From Cladochytrium replicatum (lineage: Eukaryota; Chytridiomycota; Chytridiomycetes; Cladochytriales; Cladochytriaceae): 64,000 nucleotides of DNA. The position numbers and the translations under genes are program-made. Shown piece after piece: positions 1-64,000 of the stretch (positions within the stretch are counted from its first letter, which is position 1; every line of letters starts with the position of its first letter). Where the stretch lies: contig JAHLKD010000101.1 in NCBI GenBank assembly GCA_025526935.1, positions 124,001-188,000 of the forward strand, in the 5' to 3' direction. The notes under the pieces are model-generated. The model worked only from the letters and a program-made list of their open reading frames with translations. It ran no database searches and was not told the origin of the DNA.

Positions 1-3000
1 TCTTCAATCTGATCTGGCTTTGTTTTGGAGGATTGGTGGTGTGGAGTAATTGGTGAGAGCTTTTGTGAAAAGTAAACTTTTAGTGAACTAAGGTGAATTA
101 CATCTCATACATTTGCAAGGGATCTTGGAGGAGAGGTTGAAAGTATTGTAGATCTGGCTTTCAAGAGCTATTGACAGTCAGCCTTCTAAAAGAAAAATAA
201 AAGTGAAAATACCTGAATCTCTTCACTGAGATCAACTTCACGCTCTGTGAGAACCTGTATTCCAAAATAAAATTGTTAGCAATACTATATTTGCAGCAAG
301 GGTGTTCCTTACTTGAAGCTCAGCCTGATGCCTTTTGCTTGTGTTGGAGAGCTCAGTTTGGGCAGCAAGAAGTTGATCTTGTAGCTTCTTCAACTCTTTG
401 TGCTGGTCCAAAATTCTGGTAGTTGCTCCACTTTCCATCTCTCTGGAAGAAATATAGTTATTGAAGTAATTTCATATGCTTGCTTTAGCATACTCATAAT
501 GCAGCTTTTGCTCATTCAAACTCTTCAAATCTGCCTCCAGATGTCGATATCTGGATAATTCATCTGCAAAATGGTAATGGATCAGAAAATTCTTAGTCAG
601 AGGGGAGAGAGTTCATACCTTGGAGAGCCATAACTTGGATCGCAAATTGAGTGATCTACAGATCTATAAGACCAAGAAATCAAATTTCACACCAACATAC
701 ATCTGGATTTGACTGTAAAAGTTGCTCATTAATGCTTTTCAACTTTCTCAGCTCAAGCCATAAATCCTGAAAAAGGGTAAGAAGTTCAATATCCCCTGAA
801 AAAGACTCCACACACCTGATCTGCTTCTGGAGGATCTGCCTTTGTACTGCCAGATTTTATAAGTCGTTGAAGTTCTGCTTCACGAAACCGGACAATCATC
901 TTTTCGCTCTGCACCTGCTGCTCACGACCCTTTGCTAACTCCTGTGCCATTTTGAGTTGTTTCTTCAGCTGAGCAGCCTCCTGCTCTGCCCTAACCTTGT
1001 GTTAGTACGAATTAAGCCTGGCTACTTCAAACCTACTTTAAACGAGCATCATGGGCAGTTTCAAGAAGCGAGAACAGAACATTGTCAGAAAGTGGGGCTG
1101 ATGGTGTCGATGATTCTTTGAATGGTTCCAGTGTTCTTGTCCTCGTGTATGCATCTAGCTCACTCCTCAATTTGCGAATTTCTTACCTTAACAATCAATA
1201 AAAAAGATCTGAGAAACAAAGGCACTCAATACCTTGCTGTAACTACTCAAAAATTAGACATCAGTATTGTGAGACTCTTGCTGTAGCTAGAAATACCTGA
1301 GCAACATTATTATCTTCTGTGAAGTTGATTACTGCTCTATTCTTGATCAACTTAGCTCGAGAAGCAAACCTTCAAACAATAACACAATCATGCGAAAATA
1401 ATAAAGATTGTTCAATTGACAGTTTACCGAAGGGTTGATAGAGTTTCGCCAATACTTGATGCTGATGGGCTGATGTTTGCAATCATACAAGATTTTGCAT
1501 TTCCTCCCAAAGAATCCTGGACTTCTTATTAGTTTGGGTCTATTAAAGCTTAAGACACAGTCATACCTTGAGCAATAGAGTGAGCTTACTGTCCCTAAAA
1601 GGGATATGTCTTGCTTTCCCATTGTTGAGATCAATTAGCGCACTCAAACAGTGACTGAGGGAAAGTAGTGATTTGTTTACTTAATATAATTAGCATTAAA
1701 AATAAAACTTCTGGATAAGAACTCACTGTGGCCGCCTTCCCGTAATCTTTCTCCTGAAGTAGAAGTTGCTCTCTGCCGCTCACTTCCAGCAAGATCGACT
1801 AAACTAAGCCTCGATTCAGTAACAATTCCTTCAATTGTCTGAAAATTTTTTGAGATTAAATCAACTGAAAATTACAGTGACTTACTCGAGATTGAATTGT
1901 CAGCTAGAAAGATGCAAGCATTAGTGATTCTTGAGTGGATGGAACAGTGCATTACTTACAGTCAAAACAGAATGAGATCTGGAACTCTCTCGATTCATCT
2001 CCGTGGCGAACGTAGTCCTATTTCTGACACCATATTGCAAAATCTTCACGATTGTCAGCAAGATGAACATAATCGAGAATTTGCATAAACTAACCTTGAA
2101 TGCTTCTTCCGGTGTTGTTATGTGTCGCTCTGTTGCTCCATAGACCTGAACGAAACCACGTCGCGGATCTTCGCGGAGAGTGCATGGGGTTCCGATGTTA
2201 TCAAGCAGATCATACACTTGTTCGTTATAAATCTGAGTGAATCAGTGGATCAGTCTAAAAAACTAATCAATTTATGTTACGGACTTCGACATATGAAGTA
2301 ATCCGGACTGAGCGCTGTACGAGGGAATGCTCGGATGGCTAGCCCGAAAATTAGCGATAAGGTGAATAGCCATCGAGTGCCTACCTGAGGGCAAAATTGG
2401 AGAATATACCGAATCGAACGCTGAACCAGTCCCGAAGAAACAAGGTCCAGCGTTAGATCTCCGTTCCCGGAGTATGGCCCTTGCATGGTCTTTATAGCGT
2501 AGATCATTCAGTTCAAACTCCGATATTGACATGAATGACCTACGAATGTTTTTCCTTGAAACAAACTTGAGCTAAAGTGAATCTCTGAGGCATATCCTAC
2601 TTACCAGTTCCTGTTTGTCCATAGGCGAAAATTGTTGCATTATATCCAGCCTGAATGGTTCAACAGTTTGAGATCAGCTATCTCATATCCCAATGCCCGT
2701 CGCATTCGTACCAGCGCATGATCACACATTGTCTTTCCAACTTTTTGGAAAACCTCTGCCTGTTCGGTTCCCATCGCACCGACGTAATCGAACGTGAACA
2801 CATGCGTCCCCACAATAACGCTATTATCGCATGTATCCAAAACAGTAGCTTCTGATGGCCCTCTCTCATGCAGCTCAGCGGCTGTCCATGGACGCACTCG
2901 GACGTATGTACGAATGCAGTCGTCTCCGGAAGAAGGTGGCGTTACCGACGAGGTTGCCAGCGCAGAGATCAACGTATCGACCGACGACGAATTCGACAGC

Positions 3001-3146
3001 GGCGGCGGCGATGGGGATTGACCCTGCCGTGCATCTTTTATGTCCGGATTGGCGAGTAGCTTGTCCCTGTGGACGAAGGGAGAGGACGGCCGAGCGTCGA
3101 GCATCCGCACAATTATGACCAAATTTGGGTGTTCAGAGTCCCCCAT
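1..3146 (-). CDS. Kinesin-12 (KIF15-like) motor protein, 3' end cut by window edge
   Basis: Plus-end-directed microtubule motor with an N-terminal motor domain and C-terminal coiled coil. Exons read by splice phase: 2712-3146, 2605-2650, 2544-2554 (11 nt), 2385-2489, 2285-2314, 2095-2232, 1960-2043, 1886-1903 (18 nt), 1727-1838, 1567-1679, 1428-1516, 1297-1369, then coiled-coil exons to the left edge. Joined exons give the P-loop GQTGTGKTFTMQG, switch [14 protein letters not shown], switch [13 protein letters not shown], and the neck-proximal [16 protein letters not shown], which is the feature that suggests kinesin-12. The region around 230-1200 encodes Lys/Glu/Gln-rich heptad sequence. A second in-frame ATG lies at 3104 and may be the true start, since only 28 bp separate 3146 from the GCV1 stop. 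Family assignment is by motif recall, and the splice map below 1297 was not resolved. Confidence 0.88.
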
Positions 3147-3174
3147 AAATTTTTTAATTTTCTAAGAACATGAT

Positions 3175-4729
3175 CTATGCCCCTCGGTAGTAGCGAGCTT
3201 CGACAAAGGGCATTTTGGTGACAACAGCCTTCTGGAGCTTTCCACGGACTTTAACCTGCAGCTCGGTGCCGGCCTTGTGGTGACCGTTCTGGACGTATCC
3301 CATTGCGATGTTGCGTCCAAGCGACGGCGAAGGGCAACCACTGGTGACAGTGCCTTATAAAAGGTCGTAAGTAACTAAGAAGGATTTAAAACAATTGTCT
3401 ACCATACCGACTGTGTTCCCATCTGCTCCAACAATCTCAGCGCCCTCTGTCCAAAAACAAATCATTTATCAATAGAACCAGTAAATTTGATTCCAATGTG
3501 TACCTCTAGCAGGTGCACCTTCTACGAAAAGTCCAATACGACGACGGGTGACTCCACCTTTGATTTGCGGGAGAATCTTGTCAGCTCCAAGGAAACCTCC
3601 CTCCTTTCTGCGGCGCTGCCCTAATCGTTTCAAGCTCAGCGACCTATTTCATGAAAAGCACAAATCAAACATACCAATCGTCCATGTCAAGCCGGCCTCG
3701 ATCGGCGTTACAGTTTCATCTAAGTCATGTCCGTACAGGCACAATCCAGCCTCGAGACGCAAACTGTCACGGGCACCCAGTCCAGCAAGCTTCACGGTTG
3801 ATCCGTCTCCGAGAAGATGCTTGGTGAACTCAACAACATCGTTGTGAGGAACCGAAATCTTAAATTTTAGAATTTTAACACCATTTGTTTTGTTTTGTTC
3901 AAGTTTATGCATGGATCACCTCGAAACCATCTTCGCCAGTGTATCCACAGCGAGAAATGTGCACATCGATACCTCTAATGGTCATCTTTCGCCCCGTCAT
4001 GAACGCAAAGTCTGCAAGATCCTTCCCTGCAAGCCTGGTAACAACACTTGCGGCGGCGGGTCCTATCGAAACCAATTAAAACTTTAAATCTACCATAATT
4101 GTGCCTCAACAGACCTTGAATAGCCACAAGCGAATGGGTATCAATGACAGTGACGTCAGCGTCCCCTCCTTTAGCCTGGAAGTCTGCCAATTGTTTCCGG
4201 ATGTGCGCAAGGTCCTTCTCTGCACATCCAGCGTTGGAAACCACGTAAAAGCCTCCCGCAGTCTCCCTGTTTATCACGGTGTCGTCAATGATTCCTCCGT
4301 TCTCGTTTGTGAAGACCGAGAGAGTCGATCCACCGACGGGGAGCGCCTGAGTGTCGGCTACGACAAGAGATTCAAGGAATTTCGCGCTATCGTTGCCCGT
4401 CCATCTGTTTCGCGCAATGAGCAGAGGTAGAGGTGCAATTTCACATTGAATCGTACCGAGTTTGAAGCATGTGCGAGACATCAAAGATGGAGGCTTTCTC
4501 CCTTGTCCACAGGTGAGATGCGAGAACACCTTCCTTCGCATACTGCACGGGCATCTCCCAGCCTGCGAACGGAACCATTTTCCCAGCATTTTCCAGGTGG
4601 AACGAGAACAACGCCGTTCGCTGCAAAGTGGCATTCCAGATTCACACTAAGTATCCGTATCCGAGAGAGTTCATTGCTCGTATTTACCTGCAGCGACGCA
4701 GCCGATCTCAGCACCTTTCCAGCTCTCAT
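3175..4729 (-). CDS. GCV1: Glycine cleavage system T protein (aminomethyltransferase), mitochondrial
   Basis: Transfers the methylene group from the H-protein aminomethyl-lipoate to tetrahydrofolate in the mitochondrial glycine cleavage complex. Eight exons keep phase: 4688-4729, 4457-4620, 4404-4115, 4062-3920, 3858-3675, 3620-3504, 3446-3408, 3353-3175, giving about 385 residues, normal for the family. Landmarks are [71 protein letters not shown] and the C-terminal [20 protein letters not shown]. The N-terminus ([14 protein letters not shown]) is basic and Ser/Ala-rich, as expected of a mitochondrial presequence. The TAG stop follows ARYYRG, where relatives also end. It is head-to-head with the gene at 4779. 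Confidence 0.95.
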
Positions 4730-4778
4730 TTCAAAATTTTGTGCTAAAAAGCAGCGCGTTTTTTGTGATCACGGCGAA
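4730..4778. promoter_or_regulatory. Short divergent promoter between GCV1 and the gene at 4779
   Basis: Only 49 bp lie between the two start codons of the divergent genes, so both core promoters must overlap here or extend into the transcribed regions. No TATA box is visible. Confidence 0.45.
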
Positions 4779-7134
4779 ATGTCGACCCGTGTCAAACAGA
4801 AGGCAAGGAGACCAGGAGGGTGCGTTGTCAAACAGCAGAAATAACCATTTTATATCTAAAGATCCAGTTTACCACTCCAGATCTCACGAAATCGCGGATC
4901 GTCCCTTCACTATCAAGCTGCCGCAATGGGCCAAACCAAATTCACCAACACAAGACAGCACTGTATCTCCCGCTGGAATACAATGCACCGACCTATCACC
5001 TGCCGCAGAAGTATTCGAAAAAGATGCAGAGCGATGCTTATTCCCGGGAATCTCTCCAATTGAATCTACGGCTGCAAGCTCCTCTGATGGAGAGTGCACT
5101 ACAATCCGCAAAGAGATCGCTGATGACGAGAACCGAGTTAAGCCAGAATTGTAAGTGCGAGAATCCATGCATTGCATGAACTCCCTGAATTCAAAAAATT
5201 GAACCGAATGGAACCCTAGGATGTCGGCAAATCATTTGCAAGATCGATTTGCCGATACGGGAGTTGAAGAACCGTTCTTGTACGTGCCAGATTCTCAAGC
5301 TCATCAAACCTCCGCTTCACTATCTGTGGGTCTCAAAGCAATAACGGTCACCCAGATGTCATCCATATCGTTTGGTGGATACCACGGGCATAAAGACGCT
5401 GCACTTCCTAAAGACATTGTAACGACAACTCACACAAACGAAGATCTGCTTCAGCGCAATGGCGGTCCTAGCGGCATCGAAAAGATGGCTGTCGATAGCT
5501 TTGAAACTGAGCCTGAAGATCACGAGAAGATGGACCGTACTGAACAGCCCGGTGATTTCAACAAGGATCACCCGAACGATGGCGAACGTCACAACCCATC
5601 GAAGGGAATGGGAATGGTCAGAGCAGCTTCATCCGAAGTCGAGCCCCAAATATCAAACGCGGCCCCACGGAAAACCAAAAGCAGCGAAGATAAGATCGAC
5701 AAAAAGGACAGGTCAGAAAGAGCTGAATACTCTTCGAGCAAAGAAAGCAAAGAAGAAGAAAGCAGGCTGGGCTCGTATCGACGTGAACGAGATGAGGACA
5801 GGAACATCGGACAAGCGGACGAGCAGCTCAGCGAGTACCACAGAGACAGCGAGCTTGATGAGTCAATATCGAAGATGAAAGTATCACAGAGGATTAAAGG
5901 CACTAAATCGCTAAACACGAGCGCAACAGCAAAACCGAAAGCAACTAAAAAGCAAAATTCAAGAAGGTCGGAGGACGACTCGAGCGATGAGGATCAAGAG
6001 CGTAGGATGTGTTTTGATAGCCGTGGGCACTCACGAGCTGGAAAAAGGGATATGGAACGAACAGAAGTAGCTGACGAGATTCGGGAGTCTTCAACTGAAA
6101 TAGCCTCGGGTTCATCTCCCGAGGTCGAAATTGCCCCAAAAAAAGCCAAGAAGACGATACGGAAAACCAAGAGTGGCGATACGCACTGTGTGGGCGTAAA
6201 GGTCAAAACGAAGATCGCTAAAACGAAGAAGGTTGAGTCTGACTCTGGAGACGAGGAGCCGGAAATTGGGATGGACGTCGACGATGAGATTGGCCAAAAA
6301 CCAGCAGCGCAGAGAAAAACGGAGAGAGTTCATAGTGACAGCGACGTAGATGAGTCCGGAAAAGCTGCTCCGTCAAAGTCGAAGAAGGGATCACAGAAAA
6401 GCAAAAGCATCAAAAAGCCTGTAACAAATAGGGAGGCTGATACCAAGGATTCCAAAAAGAAGTCGTCAAGAAAGTTTGAAGACTGCTCAAGCGATGAGGA
6501 GAAGGAGAGTAGAATGGACTTCGAGGGCCGTGAGCGTAAACGAACTTCAGATGAGCACATGAACGTGGACCAAGCTGAGGAACTGCCAATCGAGCACAAC
6601 AGCGATAGCGAGCCTGATGACCCCTCCGGAAAACCTGGTTCGCCAAAATCGAGTAAGGGACAGAAAGGCAAAGGGAAGGAAAAGAGTGACAAGAGGACAA
6701 ATACCAACAGGAAGACAGCGAGAAAGTTGGGTGACTCTAGCGACGTGGAGAGCAGAAAAGTAGAAATCCACGAGAAAGTCTTGCCGCAATGTAAACGGTC
6801 AAAGCAGAACTCGGTTACAGAAGACTCATCGATTGAAGAAAACGAATGTCGCGAGGAACCAACGAAACAAAAGCGGGCGAGTGGAAAAGAGCCAGCTGCA
6901 AAGGGCAAACGCAAGAGGAGTGGCCAAGACGCTAGTGACAGGGATGACAAGTCGGTTGAGAGTAAAAAATGCCTTTCGCCATGTAAAAACTACTGGAAAA
7001 TTCAGCGATGTGAGGACGAAAGCAACCCGCGGCTTCGAACAAGAGCTGAGTTCCGCAAGCAGGGGATGGAGCCGAAGGTTCGGATGCGCTGGGGAGGGGG
7101 GACGGTTGTGTACGACGTGGAAGCTTCGAAATAA
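4779..7134 (+). CDS. Lys/Ser/Asp/Glu-rich repetitive nuclear-type protein, function unknown
   Basis: Three exons keep phase: 4779-4819, 4881-5150 and 5220-7134, with donors GTGCGT and GTAAGT, giving about 741 residues. The start is the first ATG after the divergent GCV1 gene. I do not recognise the family. The protein is almost entirely low complexity: alternating basic KKSSRK-type and acidic SSDEE-type clusters, several potential nuclear localisation signals and many casein-kinase-like SDSD/SSDE sites. A diffuse repeat recurs about every 90-100 residues, with a core like SRRSEDDSSDEDQE, SRKFEDCSSDEEKE, ARKLGDSSDVE, each followed by a basic stretch. The last 50 residues are less biased (CKNYWKIQRCEDE, then MRWGGGTVVYD) and may form a small conserved module. 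Likely a nuclear or chromatin-associated disordered protein; this is inference from composition only. Confidence 0.7.
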
Positions 7135-7857
7135 AAGTAGATCCATTTTCTTCTTCCATTTTTGAACTTGCATGGCAGATTGTGATATTTGTTTATTTCC
7201 TCAATATAACTGTTCCGCAACATAGCAATGGATCCATGTTTATCTCTTTCGCAAAACTCCAAGTGGTTTAGACAAAATCACGCCTGGACCACCGCAAGAT
7301 CACTTCTAAAGCCATTTAATCCACAAAACGCACAACCACTTTCATACTCACATCGCTTTGGCCAAGTTCTTCACACTACAGCAACGATCATTTGTTGATT
7401 AGGACACTGTTGGTAGCTTTAGCAGACGTAAACATTTCGGAAACAATTCTTGTTGACCATCGTGTCAATAAACCAGAAGTAAACACACAAACACACATTT
7501 AGCAGCACAGATGCAAGTCAAAGGTCATCAATGACGTTGGTGCTGGGCAGAAGGCAATCCCGCTGTTACGCAAATCAAATCCGCAGGAGCATACTAGTTT
7601 GTATCCAATGGTTTGATGTTCTAACGATAGATCTCTGCTCGTCAGGCCGGATATCGCAATCGTATGAAAAACGCTAGTTCTCAGGCACCGCAGCCAGCTG
7701 ACGACGGCCGGGTACACATACCCGAAGCACACGAAAGTACGCAAAATGCTAATTAAAAGTTGAAGAACGCTTTAGTGGCTTACTGGAGGATGAAAGTGTT
7801 GCGAGCGAGTTGTTGCGACACACGAGTGAAACTAATGGCAGGTTTAAACCTCATCAT
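7135..7857. other. Spacer without a convincing gene; right end resembles decayed coding sequence
   Basis: No long codon-biased ORF is present. From about 7745 to 7860 one plus frame (EERFSGLLEDES, then TSETNGRF) aligns weakly with sequence flanking the inverted copy near 21760-21850 (EHSGLSGRG, then TSKTNGGF). This suggests that both loci descend from one older gene now largely lost here. Confidence 0.35.
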
Positions 7858-8239
7858 TACGATATGGTCCTATCATGAAACTCGTAAAATATCTCACCAG
7901 GCGCTGCTGCTAACACACTAGCCTAATTGCGCTGCTAGGTTGCAGATGGGTAAGCTTGGTCAATGGAGTATACTACCTCAAGCGGCGCCGCTGAATACGT
8001 AGGGCAGCGAAACATACCGGTTGTTTCATCTCATCAAGAACGATGTAAAGTTGGTTTTGTTCCGGCTAGGACTGTCTGCGATCTTCCCGCCTGACTGACG
8101 GAATGGCAATGGTTGATGTCCCAACAACTTTCAACGATTAAACGACCTACGAGGTGTGCCGTTCTCTGCTTCTCTTGCAGAAGTCGTTCATACAGATTCC
8201 GTCGCCCTCCCCGCAGTGTCCCTCCGCTCCGCCGGTGGG

Positions 8240-8247
8240 TATAAAAG
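8240..8247 (+). promoter_or_regulatory. TATA box of the copy A gene
   Basis: A canonical TATAAAAG lies about 98 bp upstream of the ATG at 8345, after a C-rich stretch. The same box is kept in copy B (21396-21403, minus). It is the clearest core promoter element in the window. Confidence 0.6.
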
Positions 8248-8344
8248 CCTGTTCCCAAAGAGGCAGTGACGTGTATCCGGAGTTGATACGCGCTCGGAAA
8301 GCACCAAAGCGATCTCTACTGCAACCGAAAACCAATGTCGATCG

Positions 8345-8836
8345 ATGTTCATTCATGTGCCTGAACAGTTGGTATCTGAACAACCAACTCGAGACGCCTT
8401 TGGAAAGGAGTACCTGGCATCTTCAGCTGGCTCTGAAGATCATGAGTACCCTTCCTACCAGGACTGGGCTATTTCGAACGTGCTTGAACTTGAGGTATGT
8501 GACGCGGTGATAGCGATATCGATGCCTACTCATGTGCCGGCATAGGTGGCGAAAGCGGAGCCGACAACTCAAAACACCTTTGGAACGTGCTCTGAGGTTA
8601 AGATTTCAGCAGTTATGATGGTCGTGGATGCCGACATCTTGAGCGAGTCTGGTGAACGATCAGACGGAGACAAGAAGGAAACCCACAGCGAAGCAACGGA
8701 CGACAAAGTGGATGTCTTCACTCGCTGGTCAATGAGCTCAACCCTCAATCAACGTCCGACAATCTCGACAGCTTGGCCCACACCGAGAACGTTAATGATA
8801 GTCAGGATCTTGGAGGCCCACAGGCGGTTGCTATGA
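8345..8836 (+). CDS. Small two-exon gene of the duplicated family, copy A, probably frameshifted
   Basis: Exon 1 (8345-8494) starts MFIHVPEQLVSEQ and ends LELE before donor GTATGT. A 51-nt intron containing an in-frame TAG is removed at GGCATAG, and exon 2 begins at 8546 with VAKAEPTTQ. Relative to copy B this copy lacks one A in the run after GCAACGGACGAC (about 8705), so the shared frame ends in VDVFTRWSM here where copy B reads SGCLHSLVNEL. A second single-base difference lies near 8825. The product is acidic, Ser/Thr/Glu-rich and of no family I recognise. If copy B is the intact form, this copy encodes an altered C-terminus or is a young pseudogene. Confidence 0.5.
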
Positions 8837-8990
8837 AGCGCGATGATTTTGGTATATTTATGGGGGAATCACACCAGGCCGTCCGGACTGCTAGCCATCC
8901 CGCGACATCCAACGACAACCCGATCTCCACGGCCGCAATTTGATACTCGCTTGACCGTTTTCAAGTCCACTCAAAGATGCTGCAACTGTC

Positions 8991-9095
8991 ATGAACATGA
9001 ATGCATCGACCGATGAGGCTGCATCTGGATCGATCGTGGATAATATCAAAACTGATGAAAATCTTGTGGATGGGCAAGCTCCTGGAGCGGTAAAG
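8991..9095 (+). CDS. Exon-like fragment after the duplicated block
   Basis: An open stretch starting MNMNASTDEAASGS and ending GQAPGAVK abuts a GTAAGC donor at 9096. Its acidic Ser/Thr/Asp composition resembles the copy A gene, and it may be a lost downstream exon of that gene. No acceptor and following exon could be assigned. Confidence 0.25.
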
Positions 9096-9225
9096 GTAAG
9101 CATTGAAAACTACATATTTTCCGATACAGCATTTGAATTTGAATATTACTGAGCAGGACACTGAATCGTGGCGCGGACATTCAAAAATAGATTGACAATG
9201 CCACCTTATGTTTTCATATTGCATT

Positions 9226-9970
9226 TCATGCGAAAGATGAACGCAGATGCCCCGTACTCACTATGTTTGGTTTCGCATGGAGCCAGACTTTCTGGGTTTT
9301 GAAATGGACCTGCGAGACTACCAGTGTGATCTGTGGAGATGCGCTCAACGTCACTCTTGGACTTTGAGCTGCGAGGCTAGGGGTTTCGGAAGGGCGATAT
9401 TTATTAACATTAGAATGTAGACGGTAATCCCCCGGACTGCAGATAACATTGTAATTTGAAATAGTGATGAACACTCCCCAAATAAAGAACAATGGATGTA
9501 GTGTTCCTAAGACTGGGTTCCTAACCAGTTTGATCACTGCACGGTGAAGACCTTCATCCACGGACTGTAGAATAATCTGTACATTTATTGCTTCTTTTTC
9601 TTCCCAGTAATAAAGCAAGAAGTGTGTGTATGGTGTAACAACGGTGGTCATGAAACAAAAGTAGCCAGAGGCCGTTCCAAGCAAAGATGTTTTGGAAGAG
9701 TGATCAACTGATGTAATGGCATGTGCGGGTGGATACGTCGGAGATGTCAAACAGAGATGGTTTGTCCACTGGTATCGAACCCAAGTGACGTGTCATGAAG
9801 AAGAGAACGATGGTTTCCTTCCCAAGTCGCACATCACCGAAGCCGGACCATGCGCTGGACACGGTTGAGGTGCGGATCATCAAACCGAGAACGAGATAGA
9901 GAGCACTTCCACAACGAATTGGAGTTTCCTCAATTCCTGTACCCTATGAAGAAAAGCGATGCGAAGGAGC
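9226..9970 (-). pseudogene. Possible membrane-protein gene remnant, unassigned
   Basis: Two minus-strand segments look partly coding. The first, about 9720-9930, has a hydrophobic run (ALYLVLGLMI, then ETIVLFFM). The second, 9226-9750, includes GYFCFMTTVVTPYTHFLLYYW and LHPLFFIWGVFITI. They lie in different frames, and neither can be joined with confidence by introns. I could not match the sequence to a transporter family. It could be a decayed multi-pass protein or chance hydrophobic ORFs. Confidence 0.25.
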
Positions 9971-10093
9971 ACAACACGATGTAATTGCTTATATTTTTTA
10001 TTGACCATCGGCTATGGTACCCAACAAAAATTGAGCTTCCCTGTAAAAGGACGAGTAAAGGATCGCTTTACATGATGTTGGTAATTGAAGGCT

Positions 10094-11059
10094 CTATTTG
10101 AAGTATTCTGTAGATCTAAACACAACATCCTTCTTGGCGTCATCATTCAATCCCCAATGATCATATTTGACTAGAGTGGTGACCTGCAGCACAACCCCGG
10201 CAACATAATCAAATCCATCTTCCTGCGAGCGAGGCATCCGTTCCCACAACCCGTTCATAATCAAAGTTGTGGCTTCCCTATCAAACGAAGGAGAGTTCGC
10301 CATGAGAAAAAGGTTTGCCACAATCTGCGTCCAGTCCCTCCCACTCTGTCCCTGCGTCGCCATCTCCCAATCAATCAAATAGATCTTCTTCTCGTGTTCA
10401 TTTACAAGTACACTGTTTGGCCAAAAGTCACCAAAGCACAGGGTCTTAGCCTTCGGATCCAACGCAATGTTCTTCGCCGTCCGCTCCCTCCACTCATCAA
10501 CACCAGGAAGCTCCCACTTCTCTGCTTCAGCCCGAAACCCGCCATCAAGAAAAGTGCGGAGGAAGACTTCAACATCTGTGGTTTCAAACCGGGAATCCGG
10601 TACCGGCATAGAGTGCAGTGTTGTGAGGAACTCCACGACGGCGTTAACGATCCATGTGACATCTGTCACTGTACGGGTTGGCGTCTTGCGAAGGTAGTCG
10701 ACCATTGGTGCACCAGCAACGTATTGCATTAATAACACATGGTTGGCTTTATCGAAATGGATTGGTTTTGGCACGTCCCATGCACCTATCGGAGGGCTTT
10801 TCGCGGACACCACTTCCAATGCGAGGTACTCGATGTAACCTCTTTGTTGGGGGAACTTAACATCGGGATTGGTTCGAATGAAGGGGGGAAAGTGTTTGAG
10901 GACCAGGGATGAGCCGTTGGAGAAGTCCACCTTCCACACGTGGTTGACCAGGCCGCCGGAGAGTGCATTTGCAACAACGGGAGTTTGAGGAGAGAAAGCG
11001 GTGAGGGCTTCAGGTGTGCCCTTCACGTACTCGAGGACATAGTCGGCAGTTGAAAACAT
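10094..11059 (-). CDS. APH/choline-kinase-fold kinase-like protein with altered catalytic loop
   Basis: Intronless ORF of about 321 residues from MFSTADYVLEY; an upstream in-frame ATG at 11173 would add an unlikely hydrophobic leader. The fold is recognisable as the aminoglycoside/hydroxylysine/methylthioribose kinase superfamily: a nucleotide-binding start (ALSGGLVNHVWKV), Lys in SLVLKHFPP, hinge LLMQYVAGAPM, a catalytic-loop region CFGDFWPNSVLV and metal-binding Asp in YLIDWEMA. The usual Brenner motif is HGDxxxxN. Here the His is Phe, and the Asn position reads Ser if aligned to HGDLWPGN, while the catalytic Asp remains. It may be a divergent small-molecule kinase or a pseudokinase; the substrate cannot be told. 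Confidence 0.75.
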   Translation of the reverse strand: MFSTADYVLEYVKGTPEALTAFSPQTPVVANALSGGLVNHVWKVDFSNGSSLVLKHFPPFIRTNPDVKFPQQRGYIEYLALEVVSAKSPPIGAWDVPKPIHFDKANHVLLMQYVAGAPMVDYLRKTPTRTVTDVTWIVNAVVEFLTTLHSMPVPDSRFETTDVEVFLRTFLDGGFRAEAEKWELPGVDEWRERTAKNIALDPKAKTLCFGDFWPNSVLVNEHEKKIYLIDWEMATQGQSGRDWTQIVANLFLMANSPSFDREATTLIMNGLWERMPRSQEDGFDYVAGVVLQVTTLVKYDHWGLNDDAKKDVVFRSTEYFK

Positions 11060-11571
11060 GGTATACTTGCTCGACTTTATTGCCAGGTTGCACAGCGGGT
11101 TTGTGGGTTGAATTTGTGGGACAGCTCTGGCTCCCAAAAATAAGAAGCGAATGAAAAGCATCAAGGGTATCAACTCTTGTTTTGGACTTCTACATGAGCA
11201 AAAAATAATGGAAAACTAATGCAACCCCAATAGAAGAAGCTGACAATAACCAAGAACTAACCATTGGTGATATGAACGAGGGAGAGCCAAGGTCGCCGAG
11301 TCCATACTCAGAACAAGTAAAAGCAAAAGTGAAAAAATTGCGAGATGGAACAAGGTGAGTGGGATGAAATATTGAACAATAAGTGGTGACAACCTGCACG
11401 TTGCCACAAAAACAGTGCCAAGCAGTGAGGGGCGATGTCGGAAGAAGCTGTCACCATGGTTTGAACTAGCCTCTTGTATTCGTAACTTGCAATTGTCTGC
11501 TGCATCTCGTTGTCGGCTAAAACCTTTCCAGTTTCGATCATGGTTCTCCTTTGACATATGTCCACATTTCA
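11060..11571. other. Intergenic spacer, no gene seen
   Basis: About 510 bp between the kinase-like gene and the ALG11 remnant. Open frames on both strands are short and lack codon or family signal. Confidence 0.5.
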
Positions 11572-13080
11572 TCACACAAACAATGTTTTCAGGCTTCTCA
11601 AGAAAGACTCTTTGAAATTTGTCTCTGAAAATCGATCCCGCACAGACTCCCGGGCAGAATGCGTCAGTTTCGACTTCTCGGACTCGGACAGCGCAAGCAC
11701 ATCGGCCATTGCGGATGCGAACTCCTGTTCGCCATGTGCAAGATAGCCGTTCCGTGTTGGGCCATCTGTTGTGACAATGTCGCTCTTCGGACCTCCGCAA
11801 TTATGCGCAATTGGAATAACGCCAGCAGCCTTGACAAGAAAATTAAACAATAATACTAGCGGGGAGAACTCGAGATCAGTGCACCATACTCAACGACACT
11901 GATACCAAAATACTCGTTCCACATGGAATGCAAACCAATACTCGCGCGACTGAAGTAGTGCAGTAACACAGAATAATCCGCGTTGACGAGAAACTCGCAA
12001 TAATCCTGGAATAGAATATGCCACATTAACGTCTTTCAAACAACAAAATGGTGAAGGAAAAGTACGTCGATTCCCAGACTGGAAGCCTGAACTCTTAGCG
12101 CCTAGATCCGAACTCCGCCGATGAAGATAAGGCGGATCCGGTTATCCCGATATTCGGGGTGATCATCCATAAGCTATTTGTAGGCTAGCAGCTCCACCCC
12201 GCGGGCTTTTTCTGGTCTAGCGTGAATGCATATAAATGAGCATTGGTTTGAAGTGCCAAGAATTGAAAATCATACCGGTATTGACCGACGGATAAGATAA
12301 TGTTTTCTCGATGATCGATTGAGAACTGTATGAGTGAGGAGCAATCGCATAGTGGGTACCAAATCTGCTTTTGAACGGCGATTTGATGTTGCTGGTTTTG
12401 GCACGATTCCATATCAAATTTCATTGATGTGGTTCACGGTCCATGTGGAGTTTACCTGATTGAAATTTAGTTCTTGTCGTTGCAAAGGTCAGTGCTGATG
12501 CTCACGATAACCACTTCTGCAAATGAACCAGCGAATTCGTAAAATACTGCGAAAATGCGTAATACCTTCACTGAGCTCACAACTGGATTCCTCGACACTG
12601 CGCTGGAGTTGTTGTAATCAGCCTGTCGACTGCGAAATTTTTGCAGCCTATAAGCACTATAGATTGGGTCATTAATTTTTGCAGCCTATAAGCACTATAG
12701 ATTGGGTCATTGAGCTGGGAGATCCAACGAACTCTTGGAGTTTGCTGACCTAATAGTTGGATAATGGACGTACGCTACGACAGGGATACTACCAAGTGTC
12801 AAAAACTTCATTGGAATGAGTTCGTGTCCTGTTGTCTTTTCACTTACCGAGGAAAACATCTGTTCGCCGTCGCATGACAGCCTCAACGGCAACAATCATT
12901 GACCGAAGACTGTGTCCCAGTAGCGTGAAGTGCGGATACCTTTAAAGGGGTATCAGAGCCATTTTTCCTGTCCCGGCAACATGACCTCACCAATTTGCCT
13001 CCAGCATCCACCACCTCGACAATGGAACAAATTCAACCCACTCTGATGTACAGATAATTGAACTGATCCTAGGGACACAA
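11572..13080 (-). pseudogene. ALG11: ALG11 (GDP-Man:Man3GlcNAc2-PP-dolichol alpha-1,2-mannosyltransferase) pseudogene
   Basis: Segments in the correct order match ALG11, a cytosolic-face ER mannosyltransferase of N-glycan assembly. They are SMIVAVEAVMRRRTDVF, VVAYVHYPTIR, FAEVVI plus VNSTWTVNHINEI, ENIILSVGQYR, a PEKARGVELLAYK segment, IRLIFIGGVR, LRVQASSLGID, SRASIGLHSMWNEYFGISVVEYG and AAGVIPIAHNCGGPKSDIV. Short introns with good GT-AG signals still separate several of these, so it is not a processed copy. It is broken by an in-frame TGA at the conserved Trp after VNHINEI, TAG after LLAYK, TAG after GGVRI, and at least two frame breaks in the N-terminal third, where the GGGGER loop is unrecognisable. 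ALG11 is normally essential, so another copy should exist elsewhere. Confidence 0.85.
12636..12711. repeat. 38-bp perfect tandem duplication inside the ALG11 remnant
   Basis: Two adjacent identical 38-bp units (12636-12673 and 12674-12711) beginning AATTTTTGCAGCC. The duplication is not a multiple of three and lies in what was coding or intron sequence of the pseudogene. Confidence 0.9.
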
Positions 13081-13249
13081 ATTGGTTGAGAGCATACAAA
13101 AAACTGCCCTTAAAACAACTGACCTAACTTTTTGCAATACGCGACCTTTTCGATTCCTTCCAGGACATAGATCACAGATTTATTATTTTCATATTTGTGA
13201 TGAAATTGCGTGGATAGCAGTCCGTCGCTGAACAAAAATTGCGATTAAA

Positions 13250-14890
13250 ATTGTGACATGTGGATTTGTTATCGTCACATACCAAAAGAGGTGAAAGAAG
13301 CTGAGGTGGCACGCGGTCCAATCAGCTCAGAGTCGAGGTGGCACGCGGTCCAATTTCGGGTGTTTTCTCCCCCACTGACGACCAGCCCGCAACCAGCGCT
13401 ATTACTATTATTATTGGAACTGTTTCTAGAAGCCACACTATCAATAAGCCACGTCCATGATTTGCCTTCAGTGGTTGGGTGGGAGACTGAGATGCCACGA
13501 TTTTGGTGCAACAGCGAATTTTGTAAGTTTCATTGGTACTTTTTCAATGATTCAAAACAATTTTAAAGTGTACTCTCACCTTTTTTCTTTTAAGCATGCC
13601 ATAACATTATCGAAATACTTAAAGGATGCGTTTCGGCGACAGCAGCGCGAACCTCAGTTCTACCTACAGTTTTCTCTTTGCCGTCATCGTTGGATACCGC
13701 AGTCGGATTGCTTCGGGTTCGTTCCGGGACATTCATTTCGTAACTTGCATGTTGATTATGGGTTGCATGGAGGTATTGGTTCATTGGTTGTATTTTACTT
13801 TATGTTTGAACTCAAAATCAAATAAAAAGCTGGATCCTCCTTAAGGACGTCACACGTGCTGAATTTGTCCGAGAAACCGGAGGTGCTAATGGAACCTATG
13901 ATGAAGGCCATCACGAAGATTCCGTGGAGCTATGGATCCCGCAAAATCTTTCAAAAGTTGTTGAGGTGAAGCTCGGTTCTACTGTGAAAGAGGACGGCGA
14001 AGTTCTGGCGTCATCGGAACAGCCCGCTGTCTCGGAATCATGTACATTTTCTGGTGTGTGATACATTATTTATTAGAGTGGGTTTACCTGATCTTCGTTT
14101 AGACCCTTCCCTAATGACACCAATACGAATGCTCTCGAATGCATAATCGATGGTGTTTTGTACAGATCTGCTCAATGCGGACGTGGGAGTCATCTCTGCC
14201 GTGTTAATAATACAACAGCATTTTTCAATCATGCATCAGATCGTGTACGAGATGACCAAAATCACTCGTCCATCAAGGGCCCCAGATATTCGCAAGACCA
14301 TATGCGTTCCCCTCACTGCCAATCGCATGCTCAAAATCAGCCTGGTCTCTCGTGGACTGGAGTCTGTGGGTCATCGACATGATTTGAATGGCGATTTTTA
14401 ATCCCTCGTTTTGAAGATGAAACAACAGCGTTTGCCGTCATTAGTTCCAGGCGACCCAGCCATTGACCATGCATTGATGCAGCTTCGATCAGAGCTATCA
14501 CTTCGATCGCCACACAATAGCCTTGTGAAGAGTTTGAATTCTCTAGGCCGGCCGCCAACAAATCTTCCAGACTACTACCGGTAAGAATTTCGTCCAAAAA
14601 TATTTCCAAAATCTCACTTTAATATCTTCGAAAAGAATACCAATTGTAGGGGATCTTTTGGGATAGACAGTTTTGGGGATCGCTGTCGACTGATAGACTC
14701 GATCACCAAGCCCTCGATTCTTCGAAAAGATGTCTTGCAGCACAACACTACTTCCGACAAGGTCGTGTCGGAACACCGCTGCCTATCCTTTCGGTCATGC
14801 GCAGCACTAGAAGCGACGAAGATGGGATGGCAACTTGGCCCAGCAAACATAACGTCGCTACTTGGCTCTCACATTTGGGAAAATCTAATA
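13250..14890 (+). CDS. Unrecognised multi-exon gene, structure approximate
   Basis: Several plus-strand segments look coding and end at plausible splice donors. These are METxPRFWCNSEF-like sequence before GTAAGT near 13521, a segment about 13600-13780 (AITLSKYLKDAFRRQQ), an exon 13832-14055 (ILLKDVTRAEFVRETGG, EDSVELWIPQNLSK, SEQPAVSES), a segment near 14150-14340 (LLNADVGVISAVLIIQQHF, RAPDIRKTICVPL), about 14420-14580 ending LPDYYR before GTAAGA, and a last exon reaching about 14890 (LDHQALDSSKRCLAAQ). I could not fix all joins or recognise the family. A 19-bp direct repeat (GAGGTGGCACGCGGTCCAA) occurs twice within 40 bp near 13300-13355, close to the probable start. The fragments could belong to more than one gene. 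Confidence 0.4.
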
Positions 14891-14944
14891 AACTAGAATT
14901 TATTCTGAGAATTAAAGATTCATAACGTAAAGGATAAGGTTTAT

Positions 14945-17342
14945 TTAAACTTGGTCTATGGAATGTCCAGCGATCTCGATGGCTTCGACGTAATCCCGCT
15001 CGGATATACTTTCATGCTGCTTGATGAAGCGAATGATTCGTTGCACTTCTTCCTTGTTAAAGTCGCCTGGAGAAACAACCTTCATGAGCTGCACCAGAGT
15101 TTTCTTCGTAAACGGTATCTGATCTTCAATGTACCTGGGCCCCATATTTGTAAACAAAACATCAGTTTGACACTCACGGTTTGGTAGTTTTTACCCTCTT
15201 ATGCGGTTGATAAGCATGTCTTCAGACGTCGCCGGGCTCGAGAATCGCTTATGCACGTTCTCGGTTGGAGTAATCCCGACCCCGAGTGCGCCGCTGGTCA
15301 AAACCATCTTGTTGACAAGCTCGTTGTACCACGGATGCGCTTTAAGAATCTTTGAGCGCATTGCTTTCCGCTGCGCATCTGCTGTCCGTCGCATGATTGA
15401 AATATCGTCAACAAATACCGAGTTCTAAAGTAGCCCCCGATTGCAGTGGATCATTTGCGAACAATGTGCGCTTTTTACCTTACGGATGCGAAACGCGCTC
15501 ATCTTGCGTTGGCAGGAGTCTTTCCGGTTGTAATCCATCCTTAAAAACAAGGATGGTTTGTCACTTTGCTTACACAACCAACGTGCGGGAAACCTGCTTA
15601 GATCTTCTTTGAGGACATGTTTGAGTCGATGGCACTGATCGTAAAACTGATTCCTGCATTCAAAGAACTAGCCACAGCAAATGAAATCAATCGCAAGGAG
15701 CTGTCACGATAACAAGTTTTTCTCACCCTTTCTGTGGGATCATGCTCCGGGTAAGTTCTTTGAAGGTTCAGAGCAGCCTCCATTGCCGATCTGGAAACTC
15801 CCTTTGCTGATCTGCTTGGCAAATCCCCAATGTCCCACCCTTGACCAGCAGAGCTTTGTGCGGCGTTTCCGCCTTTAATCTGCGGAAATTCGCCACCTTT
15901 AAATGCGGTGAGAGCTCTTACAATGATGGCGTACGGATGCATTACTTTTGGCGTCTCCTATGCGATTCGCCGCTGTGCTAGTTTTGGTCGTCAGAAGAAA
16001 CAACCAAACACACTCGCAGCCATAAAGACAACCTACCTACTTTTCAAAAGATTGGCCTCCGCGCTATTGGTCATGAGATAAGAATCCCTTTCATATTGTT
16101 TGAAAATGGCTCACTTAGTCGACAGCAACTGGGACTCTTCGTCCGGTGATGACCCTTTTTGACTAATTGAAGGGGGCGATCCTCCTGGGCTGTCTTTAAT
16201 GCCATTTAACCCTTTCAATAATTTTTGGTTACCTTTTTTGTTTGCTTGCTCAAAGCGAAGCCTTGCCTCGTACAAGGTCGTAAAGTAAGCCTGCTTATCG
16301 GTATCTATCTTTGCATTCTCCCAATCGATCACTGCATTTGAACAGCTGAATAGGTGGAGATTCGTAAAAGATGTTCAGGGTACCGTCAGACTGTTCAGAA
16401 TTGATGTCAGGTCCTTCAAAATCAAACTCGGCCATTCTGGCGGTAGCATCTGCAGCGGCCACCAACAAGAACGGCACACCAAACTTGGAATTGATGTCGA
16501 TCAAAAAGATAAGCGAGATGATTTTTCCCCGTGAATGTGTACCTTGACGGAATGTAAACGCCTTTTAGACTTCAAAAGACCTCCTTGAATGATTGAAAAT
16601 CCATTTTGGTTTCGCGTGGGTGTTCCTTACGCTCCCATTAGCACCCGGTAGAGACAATTTTTGCATACGATACCTCCAATACGAAAAGCTCTGTTTGCAC
16701 TTTCATCTTCTAGTCCTCTTGTATTTGTTTCAGGAGTTTTACTATTTGCGGTTCTGTTTTTGAAGGAAAAGATGGTGGGTGGTTATTTTGAGTGAGATAG
16801 ACACGGGACACCATACCTCCGAAACGAGTTTGGATCGATCTTCAAACACGTAGAGAGCAGAGTATCGGAATCGAGTATCGGGTCCCCAAGAGGTTTGTAC
16901 GCTTCTTTGGGATCCGAACAGAACCCGCAACGAAATACTTCCTGAAAATTAAACCTATTCACTCTTTCGCTTTGGGATTTTGACGTAGAGAATCCTCCGA
17001 ACGAACCTCTCTTCTACGGAATCTCTCGTACGCTATCTGTCGCGAATCCTTTCCAGCGAGCCTCTGGTCAGTCCTCGTAAACACTTTCTCGGGCTGATAG
17101 GATTGCAGTCGCGCAGGCGATTCTTCGATGATGCAGTGCTTGACGTGTAATGGCAAACTGTTGTCAGTGCGCTCTTGGCGTGTGAACTGGGAGTGGTGGA
17201 TCATATGGTGACCGTGGAAACGAGTTCGGCTGGCCGGAGTGGTCGGGACGGGCGCAGAGGGTGTGAGTGGAGGTGCATTGGGAGTACTTGGTGTGACATT
17301 GTTGATTACAAGAGGTGATATTTGTGTGCTCAACTGGGACAT
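14945..17342 (-). CDS. Unrecognised multi-exon gene with Pro/Thr-rich N-terminus
   Basis: Start MSQLSTQISPLVINN at 17342, then a Pro/Thr-rich leader and a basic region. Later exons read, in order: LRVLFGSQRSVQTSWGPDT with YSALYVFEDRSKLVSE; INSKFGVPFLLVAAADAT; a Lys-rich linker (YEARLRFEQANKKGNQ, SSPDEESQLLSTK); GGEFPQIKGGNAAQ to EHDPTER; QFYDQCHRLKHVLKEDLS to MSAFRIRK; SVFVDDISIMRRTADAQ to LINRIRG; and the final YIEDQIPFTKKTL to GHSIDQV*. The last four exons join cleanly in phase through short introns. No known domain was recognised; the Lys/Glu-rich helical C-terminus hints at a structural or adaptor protein. Exon borders between about 15950 and 16950 remain uncertain. Confidence 0.6.
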
Positions 17343-17485
17343 GGTGAAAGCTAAGTTTAACTATAATATATATATTTTGTATTGTTGTTGAAAGATCGGT
17401 GCGATAGGAACAAACAAGCCAATTTTTTTATCCCTGATTGGTTGTTATCTTCTGCGTGGTGGATATAGCAAGCTGGCCCCGTACG
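17343..17485. promoter_or_regulatory. Divergent intergenic promoter region
   Basis: About 143 bp between head-to-head genes, including an AT-rich TATAATATATATA-type stretch near 17360-17375 that could serve either side. Confidence 0.4.
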
Positions 17486-19321
17486 ATGAGCTCAATCTCA
17501 ACCCACAAACAAGAGATCATGGGTCAGTCTGGAGAGGTTAGGAACAATTTGCAGCTGTGAGGATGGTATCTGAACCAGTAATAGGATACAAAAGATGCAA
17601 CAAAAGGAACGGCACCGAATAGAGCCAGTGAAGCAGAAGGACCACGGTCTGCTATCATCATTTCGCCCCCTTCGGTCACATCAATCGCTGCATTACCTCA
17701 GCAGCCACAACGAGAAGTGTTTGCGCCAGATCGTGGCCCAACATCCATGTACCGAGTGCGGCGCTCACTATCATCAGATTCTCCACTCTTTGCCAGGCGA
17801 AAGGGTCACCAAAGTGAGAATGGCAATGACATCGCTAGACGATCCCCAGAGTTTTCCCGAAAAACAATCCAGAGAGATGATCGAGCAAAGAAAACGTTGA
17901 GCGGGGCAACATCTGTCGCCAAAGACTTTCTATCCGCGATTGGCTCGGCGATGTCAAAGTCTCCATCGGGTTCACACGACTCCGTAGCCCCTGGATCTCC
18001 GGCAGGGTCAACGAGCTCATTAAGAGCAAGTCGCTACCGTTCGGCATTTGCAGGACATGCTATAGTTCAAGGGTCGATGCATTCATCGGGAAGTTCGAGT
18101 TCTGTGATAGGACCCGGTTCGAAGCGAGCGAGCAAGATGGAAATAGCTGATACTTCAGGGGATCGCACACAGAAAACATCATCGGCCGAGCAGCTCCCAC
18201 CGCCACGACAACGGCCACAGAGCGCTGGGAGGAAAAGGAGGCCAAAATCGATGATCGAGTCGCTCAAAATTTCTACCGGGTTTGCAAAACCTTGGACATC
18301 TACTACTTCCGCACCAATAGAGAATCCATGGCGTGCAAGTGCCACGTTGAATTGTCCGAACTGTTCATTCACGGGACCGTGCGATTTGCACAAGGAGCTT
18401 GCTGGGCCCGGGGACGATATAATAAACGAAAAAGCGTCCGGATGGATCAAAAAAGAGTTGACGAAAGCGATGGATTCGAGCGAGCTATTTCATACATGTG
18501 CTCCATCAATCGATCGACAAGTTGAAAGCCCAGCAAATATCAGTTTGGAGCATGTACATGGGAAAGCCAATGATGACATCGAACAGTGCGAGCCAGTTGC
18601 ACCTCTGACGATGTTTCTGGATCCCAATCTTCTGGGCGATGATGGTGGCTCAACCGTTGAAGGAAGCAACCCCAGATCAAGTGTGTGCAGTTCAGCAAGA
18701 CCAAGCATAGCTCAAAGATCAAGCATCGCAAAGCAGATTGATAGCCGCTCCATGTCGAACCCTGATGATCCTACAGGATCAGTGAATAGAGTTCCTTCGG
18801 CGATCACCAGGTGGATATCATCGGCCACTAGTTGCCCATTCTGTCATATAGAAGGAATAAGTGGACTTCTTGAGGAGAATCAGGAGCATCCAGCTAAAAT
18901 CACTTCGCTCATACTGTGCGCCGCACATAACGACGTAACGGCATGGGTGGCACCAGACGACCTACTGAAATTAGATCATCAAGGAACAATCTCTCGAAGT
19001 TCATCTCCGAGAAGAGAACTGAATGGGTCGAAGACGGTGAAGAAGGGGTGGAACATTCTCCGTCACAAAGTGCTCAAAGGGCCATCCAAATCCGACAAAT
19101 ATATCGAGAATGGTGAAAGTCAATATCAAATGCCATCGATATCCACCGGAAATACTGAAGAGCCCAGCAATCAGAACGCAAACGCAAGAGCTTTCCTATC
19201 CAACCTCCTTGACCGGCCGAAAGTTGGATCGGACGCACAAGAACCATTTGAGACAGCTCGGCAGCAGCTGATCATCAGCCAGATTTTGAAGATGCTTAAT
19301 AATCCTGTCCCGCAACGATGA
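17486..19321 (+). CDS. Ser-rich protein with paired Cys/His motifs, function unknown
   Basis: Two exons: 17486-17536 (MSSISTHKQEIMGQSGE, with a second ATG at 17519) and 17585-19321, separated by a 48-nt intron ending AATAG; about 595 residues. The sequence is dominated by Ser/Pro/Arg-rich disordered stretches. Two short motifs stand out. CPNCSFTGPCDLH lies near residue 225, and CPFCHIEGISG followed 25 residues later by LCAAHND lies near residue 385. Each carries a CxxC pair plus Cys/His that could form a small zinc site. The C-terminus (ARAFLSNLLDR, QQLIISQILKMLN) is predicted helical by eye. No family was recognised. The short first exon is inferred because exon 2 has no early ATG in frame. 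Confidence 0.65.
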
Positions 19322-19409
19322 TCCATATCATAGCATCATCAATAATCAGAATTATTTTTTAAAAAAGTTTATCCTTTCCAGCCATCTGCTCGAGCGTGTC
19401 CCCAACCAA

Positions 19410-20444
19410 ATGATGGCTCAACCTCAAAATCACATTGGGTACGGACGGGCGTGTCAGCCGGCGGGTTGGTGCGATTCTAATCGTAACTTGCTTTAATTTG
19501 ATTTGCATCGTGGAACTGTCATGACAGACAACCATCCGCTGGCGAGCATCACCACTACGACCTGAACCATTCCTTGGACAATGTGGACATGGGTGTCAAC
19601 TCGGACAATTCACAGCCGTCATTACAAAATCAGCTTCTAGCCGCTTTCTGGAGCAATCAAATCACAAATGTCGAACATACCGAACCCGACTTTAAAACTC
19701 ATGCCCTTCCGTTGGCACGAATAAAGAAGGTGATGAAAAGCGACGAAGATGTTAAGTTGCTGGTAGGTTTTTCGGCCCCCGTATGCGGTGAATAAAGAGC
19801 TTACTGAATTTCAGATGATTAGTGCTGAAGCTCCAATAATGTTTGCAAAAGCTTGCGAGATTTTTATTGAAGAGGTGAGCGTCTGATCTTGATAGGTTCA
19901 ATGTGAGCCACGGTCTTAAGCAGAACTTCAGTTAACACTTAGAGCCTGGATGCACGCGGAGGAGAATAAGCGGCGAACTCTTCAGAAATCCGACGTTGCC
20001 ATGGCAGTTTCAAAGTCAGATCAATACGATTTCCTCATCGATATCGTCCCGAGAGAGCTGGATGTCGCTAAGGGACCCCGCCAAACAAACTTGGAGGTAA
20101 TGAAAGACAGAGTGGGGGAATCAGATCGCTAACATCAGTTGTAGGAATTATACCAGGAGCCCTGGGCAGAGTACCATGATAACCAAATGCCGTATCAACA
20201 TGTCCACGCCCCAGGAAATCAAAAGCCGCCCTCGCCGGCACTTACTCAGCACCATGCGCAGATAACTCATCCCATTCGCTCCCCCTCTCCTTCAAATACG
20301 TCGCCACAGTTCTCCGGATACCAACCACAGTATCCACACAACAGCCAGGTGCATCATCGTCACCACAATATACCCCCTCCAGAGCAACGTAAGGACGTCC
20401 CTGGAGGAGGGGGACCTGAAAGTCAATATCATCGTGAGGCGTGA
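19410..20444 (+). CDS. HAP5: CCAAT-binding factor subunit NF-YC/HAP5
   Basis: Histone-fold subunit of the heterotrimeric CCAAT-box transcription factor, nuclear. Five exons keep phase: 19410-19438, 19528-19762, 19815-19874, 19932-20096 and 20145-20444, giving about 262 residues. The histone fold reads [52 protein letters not shown] and [23 protein letters not shown], an almost canonical NF-YC core with the conserved [18 protein letters not shown]-type helix that contacts NF-YA/NF-YB. The N-terminus is His/Asn/Gln-rich and the C-terminus Pro/His/Gln-rich, as in many NF-YC proteins. The start [10 protein letters not shown] was chosen because its donor phase matches the acceptor at 19528. Confidence 0.93.
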
Positions 20445-20708
20445 GTTCTGCACAAAACCACGGTCGTGCTTGAAAGCGATTTTCCTGCTATTTTATTTTC
20501 GTAAAGTATTCAATAAATTCTGTATGAACTGCTCATATTTGCAATGGAAAAACGCAGTGTAGTCTAACACAAAAAATAATGAAGAATAATGAAGATGGGG
20601 TAAGAGCAACCTCGAGGTGGGCACAGAATAAGTACTCGATCGACATTACAAACGAGTGGGGCGGCAGACCGCTCTGTTGATCACTCCACCTAAATGTTTT
20701 TGCTTAGA

Positions 20709-21765
20709 ACGGCCGTGGAGATCGGGTTGTCGTTGGATGTGGATGGCTAGCAGTCCGGACGGCCTGGTGTGATTCCCCACAAGTATACCAAAAATCATCG
20801 CGCTTCATAGCAAACCGCCTGTGGGCCTCCAAGATCCTGACTATCAGTAACGTTCTCCGTGTGGGCCAAGCTGTCGAGATTGTCGGACGTTGATTGAGGG
20901 TCGAGCTCATTGACCAGCGAGTGAAGACATCCACTTTTGTCGTCCGTTGCTTCGCTGTGGGTTTCCTTCTTGTCTCCGTCTGATCGTTCACCAGACTCGC
21001 GCAAGATGTCGGCATCCACGACCATCATAACTGCTGAAATCTTAACCTCAGAGCACGTTCCAAAGGTGTTTTGAGTTGTCGGCTCCGCTTTCGCCACCTA
21101 TGCCGGCACATGAGTAGGCATCGATATCGCTATCACCGCGTCACATACCTCAAGTTCAAGCACGTTCGAAATAGCCCAGTCCTGGTGGGAAGGGTACTCA
21201 TGATCTTCAGAGCCAGCTGAACATGTCAGGTACTCCTTTCCAAAGGCGTCTCGAGTTGGTTGTTCAGATACCAACTGTTCAGGCACATGAATGAACATCG
21301 ATCGACATTGATTTTCGGTTGCAGTAGAGATCGCTTTGGTGCTTTCCGAGCGCGTATCAACTCCGGATACACGTCACTGCCTCTTTGGGAACAGGCTTTT
21401 ATACCCACCGGCGGAGCGGAGGGACACTGCGGGGAGGGCGACGGAATCTGTATAAACGACTTCTGCAAGAGAAGCAGAGAACGGCACACCTCGAAGGTCG
21501 TTTAATCGTTGAAAGTTGTTGGGACATCAACCATTGCCATTCCGTCAGTCAGGCGGGAAGATCGCAGACAGTCCTAGCCGGAACAAAACCAACTTTACAT
21601 CGTTCTTGATGAGATGAAACAACCGGTATGTTTCGCTGCCACGCTACGTATTCAGCGGCGCCGCTTGAGGTAGTATACTCCATTGACCAAGCTTAACCCC
21701 CTCTGCAACCTAGCAGCGCACAGTAGCATATTTGACGAGTTTGAAATCGATGCAGCAGGACCATA
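20709..21765 (-). repeat. Duplicated block, copy B (inverted relative to 7858-8937)
   Basis: Inverted second copy of the 1.08-kb block. It includes the TATA box, both exons and the small intron of the family gene. Relative to copy A it has extra single bases in the coding part, and homology fades beyond about 21720 into more diverged flank. The abrupt right-hand end of homology at CGGCCG is shared by both copies. Confidence 0.8.
20795..21298 (-). CDS. Small two-exon gene of the duplicated family, copy B
   Basis: Exon 1 (21298-21149) encodes MFIHVPEQLVSEQ to LELE, and exon 2 (21097-20795) encodes VAKAEPTTQ to GPQAVCYEAR*, about 150 residues after removal of a 51-nt intron. The TATA box lies about 98 bp upstream (21396-21403). 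The product is acidic and Ser/Thr-rich with no recognised domain. Compared with copy A, the frame is kept through SEATDDKSGCLHSL, so this is probably the better-preserved member. There is no evidence for function beyond the conserved promoter, start and splice sites. Confidence 0.5.
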
Positions 21766-22667
21766 TCGTACTGGAACATTGCTGAATCCACCATTGGTTT
21801 TACTAGTGGTTCGCATCACCCGTGGACACCACGGACCTCTTCCGGAGAGCCCAGAATGCTCTGAAATTTTCATCGTGTTTCCTGCATAGCTTTTTGGTTG
21901 AGTATGAGAGCTTGGACATGTGCTTCGCTGACCGTCGCTGACATGACTGCGTGAGAATTTGTGGCCCGCAGAATACCTACGATAGCGAGGGAAGTACATA
22001 TGCGTTTTGAGCACAACAAAGAAGGAAACCAGAACCCGACTTTGCCTTTGTTGGACTGACCAAGCTTACCTTGCAAGGATCATCTCGCATCTCAAAATCA
22101 GAAACCACCCGCAAAGGTTTGCGTCATTCAAGTCCCTTTTCTGTGGAAATTTTTCTGTTTACCTCATGTGCGTAGCTTCGAGTATGTCGGCCATTGCTTC
22201 CTTCCACCGCAAATGGTTTATGATCTGTGTCTTGAAACTGTCTGGATGTGCAGAATTTCAGTGCTGCAATCAGCAGCCGGTGTTGCTCAGGTTTGATACT
22301 GACAGCAGTCGAACAATGGCTCCATGTTTACGGTGCTGGTAAGAAAAATGGTAGACGAATTGAAATTTCAGCATTCATGTAGGTACATCAGAACTAATGT
22401 AGGAGGTACGGCTGGTTAAAAGTGTCTCCTCTATTTTGCCTCCCTTCTGGTGTGACTAGCTTTGTTCCAAACTATGCTGAGGCATAGCTATTTTCTTCCG
22501 CTTTTGATCCTTTTTTCGTTTTCTTTTTGATGACTGCACGATGTGGTTCTTGTTCTTCCCAAAACGACGCTGTTGATATCTTTGAAGATATCCATGTTTA
22601 AGTTTTCCCAACATTCCACCTCAGTGGTTGTCTTTTCTATCTGGTCCCAAAATAAATATTCGCCAGA
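21766..22667. other. Spacer between the duplicated block and metaxin
   Basis: No gene could be supported. The first 100 bp are the diverged extension of the duplication. A minus-strand frame at 22488-22690 has a coding-like basic end (SCSHQKENEKRIKSGRK), but it overlaps the metaxin 5' region and lacks upstream exons. Confidence 0.35.
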
Positions 22668-23769
22668 ATGCTCACCCAAATTTGGCGAAGTTTCACTTCG
22701 CTGCCAAAGACGAGTACCGCTGGCGTGCCTCCTACATCGTTTGACGGAGTCAGAGATGGAGACCCAGCTTTGTATCTGTTCCCTCGGTCGAAAGCTGGCA
22801 CTTCGATTGATCCCGAATGTCTGAAAATTCAGGTGGTATTCTAACAAACGCAGGGAACGCAAAATCTCACATGCCTAAATACCAGGCATATCTTTTGTTC
22901 TCCGGATTCGCTCATGCAACAAAAGACCATCTCGAAAACGACTTCTCACCAACAGGAAGGCTTCCAGTACTTGTTGTCAAAGGAGAGCTACATTGCGGCA
23001 AGGAAATCGTTGAGAAAGTCAAAAATATGGTACTATTGAAAGGATAATCAATCTGCCAGTACTCATGCATCTGTCAAATGCTGCAGACTTCTCTGGATGC
23101 CAACTTGCCCGACAGTGAACGATCGGACCTAGAGGCTTTTGTCGCACTTGCGGAAAACGAACTACACCTTGCTGTTGTACGTAAAGGCAGTCATAAAGAT
23201 ATCGTTAACTCATTTGCGCTTCAGATGTACTCTTTGTGGTACAACGATGTGACAAGCTCAGAAACCACATTGCCGATTTATCTGCAAAGATATCCGTGGC
23301 CAATAAACGCAGTTATTTTTCGCCAGGAGAGAGGAAAAGTAGTTGACTACATTGTTCGTCGGAAAGGTGTATTACGAAAGAATGAGGTGAGACACGATTT
23401 TATGTCGTTCCGCAGTTGCTGATCAGGTCATCGTCCAGCTGTTTGCAAAAGCGTCGACCGCACTTTCAGCCCTTTCTGAAAAGTTAGGCAGCTCTCTCTA
23501 TTTCGGTGGCTCGGGGTATGTTACATGACACTTGCCATTTCAAGATATTTACATTAATAATATATATTTCAGGCCGGTGTACGCAGATGCAGCTGTATTT
23601 TCATACGTTCACATTTTACTGACAGCTCTCAAGCGGTCGTCAGAGTTGCATATGGAAGTTCTAAAGCATCAAAATCTGGTATCTATTTATTACTTAATTG
23701 CATAGGCTACTCACACTGACTACTGTATGAAAGGTACAACATTCTAAACGAGTTTGGGATACGTGGTAA
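22668..23769 (+). CDS. Metaxin-like mitochondrial outer-membrane import/sorting protein
   Basis: Member of the metaxin/Tom37 GST-like family of the mitochondrial outer-membrane sorting and assembly machinery. Six exons keep phase: 22668-22832, 22886-23029, 23087-23386, 23427-23515, 23573-23678 and 23734-23769, giving about 279 residues. Signature segments are ALYLFPRSKAG and IDPECLKIQAYLLFSGF (thioredoxin-like half), SPTGRLPVLVVKGE, a central LPIYLQRYPWPINAVI region typical of metaxin-2, and in the C-terminal helical half ALSALSEKLGSSLYFGGSGP plus YADAAVFSYVHILLTAL. No strong C-terminal transmembrane helix is present, again more like metaxin 2 than metaxin 1. The gene is tail-to-tail with the GT49 gene. 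Confidence 0.9.
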
Positions 23770-23855
23770 GCCCAGTTGTCCATTGTAACTAGCGAACCTA
23801 ACGACATGTGGAGGTTCTCTCAGCGTCGATTAGGAAATGAGATTTTGCTTGGGCG

Positions 23856-25166
23856 TTAAGTGAAGAAATCCATTAAATACATGGCTGCCTGCGTAGATCT
23901 TTGTCTGTCTAATGTTTTCCTCTCATGCTGGAATCTCTGGAATGCCCGCCCGACTGTCGCTTTCACCATTCCGGAAAGTCTTTGCTTGGAATCAGACATT
24001 CTGTGCCAACGATGAATCACAAATGCCCGTGGAATCACCACAAACTGAAATCGCATATATTGGAGCTCCATTGTGTGCTGTCGCTTGTTGAATGAGTATC
24101 CCCGGAAACGTTCATCAAAGGGTGGGAGAGTGGACCTGCGCGCAACCCAATAGGGCTCGTAGTGTCGATTGATGTGATTGCTCCCCTTAACGACGGGATA
24201 GAAGTCTGTCGCCGCGAGCCATCTGGTGTAGTTTGTTAGGAACTGAATTTCTTCACAGTCTAAGTTAGTAAGTTGTTGCTGTGGCCCTCTTTGAGTCTTA
24301 CCAGTGATTTTCAGATGATAATCGAGTAGATTTCCTTGACACCAAGCTTCCACTCTTTCGGGATGACTCTTCTCTCGACTTATCACGATTCTCGAATGGA
24401 AGGGGATTGCTTCCATTTTCAAGCAATAGCCGGATAAGTCCTCTCTGGAGACAGGGACCGAGTATTCTATGTCGCTCCGAACAAATTCCCATGCTGCCAC
24501 GACAAATACGGAATTCTTTTGGTCCGACATTTCTCTGAGTCTCCGAAAGTACGCTGGATCAGTTAGCATGGAATACATGTCGGCCGACGGCAAGAAATCT
24601 GCGTCCAGAGAAAACACGAATTCCGTTCTACACTGCGACAGCGCAAGGTTTCGCAATGTGTTGATTGGATAGAAGTGATCGTACGGATGCTGAACCTCAT
24701 CCGCGTTTGCTGTGAACGCAACGCCGAAAAGCAAGGAAATGGTGACACTAGATCTGTTGAACTGAGGGTCCCGAGAGAGGCTGTCGAGTACGTCCTGAAC
24801 TTGCTGGAATTTCCCGTCTACAAGGACCTCGGGCTTGTCAATATACAGCGCTGCAGATATTGTTCCTTGCCAGGATGAAGCAAGATCCAAGATCAGGTCG
24901 ATGCGATTGATGGAGCTTTGGGTAAATAAGCAGATGTCATTCGGCGATGATTGAGCTGCGTCCTTTGTGAAGTAGCCTGGCATGGTGATGAAGTTCAGCT
25001 TATGCTCTCCTGCATATCTGCCATCATCCTTTTCAATAAACGTGAACATCGGTGTATTTCTATTTATGCTTGCCGGGAGCTGATCGAGAAGGAATCCAGA
25101 GTCCCCAGACCTTGCGTTTCCCGATACCGCCCATGCCAACACGCAAATCAACGGAATTCGCAACAT
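23856..25166 (-). CDS. LARGE/B4GAT1-type glycosyltransferase (GT49 domain), secretory pathway
   Basis: Golgi-type glycosyltransferase of the GT49 family, whose animal members build matriglycan on dystroglycan; the acceptor in this organism is unknown. The start MLRIPLICVLAWAVSGNA is a good signal peptide. Family motifs are YPINTLRNLALSQCRTEFVFSLDADFLPS (here split: YPINTLRNLAL, then FSLDADFLPS with the metal-binding DxD), the EPYWVARRS segment, FDERFRGYSFNKRQHTMEL and a late FVVIPRAFVIHRWH. A 42-nt stopless intron at 24260-24301 (GTAAGA to TTACTAACTTAG) interrupts the ORF in frame; removing it joins HLKIT to DCEEIQFLTN. After splicing the protein is about 422 residues. It diverges from the dynein gene across 48 bp. 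Confidence 0.85.
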   Translation of the reverse strand: MLRIPLICVLAWAVSGNARSGDSGFLLDQLPASINRNTPMFTFIEKDDGRYAGEHKLNFITMPGYFTKDAAQSSPNDICLFTQSSINRIDLILDLASSWQGTISAALYIDKPEVLVDGKFQQVQDVLDSLSRDPQFNRSSVTISLLFGVAFTANADEVQHPYDHFYPINTLRNLALSQCRTEFVFSLDADFLPSADMYSMLTDPAYFRRLREMSDQKNSVFVVAAWEFVRSDIEYSVPVSREDLSGYCLKMEAIPFHSRIVISREKSHPERVEAWCQGNLLDYHLKITGKTQRGPQQQLTNLDCEEIQFLTNYTRWLAATDFYPVVKGSNHINRHYEPYWVARRSTLPPFDERFRGYSFNKRQHTMELQYMRFQFVVIPRAFVIHRWHRMSDSKQRLSGMVKATVGRAFQRFQHERKTLDRQRSTQAAMYLMDFFT

Positions 25167-25214
25167 TTGGAAATTGCACAGCAACAATCACCGCGTTGGT
25201 CACGTGTGCGCGAA
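25167..25214. promoter_or_regulatory. Divergent promoter between GT49 gene and dynein heavy chain
   Basis: Forty-eight bp separate the two ATGs. A CACGTG E-box-like palindrome (25200-25205) is the only notable motif. Confidence 0.4.
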
Positions 25215-28200
25215 ATGGACCAAAACTTGGCCGGTGAAGCAGCAGCAGCTACGGCAGCAGCCCTTGGCGCAACGCCAGGTGAAAACAGCGGGACGTTTGC
25301 GAGAGCAGATAGATCGAAATCCGGGGGAAAGTCGCAGCAGCATCGCCGCTCTTTCCTCGCAACCAGTCCAGCGGTAGCAGCAATCCATGCTGCCCCCCGG
25401 ACGAAATCAAGCGGAATCAAATCCGCATCTGATCGAAAGGCGGAGCAGATGTCGACGGCGCTCTCCCAGCGACTGTATACTTATACATCTAGGAATGGGC
25501 TTCCCCAGTTCATGATTGATCGGCATAGACTCGCGCCTCTTGACGGATCAGTTCCATCCGCGGCAGAAATTGGTGTTCAGAATCAAGTATAATGCAAAAC
25601 AGTTGGATTAAATTTCGTATCTGATCGTCGTATTCTTAGATGCCGTTTGATTTATCAAAGATGGAACAAAATTCTTCTCCAATGATTCTGAAGGCCAAAA
25701 AGCCTGCGATTGTCCCGATCAGTTCTGCGAGGTCGAAATCGAGCAGCGGAAACACTAAATCAGTTTCTGCGCATACGCAAATAGTGTTAGACTCTACTTT
25801 GCCTAACATCAGCAGGATTGATGACGCACATAACTCAGCCAAACAGACAAGCTCTATTGCTGCAGATGTACCCGCAAAGCAGACGGAAGATTACATTTTG
25901 CCGCCAGTGGTTACTAAACGAGTTCGAGTGGTTGAACCAGGCGAGAGTCTCAGCGATGAGAATGACTTCAACGAGCTGCTACTAACGAGCAAACGACAAA
26001 GTCTTGAGGAAACCAACATGTTTGACAGTAGTGCCCATCGTGACCTACAGTATGAAGATCAATTCATGTCCCGATCTGATGACCCGTTTGCATTCATCAA
26101 GTATTTACAACATCATCCATATTCCACGGAATTTGTGTACATGCAGCCAAAAAAGGATTCAACAGGAAACTTTAACCCTTACAACCTGCAAATTGCAAGC
26201 TATGGAAGCCTGGATAAAAGGGCGGACTATTTCACTTTAAGTGGCACGGTAATATCTGAGGCGAAGCTATTTGTTTTCTGTATTTGATAAACAACTTGTT
26301 TTTATATAAAGGGTGTTACACACTTTGATGCCAATAGACATGGGCAATTCACCCCTTTAAATCAATGGCAGAGAGAATATCAACTTTTTCACAGCTTAAT
26401 CAAGATTCCGTTCTTTGCTAGATACAGAGTATGGAAAGGATTTACTCAATGGAGAAAGACAGTCAGAGCAATCAAGGTAAATTTATCAAAGAAACAACTA
26501 TCGAAGAACCTATTCTTTGCTCATCCAATATTATGTGGAGCACTATTACAAATGAGGGCTAATTGTGTTGATGTTATCACTCGTCACAGATTGATCAGTT
26601 TTAAAGGTGCTGACCAAGCGCTGCCAAAAGCTTCTATTAATATTGAGCATGATGGCAAGAAGATTTTGAGCACGGGGTTCAAGTTGACACATTTTGTATC
26701 AGAGCAAAAACAATGGCTAAATCAAGAGGCCGACAGTCTCTTAGAGTTGCTAAATAATATGCGGACAATTGCAGAAAAGGCAGCAATTCAGTGTCTGGAG
26801 AAGAAAGGTTTTTTAGTTGAGTCTGATGATAGGATTCAAAAGTCAGAAGAAGCTGTCTCAGCTCCACCTGAACAAAAAATGATGACATTCACTGAGAGGG
26901 CTGCACGCCGTCGTGAATGTGGCAGACTGCAAAGATTTGTTAAACTTTGTGACTATATGATTATTAATATGTTGCACTTTTTGGCAGTTGAGAGTGCTCG
27001 TGACTTGCTGAAACATGTTCAAAATGGATGCACTGATTCAGATGTAGTAGTTGATCAGGAAAATAGTGGTTTTTTGGTACTTGGTGGGCAAGAGCCTGAT
27101 CAATCAGGGAGAGATAAGACCGAGAAGTCCATTTCATTGCAAAGCATGAATGAGGAACTTTCTCAAAGCTTATACACAGGAGGAGGAGTTCAGGTTGGAG
27201 GAGTAGTGGTGGGAAATGAGGTAGGGACAAGAGATCTTGTAAACTGTGGTTTTGAAGGGTTTCCAACACTCATGTGTGCAATACACCGCAAAAATTTCCA
27301 AAAGGTGTCATTAGTTGAACTAGTGTATGATGAAAGAGTAAGTTCTGCAAAAGTGGCAAAAATTCAGCAAGTTGAGGACAGTATTGCTCCAAAACTGAAA
27401 GAAGACAGCAAGAATAACACAAATCCCAGTAAAAGCCAAAATACAAACTCTGATTCATTCCAACCTTTGTTTCGAACTGAACTTCTGTTAAATCAGAAGT
27501 CATCTTCAAAGAACTTATATTTTTCACCATCTCTTCCAGAATTCCTTGCAGCCATTGATATAATCTTGAAGCTCTTCATATCTACACTTGAGAAGTTCAA
27601 TTTATTTACTAACTCCTTTGACTTCTTGAATCCTGCATACACAGCATCTGGTGGAAGCAACAACGCTGGATCTTCTGCTGTACGTATGCTTGATGAATTT
27701 GAATTTGGGGAAGGTCCACAGATTGCCAGTATAGTTCAAGAAGGAGAATACTTCAAAGAAGTTTGTGGTCGCATTCGAGGTTCTTTGGTCGGAATTTTCA
27801 GAAATGCAACCACTTGGATGCTACGTTGGAAGGATGTTCACGAAATGTGGATTGAAAATGAGCAATTTAAAGTATTAGAATCTCTAGAAGCTGCCTGTGG
27901 TGATATAGCTGTATTATTTGCAACGTCAACTGGACCTGTTCAAGGAGTTGAAGGTGGTCTTGCACAGCTTTTAATTCAACACCAAAAGGAAAAAGAGCAG
28001 AAGATAGCTGAACTTGTCTCCAATACTGACCAGCATATCTCAGTAGATGACCAAAAGTATGATATATTTACTCTTGCATCAACAATAGCTGTGAGGAGTG
28101 ATGGAACTTCTTTCTCTCCATTAACAGAGTTCTTTGAAAACTTGCTTGGCAAATTTGCATCTCAAAAACTTATAATGAATCAAATACCTCAGATGTCAAT

Positions 28201-31200
28201 AATTAATAATCTACTAATTGACAGTTCTGAATTGAAGAACATACTAGTTCCAAGTCCTGAGTGCTGCTTTCAAGGGGTTGCAAAGATTCTTCCAGGACTT
28301 GCACATGATAAGAATGAATTGCTTCTGGGTGAAGTGCAGACCTGGGTGAGGGTCCTGAACACACAACCAGTCAGTGTTGAAGGATTTGTTGAGTATCTTG
28401 GATGGCTTGAGAAAGGTACTAAACCTCTAGATTACACACATAAAGCTAATTTGTCTATTTCTTAGTTCGAGACTCTATGATGTTGGTTGAAAGCTTCTAT
28501 GATGAAGTTACACGATTATATAATCTCACAGACCAGTACAGAATCCCAATTCAGCCCACCGATTTAGCTTTATATCAGACTCTTGGACCAACTCTCAGAC
28601 AGCTGAAAGAGGCAGTTGATATGGCAACAGATACAAAAGATGAAAATACTTCAAAGTTCTCATCTGAGCTAGAGCGAGCAATGTCAGATCTAATGGCAGA
28701 AGTCTCAGATATCCGTAATCGTGCACAAGATCCTATGGTATTGAACCCAAATGCAAAAGCAGTTCTTGTTATCAGATTTCTTGAAGATTTACAAGATCAA
28801 TTACGCAAAATTGAAGGCTTTCGAACACGTTATGAGCTCTGGGGAGATTTGTTCCGTAATGGGGGCTCAGTTGCTTCCATGCAATCCAAAACAACAGCTG
28901 CTGGGACCTCCAAAGAAACTGGTGGAGTTAATATGGGCCAATCCAAAAGCCCAGAACTAGAAGAAACTAAAACAGAGGTTGATCTTAAACTGTTGCTTTG
29001 GGTTAGTCTAAGAGATTGGGAAACTTTGAGCGAGTAAGTAGAACCATTTCTTTCACTTCTCCATTTTGTACACTTCTGAGCATCATTGAAATAGAGCCTG
29101 GAATGCAGCTCAATTTGAGACATTAAACACTGAAGAGATTAATGGAACAATTACAACATACCTCAAAACAGTTTACAACCTTGATAAAGGGTTACCTCCT
29201 AATGATGTCGTACCAAAATTGAAGGGATTAGTAGATAGCTATAGATCAATGTATCCAACAATTGTAGATCTGCGTAATCCAGCATTGAGGCCACGTCACT
29301 GGGAAAAGATCCAAGATTCAATCGGAAAAGCACTTGTCAAAGATGAGACCTTCACCTTGGGAAAGCTGATTGAGCTTCGAATATTTGACTTCAAAGAAGA
29401 AATTGGAAGTATTTCAAGTCAAGCTGGTTCAGAAGCCTCTCTTGAAGAAATGCTTGGAAAGGTTGTAAAAGCTTGGAGTGAGCTTGAGTTTATTGTTTTG
29501 AACTACCGTGATAACAAAGATGTGTTCATTCTTGGTGCAGTTGATGACATTCAAGCACAACTTGAAGATTCTCAGGTAACTATTGCAACTGTTAAAGGTT
29601 CAAGATTCATTGGCCCGATTAAATCAGAAGTTGAAAGATGGGATAAAATGCTCTCATTATTTGCTGAGACACTTGATGCGACATTAATATGTCAGAGAAA
29701 CTGGCTTTACTTAGAATCAATTTTCTCTGCACCAGACATCCAACGACAACTCCCTGATGAAGCCAGGATGTTCTCACAAGTTGATAGGAGCTGGAAAGAT
29801 GTGATGCGGAAGATCTATCGAAACCCAAATGCAATAAAATCAGGAACCATGCCTGGATTGCTTGAAATTATGCAGCAAAACAACATATTACTCGACCAAA
29901 TTCAAAAATGTCTTGAAGATTATTTGGAGAGTAAAAGACTATTGTTCCCTCGATTTTACTTCCTCTCTAATGATGAGCTTCTCGAAATCCTGTCTCAAAC
30001 AAGAAATCCCCAGGCTGTCCAGCCACACTTATCCAAGTGCTTTGATGCCATCAAGAGTTTGGAATTCTCATCATCTGATCCCAAGAGTATTGATATTGTG
30101 GCAATGAATTCACCTGAAGGAGAGCGCGTAGCATTTACAAAGACCATCAAAGCTCGTGGCAATGTTGAAGCATGGCTTGGAAGTGTAGAAGAGGCAATGG
30201 TTTCAGTTCTAAGAAGATTAATAAAAACTGCCTTGGGAGAATATGAAGAGATAAAAAGGAATGATTGGGTTAAAGAGCATGTTGGCCAAATAGTAGTAAC
30301 TGGCAACCAAATATTATGGACCAGAGATGTCAGTGATTGCCTTAAAACTATGGATCCACTGAAAGCATTGGAAGCCTTAAAGAGCAAATCAATACAGGTT
30401 TGTTTTTTTTTGCATGAAATTTTGAAATATTCTCAACATCTTCTTTCAAGAATTTAAGCCAAGTTGCGGGGCTTGTTCGTGGTGATCTGACAAAGATTCA
30501 GCGAGGCATTCTTGGGGCTCTTATTACAATCGATGTGCACAACCGAGATATTTTAAGTGGCCTAATTGTAAGTAAAGTGAGAGGGTTAAACAATTTTGAT
30601 TGGACAAAGCAGATGAGATATTACTGGGACATGGATTCAGATACATGTAATGTTAAAATGTCAAATTCTACCTTCAATTATGGCTATGAGTATCTTGGAT
30701 GTTCTCCACGTCTTGTCATTACTCCTTTGACAGATCGTTGCTATCTTACTTTGACTGGTGCCATGCAGCTCAATCTTGGCGGGTCCCCAGTGGGACCTGC
30801 AGGAACTGGAAAAACAGAGACAGTAAAGGATCTTGCAAAAGCTCTGGCAAAACAGTGTGTTGTTTTCAACTGTTCCGATGGATTAGACTATAAAATGATG
30901 GGAAAAATGTTTGCAGGACTGGCACAATCTGGGGCTTGGTGCTGCTTTGATGAGTTTAATCGAATTGATATTGAAGTACTGAGTGTAATTGCACAACAGC
31001 TTCTGAGTATTAAGAATGCCAAAGATATGAAAGCAACAAAGTTCATGTTTGAAGGCAGAGAAATCAGGCTAATTGACACATGTTGTGCCTTTATTACAAT
31101 GAATCCAGGGTATGCAGGAAGAACAGAATTGCCAGATAACTTAAAGGCCCTTTTCCGACCAATAGCGATGATGATTCCAGGTTTGACATTTTTTTTGCAA

Positions 31201-34200
31201 AATATTTTGGTTAATTCATGTTCAATAGATTATGGACTAATTGCTGAGATTATCTTGTTCTCAGAGGGATTCGAGCAAGCAAAATCTCTCTCAGGGAAAG
31301 TTGTCAACCTTTACAAGCTTTGCGTTGAACAACTATCTCAGCAAGATCACTATGATTTTGGAATGCGGGCTGTAAAATCTGTGCTTATAATGGCAGGAGC
31401 ACTAAAACGCAGTGCACCTGAATTAACTGAAGAAGTGGTTCTAATTAGATCTCTCAGAGATTCAAACTTGCCAAAGTTTATTGCAGAAGATATAGGGTTG
31501 TTTAAGGGTATATTGGATGATCTATTCCCAAGCATTGTAGTAACTGAAAAAGACTATGGACTTCTTGTTTCAACCATGAAAGAGAGAATTCAAGAGCGTC
31601 ACTTAGACATTATTGATACATTTGTCACTAGAATATGCCAACTCTATGAGACAATGAAAATTAGACATGGCGTTATGTTGGTTGGGCCAACGGGAGGAGG
31701 AAAAACTTCCTGTTATGAAATATTACAAGAGTCAATGAACAGATTAGCAGAAAAGCATCCATCGTCAGACCACCAAAAGGTGAAAACGTGGGTTTTGAAT
31801 CCTAAGGTAACTGGTAGTTTTTAAGTATTGACTATCAAGTCTGATTGTATCCAGTGTGTTAGTATGACAGAACTCTATGGAGAGTTTAATCTGGCAACCA
31901 TGGAGTGGAAAGATGGCCTAATTGGCTATATTTTTAGACAGCAAGTTGCTGAAAACTCTCTAGATGAGAAGTGGACAGTCTGTGATGGACCAGTAGATGC
32001 ACTTTGGATTGAAAATATGAATACAGTGCTTGATGATAACAAACTCTTGACACTCATTAATGGAGAAAGAATAAAAATGAACAACACTATGCATATGTTA
32101 TTTGAAGTTGCAGATCTTGCAGTTGCTTCTCCAGCAACCGTTAGTCGATGTGGTATGGTATACATGGATCCTACCAATCTTGGATGGAAGCCATTTGTCA
32201 ATTCATGGGCAAGAAAACTTCCTAAATTTGTTCCCAACGAGTTAAAGGAGCTATTTCTGGGCTTATGTGACACTTACATGGGGCTGGGGTTAAAATATAT
32301 CAGAAAGTTCTGCAAAGAGTCTATTCCATCAGTTGACCTAAATCTTGTCGCTAGCACATGCAATTTGATCTATACATTTATAAATAGGAAAGAGATAGAC
32401 TTTACTCAGAATATATGTGACTTGAAAATACTATTTTCCCATCTATTTGTATTTTGCTATGTCTGGGGTGTAGGAGGAAATCTGGCAGATGGTAATCAGG
32501 AGAACTTTGACACATTTGTGCATGATTTGTTTGAGCAAAAAAGTATACCTGATGTTCAGCTTCCTTCATCAAACAACATTTTCTGCTACTTTGTTGATAT
32601 TAAGTCAAAAACATTTTGTTTATGGGATGATCTGGTTCCCCAATTTAAATATAGTTCAGAAACTCCATATTTTCAAATGATTGTACCAACTCCTGACACT
32701 GTGAAGTATTCGTATCTGCTAGAAGCATTACTTACAAATGGATATCCAACACTTTTCACAGGAAACACTGGAGTGGGAAAGTCTGTAATAATCCAAGACC
32801 TCATGGATAAAATATGTAAAAAGAATCTGTTTGTACCAGTTGTTTTAAATTTTTCTGGACAAACAACTAGTGCTCAGACACAGCATTATATGGAGCATAA
32901 GTTAGAAAAGAAAAGAAAGAATATTCTTGGAGCACCATCAGGGATGAATAAAATTGTGCTATTTGTGGATGATTTGAATATGCCAAAACTAGATACCTAC
33001 GGAGCTCAGCCTCCCATAGAACTAATTCGTCAGTATATTGATTGTGGTGGATTCTATGACCGTGAAAAATTAACTTGGAAAATAATCCAAGATATAGAAA
33101 TTATTGCAGCTTGCGCACCTCCAGGAGGTGGGAGAAACATTGTTACATCAAGACTTCTTCGCCGTTTCAATATGCTTAACATTCCTGCTCCAAATGAAAT
33201 GGCCCTAGCAAAAATATTCAGGTCAATTGTTGAGGGCTTTTTAAAGCCCTTCAGTGCTGAGGTGAGATCTTCTGGTGAAGGTATTGTAGGGTCATCAATA
33301 GAGATTTATCAAAGGATGTGTAGTGAACTACTTCCAACACCTGCAAAGTCACACTATACTTTCAATTTGCGTGATCTTTCCAGAGTTATTCAAGGTGTGC
33401 TTCAGGTGAAATCAACCATTGTGCAGTCAAAGGGAGAACTTGTTAAATTGTTTTGTCATGAATCAGCAAGAGTATTTCAAGACAGGCTAATCGATGAAAG
33501 TGATCGAATGTATTTCAACAACTTGTTATCTGAAGTGGTTGAGAAAAATTTTGCAGTATCAATTGCCAAAGAATCTTTTGTTCAGAAGCCTATTATTTTC
33601 GGTGACTTCCTCAAGCGCGGAGTTCCTCCTGAAGAGAGACTCTACACAGAAATGACAGACATGAAAGTTCTTAATACTCTTCTTGAAGAGTATTTAGAGG
33701 AATATAATGTAACATTTAGCAAGGAGATAAGACTCATATTCTTTATGGACGCAAAACAGCACATAACAAGAATTTCACGTATTATACGCCAGCCTCGAGG
33801 AAATGCTTTACTTGTTGGGGTAGGTGGAACTGGGAAACAATCATTGACAAGGCTGGGTTGTCATATCTCAGATTTTCAATGCCACCAAATTGAACTCACT
33901 AGAACATACGGAGAGACAGAATGGCGTGAAGATATTAAAAAGCTTTACAGATCTGCAGGACTTGAAGGGAAAAATACTGTGTTCCTACTGACTGACACCC
34001 AGATTAAGAATGAAACCTTCTTAGAGGACATCAATGGAATATTGAATTCTGGAGAAGTTCCAAATCTTTTCGATTTTGATGAACGTGAAAGAATTCTAGG
34101 GGAGCTGCGACATGTTGCCAGAGAAAAAGAGATGTCAGAAGACAGGGACTCAATCTATCAGCTTTTCATCAATCGTGTCAGAGATAATCTTCACATTGTT

Positions 34201-37200
34201 TTTGCTACAAGCCCAGTTGGAGATACCTTTAGAAACCGTTGTCGAATGTTTCCAAGTTTAGTGAACAGCTCAACAATTGATTGGTTTGATGAATGGCCAA
34301 GAGATGCTCTCTTGTCAGTTTCACAGCGATTCTTTGAATTTGTGGACCTTGGCTCTGATGAGATGCGCCAAAAAATATCTGAGATGTGTGTTGAAATTCA
34401 TTCAACAGTTGGTGAGCTTGCAGTACTCTATTACGCAGAGCTACGAAGAAGATATTACACTACACCAACATCTTATCTTGAGCTCATTAATCTGTATATA
34501 TCTATGTTACAAGAAAAAAGAAAAGAGCAAGGGTCTCAAAGAGATCGTCTGAAGAATGGCTTAAATAAGCTTGCAGAAACAAACGAGCTAGTTGCAAAAA
34601 TGCAGATTGAGCTTGAACAATTAGGCCCAGAACTGAAACAAAAAGCTCAAGATGTAGAAGTTCTTATGGTTAAGATTGCCAAAGATCAAGAGATTGCAGA
34701 TGGCGTCAGAAAAGTTGTCTCTGAAGAAGAGGCTATTGTCAGAGAAAAAGCTACTCAAACTGAAGCAATTGCTGAAGAGGCACAAAAAGATCTTGATGAA
34801 GCACTACCTGCTCTACAAGCTGCTTATAAAGCACTTGACAGTCTGGAAAAGAAAGATATTGCAGAGCTCAAAGTATTTACAAAGCCACCAGAGTTGGTGC
34901 TTATGGTACTTGAAGCTATATGCATATTTTTTAAGGTCAAACCAGATTGGGAAAACTCAAAAAAATTATTATCAGATCCTCAGCTGATGAGAAAAATGGC
35001 TGAATATGACAAAGACAATATCCCAGAAGTAATTACAAAGAAGCTTAAAAAATATATTGACAATCCAAACTTTAATCCAGAAGCTGTTGAAAAAGTTTCA
35101 AAAGCCTGTCGGAGTATGTCTATGTGGGTGATTGCTCTGGATCTCTATTCAAGAGTGTTTAAAGAAGTCCAACCAAAACGTAGACGACTTGAAGAAGCTC
35201 AAGCAACACTTGAGGCAACACGTGCCAAGCTTGCAGAGAAAACGGCAGCTTTGCAAGAAGTGGAGGTCCAGCTTGAAAAGCTGAAAAGCAAATATGAGAC
35301 ATCAGTAAGTAGCAAGAAACAGTTGTCAGAAAAAATGGAAGAAACTACCAGGCGTCTTGCTCGAGCAAGTCGCCTCACAACAGCATTAGCAGACGAGCAA
35401 ATACGGTGGTCAGAATCAGTTGAATATTTAAACCAGCTTATTGAATCACTTGTTGGGAATATATTCTTGAGTGCTGCAGCTGTTGCATACTATGGTGCAT
35501 TCACTTCAAATTATCGGCAAGAGCTGATTGTTCGATGGTCAAAGCGCTGCAATGAATTGGGAATTCCAATATCTGATAATTTTTCGCTTTTTGAGAACTT
35601 GGCAGATCCAGCAGTTGTGCGTGATTGGAACATTCAAGGCCTACCTGCAGATCCTCTATCTATTGAAAATGGCATTCTTGTAACCAGAGGGAGAAGGTGG
35701 CCACTTATGATTGACCCACAAGGTCAGGCAAACAGATGGATAAGAAATATGGAAGGACTTGAATTAAAGGCAATAAAGCTCACCGAGGCAAAATTTCTCC
35801 GGTCCTTGGAAAATGCTATTCGTACTGGGCTCCCTGTATTACTGGAAGATGTAGGGGAGCATCTAGACCCTGCACTTGAGCCACTTTTATTGAAACAAAC
35901 AGTTCGACAAGGAGGCAGACTTCTCATCAAGCTTGGAGACACATTTGTTGAATATGACAGAAACTTTAAATTATACATAACAACAAAACTACCTAATCCA
36001 CATTATCTCCCTGAGGTGTGCATTAAAGTAACAATCATAAACTTTACGGTCACGAAAATGGGCTTAGAAGGTCAACTCCTAGCTGATGTAGTGAAACGTG
36101 AGAAGCCAGAACTAGAAGAACAAAGAAATACTTTGATCATTAATATTGCAAACGATAAAAAGCAGCTTAAAGATATTGAAGAAAAGATATTAAAGCTCCT
36201 TTTTAACTCTCAAGGAAACATTCTAGATGATGAGGAACTAATCAATACATTAAATCAATCCAAAATTACATCTGCTGCCATCAAAGAGAGAGTCACACAA
36301 GCTGAACAAACAGAGAGGGAGATTAATATTGCTAGAGAAAAGTATAGACCAGTTGCAATCCGTGGGTCTGTTTTGTATTTTGTTGTTGCTGACCTTGCAG
36401 AGATTGACTCCATGTATCAGTTCTCATTGAAATACTTCAAAAATTTGTTCAATCTCTGTATCCAAGAAGCAGAAAAGTCAGATGACCTGCAGAAGAGAAT
36501 TAACATCCTCTGCAAAAATATAACATATACCATTTTCACAAACATATCACGAGGCCTATTTGAGCAGCATAAGATGCTATACTCATTTATGATTTGTAGC
36601 GAAATTTTAAAGGAACAAAAGAGTATTAGCAGCATTGAGTGGTCTTTCTTCATACGCGGAGTAGGTATATCTAACAGGGATCTCCCACCTAAGCCAAATG
36701 TTAAATGGCTAACTACAAATATGTGGAGAAATTGTTGTGACTTGGCAGATACATTAGTAAACTTCTCCTATATGAAAGAACATATGACTATGTATACATC
36801 AGATTGGGAAGCAATAGTAGAATCTGATAACCCTTTCCTTGAGACAATTCCAGGTGGCCAGAATGCAGAGAACATTTCTCTATTCCAGAAGCTGTTATTG
36901 CTCAAAGTTCTTCGTGAAGAGAAATTAGTTCCATCTGTTGTTGAATTTGTGAGACAAAATCTTGGTGTTGAGTACATTGACATAGCTCCATTGGATTTAG
37001 CGAAGGCATATAAAGATACTAACAGCCAGACTCCTTTCATTTTCATTCTCTCTTCTGGATCTGATCCTGTCAGTGCACTTATGAAGTTTGCATCTTCAAA
37101 GGAAATAAATATGCAAGACAGACTTCACATGATCTCGCTTGGACAAGGTCAGGGTCCTATTGCTGAAGACCTTGTTCGGAGAGCAATGAACTCTGGTGAT

Positions 37201-39144
37201 TGGGTGTTTTTGCAGAATTGTCATCTGGCAGCTTCTTGGATGAACCGCTTAGAATCAATTGTGAAAGAATTTTCAAGCTCTGACAGTCAAATTGATCCTA
37301 ACTTCCGTTTGTTCCTTTCATCAATGCCTTCAAAAGTATTCCCTATTGCTGTGTTACAAGAAGGAGTAAAAGTAACAAATGAGCCGCCAAAGGGTCTCAG
37401 AGCAAATCTTGCAAGAAGCTTTGCAGATGTGTCAAAAGATCTCTTTGATGAGCATCCACCTCAAGGAGTCAAATTCAAAAAGTTATTGTTTGGTGTTTGC
37501 TTCTTTAATGCTATTATTCATGAGCGTAAGAAGTTTGGCCCTCTTGGATGGAATATTCATTATGATTGGAGTAATTCTGATCTAGAAGTAGCCATCACCA
37601 TAGTGAGGAATATTTTGCTTGAGCAAAAGACAATACCATGGGATGCTCTGCTGTACCTAACTGGAGAGATTACATTTGGTGGACGTGTGACTGATGATTG
37701 GGACAGAAGAACACTAAAATCTATGCTTTCTAAATATTACACGCCCCTTATCTTGGATAATGGATATAAATTTTCATCTTCCGGAATCTATTATGCTCCG
37801 CCTGATGCTGACTTGCAGGTATTCCGAGAATATATTGAAAGTCTTCCTTTCACAGAAGATCCATCAGTTTTTGGCATGCATGAGAATGCAAACATCAGCT
37901 TCCAAATTCAGGAGACTAGGAAGCTTATCAAGACACTACTTGATGTGCAGCCTCGGATTGTAAGTACAAGCGGAGGCCAAAGTAGTGAGGAGAGCGTAAT
38001 TCAAGCTGCAACAAGCATTCTAGAGGAATGGCCAAATCAGATACTTTTGGAGATTCCAGCAGACGAGAAGGAGGCTTTAAATGGATTGGTTGCTGCTGTC
38101 CTATTTAAGAAGGATAAATCAGGACGTATGCTTAACTCTCTGAGTACTGTCCTCTCTCAGGAAGTTGTGAGATTCAACAAATTATTGGGAATTGTTAAAG
38201 CGTCTCTCCAGACATTAATCAAAGCTGTGAAGGGTTTGGTGGTTATGAGCGCCGAGCTTGACCTTGTGTTTAACAGTCTAGTGAATAATGAGGTGAGATT
38301 TTTAAACATTCTAATTGCTGTAAATCAACTAAAATTTGCCGAAGGTTCCTAGTTTGTGGGCTAATGCAGCATACCCTTCACTTAAACCGTTAGGTGCATG
38401 GGTTAAAGATTTGATAAAGAGGATTGAGTTTGTGTCACAATGGGCAGAAACTGGCCAGCCTCAATCTTTCTGGCTCTCTGGTTTCTTTTTCCCACAAGGT
38501 AAACTGTTCATGTAAATATGTGGCTGTCTAGCTGACACTTTTTAGGATTCCTCACGGGAGTGCTGCAAAATCATGCAAGATTACATCATATTCCTATCGA
38601 CACTTTAACATTCTCCTTCTACTTTACGGAAATGGAGGATCTGGAGTTTTTGGCTGGATCCCGGCCTCCGACAGTTCAAGCAGTTAAATCTGTCAGTCAA
38701 CTTGCTACTGATGCAAGCTCGGATGGTGTGCTTATTCGAGGATTGTATATTGAAGGTGCTCGGTGGGATAGAGAAAAGAGTCTTTTACAAGACCCTTTTC
38801 CAATGGAAATGTTCTCGGTATGAATGTTCACCATGTGAAATAAGAATCGGGCGATTGACAATACTTTCTAGTCGCTACCATTGGTTCGATTCGCCCCATC
38901 TCAAACACCACAAGATAGTCAGCATTTGTATGTAGCTCCACTGTACAAAACATCTGCACGGGCAGGCACACTGCTGTCTACGGGACATTCAACCAATTTT
39001 GTTCTCTCTGTCAACATTCCTTCCGACAAACCACAAGACTTTTGGATTGCTAAAGGTGTCGCTCTACTGGTAAGCATCCTTTTCACTGCAAGTTATTGTC
39101 TCAAAACTTATTTTGTGCAAAAATAGTGTCAATTGAACGAATAA
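25215..39144 (+). CDS. Axonemal inner-arm dynein heavy chain (DNAH6-like), complete
   Basis: Motor subunit of a single-headed inner dynein arm of the flagellar axoneme. Twelve exons keep phase: 25215-25586, 25640-26248, 26312-28415, 28466-29033, 29095-30397, 30451-31180, 31229-31806, 31855-38292, 38345-38498, 38546-38817, 38872-39069 and 39127-39144, giving about 4447 residues. All four nucleotide P-loops are intact: AAA1 [16 protein letters not shown] (about residue 1766), AAA2 [10 protein letters not shown] (about 2047), AAA3 [10 protein letters not shown] (about 2391) and AAA4 [10 protein letters not shown] (about 2743). The coiled-coil stalk and microtubule-binding tip follow (about 2970-3270). 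The gene ends with the C-terminal cap [18 protein letters not shown] and [15 protein letters not shown]-terminal [15 protein letters not shown] and the C-terminus favour DNAH6 over DNAH3/7/12. It has AT-rich central exons and a 6.4-kb exon 8. Confidence 0.95.
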
Positions 39145-39214
39145 GAGCTTCAAATCGACTCTACGAATAAGAGCTTCAAATCGACTCTACGAATAAGAGC
39201 TTCAAATCGACTCT
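39139..39214 (+). repeat. 26-bp tandem repeat, three copies, spanning the dynein stop codon
   Basis: The unit GAATAAGAGCTTCAAATCGA plus CTCTAC occurs three times (the last truncated). The first copy includes the final Glu codon and the TAA stop, so the stop context is repeated downstream in the 3' UTR. Confidence 0.9.
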
Positions 39215-39536
39215 TTCTTGTAGATACACTTTCTTCGTTAAATAATTTTTACGTTCATCACGCATATTTATTTGGTTGGACTATATTTAAATATACCATT
39301 CGACAGCTCGCTGAACCGATTTTAATTCAAGACCGACGTTGTCTTACCACTCAGTCATGATGCGATAATTCGTTTCGGTTGAATGCATTGTCTTTTTGTG
39401 TGCAGTGCTCCGCTCTTTGCTTGCGAGTGATGAATGTTGAAGTCAAAGGTGAACATTCCATCATCGGGCCATTTGGTAATATATTTGCAACTAAGTATCG
39501 ATACAATGTAAGGGTATGGGTGGCACAGTGTGCATA
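39215..39536. other. Intergenic spacer between dynein and VMA8 3' ends
   Basis: No protein gene is seen. On the minus strand around 39305-39360 there is a weak tRNA-like A-box (TGACTGAGTGGT) and a B-box-like GGTTCAGC, but no cloverleaf can be folded by eye. Confidence 0.4.
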
Positions 39537-40762
39537 TCATCTGAAGATAACATCATCGTCTGGCAAAGGAAATTGGTGAGGGCAGCTCGTGCCATTCTGA
39601 AGGCGGAGGACCTACCAACGTCGTATTGACCCAATAAGTTGACCGGTGCGGTATCAGCAGTGGCCCAACCTACCAAAGAGATTGAGTTTCCCTTCCCTTC
39701 TCCACTTTTTTGAATATAACGACTATACCTTCAACTGCCTCTCGCGCTCTGTCGTTTTCGTCCCGAACAACTTTCTTTTTGTTCTGTACTTTCTTTAACC
39801 TAAGTGCCGTATCCAGTCAATAAACTAGCCCCGCTTGAAGCTTTTCAAAATAACCTGAAGAATTCTTCACGGTCTTGCTCATCCAACTCGGACGTGATCC
39901 AACGAATTGTATTTTCGATCCGGGGAATGATGACGTGCTCGATAGCGTTGACACGGCGATTTGTGACCTTGATAACCTCGTCAAGAATGACGAATGCGGT
40001 CTGTTTTGCCGTTCCTGTCAGCAACCTAAATTGTGATTGAAGAAGCATGATAACAAACCTGTAGCGATGCAAGTTCTACCAAAACTTCACAGGCTTTCGC
40101 GTACGTATCTTTACATTTTTGAACTTGCTGACCACCCCTTCCCAATCCGGTCAACTCAAATGCTGTTTTCACATCGCCAAGAATCAATAAATACACCAAA
40201 AAATGGCGCCATTGAGAATGATCGAATACCGTTTTGTCCATCTATGAACATGTCAAATGCAGGCAGTTGAACACCAGATACGTTTTCAGTCTTTGCACGG
40301 ACTTTCAACTGGGCCGACTTTGCACTTTCACGGACCTGATACCTGAATTGACAAGCAAAAGTGCACGGTTAGACGTCGGTTCGGCTATAGCAGAATGAAT
40401 AAAATGAGCTTACCCTATGTCACCAGTGCTGTATTTCACTTCGGCATACGAGAACGATGCTACTTGCATGACCTTGCCCATCTTGCGCTTTGCCTGGTGA
40501 TCACTTCCAAGTTAGCGTAAGCATGACAATACGATGATAAATCAATACCTCGTCAATTTTTTTAACAATCTCCCTGAAACGGCGGGTCAATGCCTCACTT
40601 TTGCGCTTCAGGAGCGAGTGTCCAGTCTGGGCCCCCTTTAATCTGTTCTTCATGGCCGTAAGAGCCCTGTCCGACGCAATGATTAGCCAGCTTCTACTCC
40701 AGCCCTCTCTTTCCGTACATCCTGGTGGGGAATACCGCCAAGCGAGGTCCCGCTCCCGACAT
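39537..40762 (-). CDS. VMA8: V-type proton ATPase subunit D
   Basis: Central rotor-shaft subunit of the V1 sector. Nine exons keep phase: 40719-40762, 40559-40676, 40414-40493, 40230-40342, 40059-40162, 39855-40000, 39729-39799, 39616-39669 and 39537-39559, giving about 250 residues. Diagnostic segments are [93 protein letters not shown] and [20 protein letters not shown]. The Asp-rich end DDDVIFR* matches the fungal C-terminus and fixes the last two small exons. No defects were seen. Confidence 0.95.
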
Positions 40763-40849
40763 GTTCCACCAACTTTACAACGCGTGGAAGTTTAACAAAT
40801 CGCAGATCTGCAGTGCGACTGGAATTCAAATAAATTATTGAGTAACTCG

Positions 40850-41640
40850 ATGGAATCTGGCAGCTAACCCTATTGTGGAGATGGTCAGGGGGAAGGTCGA
40901 TGGGCTTATGTTGATCCGACTTTTCCAGAGGTGATATACGACTCGGAAGTCGACGTGATAGCTCCTGCGGTAGGCTTGCCGAAGTGATCTGTAAATTCCT
41001 GGCCTCATTGTCCAGCTCCTTTTAAAGAATATCTTGGAATGTAGTGGCTCTTCTTGACACCGTTTTCCGTGATGAGTTCTATAGCTCATTGTATGGCATC
41101 AAGCGGAACTTTTGGCCACCTCGGAACCCAACTTCATTGGGGAGCTTGTGGTGGGCGATTGTTCGGGAAGGCAAGTTCGAAGCCTGATACCTACAAAGGT
41201 GCACCAGAAGCACATGGATATTAGTTCTCCCCAAGAAATGGATCACCTGGTCTGTTTCTATCCAACTGCACTCGCGCTCGCTGCTACCAGAGGCAAGAGA
41301 GCTCGTCTTGATTCCACTTGCAGAAACGTATTGATGGCTCCACTGTGCAGAATCGGTTCTTGTGGGGCGGCGACTGCGAGTCCTACCTTGAAAGTCACGC
41401 CAAAGATATGTATAGTAAAGACAATGAACGACATGCCGTCCCAGACGGCGTCACTGGCAAAGACTGCCTTCTTCGACTTCGTGGCGTGTTTGACTTCCAT
41501 GACGGCTACTGTACATTGTGTCGAGTGCAGTACGCCCAAGGACACGGGCCTTTCGGAAATGTCCAAACAACGCTGGATGACGGATTTGCCGTATTACCAC
41601 GACCATCACCGGCTTAATTTGTTGTGTTTGGGAAGTAATC
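40850..41640 (+). pseudogene. GH47 alpha-mannosidase (class I) pseudogene fragment
   Basis: Ordered pieces of a class I alpha-1,2-mannosidase (ER/Golgi N-glycan trimming) can be read: VEMVRGKVDGLM near 40880; ASLSSSF* followed by LLDTVFRDEFYSSLYGIKRN near 41000-41110; then LATSEPNFIGELVVG and MDHLVCFYPTALALAATRG near 41115-41290. They lie in different frames. There is an in-frame TAA where relatives have the F/YEYLLK segment, and one base is missing between GIKRN and LLATSEP. The catalytic region upstream is absent and the region after 41310 is barely recognisable (AKDMYSKDNERH, GYCTL). This is a truncated, decayed gene and not an active enzyme. Confidence 0.7.
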
Positions 41641-42042
41641 TGTAAGTTATTTCCTTGCTTTCGTCCTGCAATTACATCATTCTGATTTATTCCTCTTCTT
41701 CAGACTCCCTGATGATCTCTATGACGCACGCATTCTCCTTGATGCCATCACAAACGCCGCCGTTAATGCTCTCGTCGGGCGGATCCTATCAGTAACAAGG
41801 CGAAAGTCATCAAAGACATGGCCCACGACAACTGTGCAAACTAACACTCCCGATCTTTCAACTGCGACCGTCGCTTCTCAAAGTAGTAAAGTTTTTTTGA
41901 TGAGCGTCTGTCTTCACCCCAACACCAGCCTGAGCAAGTCGCCGTGCATATTTATCACTCTTAAGCGGGGATATTTTTCTCCGCCTGTGCTCTCAACAAT
42001 ATAGATCACGATGTTTCCATAAAAAATACACCCCATCTCTCC
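41641..42042. other. Spacer with one exon-like segment
   Basis: A plus frame at 41704-41890 (LPDDLYDARILLDAITNAAV, then NALVGRILSV) follows a CTTCTTCAG acceptor and ends near a GT. It looks coding but could not be linked to a neighbour or family. Confidence 0.3.
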
Positions 42043-43181
42043 TTGTCCGTGGCGGCGCGGAACCCAAAGAATGCCCTCCTCAACAAATCTTCAACATTTC
42101 GCACGGGTCGTACGGATGCCCGCAATCTCCATTCGACGCCGAGGAAAACCGCTCCCATCACTGCATGGACTGTCCCACACGTCGTGGAATCTTCAGTTAG
42201 AAAGGGAACCCCTCGATTTCGGTTACGTTGCTCAATTGTTTGTTTGATAGCCCAGAGGTGAACGAGTCTTTGATATATTTTCTCGACTATTGAAAGAGCG
42301 CATCATCCTCCTGAATGGCGAAGTAAGCACGCTTCCGGATTTCATTTTCATGGAAACTGACATATTTCGTATTGATGTAGGTGAGCGATCATGCGTCAGC
42401 CATCATGTCGCACAACTACTCTTCTGTGAAGCCGATAACGCAGAGAAGCCTATTCAGCTCTACCTTAACTCTCCTGGTGGGAGCGTAACAGCTGGAATGG
42501 TATGTTTCATGATTCGCAGGCATCTGAAAGTGGTCTTTTGACTGGAACTGCATTTAGGCGATTTACGACCCTATTAGTACATTCTAATTTGATATTATAT
42601 ACACGCATATTTTTTCTAGTTGGTGCTTCAATTCATATGAAATGATCCCAACAGATGCAGGTGAGTGAGGTTTCGCTGAATGTTGTGATTCTGATGTTCT
42701 GCTTCAGTTCATCCAAAGCCCGGTATCCACCTTTTGTATCGGACAGGCGTGCTCAATGACTTCTCTGCTCCCGGCAGCTGGTGAGCCGGGTCAACGGTAC
42801 ATCTTGCCCAACGCACGAGTGATGGTGCATCAACCAAGGTGAGCCGATCAATACGTGACTGGGATAATATTCATAGGGCATCTCAGTGGGGGGCCAGCTG
42901 GGCAAGCTTCGGATATCGCAATCCATGCCAAAGAAATCCTTGAAGTTCGCAAGCGGCTGAACATGTTGTATGTGAAACGTACCAAACAGGAATATGATAA
43001 AATCGGGACGGATTAACTTATGTTTGTGAATGCATTTATTCAGTCGATGATCTTCAAAGAGAAGGCAATGGAGAGAGACTACTTTATGTCCCCGGAAGCA
43101 GCATTAGAGTTTGGTTTGGTAGACAAGGTGATTGAAAAGAATTCAAGCCCAGCAGCACCATCGGATACGGGATCTCAATAG
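42043..43181 (+). pseudogene. CLPP: Mitochondrial ClpP-like protease subunit, apparently disrupted
   Basis: Caseinolytic serine peptidase subunit of the mitochondrial matrix. Recognisable: [92 protein letters not shown] (catalytic Ser in GQACSM), RVMVHQPS (catalytic His), GGPAGQASDIAIHAKEIL and MERDYFMSPEAALEFG. Several introns are clear. Problems: no in-frame ATG in the first exon; one base appears missing between SAIM and VAQLL; the expected IYDTMQ exon is garbled around 42640-42660; and the last intron lacks a GT donor after YDKIGTD. It could be a recent pseudogene or suffer from assembly errors. Catalytic residues are kept. Confidence 0.75.
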
Positions 43182-43203
43182 AACAATAACAAATTCAATT
43201 AAT

Positions 43204-44620
43204 TCATTCGTTAGTTGTTGCTGGAACATCAGGGGCAATCGGTGGCGGCTCGCAAGTGAAGCTTGTCTCGGAAGATTCGGACGGGCTCCGCTCCTTGGAC
43301 CGTTTCGACTGCTTCTCATTTTTGTGCTTCTTCTTCTTGTGCTTCTTTTTTTTGTCCTTCTTTCGTTTCCGCTCACCAGCCTCATCCTCCCTCTCGGACT
43401 TCCTCTTGTCGATGAATTCTTGGAGCGAATGCACGTACCAGTGTATGTTTTCGTCGTCAAAGTTGTCCATGTCCAAGCGAGGATCGTATCCTTCTTCGAA
43501 ATATTTGTCCAAGCGAGAGGATCCGGTCGGGCCACGTCCTCGGACTTTGGAAGGTCCACTTGTATTTATTATTCGATCCGCAAGGTCTGCTTTATCACTT
43601 TCGATTGGGCCGTCACTTTCAACATCCGAATGCCGGTCGTCTCGCTCGGCAGTGGTAAAAGTGTCTCGGTTTTGCTCTGACACAGTTAGAGACTTTTTGG
43701 CAGAGTGTATGCCATCCGATGTCGAGCTAGTACTTTCATCTGACGGCGGGGAACGAGATCGAAATCTCTGCCTTTTTCTCTTGAGAATACTCAAACACTG
43801 ATCTTTTCAAGTTTGAAATCGTTTTGTTTATAGTTACCTCGTTTGATCCACGTTGATCACTGGTCCCCTCAGAGTGCACCGTCTGCGACTCCCCATAACG
43901 GATTTCAGAAAACTTTCCCTTGTTCGTTAAGGTGGATTCTCGCGCTCCAGCATCCCTAGGTGATTCTTTTTCTTCGTTATACCTCCTCCTATCTCTCCAT
44001 TCCATGTCATGGTCATCCCTTAGCCACCTATCTTGATGATCTCTCCGTTCACTAGTACGGTCATCTTTCCATCTTCTATCTCGTTCATGTCTCCGCTCCC
44101 TATCTCCTCCATCGCTCCATTCCCCACCTCGGTCATCCCTCCGATCCAAGCGCTTCCTCTCTAATTGTTGTTGAGCACGGTCAGATTGCTCTTGCTGTTG
44201 CCGTATGAGTGCTTTGTTGTGCTGGTCTGTGCTTTTAACAACTTGGGCGAGAAACCGGGTATTTGCACGGAGTGGTCTGGATGGCAAACGCATTAGGTAA
44301 ATTCACCCTCTTTAGTCGGGCTGGAGCCAAAATTACCTTTCCGGAGTATCCAAGTATGCTCTCAAACCCTCCGTTGTGTAACTTTTTTCCTTCTTTCGAG
44401 CCTCCTTCATAATCAGCTGGGCAACATGTCGTTCGAAATCGCCATCGTCCGGGACTTGACTGGCGATGGACGATCCAGCTGCCTGGGTCAGTTCAAGATG
44501 ATTAGCGAGCAATTACAATTCTTCATCTATTTTGCTTACCGCTTTCACCAGAGACCGCACCACCTCGTCCAACGTTGTTTTGGGTTTGTTTTGCTTGGAC
44601 ATGTCCATGTGGCTTTCCAT
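43204..44620 (-). CDS. Arg/Lys-rich nuclear protein with NKAPD1-like N-terminus
   Basis: Four exons keep phase: 44540-44620, 44337-44482, 43838-44276 and 43204-43797, giving about 419 residues. The N-terminal part reads MESHMDMSKQNKPK, then YLDTPERPLRANTRFLAQVV and KSTDQHNKALIRQQ. This resembles the conserved FLxxVxKxTDxHNK core of NKAPD1-type proteins. An Arg/Asp/Glu-rich central region (RERRHERDRRWKDD) follows, then a compact motif RLDKYFEEGYDPRLDMDNF with IHWYVHSLQEFIDKRK, and a Lys-rich tail. Composition suggests a nuclear protein linked to pre-mRNA processing, but this is inference. It is convergent with ClpP, only 22 bp apart. Confidence 0.75.
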
Positions 44621-45891
44621 GTGATGAATGTTATTTTTTCTGCCAAAACTTGCCGATGCCAGGATCTCAACGCCGTTCGAACAAAACATATGAAAAGGGA
44701 CCACGAAACTTGATCCGATAAGAAAAACAAAAACAGATGGGACGCTATTACGAAGATCATGCGAACATGAAGATTGACACGTCAGTGGATTATGTAGGGG
44801 GCCGAGCTCTGTCAAGGTCACTCTTCACCTCACTCCCGTAAATGTCCGACCGGAAAAAGCGAACGCCTTGAATCTTTCTTGAGTAGAATGTCTCAAGAAT
44901 TGACGTCATGAACCAGTTTGAGGATGAGATTAGCGTGATGGAAAATATCAGACTAGAAAAGCCTCAATTAAGGAAACGATAGCTTATCTGACTTATCTCG
45001 CAGCTCTGGCAATGCTGGCAGAAATACTGTGATTTCTTCCAAGGAAGTACATGATTGACCAAATGCTAAAGACTCTTGAGCATCTTATTGGGATTTTTGA
45101 TTTCTACAAACTTGTAGACTACATGTTTGTAGAAGCACCTTTGCTCGTTCTTGCATCTTCTGTTTCAATTTCATGAATGGGTTAGTTAAGGAAGATATAT
45201 TCATTATCCAAGGTTTTTTCCCAGAGAAATAAAGTGCTCAAGAAGCTTTTCAAGAAGACCTCAATGAGCTCAGTCTCGAATGAAGAAATAATAAAGTCTT
45301 CAACAACTCTGAATCAGAGAGAATTTCAAAACAGATTTACAGTTGAAAGTCTGTCAAATTCTTTCCTCTAGCATTTATGGTCTGTTTCAAAATACTTACT
45401 TGAAAATCGATTTGAAAAGAGACTGAACAAGAAATGTTTTGAAGTCATGAACTTGATTAATCTTCCCTTGCAAATACTGGATGAAATTTTTGTTTGTGGT
45501 TCCCTTAATTAATCCACTTCCATCTATTAATATCAGCAAATCGAATTGTGAAGAAAATAGTTCAATTTGACTATTGTTTCTAACTTTTGGGACTTCATTT
45601 TCCAAAGAAATTTGATACTCTGAAAATCAAGTAATTGTTCCAGCAATTTATGATATTGGTGAGCTTTATCTTCGGACGATAACTAGCAAACATAAATTTC
45701 ATATTATAATCCATTCAGCCTGATATTGCAGAAAAAAGCACCAAGTGCAGATTTGGGGCACAAATTTCAAGAGAACTGTACCACAAAATTTATGTCTTCT
45801 GAAATTACTCTCAATAGCAAGAATTAAAGCCTTTGAGCACAAGAATCATTATGTTCATGTCTTAGTGAAAGGAGACTTTCAGAATTTACCA
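44621..45891. other. AT-rich spacer, no gene seen
   Basis: About 1.27 kb of AT-rich sequence preceding the mobile island. A minus ORF at 45396-45605 is short and without recognised motifs. This may be old transposon debris. Confidence 0.4.
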
Positions 45892-45949
45892 CACAGCTCT
45901 CGAGGTCTGTCGTGGTAGAAATTGTTTGTTACAGAACTTCCGTTGTAAC

Positions 45950-46262
45950 TTCTTGGAAAGTGTCCTGGTGGACAGAATTGTATTGCTAGTAACATTGATA
46001 GAGAGGTCAGTTGTACTTGATAGAGATCACTGAAGTACCATCAATGAGTTGAGAAAGTGTCCGGGCGGACAGAATCCTATTGCTAGTAACACTGATAGAG
46101 AGGTTAGTTGTACTTGATAGAGATCACTGAAGTACTGTCAATGAGTTGAGAAAGTGTCCAGGTGGACAGAAAATACATGCCTCAACGTCTGTTGTGATGC
46201 AAATTGTTTGATACATACAAAACTTATATTGCGTCTTCTTGGAAAGTGTCCGAGTGCACAGA
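45950..46262 (+). repeat. Left tandem array of element I (about 97-bp units)
   Basis: Units contain GAAAGTGTCCxGGxGGACAG, a palindromic GTCC-N4-GGAC core, and the spacer TTGCTAGTAACATTGATAGA. The periods between cores are 97, 97 and 92 bp. Confidence 0.85.
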
Positions 46263-46469
46263 AAGAACAATAGCTTCGTTTTAGCTTCCCTATCACATCA
46301 GGTTTTACTCGGGTCTGATTCTTGACCCGAGAAGGGTTTTGCTACTGCCGACCCGGATCTGACCCAAAAATTTTTCATGAAAACCCAGCAATTGGGTTGG
46401 GTACATTTGGTCAATGGACCCGGACCCTAACCGAAAGACCCTAAAACCCGCCGATCCTTACTGAGTGGG

Positions 46470-48230
46470 CTGTCAACTATAATCCTCTGGCACATCCTCT
46501 ACTACTTGGACGTCACACCAGGTGGGACAACACAGCTCAGGTGCTTGGAATAATGCATGAGTATGGACTTCAGTGCAAGATACCACCATTACACTGGGCT
46601 CCTTTCCTACCTCTAAAGCAAACGCTAATTGTGGCACATGCCAACTCTGCAGATATGCACCGGAAGTGGCTGCCTTGGCTACGGCGCACCTTGGTTTGGT
46701 ATGTAGAGCAACTAACTGATCAGTCAAATAGGGTGATTCTGCTTGGCTCCGCCTGGCGTTTCTGTCACAAGATTGGTGGATTTGTGAGAACCCCAAAAGC
46801 GCTTCTTGAGATGATTGACAACTTGCATACCGCTCAGGCTCACAGTGGCTGGGGAATCCAGAAATAAGGCAGCAGATACAGCCCACCAACAGCCTCCTCC
46901 CTGCTGGAGGCTTACTAGTGCAACACTCAGCTATTGGTCGGGGTGAGATGGTGGCAATTGGAGCACAGAAGGAGAAGTGGTTGCTGAATTATATATTGAG
47001 AGAGTAGCTGAGGTGTACAATCGGGGAGGTAACCGGTGGGCCAGCTTCACCACTTTTAGAGCACTATTGAAAAGGATGTAGAAGGTATTAGGACGAGCTT
47101 TCAGAGGCAGATCTTGCTCTCAGGACAGGGTTATGTGGAGTGTTTAGGGGACTATGATCCTCTGAAGCAACAGTTACAGGGGAAAATGGTAGACCTATCT
47201 GTATGTGGGAAGAACCAGTGGCAAATTTGACAAGAGCCTCTGTGGAAACATTCTGACTTTCGTTTGGGTGCATTCCCCTCACACTATGGCTCTAGAGAAC
47301 TTGGTTTACTGCACACTGAGCCTGACCAGTTTCTGTCAGATTATTATGCTTGCGGAGAAGTAGGAGGGTCCGCTGTACAGATAGATAGTGATACAGACAG
47401 TGCAGTGGATATACTCCAGTCAATGATGATTCACAACAATGCGCAATCTGGGATTCCACAACAAACTCTATAAATGGTTCTGTATCTGTTCAGGATGGTG
47501 CTGTCTCAATTAGATATTCAGTCGTTGAGCAGAAAGAAGATTTGTCATTGGAGCTAATGGTAGCTGAGAAAATCTAGAATATTCCAGCCATTTCATTTTA
47601 CCCAGAGGCAGTGGCACTTTTGGCAGCAGTAGATAATGGAGGTGGATCCCAGAAGGTCATCATCAGAGCACACAACATAGCAGCTGTAACAAAAGCCCAG
47701 GCTGTGCAGGTGCACCACACCAGGAAGGTACACACTTTTCCTTATGACCTGTAGAAAGGTTGTGAGATCTGGGTGGCAATGAGGAGGTTCAATGGACATG
47801 CATCCTGATACACAATACCAGATTGAATGGGTTAAGGGGCATCCCTGGCAACAAGCAAGCAGATGAGGCTGCTGAGCAGGTGCATAAGTTAATGCCTGGC
47901 ACACTCCAATTTAGTCAACTTCCTTCTTATGGTTGGTCTGGGCAGTCCCTAGATGACAACAGCTATCTCATGTGGAATAACCCTCGGCAGTCCATTGGGC
48001 AAATATGGAACCTTTATAGATTTAAATCATGGGGTGTCATGGCTCAGTACAGGATACCTTCAGGGATGCAAATGGATGTATCTGGGATATGGTGGGTGAT
48101 GATGAGTAGACAAAGAAGCACACTCCCAGAAAGGATTAAAAACATAATCAAAACAATATTACTGTTGGATAATGACTCAAAATTTGACAAATATTTGCCC
48201 ATGCCTGGCAGTCTAGTTGCCAAATAGGAA
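46470..48230 (+). pseudogene. Broken ORFs of a mobile element, one with RNase H-like motif
   Basis: Plus-strand fragments include 46541-46867 (HEYGLQCKIPPLHWAPFL, RRTLVWYVEQLTD) and 47823-48227. Just upstream of and across the start of the latter, two frames together read IEWVKGHP then GNKQADEAAEQ. This resembles the last active-site region of an RNase H domain (xxWVxGHxGNxxAD) as found in non-LTR and some other retroelements. A one- or two-base indel separates the halves, and multiple stops lie between the fragments. No reverse transcriptase core was identified, so the assignment to a retroelement is tentative. Confidence 0.4.
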
Positions 48231-48825
48231 CGTACCATTTGTATTTTGACAACTTGGTGCCCTTCTTTGCCCAAATCACGTTTGAGCAAATCTGGGAGCT
48301 ACCCTAGGTTTGACTTGTGCAAATAGGTTCAAACAATATTTGACAATTCAAATAATAAATTTGATTCGTGGCAGACCCTGCACATCGTGGTACGGCCCTC
48401 CCATGAGGGCCTCTCCTACCGCATGCCGGTTCCCTGCCTCAGCTGGTCAGGGCCATCTATCATTTTCGTTTGGTGCAAAATTCAAGGCTCCTTCACAGAT
48501 TATATCTGCAAGGCAGTGCTTGGGCGCTCCGCTCTGCACTGCCTTCCAGTTTTCCGTAACTCTCAAAATCTATGCCTGCTGTGTCTTTGCAAACAGAGCT
48601 GTTGGCGCAGGCCAGTACTAAGGATCGGCGGGTTTTAGGGTCTTTCGGGTCGGGTCCGGGTCCATTGACTAAATGTACCCGACCCGAGTGCCGGGTTTTC
48701 ATGGAAAATTTTCGGGTCGGATCCGGGTCGGGTATCGGGTCCAGTAGGAAAACCCTTCTCGGGTCAAAAGTCAGACCCGAGTAAAACCCGATGTGATAGA
48801 GAATCTAAAATGAAGCTATTGTTCT

Positions 48826-49430
48826 TTCTGTCCACGCGGACACTTTCCAAGAAGACGCAATATAAGTTTTGTATGTATCAAACAATTTTGCATCACAACG
48901 GACATCGAGGCATGTATTTTCTGTCCACCCGGACACTTTCTCAACTCATTGACGTACTTCAGTTATCTCTACCCAATACAACTAACCTCTCTATCAATGT
49001 TACTAGCAATAAGATTCTGTCCACCCGGACACTTTCTTAACTCATTGACGGTACTTGAGTGATCTCTATCAAGTACAAACTAACATCTCTATCAATGTTA
49101 CTAGCAATAAGATTCTGTCCACCCGGACACTTTCTCAACTCATTGACGTACTTCAGTTATCTCTACCCAATACAGCTAACCTCTCTATCAATGTTACTAG
49201 CAATAGGATTCTGTCCACCCGGACACTTTCTCAACTCATTGACGTACTTCAGTTATCTCTACCCAATACAGCTAACCTCTCTATCAATGTTACTAGCAAT
49301 AGGATTCTGTCCACCCGGACACTTTCTCAACTCATTGACGTACTTCAGTTATCTCTACCCAGTACAACTAACCTCTATCAATGTTACTAGCAATACGATT
49401 CTGTCCACCCGGACACTTTCCAAGAAGTCA
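48826..49430 (-). repeat. Right tandem array of element I (seven units, inverted)
   Basis: Units of 93-98 bp read CTGTCCACCCGGACACTTTC on the plus strand, then CTCATTGACGTACTTCAG. Five of the seven are almost identical. Open frames across the array are repeats of one translated peptide and not genes. Confidence 0.9.
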
Positions 49431-49540
49431 CAACGGAAGTTCTGTAACAAACAATTTCTACCACGACAGACCTCGAGAGCTGTGCTTTCTGTGCACCTGG
49501 ACATTAGAGTCGGTAACGTTCCAGCCACACCACAGCAAAA

Positions 49541-51976
49541 ATGGACGCCGCCTTTGTTAAACCAAAGCGTAAGGCAGCGTCCGACGCAAGCCAAAGACTA
49601 GTGGACAGTCATCCGCTTGACACACGGAAGCGAAGTCTGCCAGCCCCCCAAATTTCAGAGGCGTCCAGCGAGGGGAACATCATGCAGGACAAACGCAGAC
49701 GTGTATCAGGACACGGTGGCAACAACAGCGCTCGAGAGCCGAGCTCCACATCTTCTTCCAATGACTCCAGCGAGTTGGGCCCGGCTTCTCAGCATGCACC
49801 ACAGCTTCCTGCCGACGTTAGTTTTGCTGACTCTTCAGTGCGACAGGAGCCTGCAGCTGGATCAGTTCAACCATCAATGCTTTCATCAGACGCAGATGTT
49901 GATAGCATGTCGGACTGTAGAGGTAGTCGAGGCGGCATAGCGAAGGATTACTATAAGGTTGATAATGGTCTGAGAACATGTTTGGTTGCGAAATGCAAGT
50001 GGAGCCAGAAGGTCGATAAGACGGGATCAACAAAAAACTTCCTCCGGCATCTGAAAAACCACCATGGAAGTATTGCCAGGTCGCTTGGACTGTTGGACAT
50101 CGTCCCCAAGGGACAACAGACATTGAATTTCGGCTCGCAGGAGAAGGAGCAAAACTTTGTGTTCAATCCAGACGTAGCGTGGCGGTCGATTTTGGACTGG
50201 ATTGCTGCAGACAATCAGGCTTTTACTGTTGTGGAGAACGAGTTCTTTGTCAGCATGCTGAAGACTTTTCAGCCAAACTATACACCAAAGACGGCAAAAG
50301 CAGTGAAGCAAAAGGAGATGGATCTTTACGATAGGCAGAAGGAGCTCATTAAAGGTCTGATTGTTGGTTCGCCTTCAAAAGTATCAATAACAGCTGACTG
50401 TTGGACATCGAAGAACCAGATTTCTTTTCTTGGAATTACTGCCCACTTCATCACGAAAGAATGGGAGCCGCAGGACTTGCTGCTGCAGATGATTCCGATG
50501 GTTGGAAAGCATGAAGGCGTCGCCATGGCTAGTCAGCTTGTCAAGTGTCTGGATGAATTTGGCATGCTATCGGGTGAACGCTTATTGTGCATTACAACCG
50601 ACAACGGTTCAAACAACTTTACCATGAGTGCTAAGCTGGAGACGCTCTTGGAAGATAGGGATATTGCGTGGTCTGCAGAAACTCAACACATGCGGTGTAT
50701 GGCACACATTATCAATCTTGCAGCAAAGGATTTTATCGATACATTCGCGCCCGCAGGGGACACAGTCGCAAATGACGATAACTCCGGCGTTAATGTCATA
50801 AACCTTCTTCGACGGCTAGTCAGAGGAATCCGGTCTTCCCCAAAACGACGAAGCTCATTTATTGATTCGTGCCGATTTGTGAAACTGGTTCCTCTATTAC
50901 CAATTATCGATGTGACAACTCGCTGGAATAGCACGTTCTATATGGTCAAACGAGCCTTACAGCTACGAGAGGCAATGGACAAAATATGCTGGATTGAAGA
51001 TTCTTTGAAAGATTGGTCAATAAATCCAAAGCAATGGGAGGTCCTACAGAAGATCCGGGATGGTTTGAGTGTTTTCGAGGTTATATCAAAGGCAATCGAG
51101 GGGTCTAGATATCCAACACTTCCGCTTGTTATTCCATTTTACAACGATCTTATCGATCAACTGGAGGACCTAGAGGATGCAGAATTAGATGAAACTTTCA
51201 CCAAAGCATTTCGAAATGCACTAGATAAGCTGAGAATATATTACTCAATCGCTAAGAGCCCGTGTTTAGCAGTTGCTACGGTACTCGATCCTCGTTTTAA
51301 GGATCAATATTATCGATTTTCAAAGGCTTGGGAGAAAGATGTAGGAAGGGATCAGGTCACCCTAGTGCGGAAAGTCTGGGAGGAATCGTATAAGTCACGG
51401 AAAATCAAGAACAGTGGTGCCGATGTTTTTGGAAACACGCCAGAACGTCGACACGATTCGAGCGGAGCTTCCGGTGATAGACAGAAAAAAACGGACGCTG
51501 AACGCTTGAGAGCCATTAGATCCGTTTTCATCTGGCAAGAAGAGATTCCTGAGGAAAAAGATGAGCTGGATCGCTATCTTGGCGATCAGGTACTCCGCGG
51601 TATTGATTCTGATGGGAAGCCAATCAATATTATGGACTGGTGGAAGACCGTTGGAAGTGTGAACTTTCCAGCCCTAAGCCAGATGGCAATGGACTATTTA
51701 GGAATACCAGCAACAAGCGCTCCAGTCGAACGAAAGTTTTCAGCCGGGGTTGATTTGGTACCTGCAACTCGCAACCGCCTTGCTCCAAGAACAATAAATG
51801 CGTTGATGTGCCGTCATGACTGGTTGCATCAATTGAGTGCTGAAGAACCGTTCAAAAATGATTCCCTAGATTCAAAAAGTGATGTTAGTGAGGATTTTGT
51901 AAAGGTGCATAATTTTGGCGAGGATTTTGATGTGGTATTAGAGTTGGAAGCAACTGATGATAACCCACTCTTTTAA
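49541..51976 (+). CDS. hAT-superfamily transposase, intact ORF
   Basis: Single-exon ORF of 811 residues with an ATG 57 bp after the end of element I. N-terminal 120 residues are Ser-rich and disordered. A BED-type zinc finger follows (CLVAKCKWSQKV, then FLRHLKNHHG: Cys-Cys-His-His). The RNase H-like core has SITADCWTSKN (first Asp, about residue 286), LCITTDNGSNN (second Asp, about residue 354), MRCMAHIINLAAKD, DVTTRWNSTFYM and, at the end, the hAT dimerisation block with SAPVERKFSAG (catalytic Glu, about residue 730). All three catalytic acidic residues and the zinc ligands are present and there is no internal stop, so it could be active. Its stop codon overlaps the first bases of the terminal repeat of element II. 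Confidence 0.93.
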   Translation: MDAAFVKPKRKAASDASQRLVDSHPLDTRKRSLPAPQISEASSEGNIMQDKRRRVSGHGGNNSAREPSSTSSSNDSSELGPASQHAPQLPADVSFADSSVRQEPAAGSVQPSMLSSDADVDSMSDCRGSRGGIAKDYYKVDNGLRTCLVAKCKWSQKVDKTGSTKNFLRHLKNHHGSIARSLGLLDIVPKGQQTLNFGSQEKEQNFVFNPDVAWRSILDWIAADNQAFTVVENEFFVSMLKTFQPNYTPKTAKAVKQKEMDLYDRQKELIKGLIVGSPSKVSITADCWTSKNQISFLGITAHFITKEWEPQDLLLQMIPMVGKHEGVAMASQLVKCLDEFGMLSGERLLCITTDNGSNNFTMSAKLETLLEDRDIAWSAETQHMRCMAHIINLAAKDFIDTFAPAGDTVANDDNSGVNVINLLRRLVRGIRSSPKRRSSFIDSCRFVKLVPLLPIIDVTTRWNSTFYMVKRALQLREAMDKICWIEDSLKDWSINPKQWEVLQKIRDGLSVFEVISKAIEGSRYPTLPLVIPFYNDLIDQLEDLEDAELDETFTKAFRNALDKLRIYYSIAKSPCLAVATVLDPRFKDQYYRFSKAWEKDVGRDQVTLVRKVWEESYKSRKIKNSGADVFGNTPERRHDSSGASGDRQKKTDAERLRAIRSVFIWQEEIPEEKDELDRYLGDQVLRGIDSDGKPINIMDWWKTVGSVNFPALSQMAMDYLGIPATSAPVERKFSAGVDLVPATRNRLAPRTINALMCRHDWLHQLSAEEPFKNDSLDSKSDVSEDFVKVHNFGEDFDVVLELEATDDNPLF

Positions 51977-52019
51977 ATATAAATTGTTGTTTAGACTGTT
52001 CATCTGTTGAAGTACCGTC

Positions 52020-52935
52020 CAGGAGTTGAGAAAGCGACCGCCTGGACAGAATCCTATTACAAGTAGTATTTGTAGAGAGGTTGGTGGTACTTGATCGAGA
52101 TCAGTGAAGTATCAGTGAAGTACCGTCAATGAGTTGAGAAAGTGTCCGGGTGGACAGAATCTTATTGCTAGTAACATTATTAGAGAGGTTAGCTGTACTT
52201 GATAGAGATCACTGAAGTACCGTCAATGAGTTGAGAAAGTGTCCGGGTGGACAGAATCCTATTGCTAGTAACATTGATAGAGAGGTTAGTTGTATTGGGT
52301 AGAGATCACTGAAGTACCGTCAATGAGTTGAGAAAGTGTCCGGGTGGACAGAATCCTATTGCTAGTAGTATTTGTAGAGAGGTTAGCTGTACCTGATAGA
52401 GATTACTGAAGTCCCGTCAATGAGTTGAGAAAGTGTCCAGGTGGACAGAATCGTATTGCTAGTAACATTGATAGAGAGGTTAGTTGTATTGGATAGAGAT
52501 CACTGAAGTACCGTCAATGAGTTGAGAAAGTGTCCGGGTGGACAGAATCGTATTGCTAGTAACATTGATAGAGAGGTTAGTTGTATTGGGTAGAGATCAC
52601 TGAAGTACCGTAAATGAGTTGAGAAAGTGTCCGGGTGGACAGAATCTTATTGCTAGTAACATTGATAGAGAGGTTAGTTGTATTGGGTAGAGATCACTGA
52701 AGTACCGTCAATGAGTTGATAAAGTGTCCGGGTGGACAGAATCGTATTGCTAGTAACATTGATAGAGAGGTTAGTTGTATTGGATAGAGATCACTGAAGT
52801 ACCGTCAATGAGTTGAGAAAGTGTCCGGGTGGACAGAATCCTATTGCTAGTAGTATTTGTAGAGAGGTTAGCTGTACCTGATAGAGATTACTGAAGTACC
52901 GTCAATGAGTTGAGAAAGTGTCCGGGTGGACAGAA
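52020..52935 (+). repeat. Left tandem array of element II (ten 97-bp units)
   Basis: GTCC cores at 52144, 52241, 52338, 52435, 52532, 52629, 52726, 52823 and 52920 are spaced exactly 97 bp apart. A first degenerate unit at 52036 is 11 bp longer because of a small internal duplication. Confidence 0.95.
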
Positions 52936-52967
52936 ATCTGGGAGACTGAGTGTCACTGTGTCTGTCT

Positions 52968-53216
52968 GGGTAGAATAGGATTCTGTCCCCCCGGACACTT
53001 TCTCAACTCATTGACGGTACTTCAGTAATTTCTATCAGGTACAGCTAACCTCTCTATTAATGTTACTAGCAATAAGATTCTGTCCACCCGGACACTTTCT
53101 CAACTCATTGACGGTACTTCAGTGATCTCTATCAAGTACAGCTAACCTCTCTATCAATTTTACTAGCAATAAGATTCTGTCCACCCGGACAGAATCCTCT
53201 CTATCAATGTTACTAG
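52968..53216 (-). repeat. Inverted array segment interposed between linker and ORF copy 1
   Basis: About 250 bp of array units in opposite orientation to the adjacent ten-unit array. The matching position near copy 2 (about 56425) lacks it: there the linker joins directly to CAGTTTCTTCCCTAGC. It is therefore an insertion or inversion specific to this side. Confidence 0.8.
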
Positions 53217-53358
53217 CCAGTTTCTTCCCTAGCTTATTATTATTTTCAGATCGGGTAGAAAACTATAGTGTCAGGGAAGTATTATAGCATACATTCCTGT
53301 AACATTCCGGCTAAGAACACCGGGCCAGTATCTTCCCACGACAAACAGTACAAACACC

Positions 53359-55042
53359 ATGCCTCGAACTACAAAGAAGCGAGCGTTAAAACAATCCAGA
53401 CCATCATCTGAAAGAGAATCAAGTGCAGAACCTGTGACTGCACCTGAAACATCTCTGGCATCGGGTTCTGAAGTGGAAGCAGAAGAAGTTGGCCTTGATG
53501 TCAAATCGACAGATGTCAAATCGACAGCTCCTTCAAAGAAACCGGCGCGACGTGGTACTAAAGGGGATGCTGACTATTTGCTCATCGACGGACTCTGTCC
53601 TGCTTCAGACATACGACTTTGGTATCGAAAATTCAAAGCGAGCGGCCACAGCTACGACTCGGAGGCCTTCATCAGCAACTGTCAAACAAATCGTGATGAA
53701 TGCGGCCCAAGATTTGTTCTTCAAGGGTTGATCGACCGACTTAACTCTGACAGCAAGCTAGTTCGTCAAGCCCTGAACGAAATTCACGATGAATGCAGTG
53801 GACGAACGGAGTTCATAACAGCAGCAAACGCCTATCGTATGGAGTGCTTGAAAAGCTCTTCCTTTCAGAAGGAAACAACATTTCTGGACTTTTACAGGCG
53901 GCAGGGACACAAGTACGGCATTTACAGAGGAATGCCCGTCACTGCAAAGGTTGACTGAGTTCCAAGCGACCATCAAACGAGCAGATGAGGACCGTGAAAG
54001 GACAAAACAGGTCCTCAAACAGTCAGAACGACTGTTGAACATGACAAAAGATCTTGAAGAGACTGCAATGAACGAGAGAAGGACCCGCATCGCAGCAGAA
54101 GTGCGAGAGAAGGCTCTCATTGATGAATTGGGCAGGGCGGGTGCATTGATTCAGCACGGCGAGCACGAAGAGCTAGCAAGATTCAGGGAGATCACCGCTG
54201 CAATGGAAAGGGAGAAGCAGGCAACTTCCCAGGAGATTTCACAATGGAAATCACGTGTGACCGCCCTGGAGGGAGAGCTTGCTGCTCTGAAACGACAGGC
54301 TGGTCATTCAGAAGCTGCAGCACCTGCGGCGCCAACATCAACAGGCGGCCTAATAAGCATATCGTCGGCTATCAAGGGGATTGGTAGAATTCCGAAGGTA
54401 CATCGAACCAGTTCTCCAACGAGTTCCCTTGCATTGCTTAGCCTGCAGCAGCATCGTCGTACGGCTATCCTTTTGGTGAAAGAGGTCATCCAGGGTATCT
54501 GCTTCCAGATGCATAAGATCAATGAGGTTATTTATGACCTTAAATTGCCGTCTCTTCCACCAGCAATCAAGTACGTCAATGTAAACTACGAAGTCCTCTC
54601 CCGAAATGAGTTTTTACGGCCCATATTTGTTGAATCAGACGACCGCTCAAGCCGAATATCAACTTCAAGTAGCAGTTCTCGGAGCAGCCTTACTCTTCTT
54701 AGGGTGCACATTTTGCTCGGAAACTGGATACGGCACAATAATTCGCTAAGTACGTCTGCCACTATCTATCGCATGTTCAGGGCATTAGTGGATGCATATC
54801 CTTCTGAGTGGCTAAGGTTCTGGACGGCATACATCGGGCATCTTTCGTCCATAACGCTCCCTGAGGTGGATTGGAAACCTTGGAAGACAGGTTTAGCCAA
54901 GGATTTCATGCTTTCAAATGACGACATTGATCGGTTCATCAGGACTGGGTTGGCGAAGGACGTAACCAGTGGTGGATGGGACTCTGACGATATGAACCAG
55001 ATACAGAAGCTGATTTGGGCTGTTCCACCTATCAACTTGTGA
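53359..55042 (+). pseudogene. Coiled-coil ORF of element II, copy 1, one-base frameshift
   Basis: Two overlapping frames, 53359-53958 (199 residues, MPRTTKKRALKQS to MPVTAKVD*) and 53951-55042, are one gene broken by an extra T at about 53956. Copy 2 has GTTGACGAGTTCC where copy 1 has GTTGACTGAGTTCC. Without that base the product would be about 560 residues. It has a basic Ser-rich N-terminus; a compact domain with SDIRLWYRKFKASGH and CGPRFVLQGLIDRLN; a central coiled coil (RADEDRERTKQVLKQSERLL, then ITAAMEREKQ); a Ser/Thr-rich linker; and a C-terminal domain with AILLVKEVIQGICFQMHKIN, RMFRALVDAYPSEWLRFWTA and DWKPWKTGLAKDF. No nuclease or DNA-binding family was recognised. The sequence could be an accessory protein of the element. 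Confidence 0.6.
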
Positions 55043-55164
55043 TTGCTCAGTGGAGTTTTGTTTCTTTTTACGATAGTGTTTCTAAAATACACACTGTCCA
55101 CACAGACACAAAGTGTTCATGTAAATATCCGTGGTCTAACTCAAAATTCAATCAATCCTCTCCT

Positions 55165-55333
55165 GGGCAGCAAAAACCCGGCGGGTCAGGGTCGGGTACG
55201 GGTTTCAACCACTTCGGGTCCGGGTATTCCCTTTGTACCCGTCAGTGACCCGGCGGGTCCCCAGACAAACACGACCCGACCCAAAGGGTTTGGTGCGGGT
55301 CGCCACTGAAACCCGGACCCGACCCGGACCCGC
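55165..55333. mobile_element. Small GC-rich MITE-like insert with GGGTCGGG termini
   Basis: About 170 bp bounded by AAAACCCGGCGGGTCAGGGT on the left and the inverted CCCGACCCGGACCCGCCGAA then CCTTAG on the right. The same kind of TAAGG-TCGGCGGGT-GGGTCGGG terminus appears in element I at 46456 and 48618. It truncates copy 2 of the coiled-coil ORF within the LGNWIR codons. Confidence 0.6.
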
Positions 55334-55334
55334 C

Positions 55335-56283
55335 GAACCTTAGCCGTATCCAGTTTCCGAGCAAAATGTGCACCATAAGAAGAGTACGGCTGCTCCGAGC
55401 ACTGCTACTTGAAGTTGATGTTTGGCTTGAGCGTTCATCAGATTCAACAAATATGGGCCGTAAGAACTCATTTCGGTAGAGGACTTCATAGTTAACGCTG
55501 ACAAACTTGATTGATGGTGGAAGAGACGGCAATTTAAGGTCATGAATAACCACATCGATCTTATGCATCTGGAAGCAGATGCCCTGGATGACCTCTTTCA
55601 CCAAAAGGATAGCCGTACGACGGTGCTGCTGCAGATTAAGCAATGCAAGGGAACTGGTTGGAGAACTGGTTCGTTGTACCTTCGGAATTCTACCAATCCC
55701 CTTGATAGCCGACGAGATGCTTATTGGGCTGCCCATTGATGTTGGCGCCGCAGATGTAGCACCTTCTGAATGACCAGCCTGTCATTTCAGAGCAGCAAGC
55801 TCTCCCTCCAGGGCAGTCACACATGATTTCCATTGTGAAATCTCCTGGGAAGCCACCTGCTTCTCCCTTTCCATTGCAGCGGTAATCTCCCTGAATCTTG
55901 ATTGCAAGCTTGCCGTGCTGAATCAATGCACCCGCCCTGCCCAATTCATCAATGAGAGCCTTCTCTTGCACTCTGCTGTGATGCGGGTCCTACTCTCGTT
56001 CATTGCCGTCTCTTCAAGATCTTTTGTCATGTTCAACAGTTGTTTTGACTGTTTGAGGCCTGTTTTGTCCTTTCACAGTCCTCATCTGCTCGTTTGATGG
56101 TTGCTTGGAACTCGTCAACCTTTGCAGTGACAGGCATTCCTCTATAAATGTCGTACCTGTGTCCCTGCCGCCTTCAGAACCCGATCCCAGAGATGTTTCA
56201 GGAGTCACTGGTTCTGCACTTGATTCTCTTTCAAATGATGGTTTAGATTGTTCCAAAGCTCGCTTCTTCGTAGTTCGACGCAT
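55335..56283 (-). pseudogene. Coiled-coil ORF of element II, copy 2, deleted and truncated
   Basis: Inverted relative to copy 1. It starts MRRTTKKRALEQS (56283), then jumps from the GSGSEGG region straight to the segment equivalent to the end of copy 1's first half, losing about 130 codons. It keeps the frame across VTAKVDEFQATIK at the site where copy 1 is shifted, then has further frame breaks in the coiled coil, and ends at ETGYG where the GC-rich insert begins. It is a non-coding relic, useful as a comparator for copy 1. Confidence 0.7.
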
Positions 56284-56463
56284 GGTGTTGTTAATGTTTG
56301 TCGTGGGAAGAAACTGGCCTGGCGTCTTAGCCGGAATGTTAAAGGAATGTATGCTATGTTACTTCCCTGACACTATAGTTTTCTACCCAATCTGAAAGTA
56401 TTAATAAGCTAGGGAAGAAACTGTCTACCCAGACAGACCCAGTGACACTCAGTCTCCCAGATT

Positions 56464-56790
56464 CTGTCCATTTGGACACTTTCTCAACTTATTAACGTTA
56501 CTTCAGTAATCTCTATCAGGTACAGCTAACCTCTCTACAAATACTACTAGCAATAGGATTCCGTCCACCTGGACACTTTCTCAACTCATAGACAGTACTT
56601 TAGTGATCTCTATCAAGTAAAACTAACCTCTCTATCAATGTTACAAGCAATAAGATTCTGTCCACCCAGACACTTTCTCAACTCATTGACGGTACTTCAC
56701 TGATCTCTATCAAGTACAACTAACATCTCTATCAATGTTACAAGCAATACGATTCTGTCCAGCCGGACACTTTCTCAACTCCTGGACAGT
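56464..56790 (-). repeat. Right tandem array of element II (four 97-bp units, inverted)
   Basis: CTGTCC-N4-GGAC cores at 56466, 56563, 56660 and 56757 are exactly 97 bp apart, followed by the unique 60-bp terminal segment. Confidence 0.93.
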
Positions 56791-57051
56791 ACTTCAACAG
56801 ACGAACAGTCTAAACAACAATTTCACATTTAAACGATTGGGTTTTTAGCGGTTTATAATTTTTGGCATTTTCCGAGTGAAGATTTAGCGGTTTATTATTT
56901 AGCTGTACATTGTCACAGAGGCTGAAAAAAGGCGGTCATAATATAAAGATAGTTGTGTTGTGTCCGAGCTCATATGGTGGTGTTTTGGGAATAGAATACA
57001 AAGCTGAAGAGCGCAGAGGCAAGGCAAAAATACCGAGAGGAGAGGTATTCG

Positions 57052-58118
57052 CTATCGAGCCGAGTTCGAGCTTGACGCCCCATCTCTCTGCACGACGGAA
57101 GCGCGACAATCGCAGTTTGAGTGTGCCTGCATTTGACGTTTCAAGAACTGAACCTCTTCACTGAGGTGTGCAACTAGAGCCGTGAGCTTCGCGTTGCGTT
57201 CCGCCACTTCTTGCCCCTGCTTTTCAAGGTCCGCGATCCACATCTTTTTCTTCTGTCGACATTTGGACGCTTCCCAACATTGAGAATTGGGAATTAGTAC
57301 TTTGCGTACCTACCAATGCGAAAGTTACACTAACCGGCAATACGGTTACGTTCAAGGAATCGACGCCGTTTCTCCTCAGGATCTTCGTTGTCGTCGTCCT
57401 TTTCTGCGCTCACGGTGGATCTGTTTCGTTTTCGGGTTCGTCGTGCGAAATTTCCATTTTTCCTTTCGTCTTGGTTCATAGCCTCATCTGCGGAGGATGC
57501 GGTGGAGGGTTGAGAAGCGCCGTACGAATCCAAATTATGCGATATTCCATTGACAGGTTTTGGAGGTTGGTTCGTGAGTGATCGGGATGCTTGGGGGTTA
57601 GACTGAGCTACAAGTGAAGTTTCGGAAGTATTTTGTTGCAGCGAAGGAGTTATGCCCGCAGAGGCTGGTGATTTCTCGCCAGTAACGTTCAAAGCGATTA
57701 GTCGTGCCGATTCTGCGATGCTAGCGATGCCCATTTTCGAAGGAGGTACGGTTTCCGCAACATTTGAAGAAAGAGTGATGAAACGATCCCGTCCTGCGGC
57801 TACGCCATTACTGGCAGCACATTCATGAGCTCCTGCTACATCGGCTGCTTTCGTATGTGGGGTGGTGTTTGTTCCCAACTGTTGCTGGTTTGTGGCATTG
57901 TTTGAAACTGCTCTGTCTTGAACGTGCGCTGCTGAAGCTGGCTGTGGTTGTTTTGGCTGGGGTGGTGAAGCGGCGACTTTCGCGAAACTCTGTTCGAACG
58001 GGTTCAGTTCGCCGGAGTTGTATCTGGTGATAATTCCAGATGTGAGCCGCAAGTCAGCGCTGTCCATGCCCAGACATTCCTTCAAGAAACGCGACGGGGT
58101 CGAGACGTCTTCCATCAT
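57052..58118 (-). CDS. Atf1/CREB-type bZIP transcription factor
   Basis: Nuclear DNA-binding regulator of the ATF/CREB class, in fungi usually downstream of the stress-activated MAP kinase. Two exons: 57335-58118 and 57052-57269, about 333 residues, with the intron inside the basic region at RNRIA-ASKC. The spliced basic region reads EEKRRRFLERNRIAASKCRQ, with the invariant Asn and the CRQKKK ending, followed by a leucine zipper (WIADLEKQGQEV, LTALVAHLSEEVQFLK). The N-terminus has MMEDVSTPSRFLKECLG and ITRYNSGELNPFEQSFA, a short motif shared with fungal Atf1 proteins (LEPNPFEQSF type). The middle is Ser/Thr/Asn/Gln-rich. The ATG at 58118 was chosen; another follows immediately. Confidence 0.9.
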
Positions 58119-58892
58119 CGTCCAATACAAATCCAATAATATTCACCTCGATAAATTTTCAAACATGGGGGACACGTGAGGGGGGGGGGGATGTTAGACA
58201 AAGTTATGAGAATGTGATGTTGCAGTGTAAGTATGTTTGTGTTGATTTTAGCAACATTGATATCAATGTCATTAACCAAAAACTGAAAAATGATAACCTG
58301 GGCTGATGCTTTTTTTATCACCACCATGTGACCCTGCGCGTGGGGGACAACTCTCTCTGATCAAGCTTTGTGCGTTCCCTGGTCCGGAAGCTCTCCTTAG
58401 CAGCCCGATCTTTCCACTTGTCTGTCCACCAAACTACACTCCCGCCCCGTTGCCCTCCGGATGCAAGTGGAACATGTCCATCCGCGGCACAGCCATAGCG
58501 CCTTGGGGCGCAGCTCGTGTTTTGGGACGAATTTTTGTATAGCGTCAATTTTAAACCCCTGGTTTCTTTCCTGGATAAACAGCGCACTCGTGCAATGCAG
58601 ACCGCAAATCAAAACGCCCAGCAGAGACACCCCGCCGATTCTAAAACATGTGAGTGATCCGCGATATAGCCGGTGATCTACCAAGTGCAGGCATATCCTT
58701 TTCGGCAGATGAATTTTGGGTTATGAGGGCCGTGCCGTGTCAGCTGCAAATATGCGCTTTGAAAAAACACCACCGGAGCGGCATCTCTGATTGTGGCCGG
58801 CCAATATTGAAAATGATATCATTTCTCCTTATCTCACGGACTTTTCACCTTCTTTAGGGAGCATAAAACCTGCAATTAAGAAGAGTAGTCGA
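58119..58892. other. Intergenic region, no clear gene
   Basis: Contains an 11-12 bp poly-G run at about 58181. A minus frame at 58318-58587 includes a Cys/Gly segment (TSCAPRRYGCAADG) of secreted-protein flavour, but it has no proper start or partner exon. Confidence 0.4.
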
Positions 58893-60821
58893 ATGAATGA
58901 CCTAGTCTCAGAGTTCGATAGCCCCATGTACTGAAAATTCTTATTTTGAGGCATTTCCTGCACTCCCCTTGCTTCTAATTTGCCCATTTTATCTTATGCC
59001 GCACTGAACCAGCGGAACGCAGTATATCTTCCCGCACATCCCCTTTGATGGAAATGTTGGAAGATCCCTATTCAAGGCTTTTGCCAGCGCTCGCTCTCCC
59101 CCTTACGATTCACTCCATGTTGATATTTCCTTGCCATTCGGAAGCATTTCTCGCTTGGACAGAAAAAAAACTTCATACGCTGGCACCACAAGATCTTTCT
59201 CTGATCCTCACTTTGGCCGCTGTGTTGCAATGAACAACGTGATAAAGGCTTTCCTGTTGGCAAGGAAATATCTTCATGACTTTATGGTCTTCACATTCTG
59301 CAATTCCCGCTTCCATCATTCAAAATACCGTCGTAACCTTCTTCATTGTTTGATGCTGACTTCTATTCTGCCTCCAGTGCAGGTATTCCAAGATCACAGT
59401 CAAACGTGCGGGAGAGAATTGCGCGAGTTCGCGTGCCACGAAGCCAACGTCCGCTTGTGCGATTCATTGGCGGTTTCGTCAACGTGAGCAAATTTTCGAT
59501 CTGAGCAGCGAACATGGGCTAAACCGAAGTGTTTTACATTTCAGTCCTATGCGTTCCAATGGTTTGTCATGCTGGTCATTCTCGCCAACGTCATTGCAAT
59601 AGCACTCGAAACCGACGCGCTCTCCAATAGCGGATCTTCGTCGGTGCCCGTGGTGTTCTCGTATCTGGATCTGTTCTTCTTAGCCGTGTATGTGGTCGAA
59701 TTTGTCCTCAAGATTTACGTGGAGCCCATTGGATACTGGAAGGAAGCATACAACCGTTTCGATGCTGTGATCCTGTTCGTCAGTCTTGGACAATGGATAG
59801 CGCAATTCTACATGGCCAAATCCAACAACCTTACTTTCCTTAGGGTGTTGCGGTGTGAGTATCGCTCGATCCTCATGCTGGTGAATCTCAGCAGTCTCAC
59901 TTGACTTCATTTATTATCCCTATAGCTCTGCGTGCTCTTCGAGCTTTCAGATCCATATCGTTCATCAGGAGTCTCAAGGTTGTGGTCAACGCTCTGGTGA
60001 CAACCCTCACACGCAATGCGGTCGACATCCTGCTCCTCCTTGTTCTTCTCATGTTCATCTTCTCTGTGATGGGACACTACTTATTTGGTGATGACCCTTC
60101 CAATGCTGATGCGTACTCTAATTGGGGAACGTTCATCGATGGATTTTATACTCTTTTCGTGTTTGTCACAGTAAGTAGAGCAGTAAGTAGAGCAGGCTTT
60201 TGGACTAAGAAATGTGGACTTGTTATTTTCTATAGGCGGAGGGCTGGACGTCGTATCAGGACAATCTGACTGGTGACGGATACTACGGAAGCGAGGCGTT
60301 CACAGGTGCCTTTATCTTTATCGGCAACTTCATTATCTCCAATCTATTCATTGGAGTCATCTGTGAGGTTTGTCACACCTCTACATCTTCCTATTCGAAG
60401 AAGAATCCTTGTCATACTCCATTTCTAGAACCTCGAAGAAGCCACCGAAGCCGACCGAGCATTCCAGCAGGAGCGCAGGAACGCCGCCAAGGCCCAGAAG
60501 CGCGAGATCTTCCTTCGCAAGCAGCACAGGGACATGGTCCAGCTCCTCGCCGTGCGCAAGTCGGACCAGCAACGCAATCTTCAGCAGATCCTGCAGGACC
60601 TCGCGGGAACCTTGCGTCACGAGGACGTGATTCCGATGACGCACCTCTCGTGCGACCTGACTTGGCTCGAGACCTTCATGGTGTCGCTGCATTATCATGA
60701 GAACACAATGTACAGGATACAGCAAGTGGAGTTTGGGATTGCGAATACTCTTGCTGAAATTGGTAAATGCTTCGGTGTGACTGCTCCGATGAATATATTT
60801 AATGAATTGTTTTGGTGGTAG
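58893..60821 (+). CDS. CatSper-like single-domain voltage-gated cation channel
   Basis: Six-helix pore-forming subunit of the CatSper type (flagellar/sperm Ca2+ channel family; also reported from zoosporic fungi). Seven exons keep phase: 58893-58927, 59013-59332, 59383-59483, 59545-59854, 59926-60170, 60236-60367 and 60429-60821, about 511 residues. Helix S1 is FQWFVMLVILANVIAIAL; S2/S3 follow (VEFVLKIYVEP, RFDAVILFVSL); the S4 sensor has regularly spaced Arg (FLRVLRSLRALRAFRSISFI); S5 is DILLLLVLLMFIFSVMGHYL; the pore has TAEGW (CatSper TxDxW-like) near residue 338; S6 is FIFIGNFIISNLFIGVIC. A C-terminal Glu/Arg/Gln-rich coiled coil follows. The stop at 60821 assumes no further splicing at GTAAAT (about 60763), so the very end is uncertain. 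Confidence 0.85.
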
Positions 60822-60950
60822 TTGATAGGAGGATGCACACGAGAACCAAGCTGGAATGAATATCTTTCCTCTTATGAGCAAAAAGCGTTACAAATGAGCT
60901 CAACACTATTTTATTTGATTCGGGAGTTCACCACCGAGGGACGGACCTTT

Positions 60951-61052
60951 AGATGGGCGTACTTCATATACGTTGTTTAATATAATTGAAATGAAGTGCT
61001 TGAGATGGACTCACTTCATATATGTTTAATATAATTGAAATGTAGTGCTTCC
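60951..61052. repeat. Imperfect 52-bp tandem duplication
   Basis: Two adjacent copies beginning AGATGG and containing TTTAATATAATTGAAATG differ at a few positions. They lie in the spacer between the channel and the P450 remnant. Confidence 0.8.
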
Positions 61053-61167
61053 TTCATGTTTGCAACGATTTCGACGAAAAGTACAGTGCTGAGCATTTAC
61101 TCTTCCAATTTTTAAAAGAAAAAGTTCACACTAAAATTTTGCACGGACATCATCACAAACGGCAACA

Positions 61168-62610
61168 ATGCTTCTGGCTTTAATTTTGGTTACATCTCTC
61201 CTCGTTGCCTTCTGGCATCTCTTATATCAGCAACTACCCGATAGCTTACCGGGTCCATATCTAACTCGTCTTCCCGTCCTTTGTAGCGTCCTCGAAGTTT
61301 CCTACTATGCAGTTGTGCACAGCCGGGCAGACCTCTTCTTTGACTACGTCGCACGGCGATTTGGTTCTTTCGCGAGAGTGTGGTTTCCAGCAGTTGGAAG
61401 GGGGATCGTGGTTACTGATGCCGTGGCAATACAAAAGATGTTAACGCTGAGCGGTGGAAGCGAAGGTCGAATGTTTGCGAGGAGCGAATATGTACCCGTG
61501 ATGGCGAAAGATATGACAGAATACGCCATGTCTACTTTACCCGAAAACACCCTGATCTGGAAGAAGGTACAGCACTGGCATTAAAGTTACCAGAGAATGT
61601 TGTACTAACACTATTTCATCCATGTATGTAGCACCGTAAGGTAATCTCTCCCGCTTTCAGCCCTTCCTATCTCCGTCGTGCACATTCTTTCGCGCAAGAC
61701 GCCAGCACAAAGCTCATGTCGAAATGGCTCCATCGTTTCAATGCGGTTCAAGTAGATCAAACCTCGTTTGTGGTCGTCGAAAGTCACGACCTCCTCACAA
61801 TTGTTCTCGAGCTCACCACTCGCACCATGTTTTCTTTCGATCTGAATCTGATTCTGGCAGATCCGAATGAGGCTATGACCGCTGAAGCGAGAGATTTTAT
61901 GCATTAGATCCGGTGGACGGTGCAGTTCTTTGTTACCCGATACGGGGTTCCTCGACCGTTCTTGGATTTGGCTGGCGTTGGGAAAGCCGATGTTGACATC
62001 CACAAAGCGGCAATCTTGAACGGGCAATTGATATGAAGAATGCAAACTCCTCGTCCGATGAAACCCCACTCGAAACCAAGAGCCGCTTTGACACGTCACT
62101 CGACTTGTTGGACCGCCTTCTTCAAGTGCCGACAGCTGAAAACGACGAAGACCCTGACGGATTAACTGAGGCGGAGATTCGTGGAGCCCAAATCGGGCTC
62201 CTCCTTGGTTCACTCGACACAAGTTTTGGCACACTTCAGCTCGCTCTTCTTGAGCTATCCTCCATGCCAGATCTTCAAGCCGGGCTCGCCTCTGAGATCG
62301 TGGACATCAATGCGCTCTCGTTCGATGACATCCCGAGCGTGCGTCTCCACCATGCGGTTATCAAAGAGACCATGCATCTGCACACAGTTTATCCCCTTCA
62401 TCCCACGTACCGCAACCCACGATATCCTTCACCCCGGAACGATGGCTCGCAGAAGACTCGTCGAGTCTGCCATTTTTTGGGTTTGGAGATGGGGCAACTG
62501 AATGCGTTGGGAAGAAGCAGGCTATGAACGCAATGGTGTTTGTGCTGGCGCATATCATGTCGAGATTTATTGTCACTTTGGGATTGAATCAAGGGGATGT
62601 GAAAAATTGA
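61168..62610 (+). pseudogene. Cytochrome P450 pseudogene
   Basis: A microsomal-type P450. It has an N-terminal membrane anchor (MLLALILVTSLLVAFWHLLY), a Pro-rich hinge (LPDSLPGPYL), a C-helix HRKVISPAFSPSYLRR after an intron (61567-61631), an I-helix region LLLGSLDTSFGTLQLALLEL and the haem loop FFGFGDGATECVG with the Cys ligand near 62480. Damage: TAG in frame at 61905 (FMH*IRWTVQFFV), a one-base loss near 62025 between AAILN and AIDMKNAN, the K-helix ExxR reads ETMH (Arg lost), and about 40 residues between the K-helix and PERW are missing with a frame change. Residual long open stretches suggest recent inactivation. Confidence 0.85.
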
Positions 62611-64000
62611 GTACGGAAGCACATTGGCGATCAGAAAACTGCCGCTGAATCTAACGCTAAGGCAGGGAGTGCTGGGGGATAAGAGTTAAGGAAAGGTCTT
62701 GATGCTGGTTTGGAGATCATCACAATGACCAACAAGAACGCTTTTGATCAATTGCACGTTGTTCACTTATTGAGCAATGAAATAGCTTAGACTGAACGTA
62801 CATAAATGTTAAACTAAGGAGAATAACTTGAGATATTAGAACACAAAAGTGACAAAAAAACAGCCGAGAATCCTGCCAAAATTTCATCCCCCACAAGTCA
62901 AATGTTCCCTTCATATTGCACAACTGCCAATCCAGCAAAGGCAAGTTGAGTGGCGGGATGGCAAACTTTCTGCTGACACCGACGTTGTCCAATGCACACA
63001 ACACAGCATTGCCCTCCAGTGGACCCACTGTAGCATTGGTCGGGAGCCCATTCGCATTGAACAAAATCGGTTAGCGCCATCCCATGGAAACAGCCTGGAG
63101 TTGGTAGTACTTGATGAAACCAAAACACATCTCCTGGTGATCCAAGCCCCTCTTGTGTGATTGGCACTGCAGGTGGGTCCCAGATGCAGGTGGTCAGGAT
63201 CGGGGCACCTGGGACAAGTGTTGCAGCTCGATCCTGGTTGTTCCTTACAAATTTGAAATCAAAATAGTTCCAAGAGGGAAATAAGCTATTACCAGAGACG
63301 GCAATCGGTATGACAGACAATTACACCTACAGATACATCCTTACATGCACAGAAATATGATTCTATTTTGCTAGTGCATTTACTAAAACACAAATTGTCA
63401 AGTGCTACGATAGTGTTTCTAAAGATGCAAATGTGAATGCTGTTGTGAATATGTCACCTAATTAACATCATTCATCCCTATCTTCCCCACTGATATCTTT
63501 TGGACTGGTTATTTGCACACAGCTTCTCTCCTCTCCAGATGTAAAGTTTAACATGGGCAATCTGCCCAAATTTCTCCCCCCAGTAGAAAGGAATATTCTG
63601 AGCAAAAATTTGAAGAAACAAAATAAACTGTTCACAGTGAATGTGAATTAGCAACTGAACAAATTTTTAGCTGGTTATTCCACTTCGATGAAATGACTGA
63701 TATCTGAAGTCGGTAGCTATGATCCTAAGTGAGATAAGGCTTGCCACCATTGATTACGTCAAGGAATCAACTGGACTAGTGGTAGTTGCCACATTAGATC
63801 TCTCTTGACTCACAGTCGTGGTTCTATTCACAGCTTAAGGTTGGCAGCAGGGTGCCGTAATTGTTGTCTGTGGTGCCCTATGGTAAACAACCTTTTTGGT
63901 ACAAAAGTATTCCCACGAGGTATCGCTAAGTTTCCCAACAAGTCCTGTGCAGTTTGCACAGATGTCTGGTGGTATGGCGGTCGACACAGATACTTGTCGG
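62611..64000. other. Right-edge spacer, no convincing gene
   Basis: Overlapping frames on both strands at 62720-63320 (minus: LPTNATVGPLEGNAVLCALD, GDVFWFHQVLPTPGC) have Cys-rich, protein-like patches but no consistent frame. They may be a decayed repeat-family ORF. Around 63770-63850 there are tRNA promoter-like boxes (CTAGTGGTAGTTG and GTGGTTCTATTCAC), perhaps a tRNA-derived SINE fragment. Nothing firmer can be said. Confidence 0.35.

Follow-up and report, generated by a model that had tools for sequence, protein, structure and literature searches.

In En/Spm (CACTA) elements, the transposase is accompanied by a second protein, TnpA, and by many copies of a short motif. Tandem repeats that vary in number are also found within Galileo, a cut-and-paste element of the P superfamily in Drosophila; these repeats are reported to bind the transposase, and recombination between Galileo copies to give rise to inversions (PMC4168063, PMC3688188). 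For TcBuster, target-site duplications (TSDs) with a central TA are reported (PMC10512250).

The window analysed here is a stretch of 64,000 nucleotides from Cladochytrium replicatum (contig JAHLKD010000101.1, positions 124,001 to 188,000). An earlier note, made from the sequence alone, had described an hAT transposase gene bracketed by two foldback-like elements, at 45892–49485 and 51973–56833. Our analysis indicates that 48619–55342 is very probably a single copy of one hAT transposon, which is young and present in many copies, and that the flanking arms are older relics.

Borders and transposase of the hAT transposon

The features that define this copy are as follows.

48619–55342, + strand: hAT transposon copy 1, full-length, 6724 bp, with termini set by copies elsewhere in the genome
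48619–48632, + strand: left terminal inverted repeat (TIR), TAAGGATCGGCGGG
55329–55342, − strand: right TIR, TAAGGTTCGGCGGG, 13/14 bp identical to the left one
48619–48825, + strand: left subterminal zone, 10 GGGTC/GACCC words per 207 bp
55136–55342, − strand: right subterminal zone, 11 GGGTC/GACCC words per 207 bp
49541–51976, + strand: gene for the hAT transposase of 811 aa, with an intact reading frame in the window (PF05699, E 2.2e-20)
53359–55042, + strand: ORF2, frameshifted in the window copy

Short TIRs of this kind (13/14 bp) are characteristic of the hAT superfamily, and just two GGGTC/GACCC words occur in the 6310-bp interior, against the 10 and 11 of the end zones. Forty terminus regions were fetched, 28 of which formed 14 pairs; the other 12 were single ends whose partner was not fetched, including L124, where the terminus pattern was not matched. 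Perfect 8/8 TSDs, again characteristic of the superfamily, were present in 11 of the 14 full-length copies for which sequence at the two borders was retrieved, and matching TSDs were absent in the other three (C6, C40 and C8). Of the 30 loci L031–L060, 23 carry an exact match to the terminus pattern; BLAST revealed a diverged or cut left end in five of the remaining seven, and L043 and L048 had none in the stretch. Unique terminus flanks matched the element itself in 13 of 61 cases, some of which are both sides of one insertion, and we claim no preference for self-insertion.

The 811-aa hAT ORF reported previously was confirmed. Its product has the dimerisation domain and catalytic D, D and E typical of the superfamily, with D286, D354 and E730 invariant across 10 proteins. 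Hermes chains in PDB match it (E 2e-12), as does PF14372, with a score that falls short of the curated cut-off (E 6e-5). A candidate BED-like finger has C152, H170 and H175, with Ser at 155 replacing one Cys; the Pfam BED model (PF02892) gave no match in this protein, and its homologues carry BED and hAT domains. Among named transposases, the best match is one from Rhizophagus irregularis, at 31% identity. Each of the 40 hAT copies scored aligns along all 2436 bp with a listed identity of 100%, and the 40 scored ORF2 copies are 99–100% identical.

Tandem 97-bp arrays and ORF2

Tandem units of ~97 bp are present in the window as one unit family in both orientations, in agreement with the earlier reading.

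48826–49446, + strand: left array, upstream of the hAT gene (tandem units 48919–49420)
52014–52935, + strand: array A, directly after the hAT gene, in the orientation opposite to the left array; unit number varies between copies (tandem units 52008–52935)
52974–53191, + strand: array B, ~2 units, upstream of ORF2 and oriented as the left array
45956–46171 and 56459–56796: further tandem ~97-bp units

The unit holds the palindrome TGTCCN4GGACA. The arrays start ~200 bp inside the left end of the transposon and lie more than 2 kb from its right end. An Rfam search of the window returned no match. A satellite away from mobile borders would, by the earlier note's own standard, have refuted its reading. 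In 30/30 array loci, which were the top scorers among at least 263 matches and overlap in several cases, hAT or ORF2 sequence was found within 1.5 kb, and in these loci no satellite independent of the element was seen.

Array lengths could be obtained from the 17 of 40 hAT copies that were pairable with a left end and the 19 of 40 pairable with ORF2. In the 19 copies, the distance from the hAT stop to ORF2 ranges from 929 to 3650 bp, in steps close to whole multiples of 97, and near-identical copies differ in array A by entire units. The left array keeps a steady length, 1116 bp in 11 of 17, only in the youngest copies. A second set has the 1116-bp length in 7 of 23 and a range of 521–1129 bp, which weakens the case for a constrained length; in this set, three mid regions (L069, L078 and L085) had no recognisable centre and were dropped. 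A hairpin of arrays A and B was predicted, without a shuffle control at that length. As the family is young, with many near-identical copies in which one array differs by whole units and the remainder is almost unchanged, array growth during or after transposition is directly measurable.

The frameshifted ORF2 of the window copy has an open counterpart of 560 aa in a sister copy (L091:1645–3327, − strand). No relatives of ORF2 were detected, and none was confirmed in viral contigs. Its predicted structure is of low confidence (mean pLDDT 46), and a coiled coil is predicted at residues ~195–316. Counted per relic, pN/pS was 0.57 for ORF2 and 0.69 for hAT. With shared changes counted once, ORF2 gave 0.77 in the coding frame versus 0.81 and 0.62 in two control frames, and hAT gave 0.72 versus 0.74 and 0.69. 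Purifying selection on ORF2 was dropped as a claim because its coding frame was no different from the two control frames.

From what is known of the family, the hAT protein would cut and paste the element via its TAAGG termini and generate the 8-bp duplications. We make three tentative suggestions: the left array and array B may be control regions built of tandem promoter or protein-binding units; array A, inverted relative to array B, may gain or lose whole units through unequal exchange or slippage; and ORF2, with its predicted coiled coil, may be an accessory protein. A more specific model, which we consider rather unlikely, is a two-gene hAT element in which ORF2 would be a coiled-coil DNA-binding partner with the palindromic 97-bp units as its sites; the left array and array B would tune hAT and ORF2, and array A, facing array B, would be a copy-specific dosage or hairpin-silencing switch. 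To our knowledge, no such regulatory system has been described in hAT elements. A search of the open-access literature, with subscription journals mostly outside its reach, found no hAT element with such arrays, a second gene or such regulation.

An alternative, to which we give slightly less than an even chance, sees the arrays as passive minisatellite DNA and ORF2 as a passenger that plays no part in transposition. It agrees with the wide variation of array A among young copies, the lack of a selection signal on ORF2, and the broken state of ORF2 in some young copies, including the window copy. Against it stand two observations: an array precedes both genes, the left array and array B lying in a single orientation 95 to 170 bp ahead of the respective start codons, and ORF2 is open in 17 of the 27 young segments, a proportion similar to that of hAT (33/56). 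Many positions, including the palindrome arms, also reach at least 0.99 identity in 516 monomers (96 distinct, from overlapping loci with some counted twice), although recent homogenisation would yield the same result. ORF2, an orphan gene next to the transposase in dozens of copies, is a testable candidate for an accessory factor.

Flanking relics and a flipped segment

The sequences on either side of copy 1 are as follows.

45892–46460, − strand: relic I, an inverted older left-end fragment with its terminus at 46460, previously taken as the left arm of the first foldback-like element
46461–48618, no strand: sequence separating relic I from copy 1, outside this transposon
55343–56833, − strand: relic II, a piece of an older copy that reaches from ORF2 back to the hAT stop (92% and 90% ORF2 matches)

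Relic I (locus L031) has a left-end zone 87% identical to that of the transposon, followed by 38 bp of leader and then no hAT. One ORF tried in the separating sequence had no Pfam match. The other part of relic II lies beyond the sister copy, from L091:8157 onwards, and the rejoined halves match an intact ORF2 over 231 bp at 92.6%. Flipping 10,002 bp restores relic II. At the second restored junction (site A), alignment with a diverged paralogue extends 22 bp past the join, and for the unflipped arrangement it stops at the join; this comparison covers no more than those 22 bp, and the paralogous locus has 74% identity. The octamers of copy 1 (left GCCAGTAC, right GCCGTATC) form no matching TSD taken alone and are exchanged reciprocally with those of its inverted sister 10 kb away, which indicates that the intervening segment was flipped. 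Judging from these junctions, the 10-kb segment to the right of copy 1 is flipped relative to the insertion state, through recombination or misassembly.

An assembly error between near-identical inverted copies, with no real inversion, is a serious possibility, if somewhat less than an even one. Just 12 substitutions and 3 gaps separate copy 1 from its sister over 6.7–6.8 kb, and such near-identity makes wrong joining by an assembler possible. Mismatched flanks also occur at C8, ~8 kb from its contig start, whose right flank is that of a C23 copy. No point tells decisively against misassembly, and recombination between such repeats is equally expected.

The foldback reading drew on the inverted arrays on either side of the hAT gene and on two arms that stop close to its borders in the window. 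The ~57-bp gap between the end of CACAGCTC and the hAT ATG, and the hAT stop codon within TTTAAAT, were both as reported. The supposed unique ends are parts of the hAT gene region: CACAGCTC is the hAT 5′ leader and, at 29 of the 30 genomic matches inspected, runs on into the gene, and TTTAAAT belongs to the hAT stop/3′ region and continues into the gene in 28 of 30. Three of these 60 loci are exceptions: two correspond to the relics in the window itself, and at L066 the final 27 bp of the hAT ORF are still present. By eye, no direct duplication was seen in the window just outside these ends. Genome-wide alignment of ends and borders, as the earlier note had advised, placed 8-bp TSDs at the TAAGG borders. 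Because the ends proposed earlier are internal, with the true ends and TSDs located elsewhere, two foldback-like elements with array-built inverted repeats, mobilised by the hAT gene between them as its non-autonomous partners, are extremely improbable in this genome as far as it was examined, and this candidate was rejected. The other option offered, one composite with internal array-type repeats, was right in kind, with an extent of 48619–55342 and not 45892–56833. Broken copies of one array-bearing transposon can thus imitate foldback elements, and genome-wide border alignment resolves the mimicry.

Comparison with known systems

The element shares inverted, tandemly repeated DNA with Foldback elements such as FB and Tetris (PMC4079207). 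Foldback termini are long, internally repetitive inverted repeats, whereas the arrays here form no termini, and the ends are 14-bp TIRs with GGGTC zones. It resembles Galileo in part, in its internal variable tandem repeats and in a possible inversion through recombination between copies; Galileo belongs to another superfamily and carries its repeats in long TIRs, in contrast to the 14-bp TIRs and internal arrays found here. The central TA described for TcBuster is present at positions 4–5 in 0 of 13 octamers. With En/Spm, the element shares a transposase with a second protein and numerous repeats of a short motif, although the superfamilies differ and no sequence link between ORF2 and TnpA was seen.

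The element is putatively Ac-like (Ac/Ds group of hAT). With such elements it has in common a transposase that carries the catalytic D, D, E and the hAT dimerisation domain, together with short TIRs, repeated words in the subterminal zones and 8-bp TSDs. It differs in its candidate BED-like finger, with Ser for one Cys and Pfam BED unmatched, and in the addition of a second gene without detected relatives and of internal, variable 97-bp arrays.

The hAT transposon and its borders

The element in the window is a hAT transposon, not a foldback element. The window covers positions 124001-188000 of contig C101 in an assembly of 50.5 Mb. Its parts and the pieces of older copies beside it are listed here in order.

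Features of the transposon and adjoining relics (window coordinates)
45892-46460 (-): relic I, an inverted left end, its unique part 87% identical
48619-55342 (+): copy 1, the full-length transposon, 6724 bp
Upstream of the hAT gene, reference orientation: left array of the 97-bp unit
49541-51976 (+): hAT ORF, 811 aa
Downstream of the hAT gene, opposite to the left array: array A
Upstream of ORF2, oriented as the left array: array B
53359-55042 (+): ORF2, the second gene
55343-56833 (-): relic II, the ORF2-to-stop portion of an older copy

An earlier note had placed two foldback-like elements around the hAT gene, the first (element I) ending in CACAGCTC and the second (element II) in TTTAAAT. 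Its raw observation of tandem units and a hAT ORF was borne out; the units, each about 97 bp long, occur at five sites within 45956-56796, some in one orientation and some in the other. The proposed ends did not hold. The CACAGCTC end, as a 66-bp query, had at least 40 genomic matches, and in 29 of the 30 loci cut out it is followed by hAT leader and coding sequence; the window's own left scrap is the single exception. The TTTAAAT end (65-bp query, at least 40 genomic matches) has the 3′ part of the hAT gene before it in 28 of the 30 loci taken for it. This is not so in the window's right scrap (L061), nor in L066, a rearranged copy in which the hAT ORF ahead of this end is reduced to its final 27 bp. 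TTTAAAT is the stop region of the hAT gene. A foldback element was rejected because both claimed ends are internal, and matching octamers instead flank borders of the 48619-55342 type.

Loci L031-L060 show the terminus pattern in 23 of 30 cases, preceded by T every time, and the window has it at 48619 (+) and 46460 (-), with a right-end variant at 55342 (-). Identical 8-bp octamers were found on both sides of 11 of the 14 full-length copies for which both borders were fetched (e.g., TGGTTGGG, TGCGTTAC and GCTCTCAC); those of the copies on contigs C6, C40 and C8 did not match. TA at positions 4-5 is absent from all 13 octamers examined, the 11 matched ones and the window's two. Since matching octamers lie at borders with the terminus pattern, the window's element spans 48619-55342. 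The words GGGTC/GACCC number 10 and 11 in the two 207-bp element ends, two in the 6310-bp interior, and 50 in the 52,800 bp taken from elsewhere in the window.

Arrays of the 97-bp unit

Among 516 monomers with a length of exactly 97 bp, drawn from the window and from loci L001-L091, mean identity to the majority base is 0.95; 96 of them are distinct, and because the loci overlap some were counted twice. Each unit contains TGTCCN4GGACA, of which the element holds 19 exact copies and the whole window 24. Lying in opposite orientations, arrays A and B make up a long inverted repeat, which gave a hairpin in RNA folding run without a shuffle control. Among 19 pairable copies, the segment from the hAT stop to ORF2 ranges between 929 and 3650 bp, in steps close to whole multiples of 97. 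Array B plus leader measures 349-354 bp in 11 of the 13 copies with a recognisable centre and is short in the other two, both older; the variation in unit number is therefore located mainly in array A. The left array is variable as well: the terminus lies 1116 bp from the ATG in 11 of the 17 best-matching copies, but in 7 of 23 copies of a second set (range 521-1129 bp).

Transposase and second gene

The transposase matched the hAT dimerisation domain in Pfam (E 2.2e-20) and, below the curated cut-off, a hAT-like RNase-H domain. In the PDB it matched only Hermes transposase chains, through its C-terminal part (E 2e-12 to 5e-12). D286, D354 and E730 are invariant across an alignment of 10 proteins, and one Cys position of the BED-like finger is occupied by Ser. 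Its best database match is a metagenome protein (32%), and its best named relative a Rhizophagus irregularis protein (31%). Neither indels nor stops interrupt 33 of 56 young hAT segments in the parts covered by loci cut out.

ORF2 of the window copy carries a frameshift; intact copies were found, among them that of the inverted sister copy about 10 kb away (560 aa). ORF2 has at least 40 genomic matches, and the 40 scored are 99-100% identical. Nothing scored above cut-off in Pfam, no PDB match was convincing, and no relative was confirmed in viral contigs. In a 5.8-billion-protein collection, where scores were computed for the candidates sharing most words, the 7996 candidates so scored gave no hit at E 1e-3. 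An AlphaFold model made with no alignment supplied (mean pLDDT 46) has as its sole fairly confident part a long helix at about 195-316, which is probably a coiled coil. Of the distinct young ORF2 segments, 17 of 27 lack indels and stops in the parts covered by loci cut out; selection on ORF2 was looked for and could not be demonstrated.

Relics and a flipped segment

Copy 1 has the octamer GCCAGTAC on its left and GCCGTATC on its right; for the sister, taken in its own orientation, the left octamer is GCCGTATC and the right one GCCAGTAC. If the 10,002 bp between the two are flipped, each copy gains matching duplications. The continuation of relic II was found beyond the sister at C101:189345-196164 (L091), and the same flip rejoins the relic into an unbroken 231-bp alignment with intact ORF2 (92.6%). 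At the other restored site, alignment with a diverged locus on C156 (74%) extends 22 bp beyond the join, whereas the unflipped alignment ends at the border. The two copies, near-identical and inverted, differ by 12 substitutions and 3 gaps; recombination between them would account for the flipped segment, and a misassembly would leave identical signs. Within the segment, ion-channel gene pieces lie at 59569-60269, one with PF00520. The 2.2 kb separating relic I from copy 1 (46461-48618) contains an ORF with GNKQADEAAEQ, which we take to resemble the end of a retroelement RNase H; this ORF had no match in Pfam.

Other copies and surroundings

Of 61 unique terminus flanks from loci cut out and the window, 13 match the element itself, as in a copy on C23 that has inserted into a hAT ORF and is flanked by a perfect 8-bp duplication. 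Two copies, on C8 (L119) and C23 (L103), share a right flank, and those on C58 and C14 a left flank; exchange between copies, segmental duplication or misassembly could each explain such common flanks. Elsewhere in the window, the nearest named relatives of a glycosyltransferase gene include chytrids, Clydaea vesicula being the best (42%). A dynein heavy chain gene with very long open frames (one of 2175 aa) lies in a stretch, 26000-38400, that has positive GC skew and a GC content of 0.37-0.40, clearly below its surroundings. These two genes make a chytrid fungus the most likely host. Perfect short tandem repeats occur at 39137-39214 (3 x 26 bp) and 12636-12711 (2 x 38 bp).

Proposed mechanism and comparison with known systems

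The hAT protein would cut at the TAAGG termini and produce the 8-bp duplications; the borders are observed, and the enzymology is inferred from the family. The GGGTC zones are probably recognised by the same protein. Passages of two papers on Galileo report that tandem repeats inside its inverted repeats bind transposase, and that recombination between copies caused inversions (PMC3688188; PMC4168063). By analogy, the arrays upstream of both genes are best read as putative control regions or tandem binding sites. A serious rival is that the arrays are a passive minisatellite and ORF2 a passenger. Searches of an open-access library yielded no description of a hAT transposon with internal variable arrays and a second gene. 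The termini, duplications and transposase are all standard for the hAT superfamily, within which we infer an Ac grouping; the internal variable arrays and second gene set the element apart as a variant of hAT transposons.
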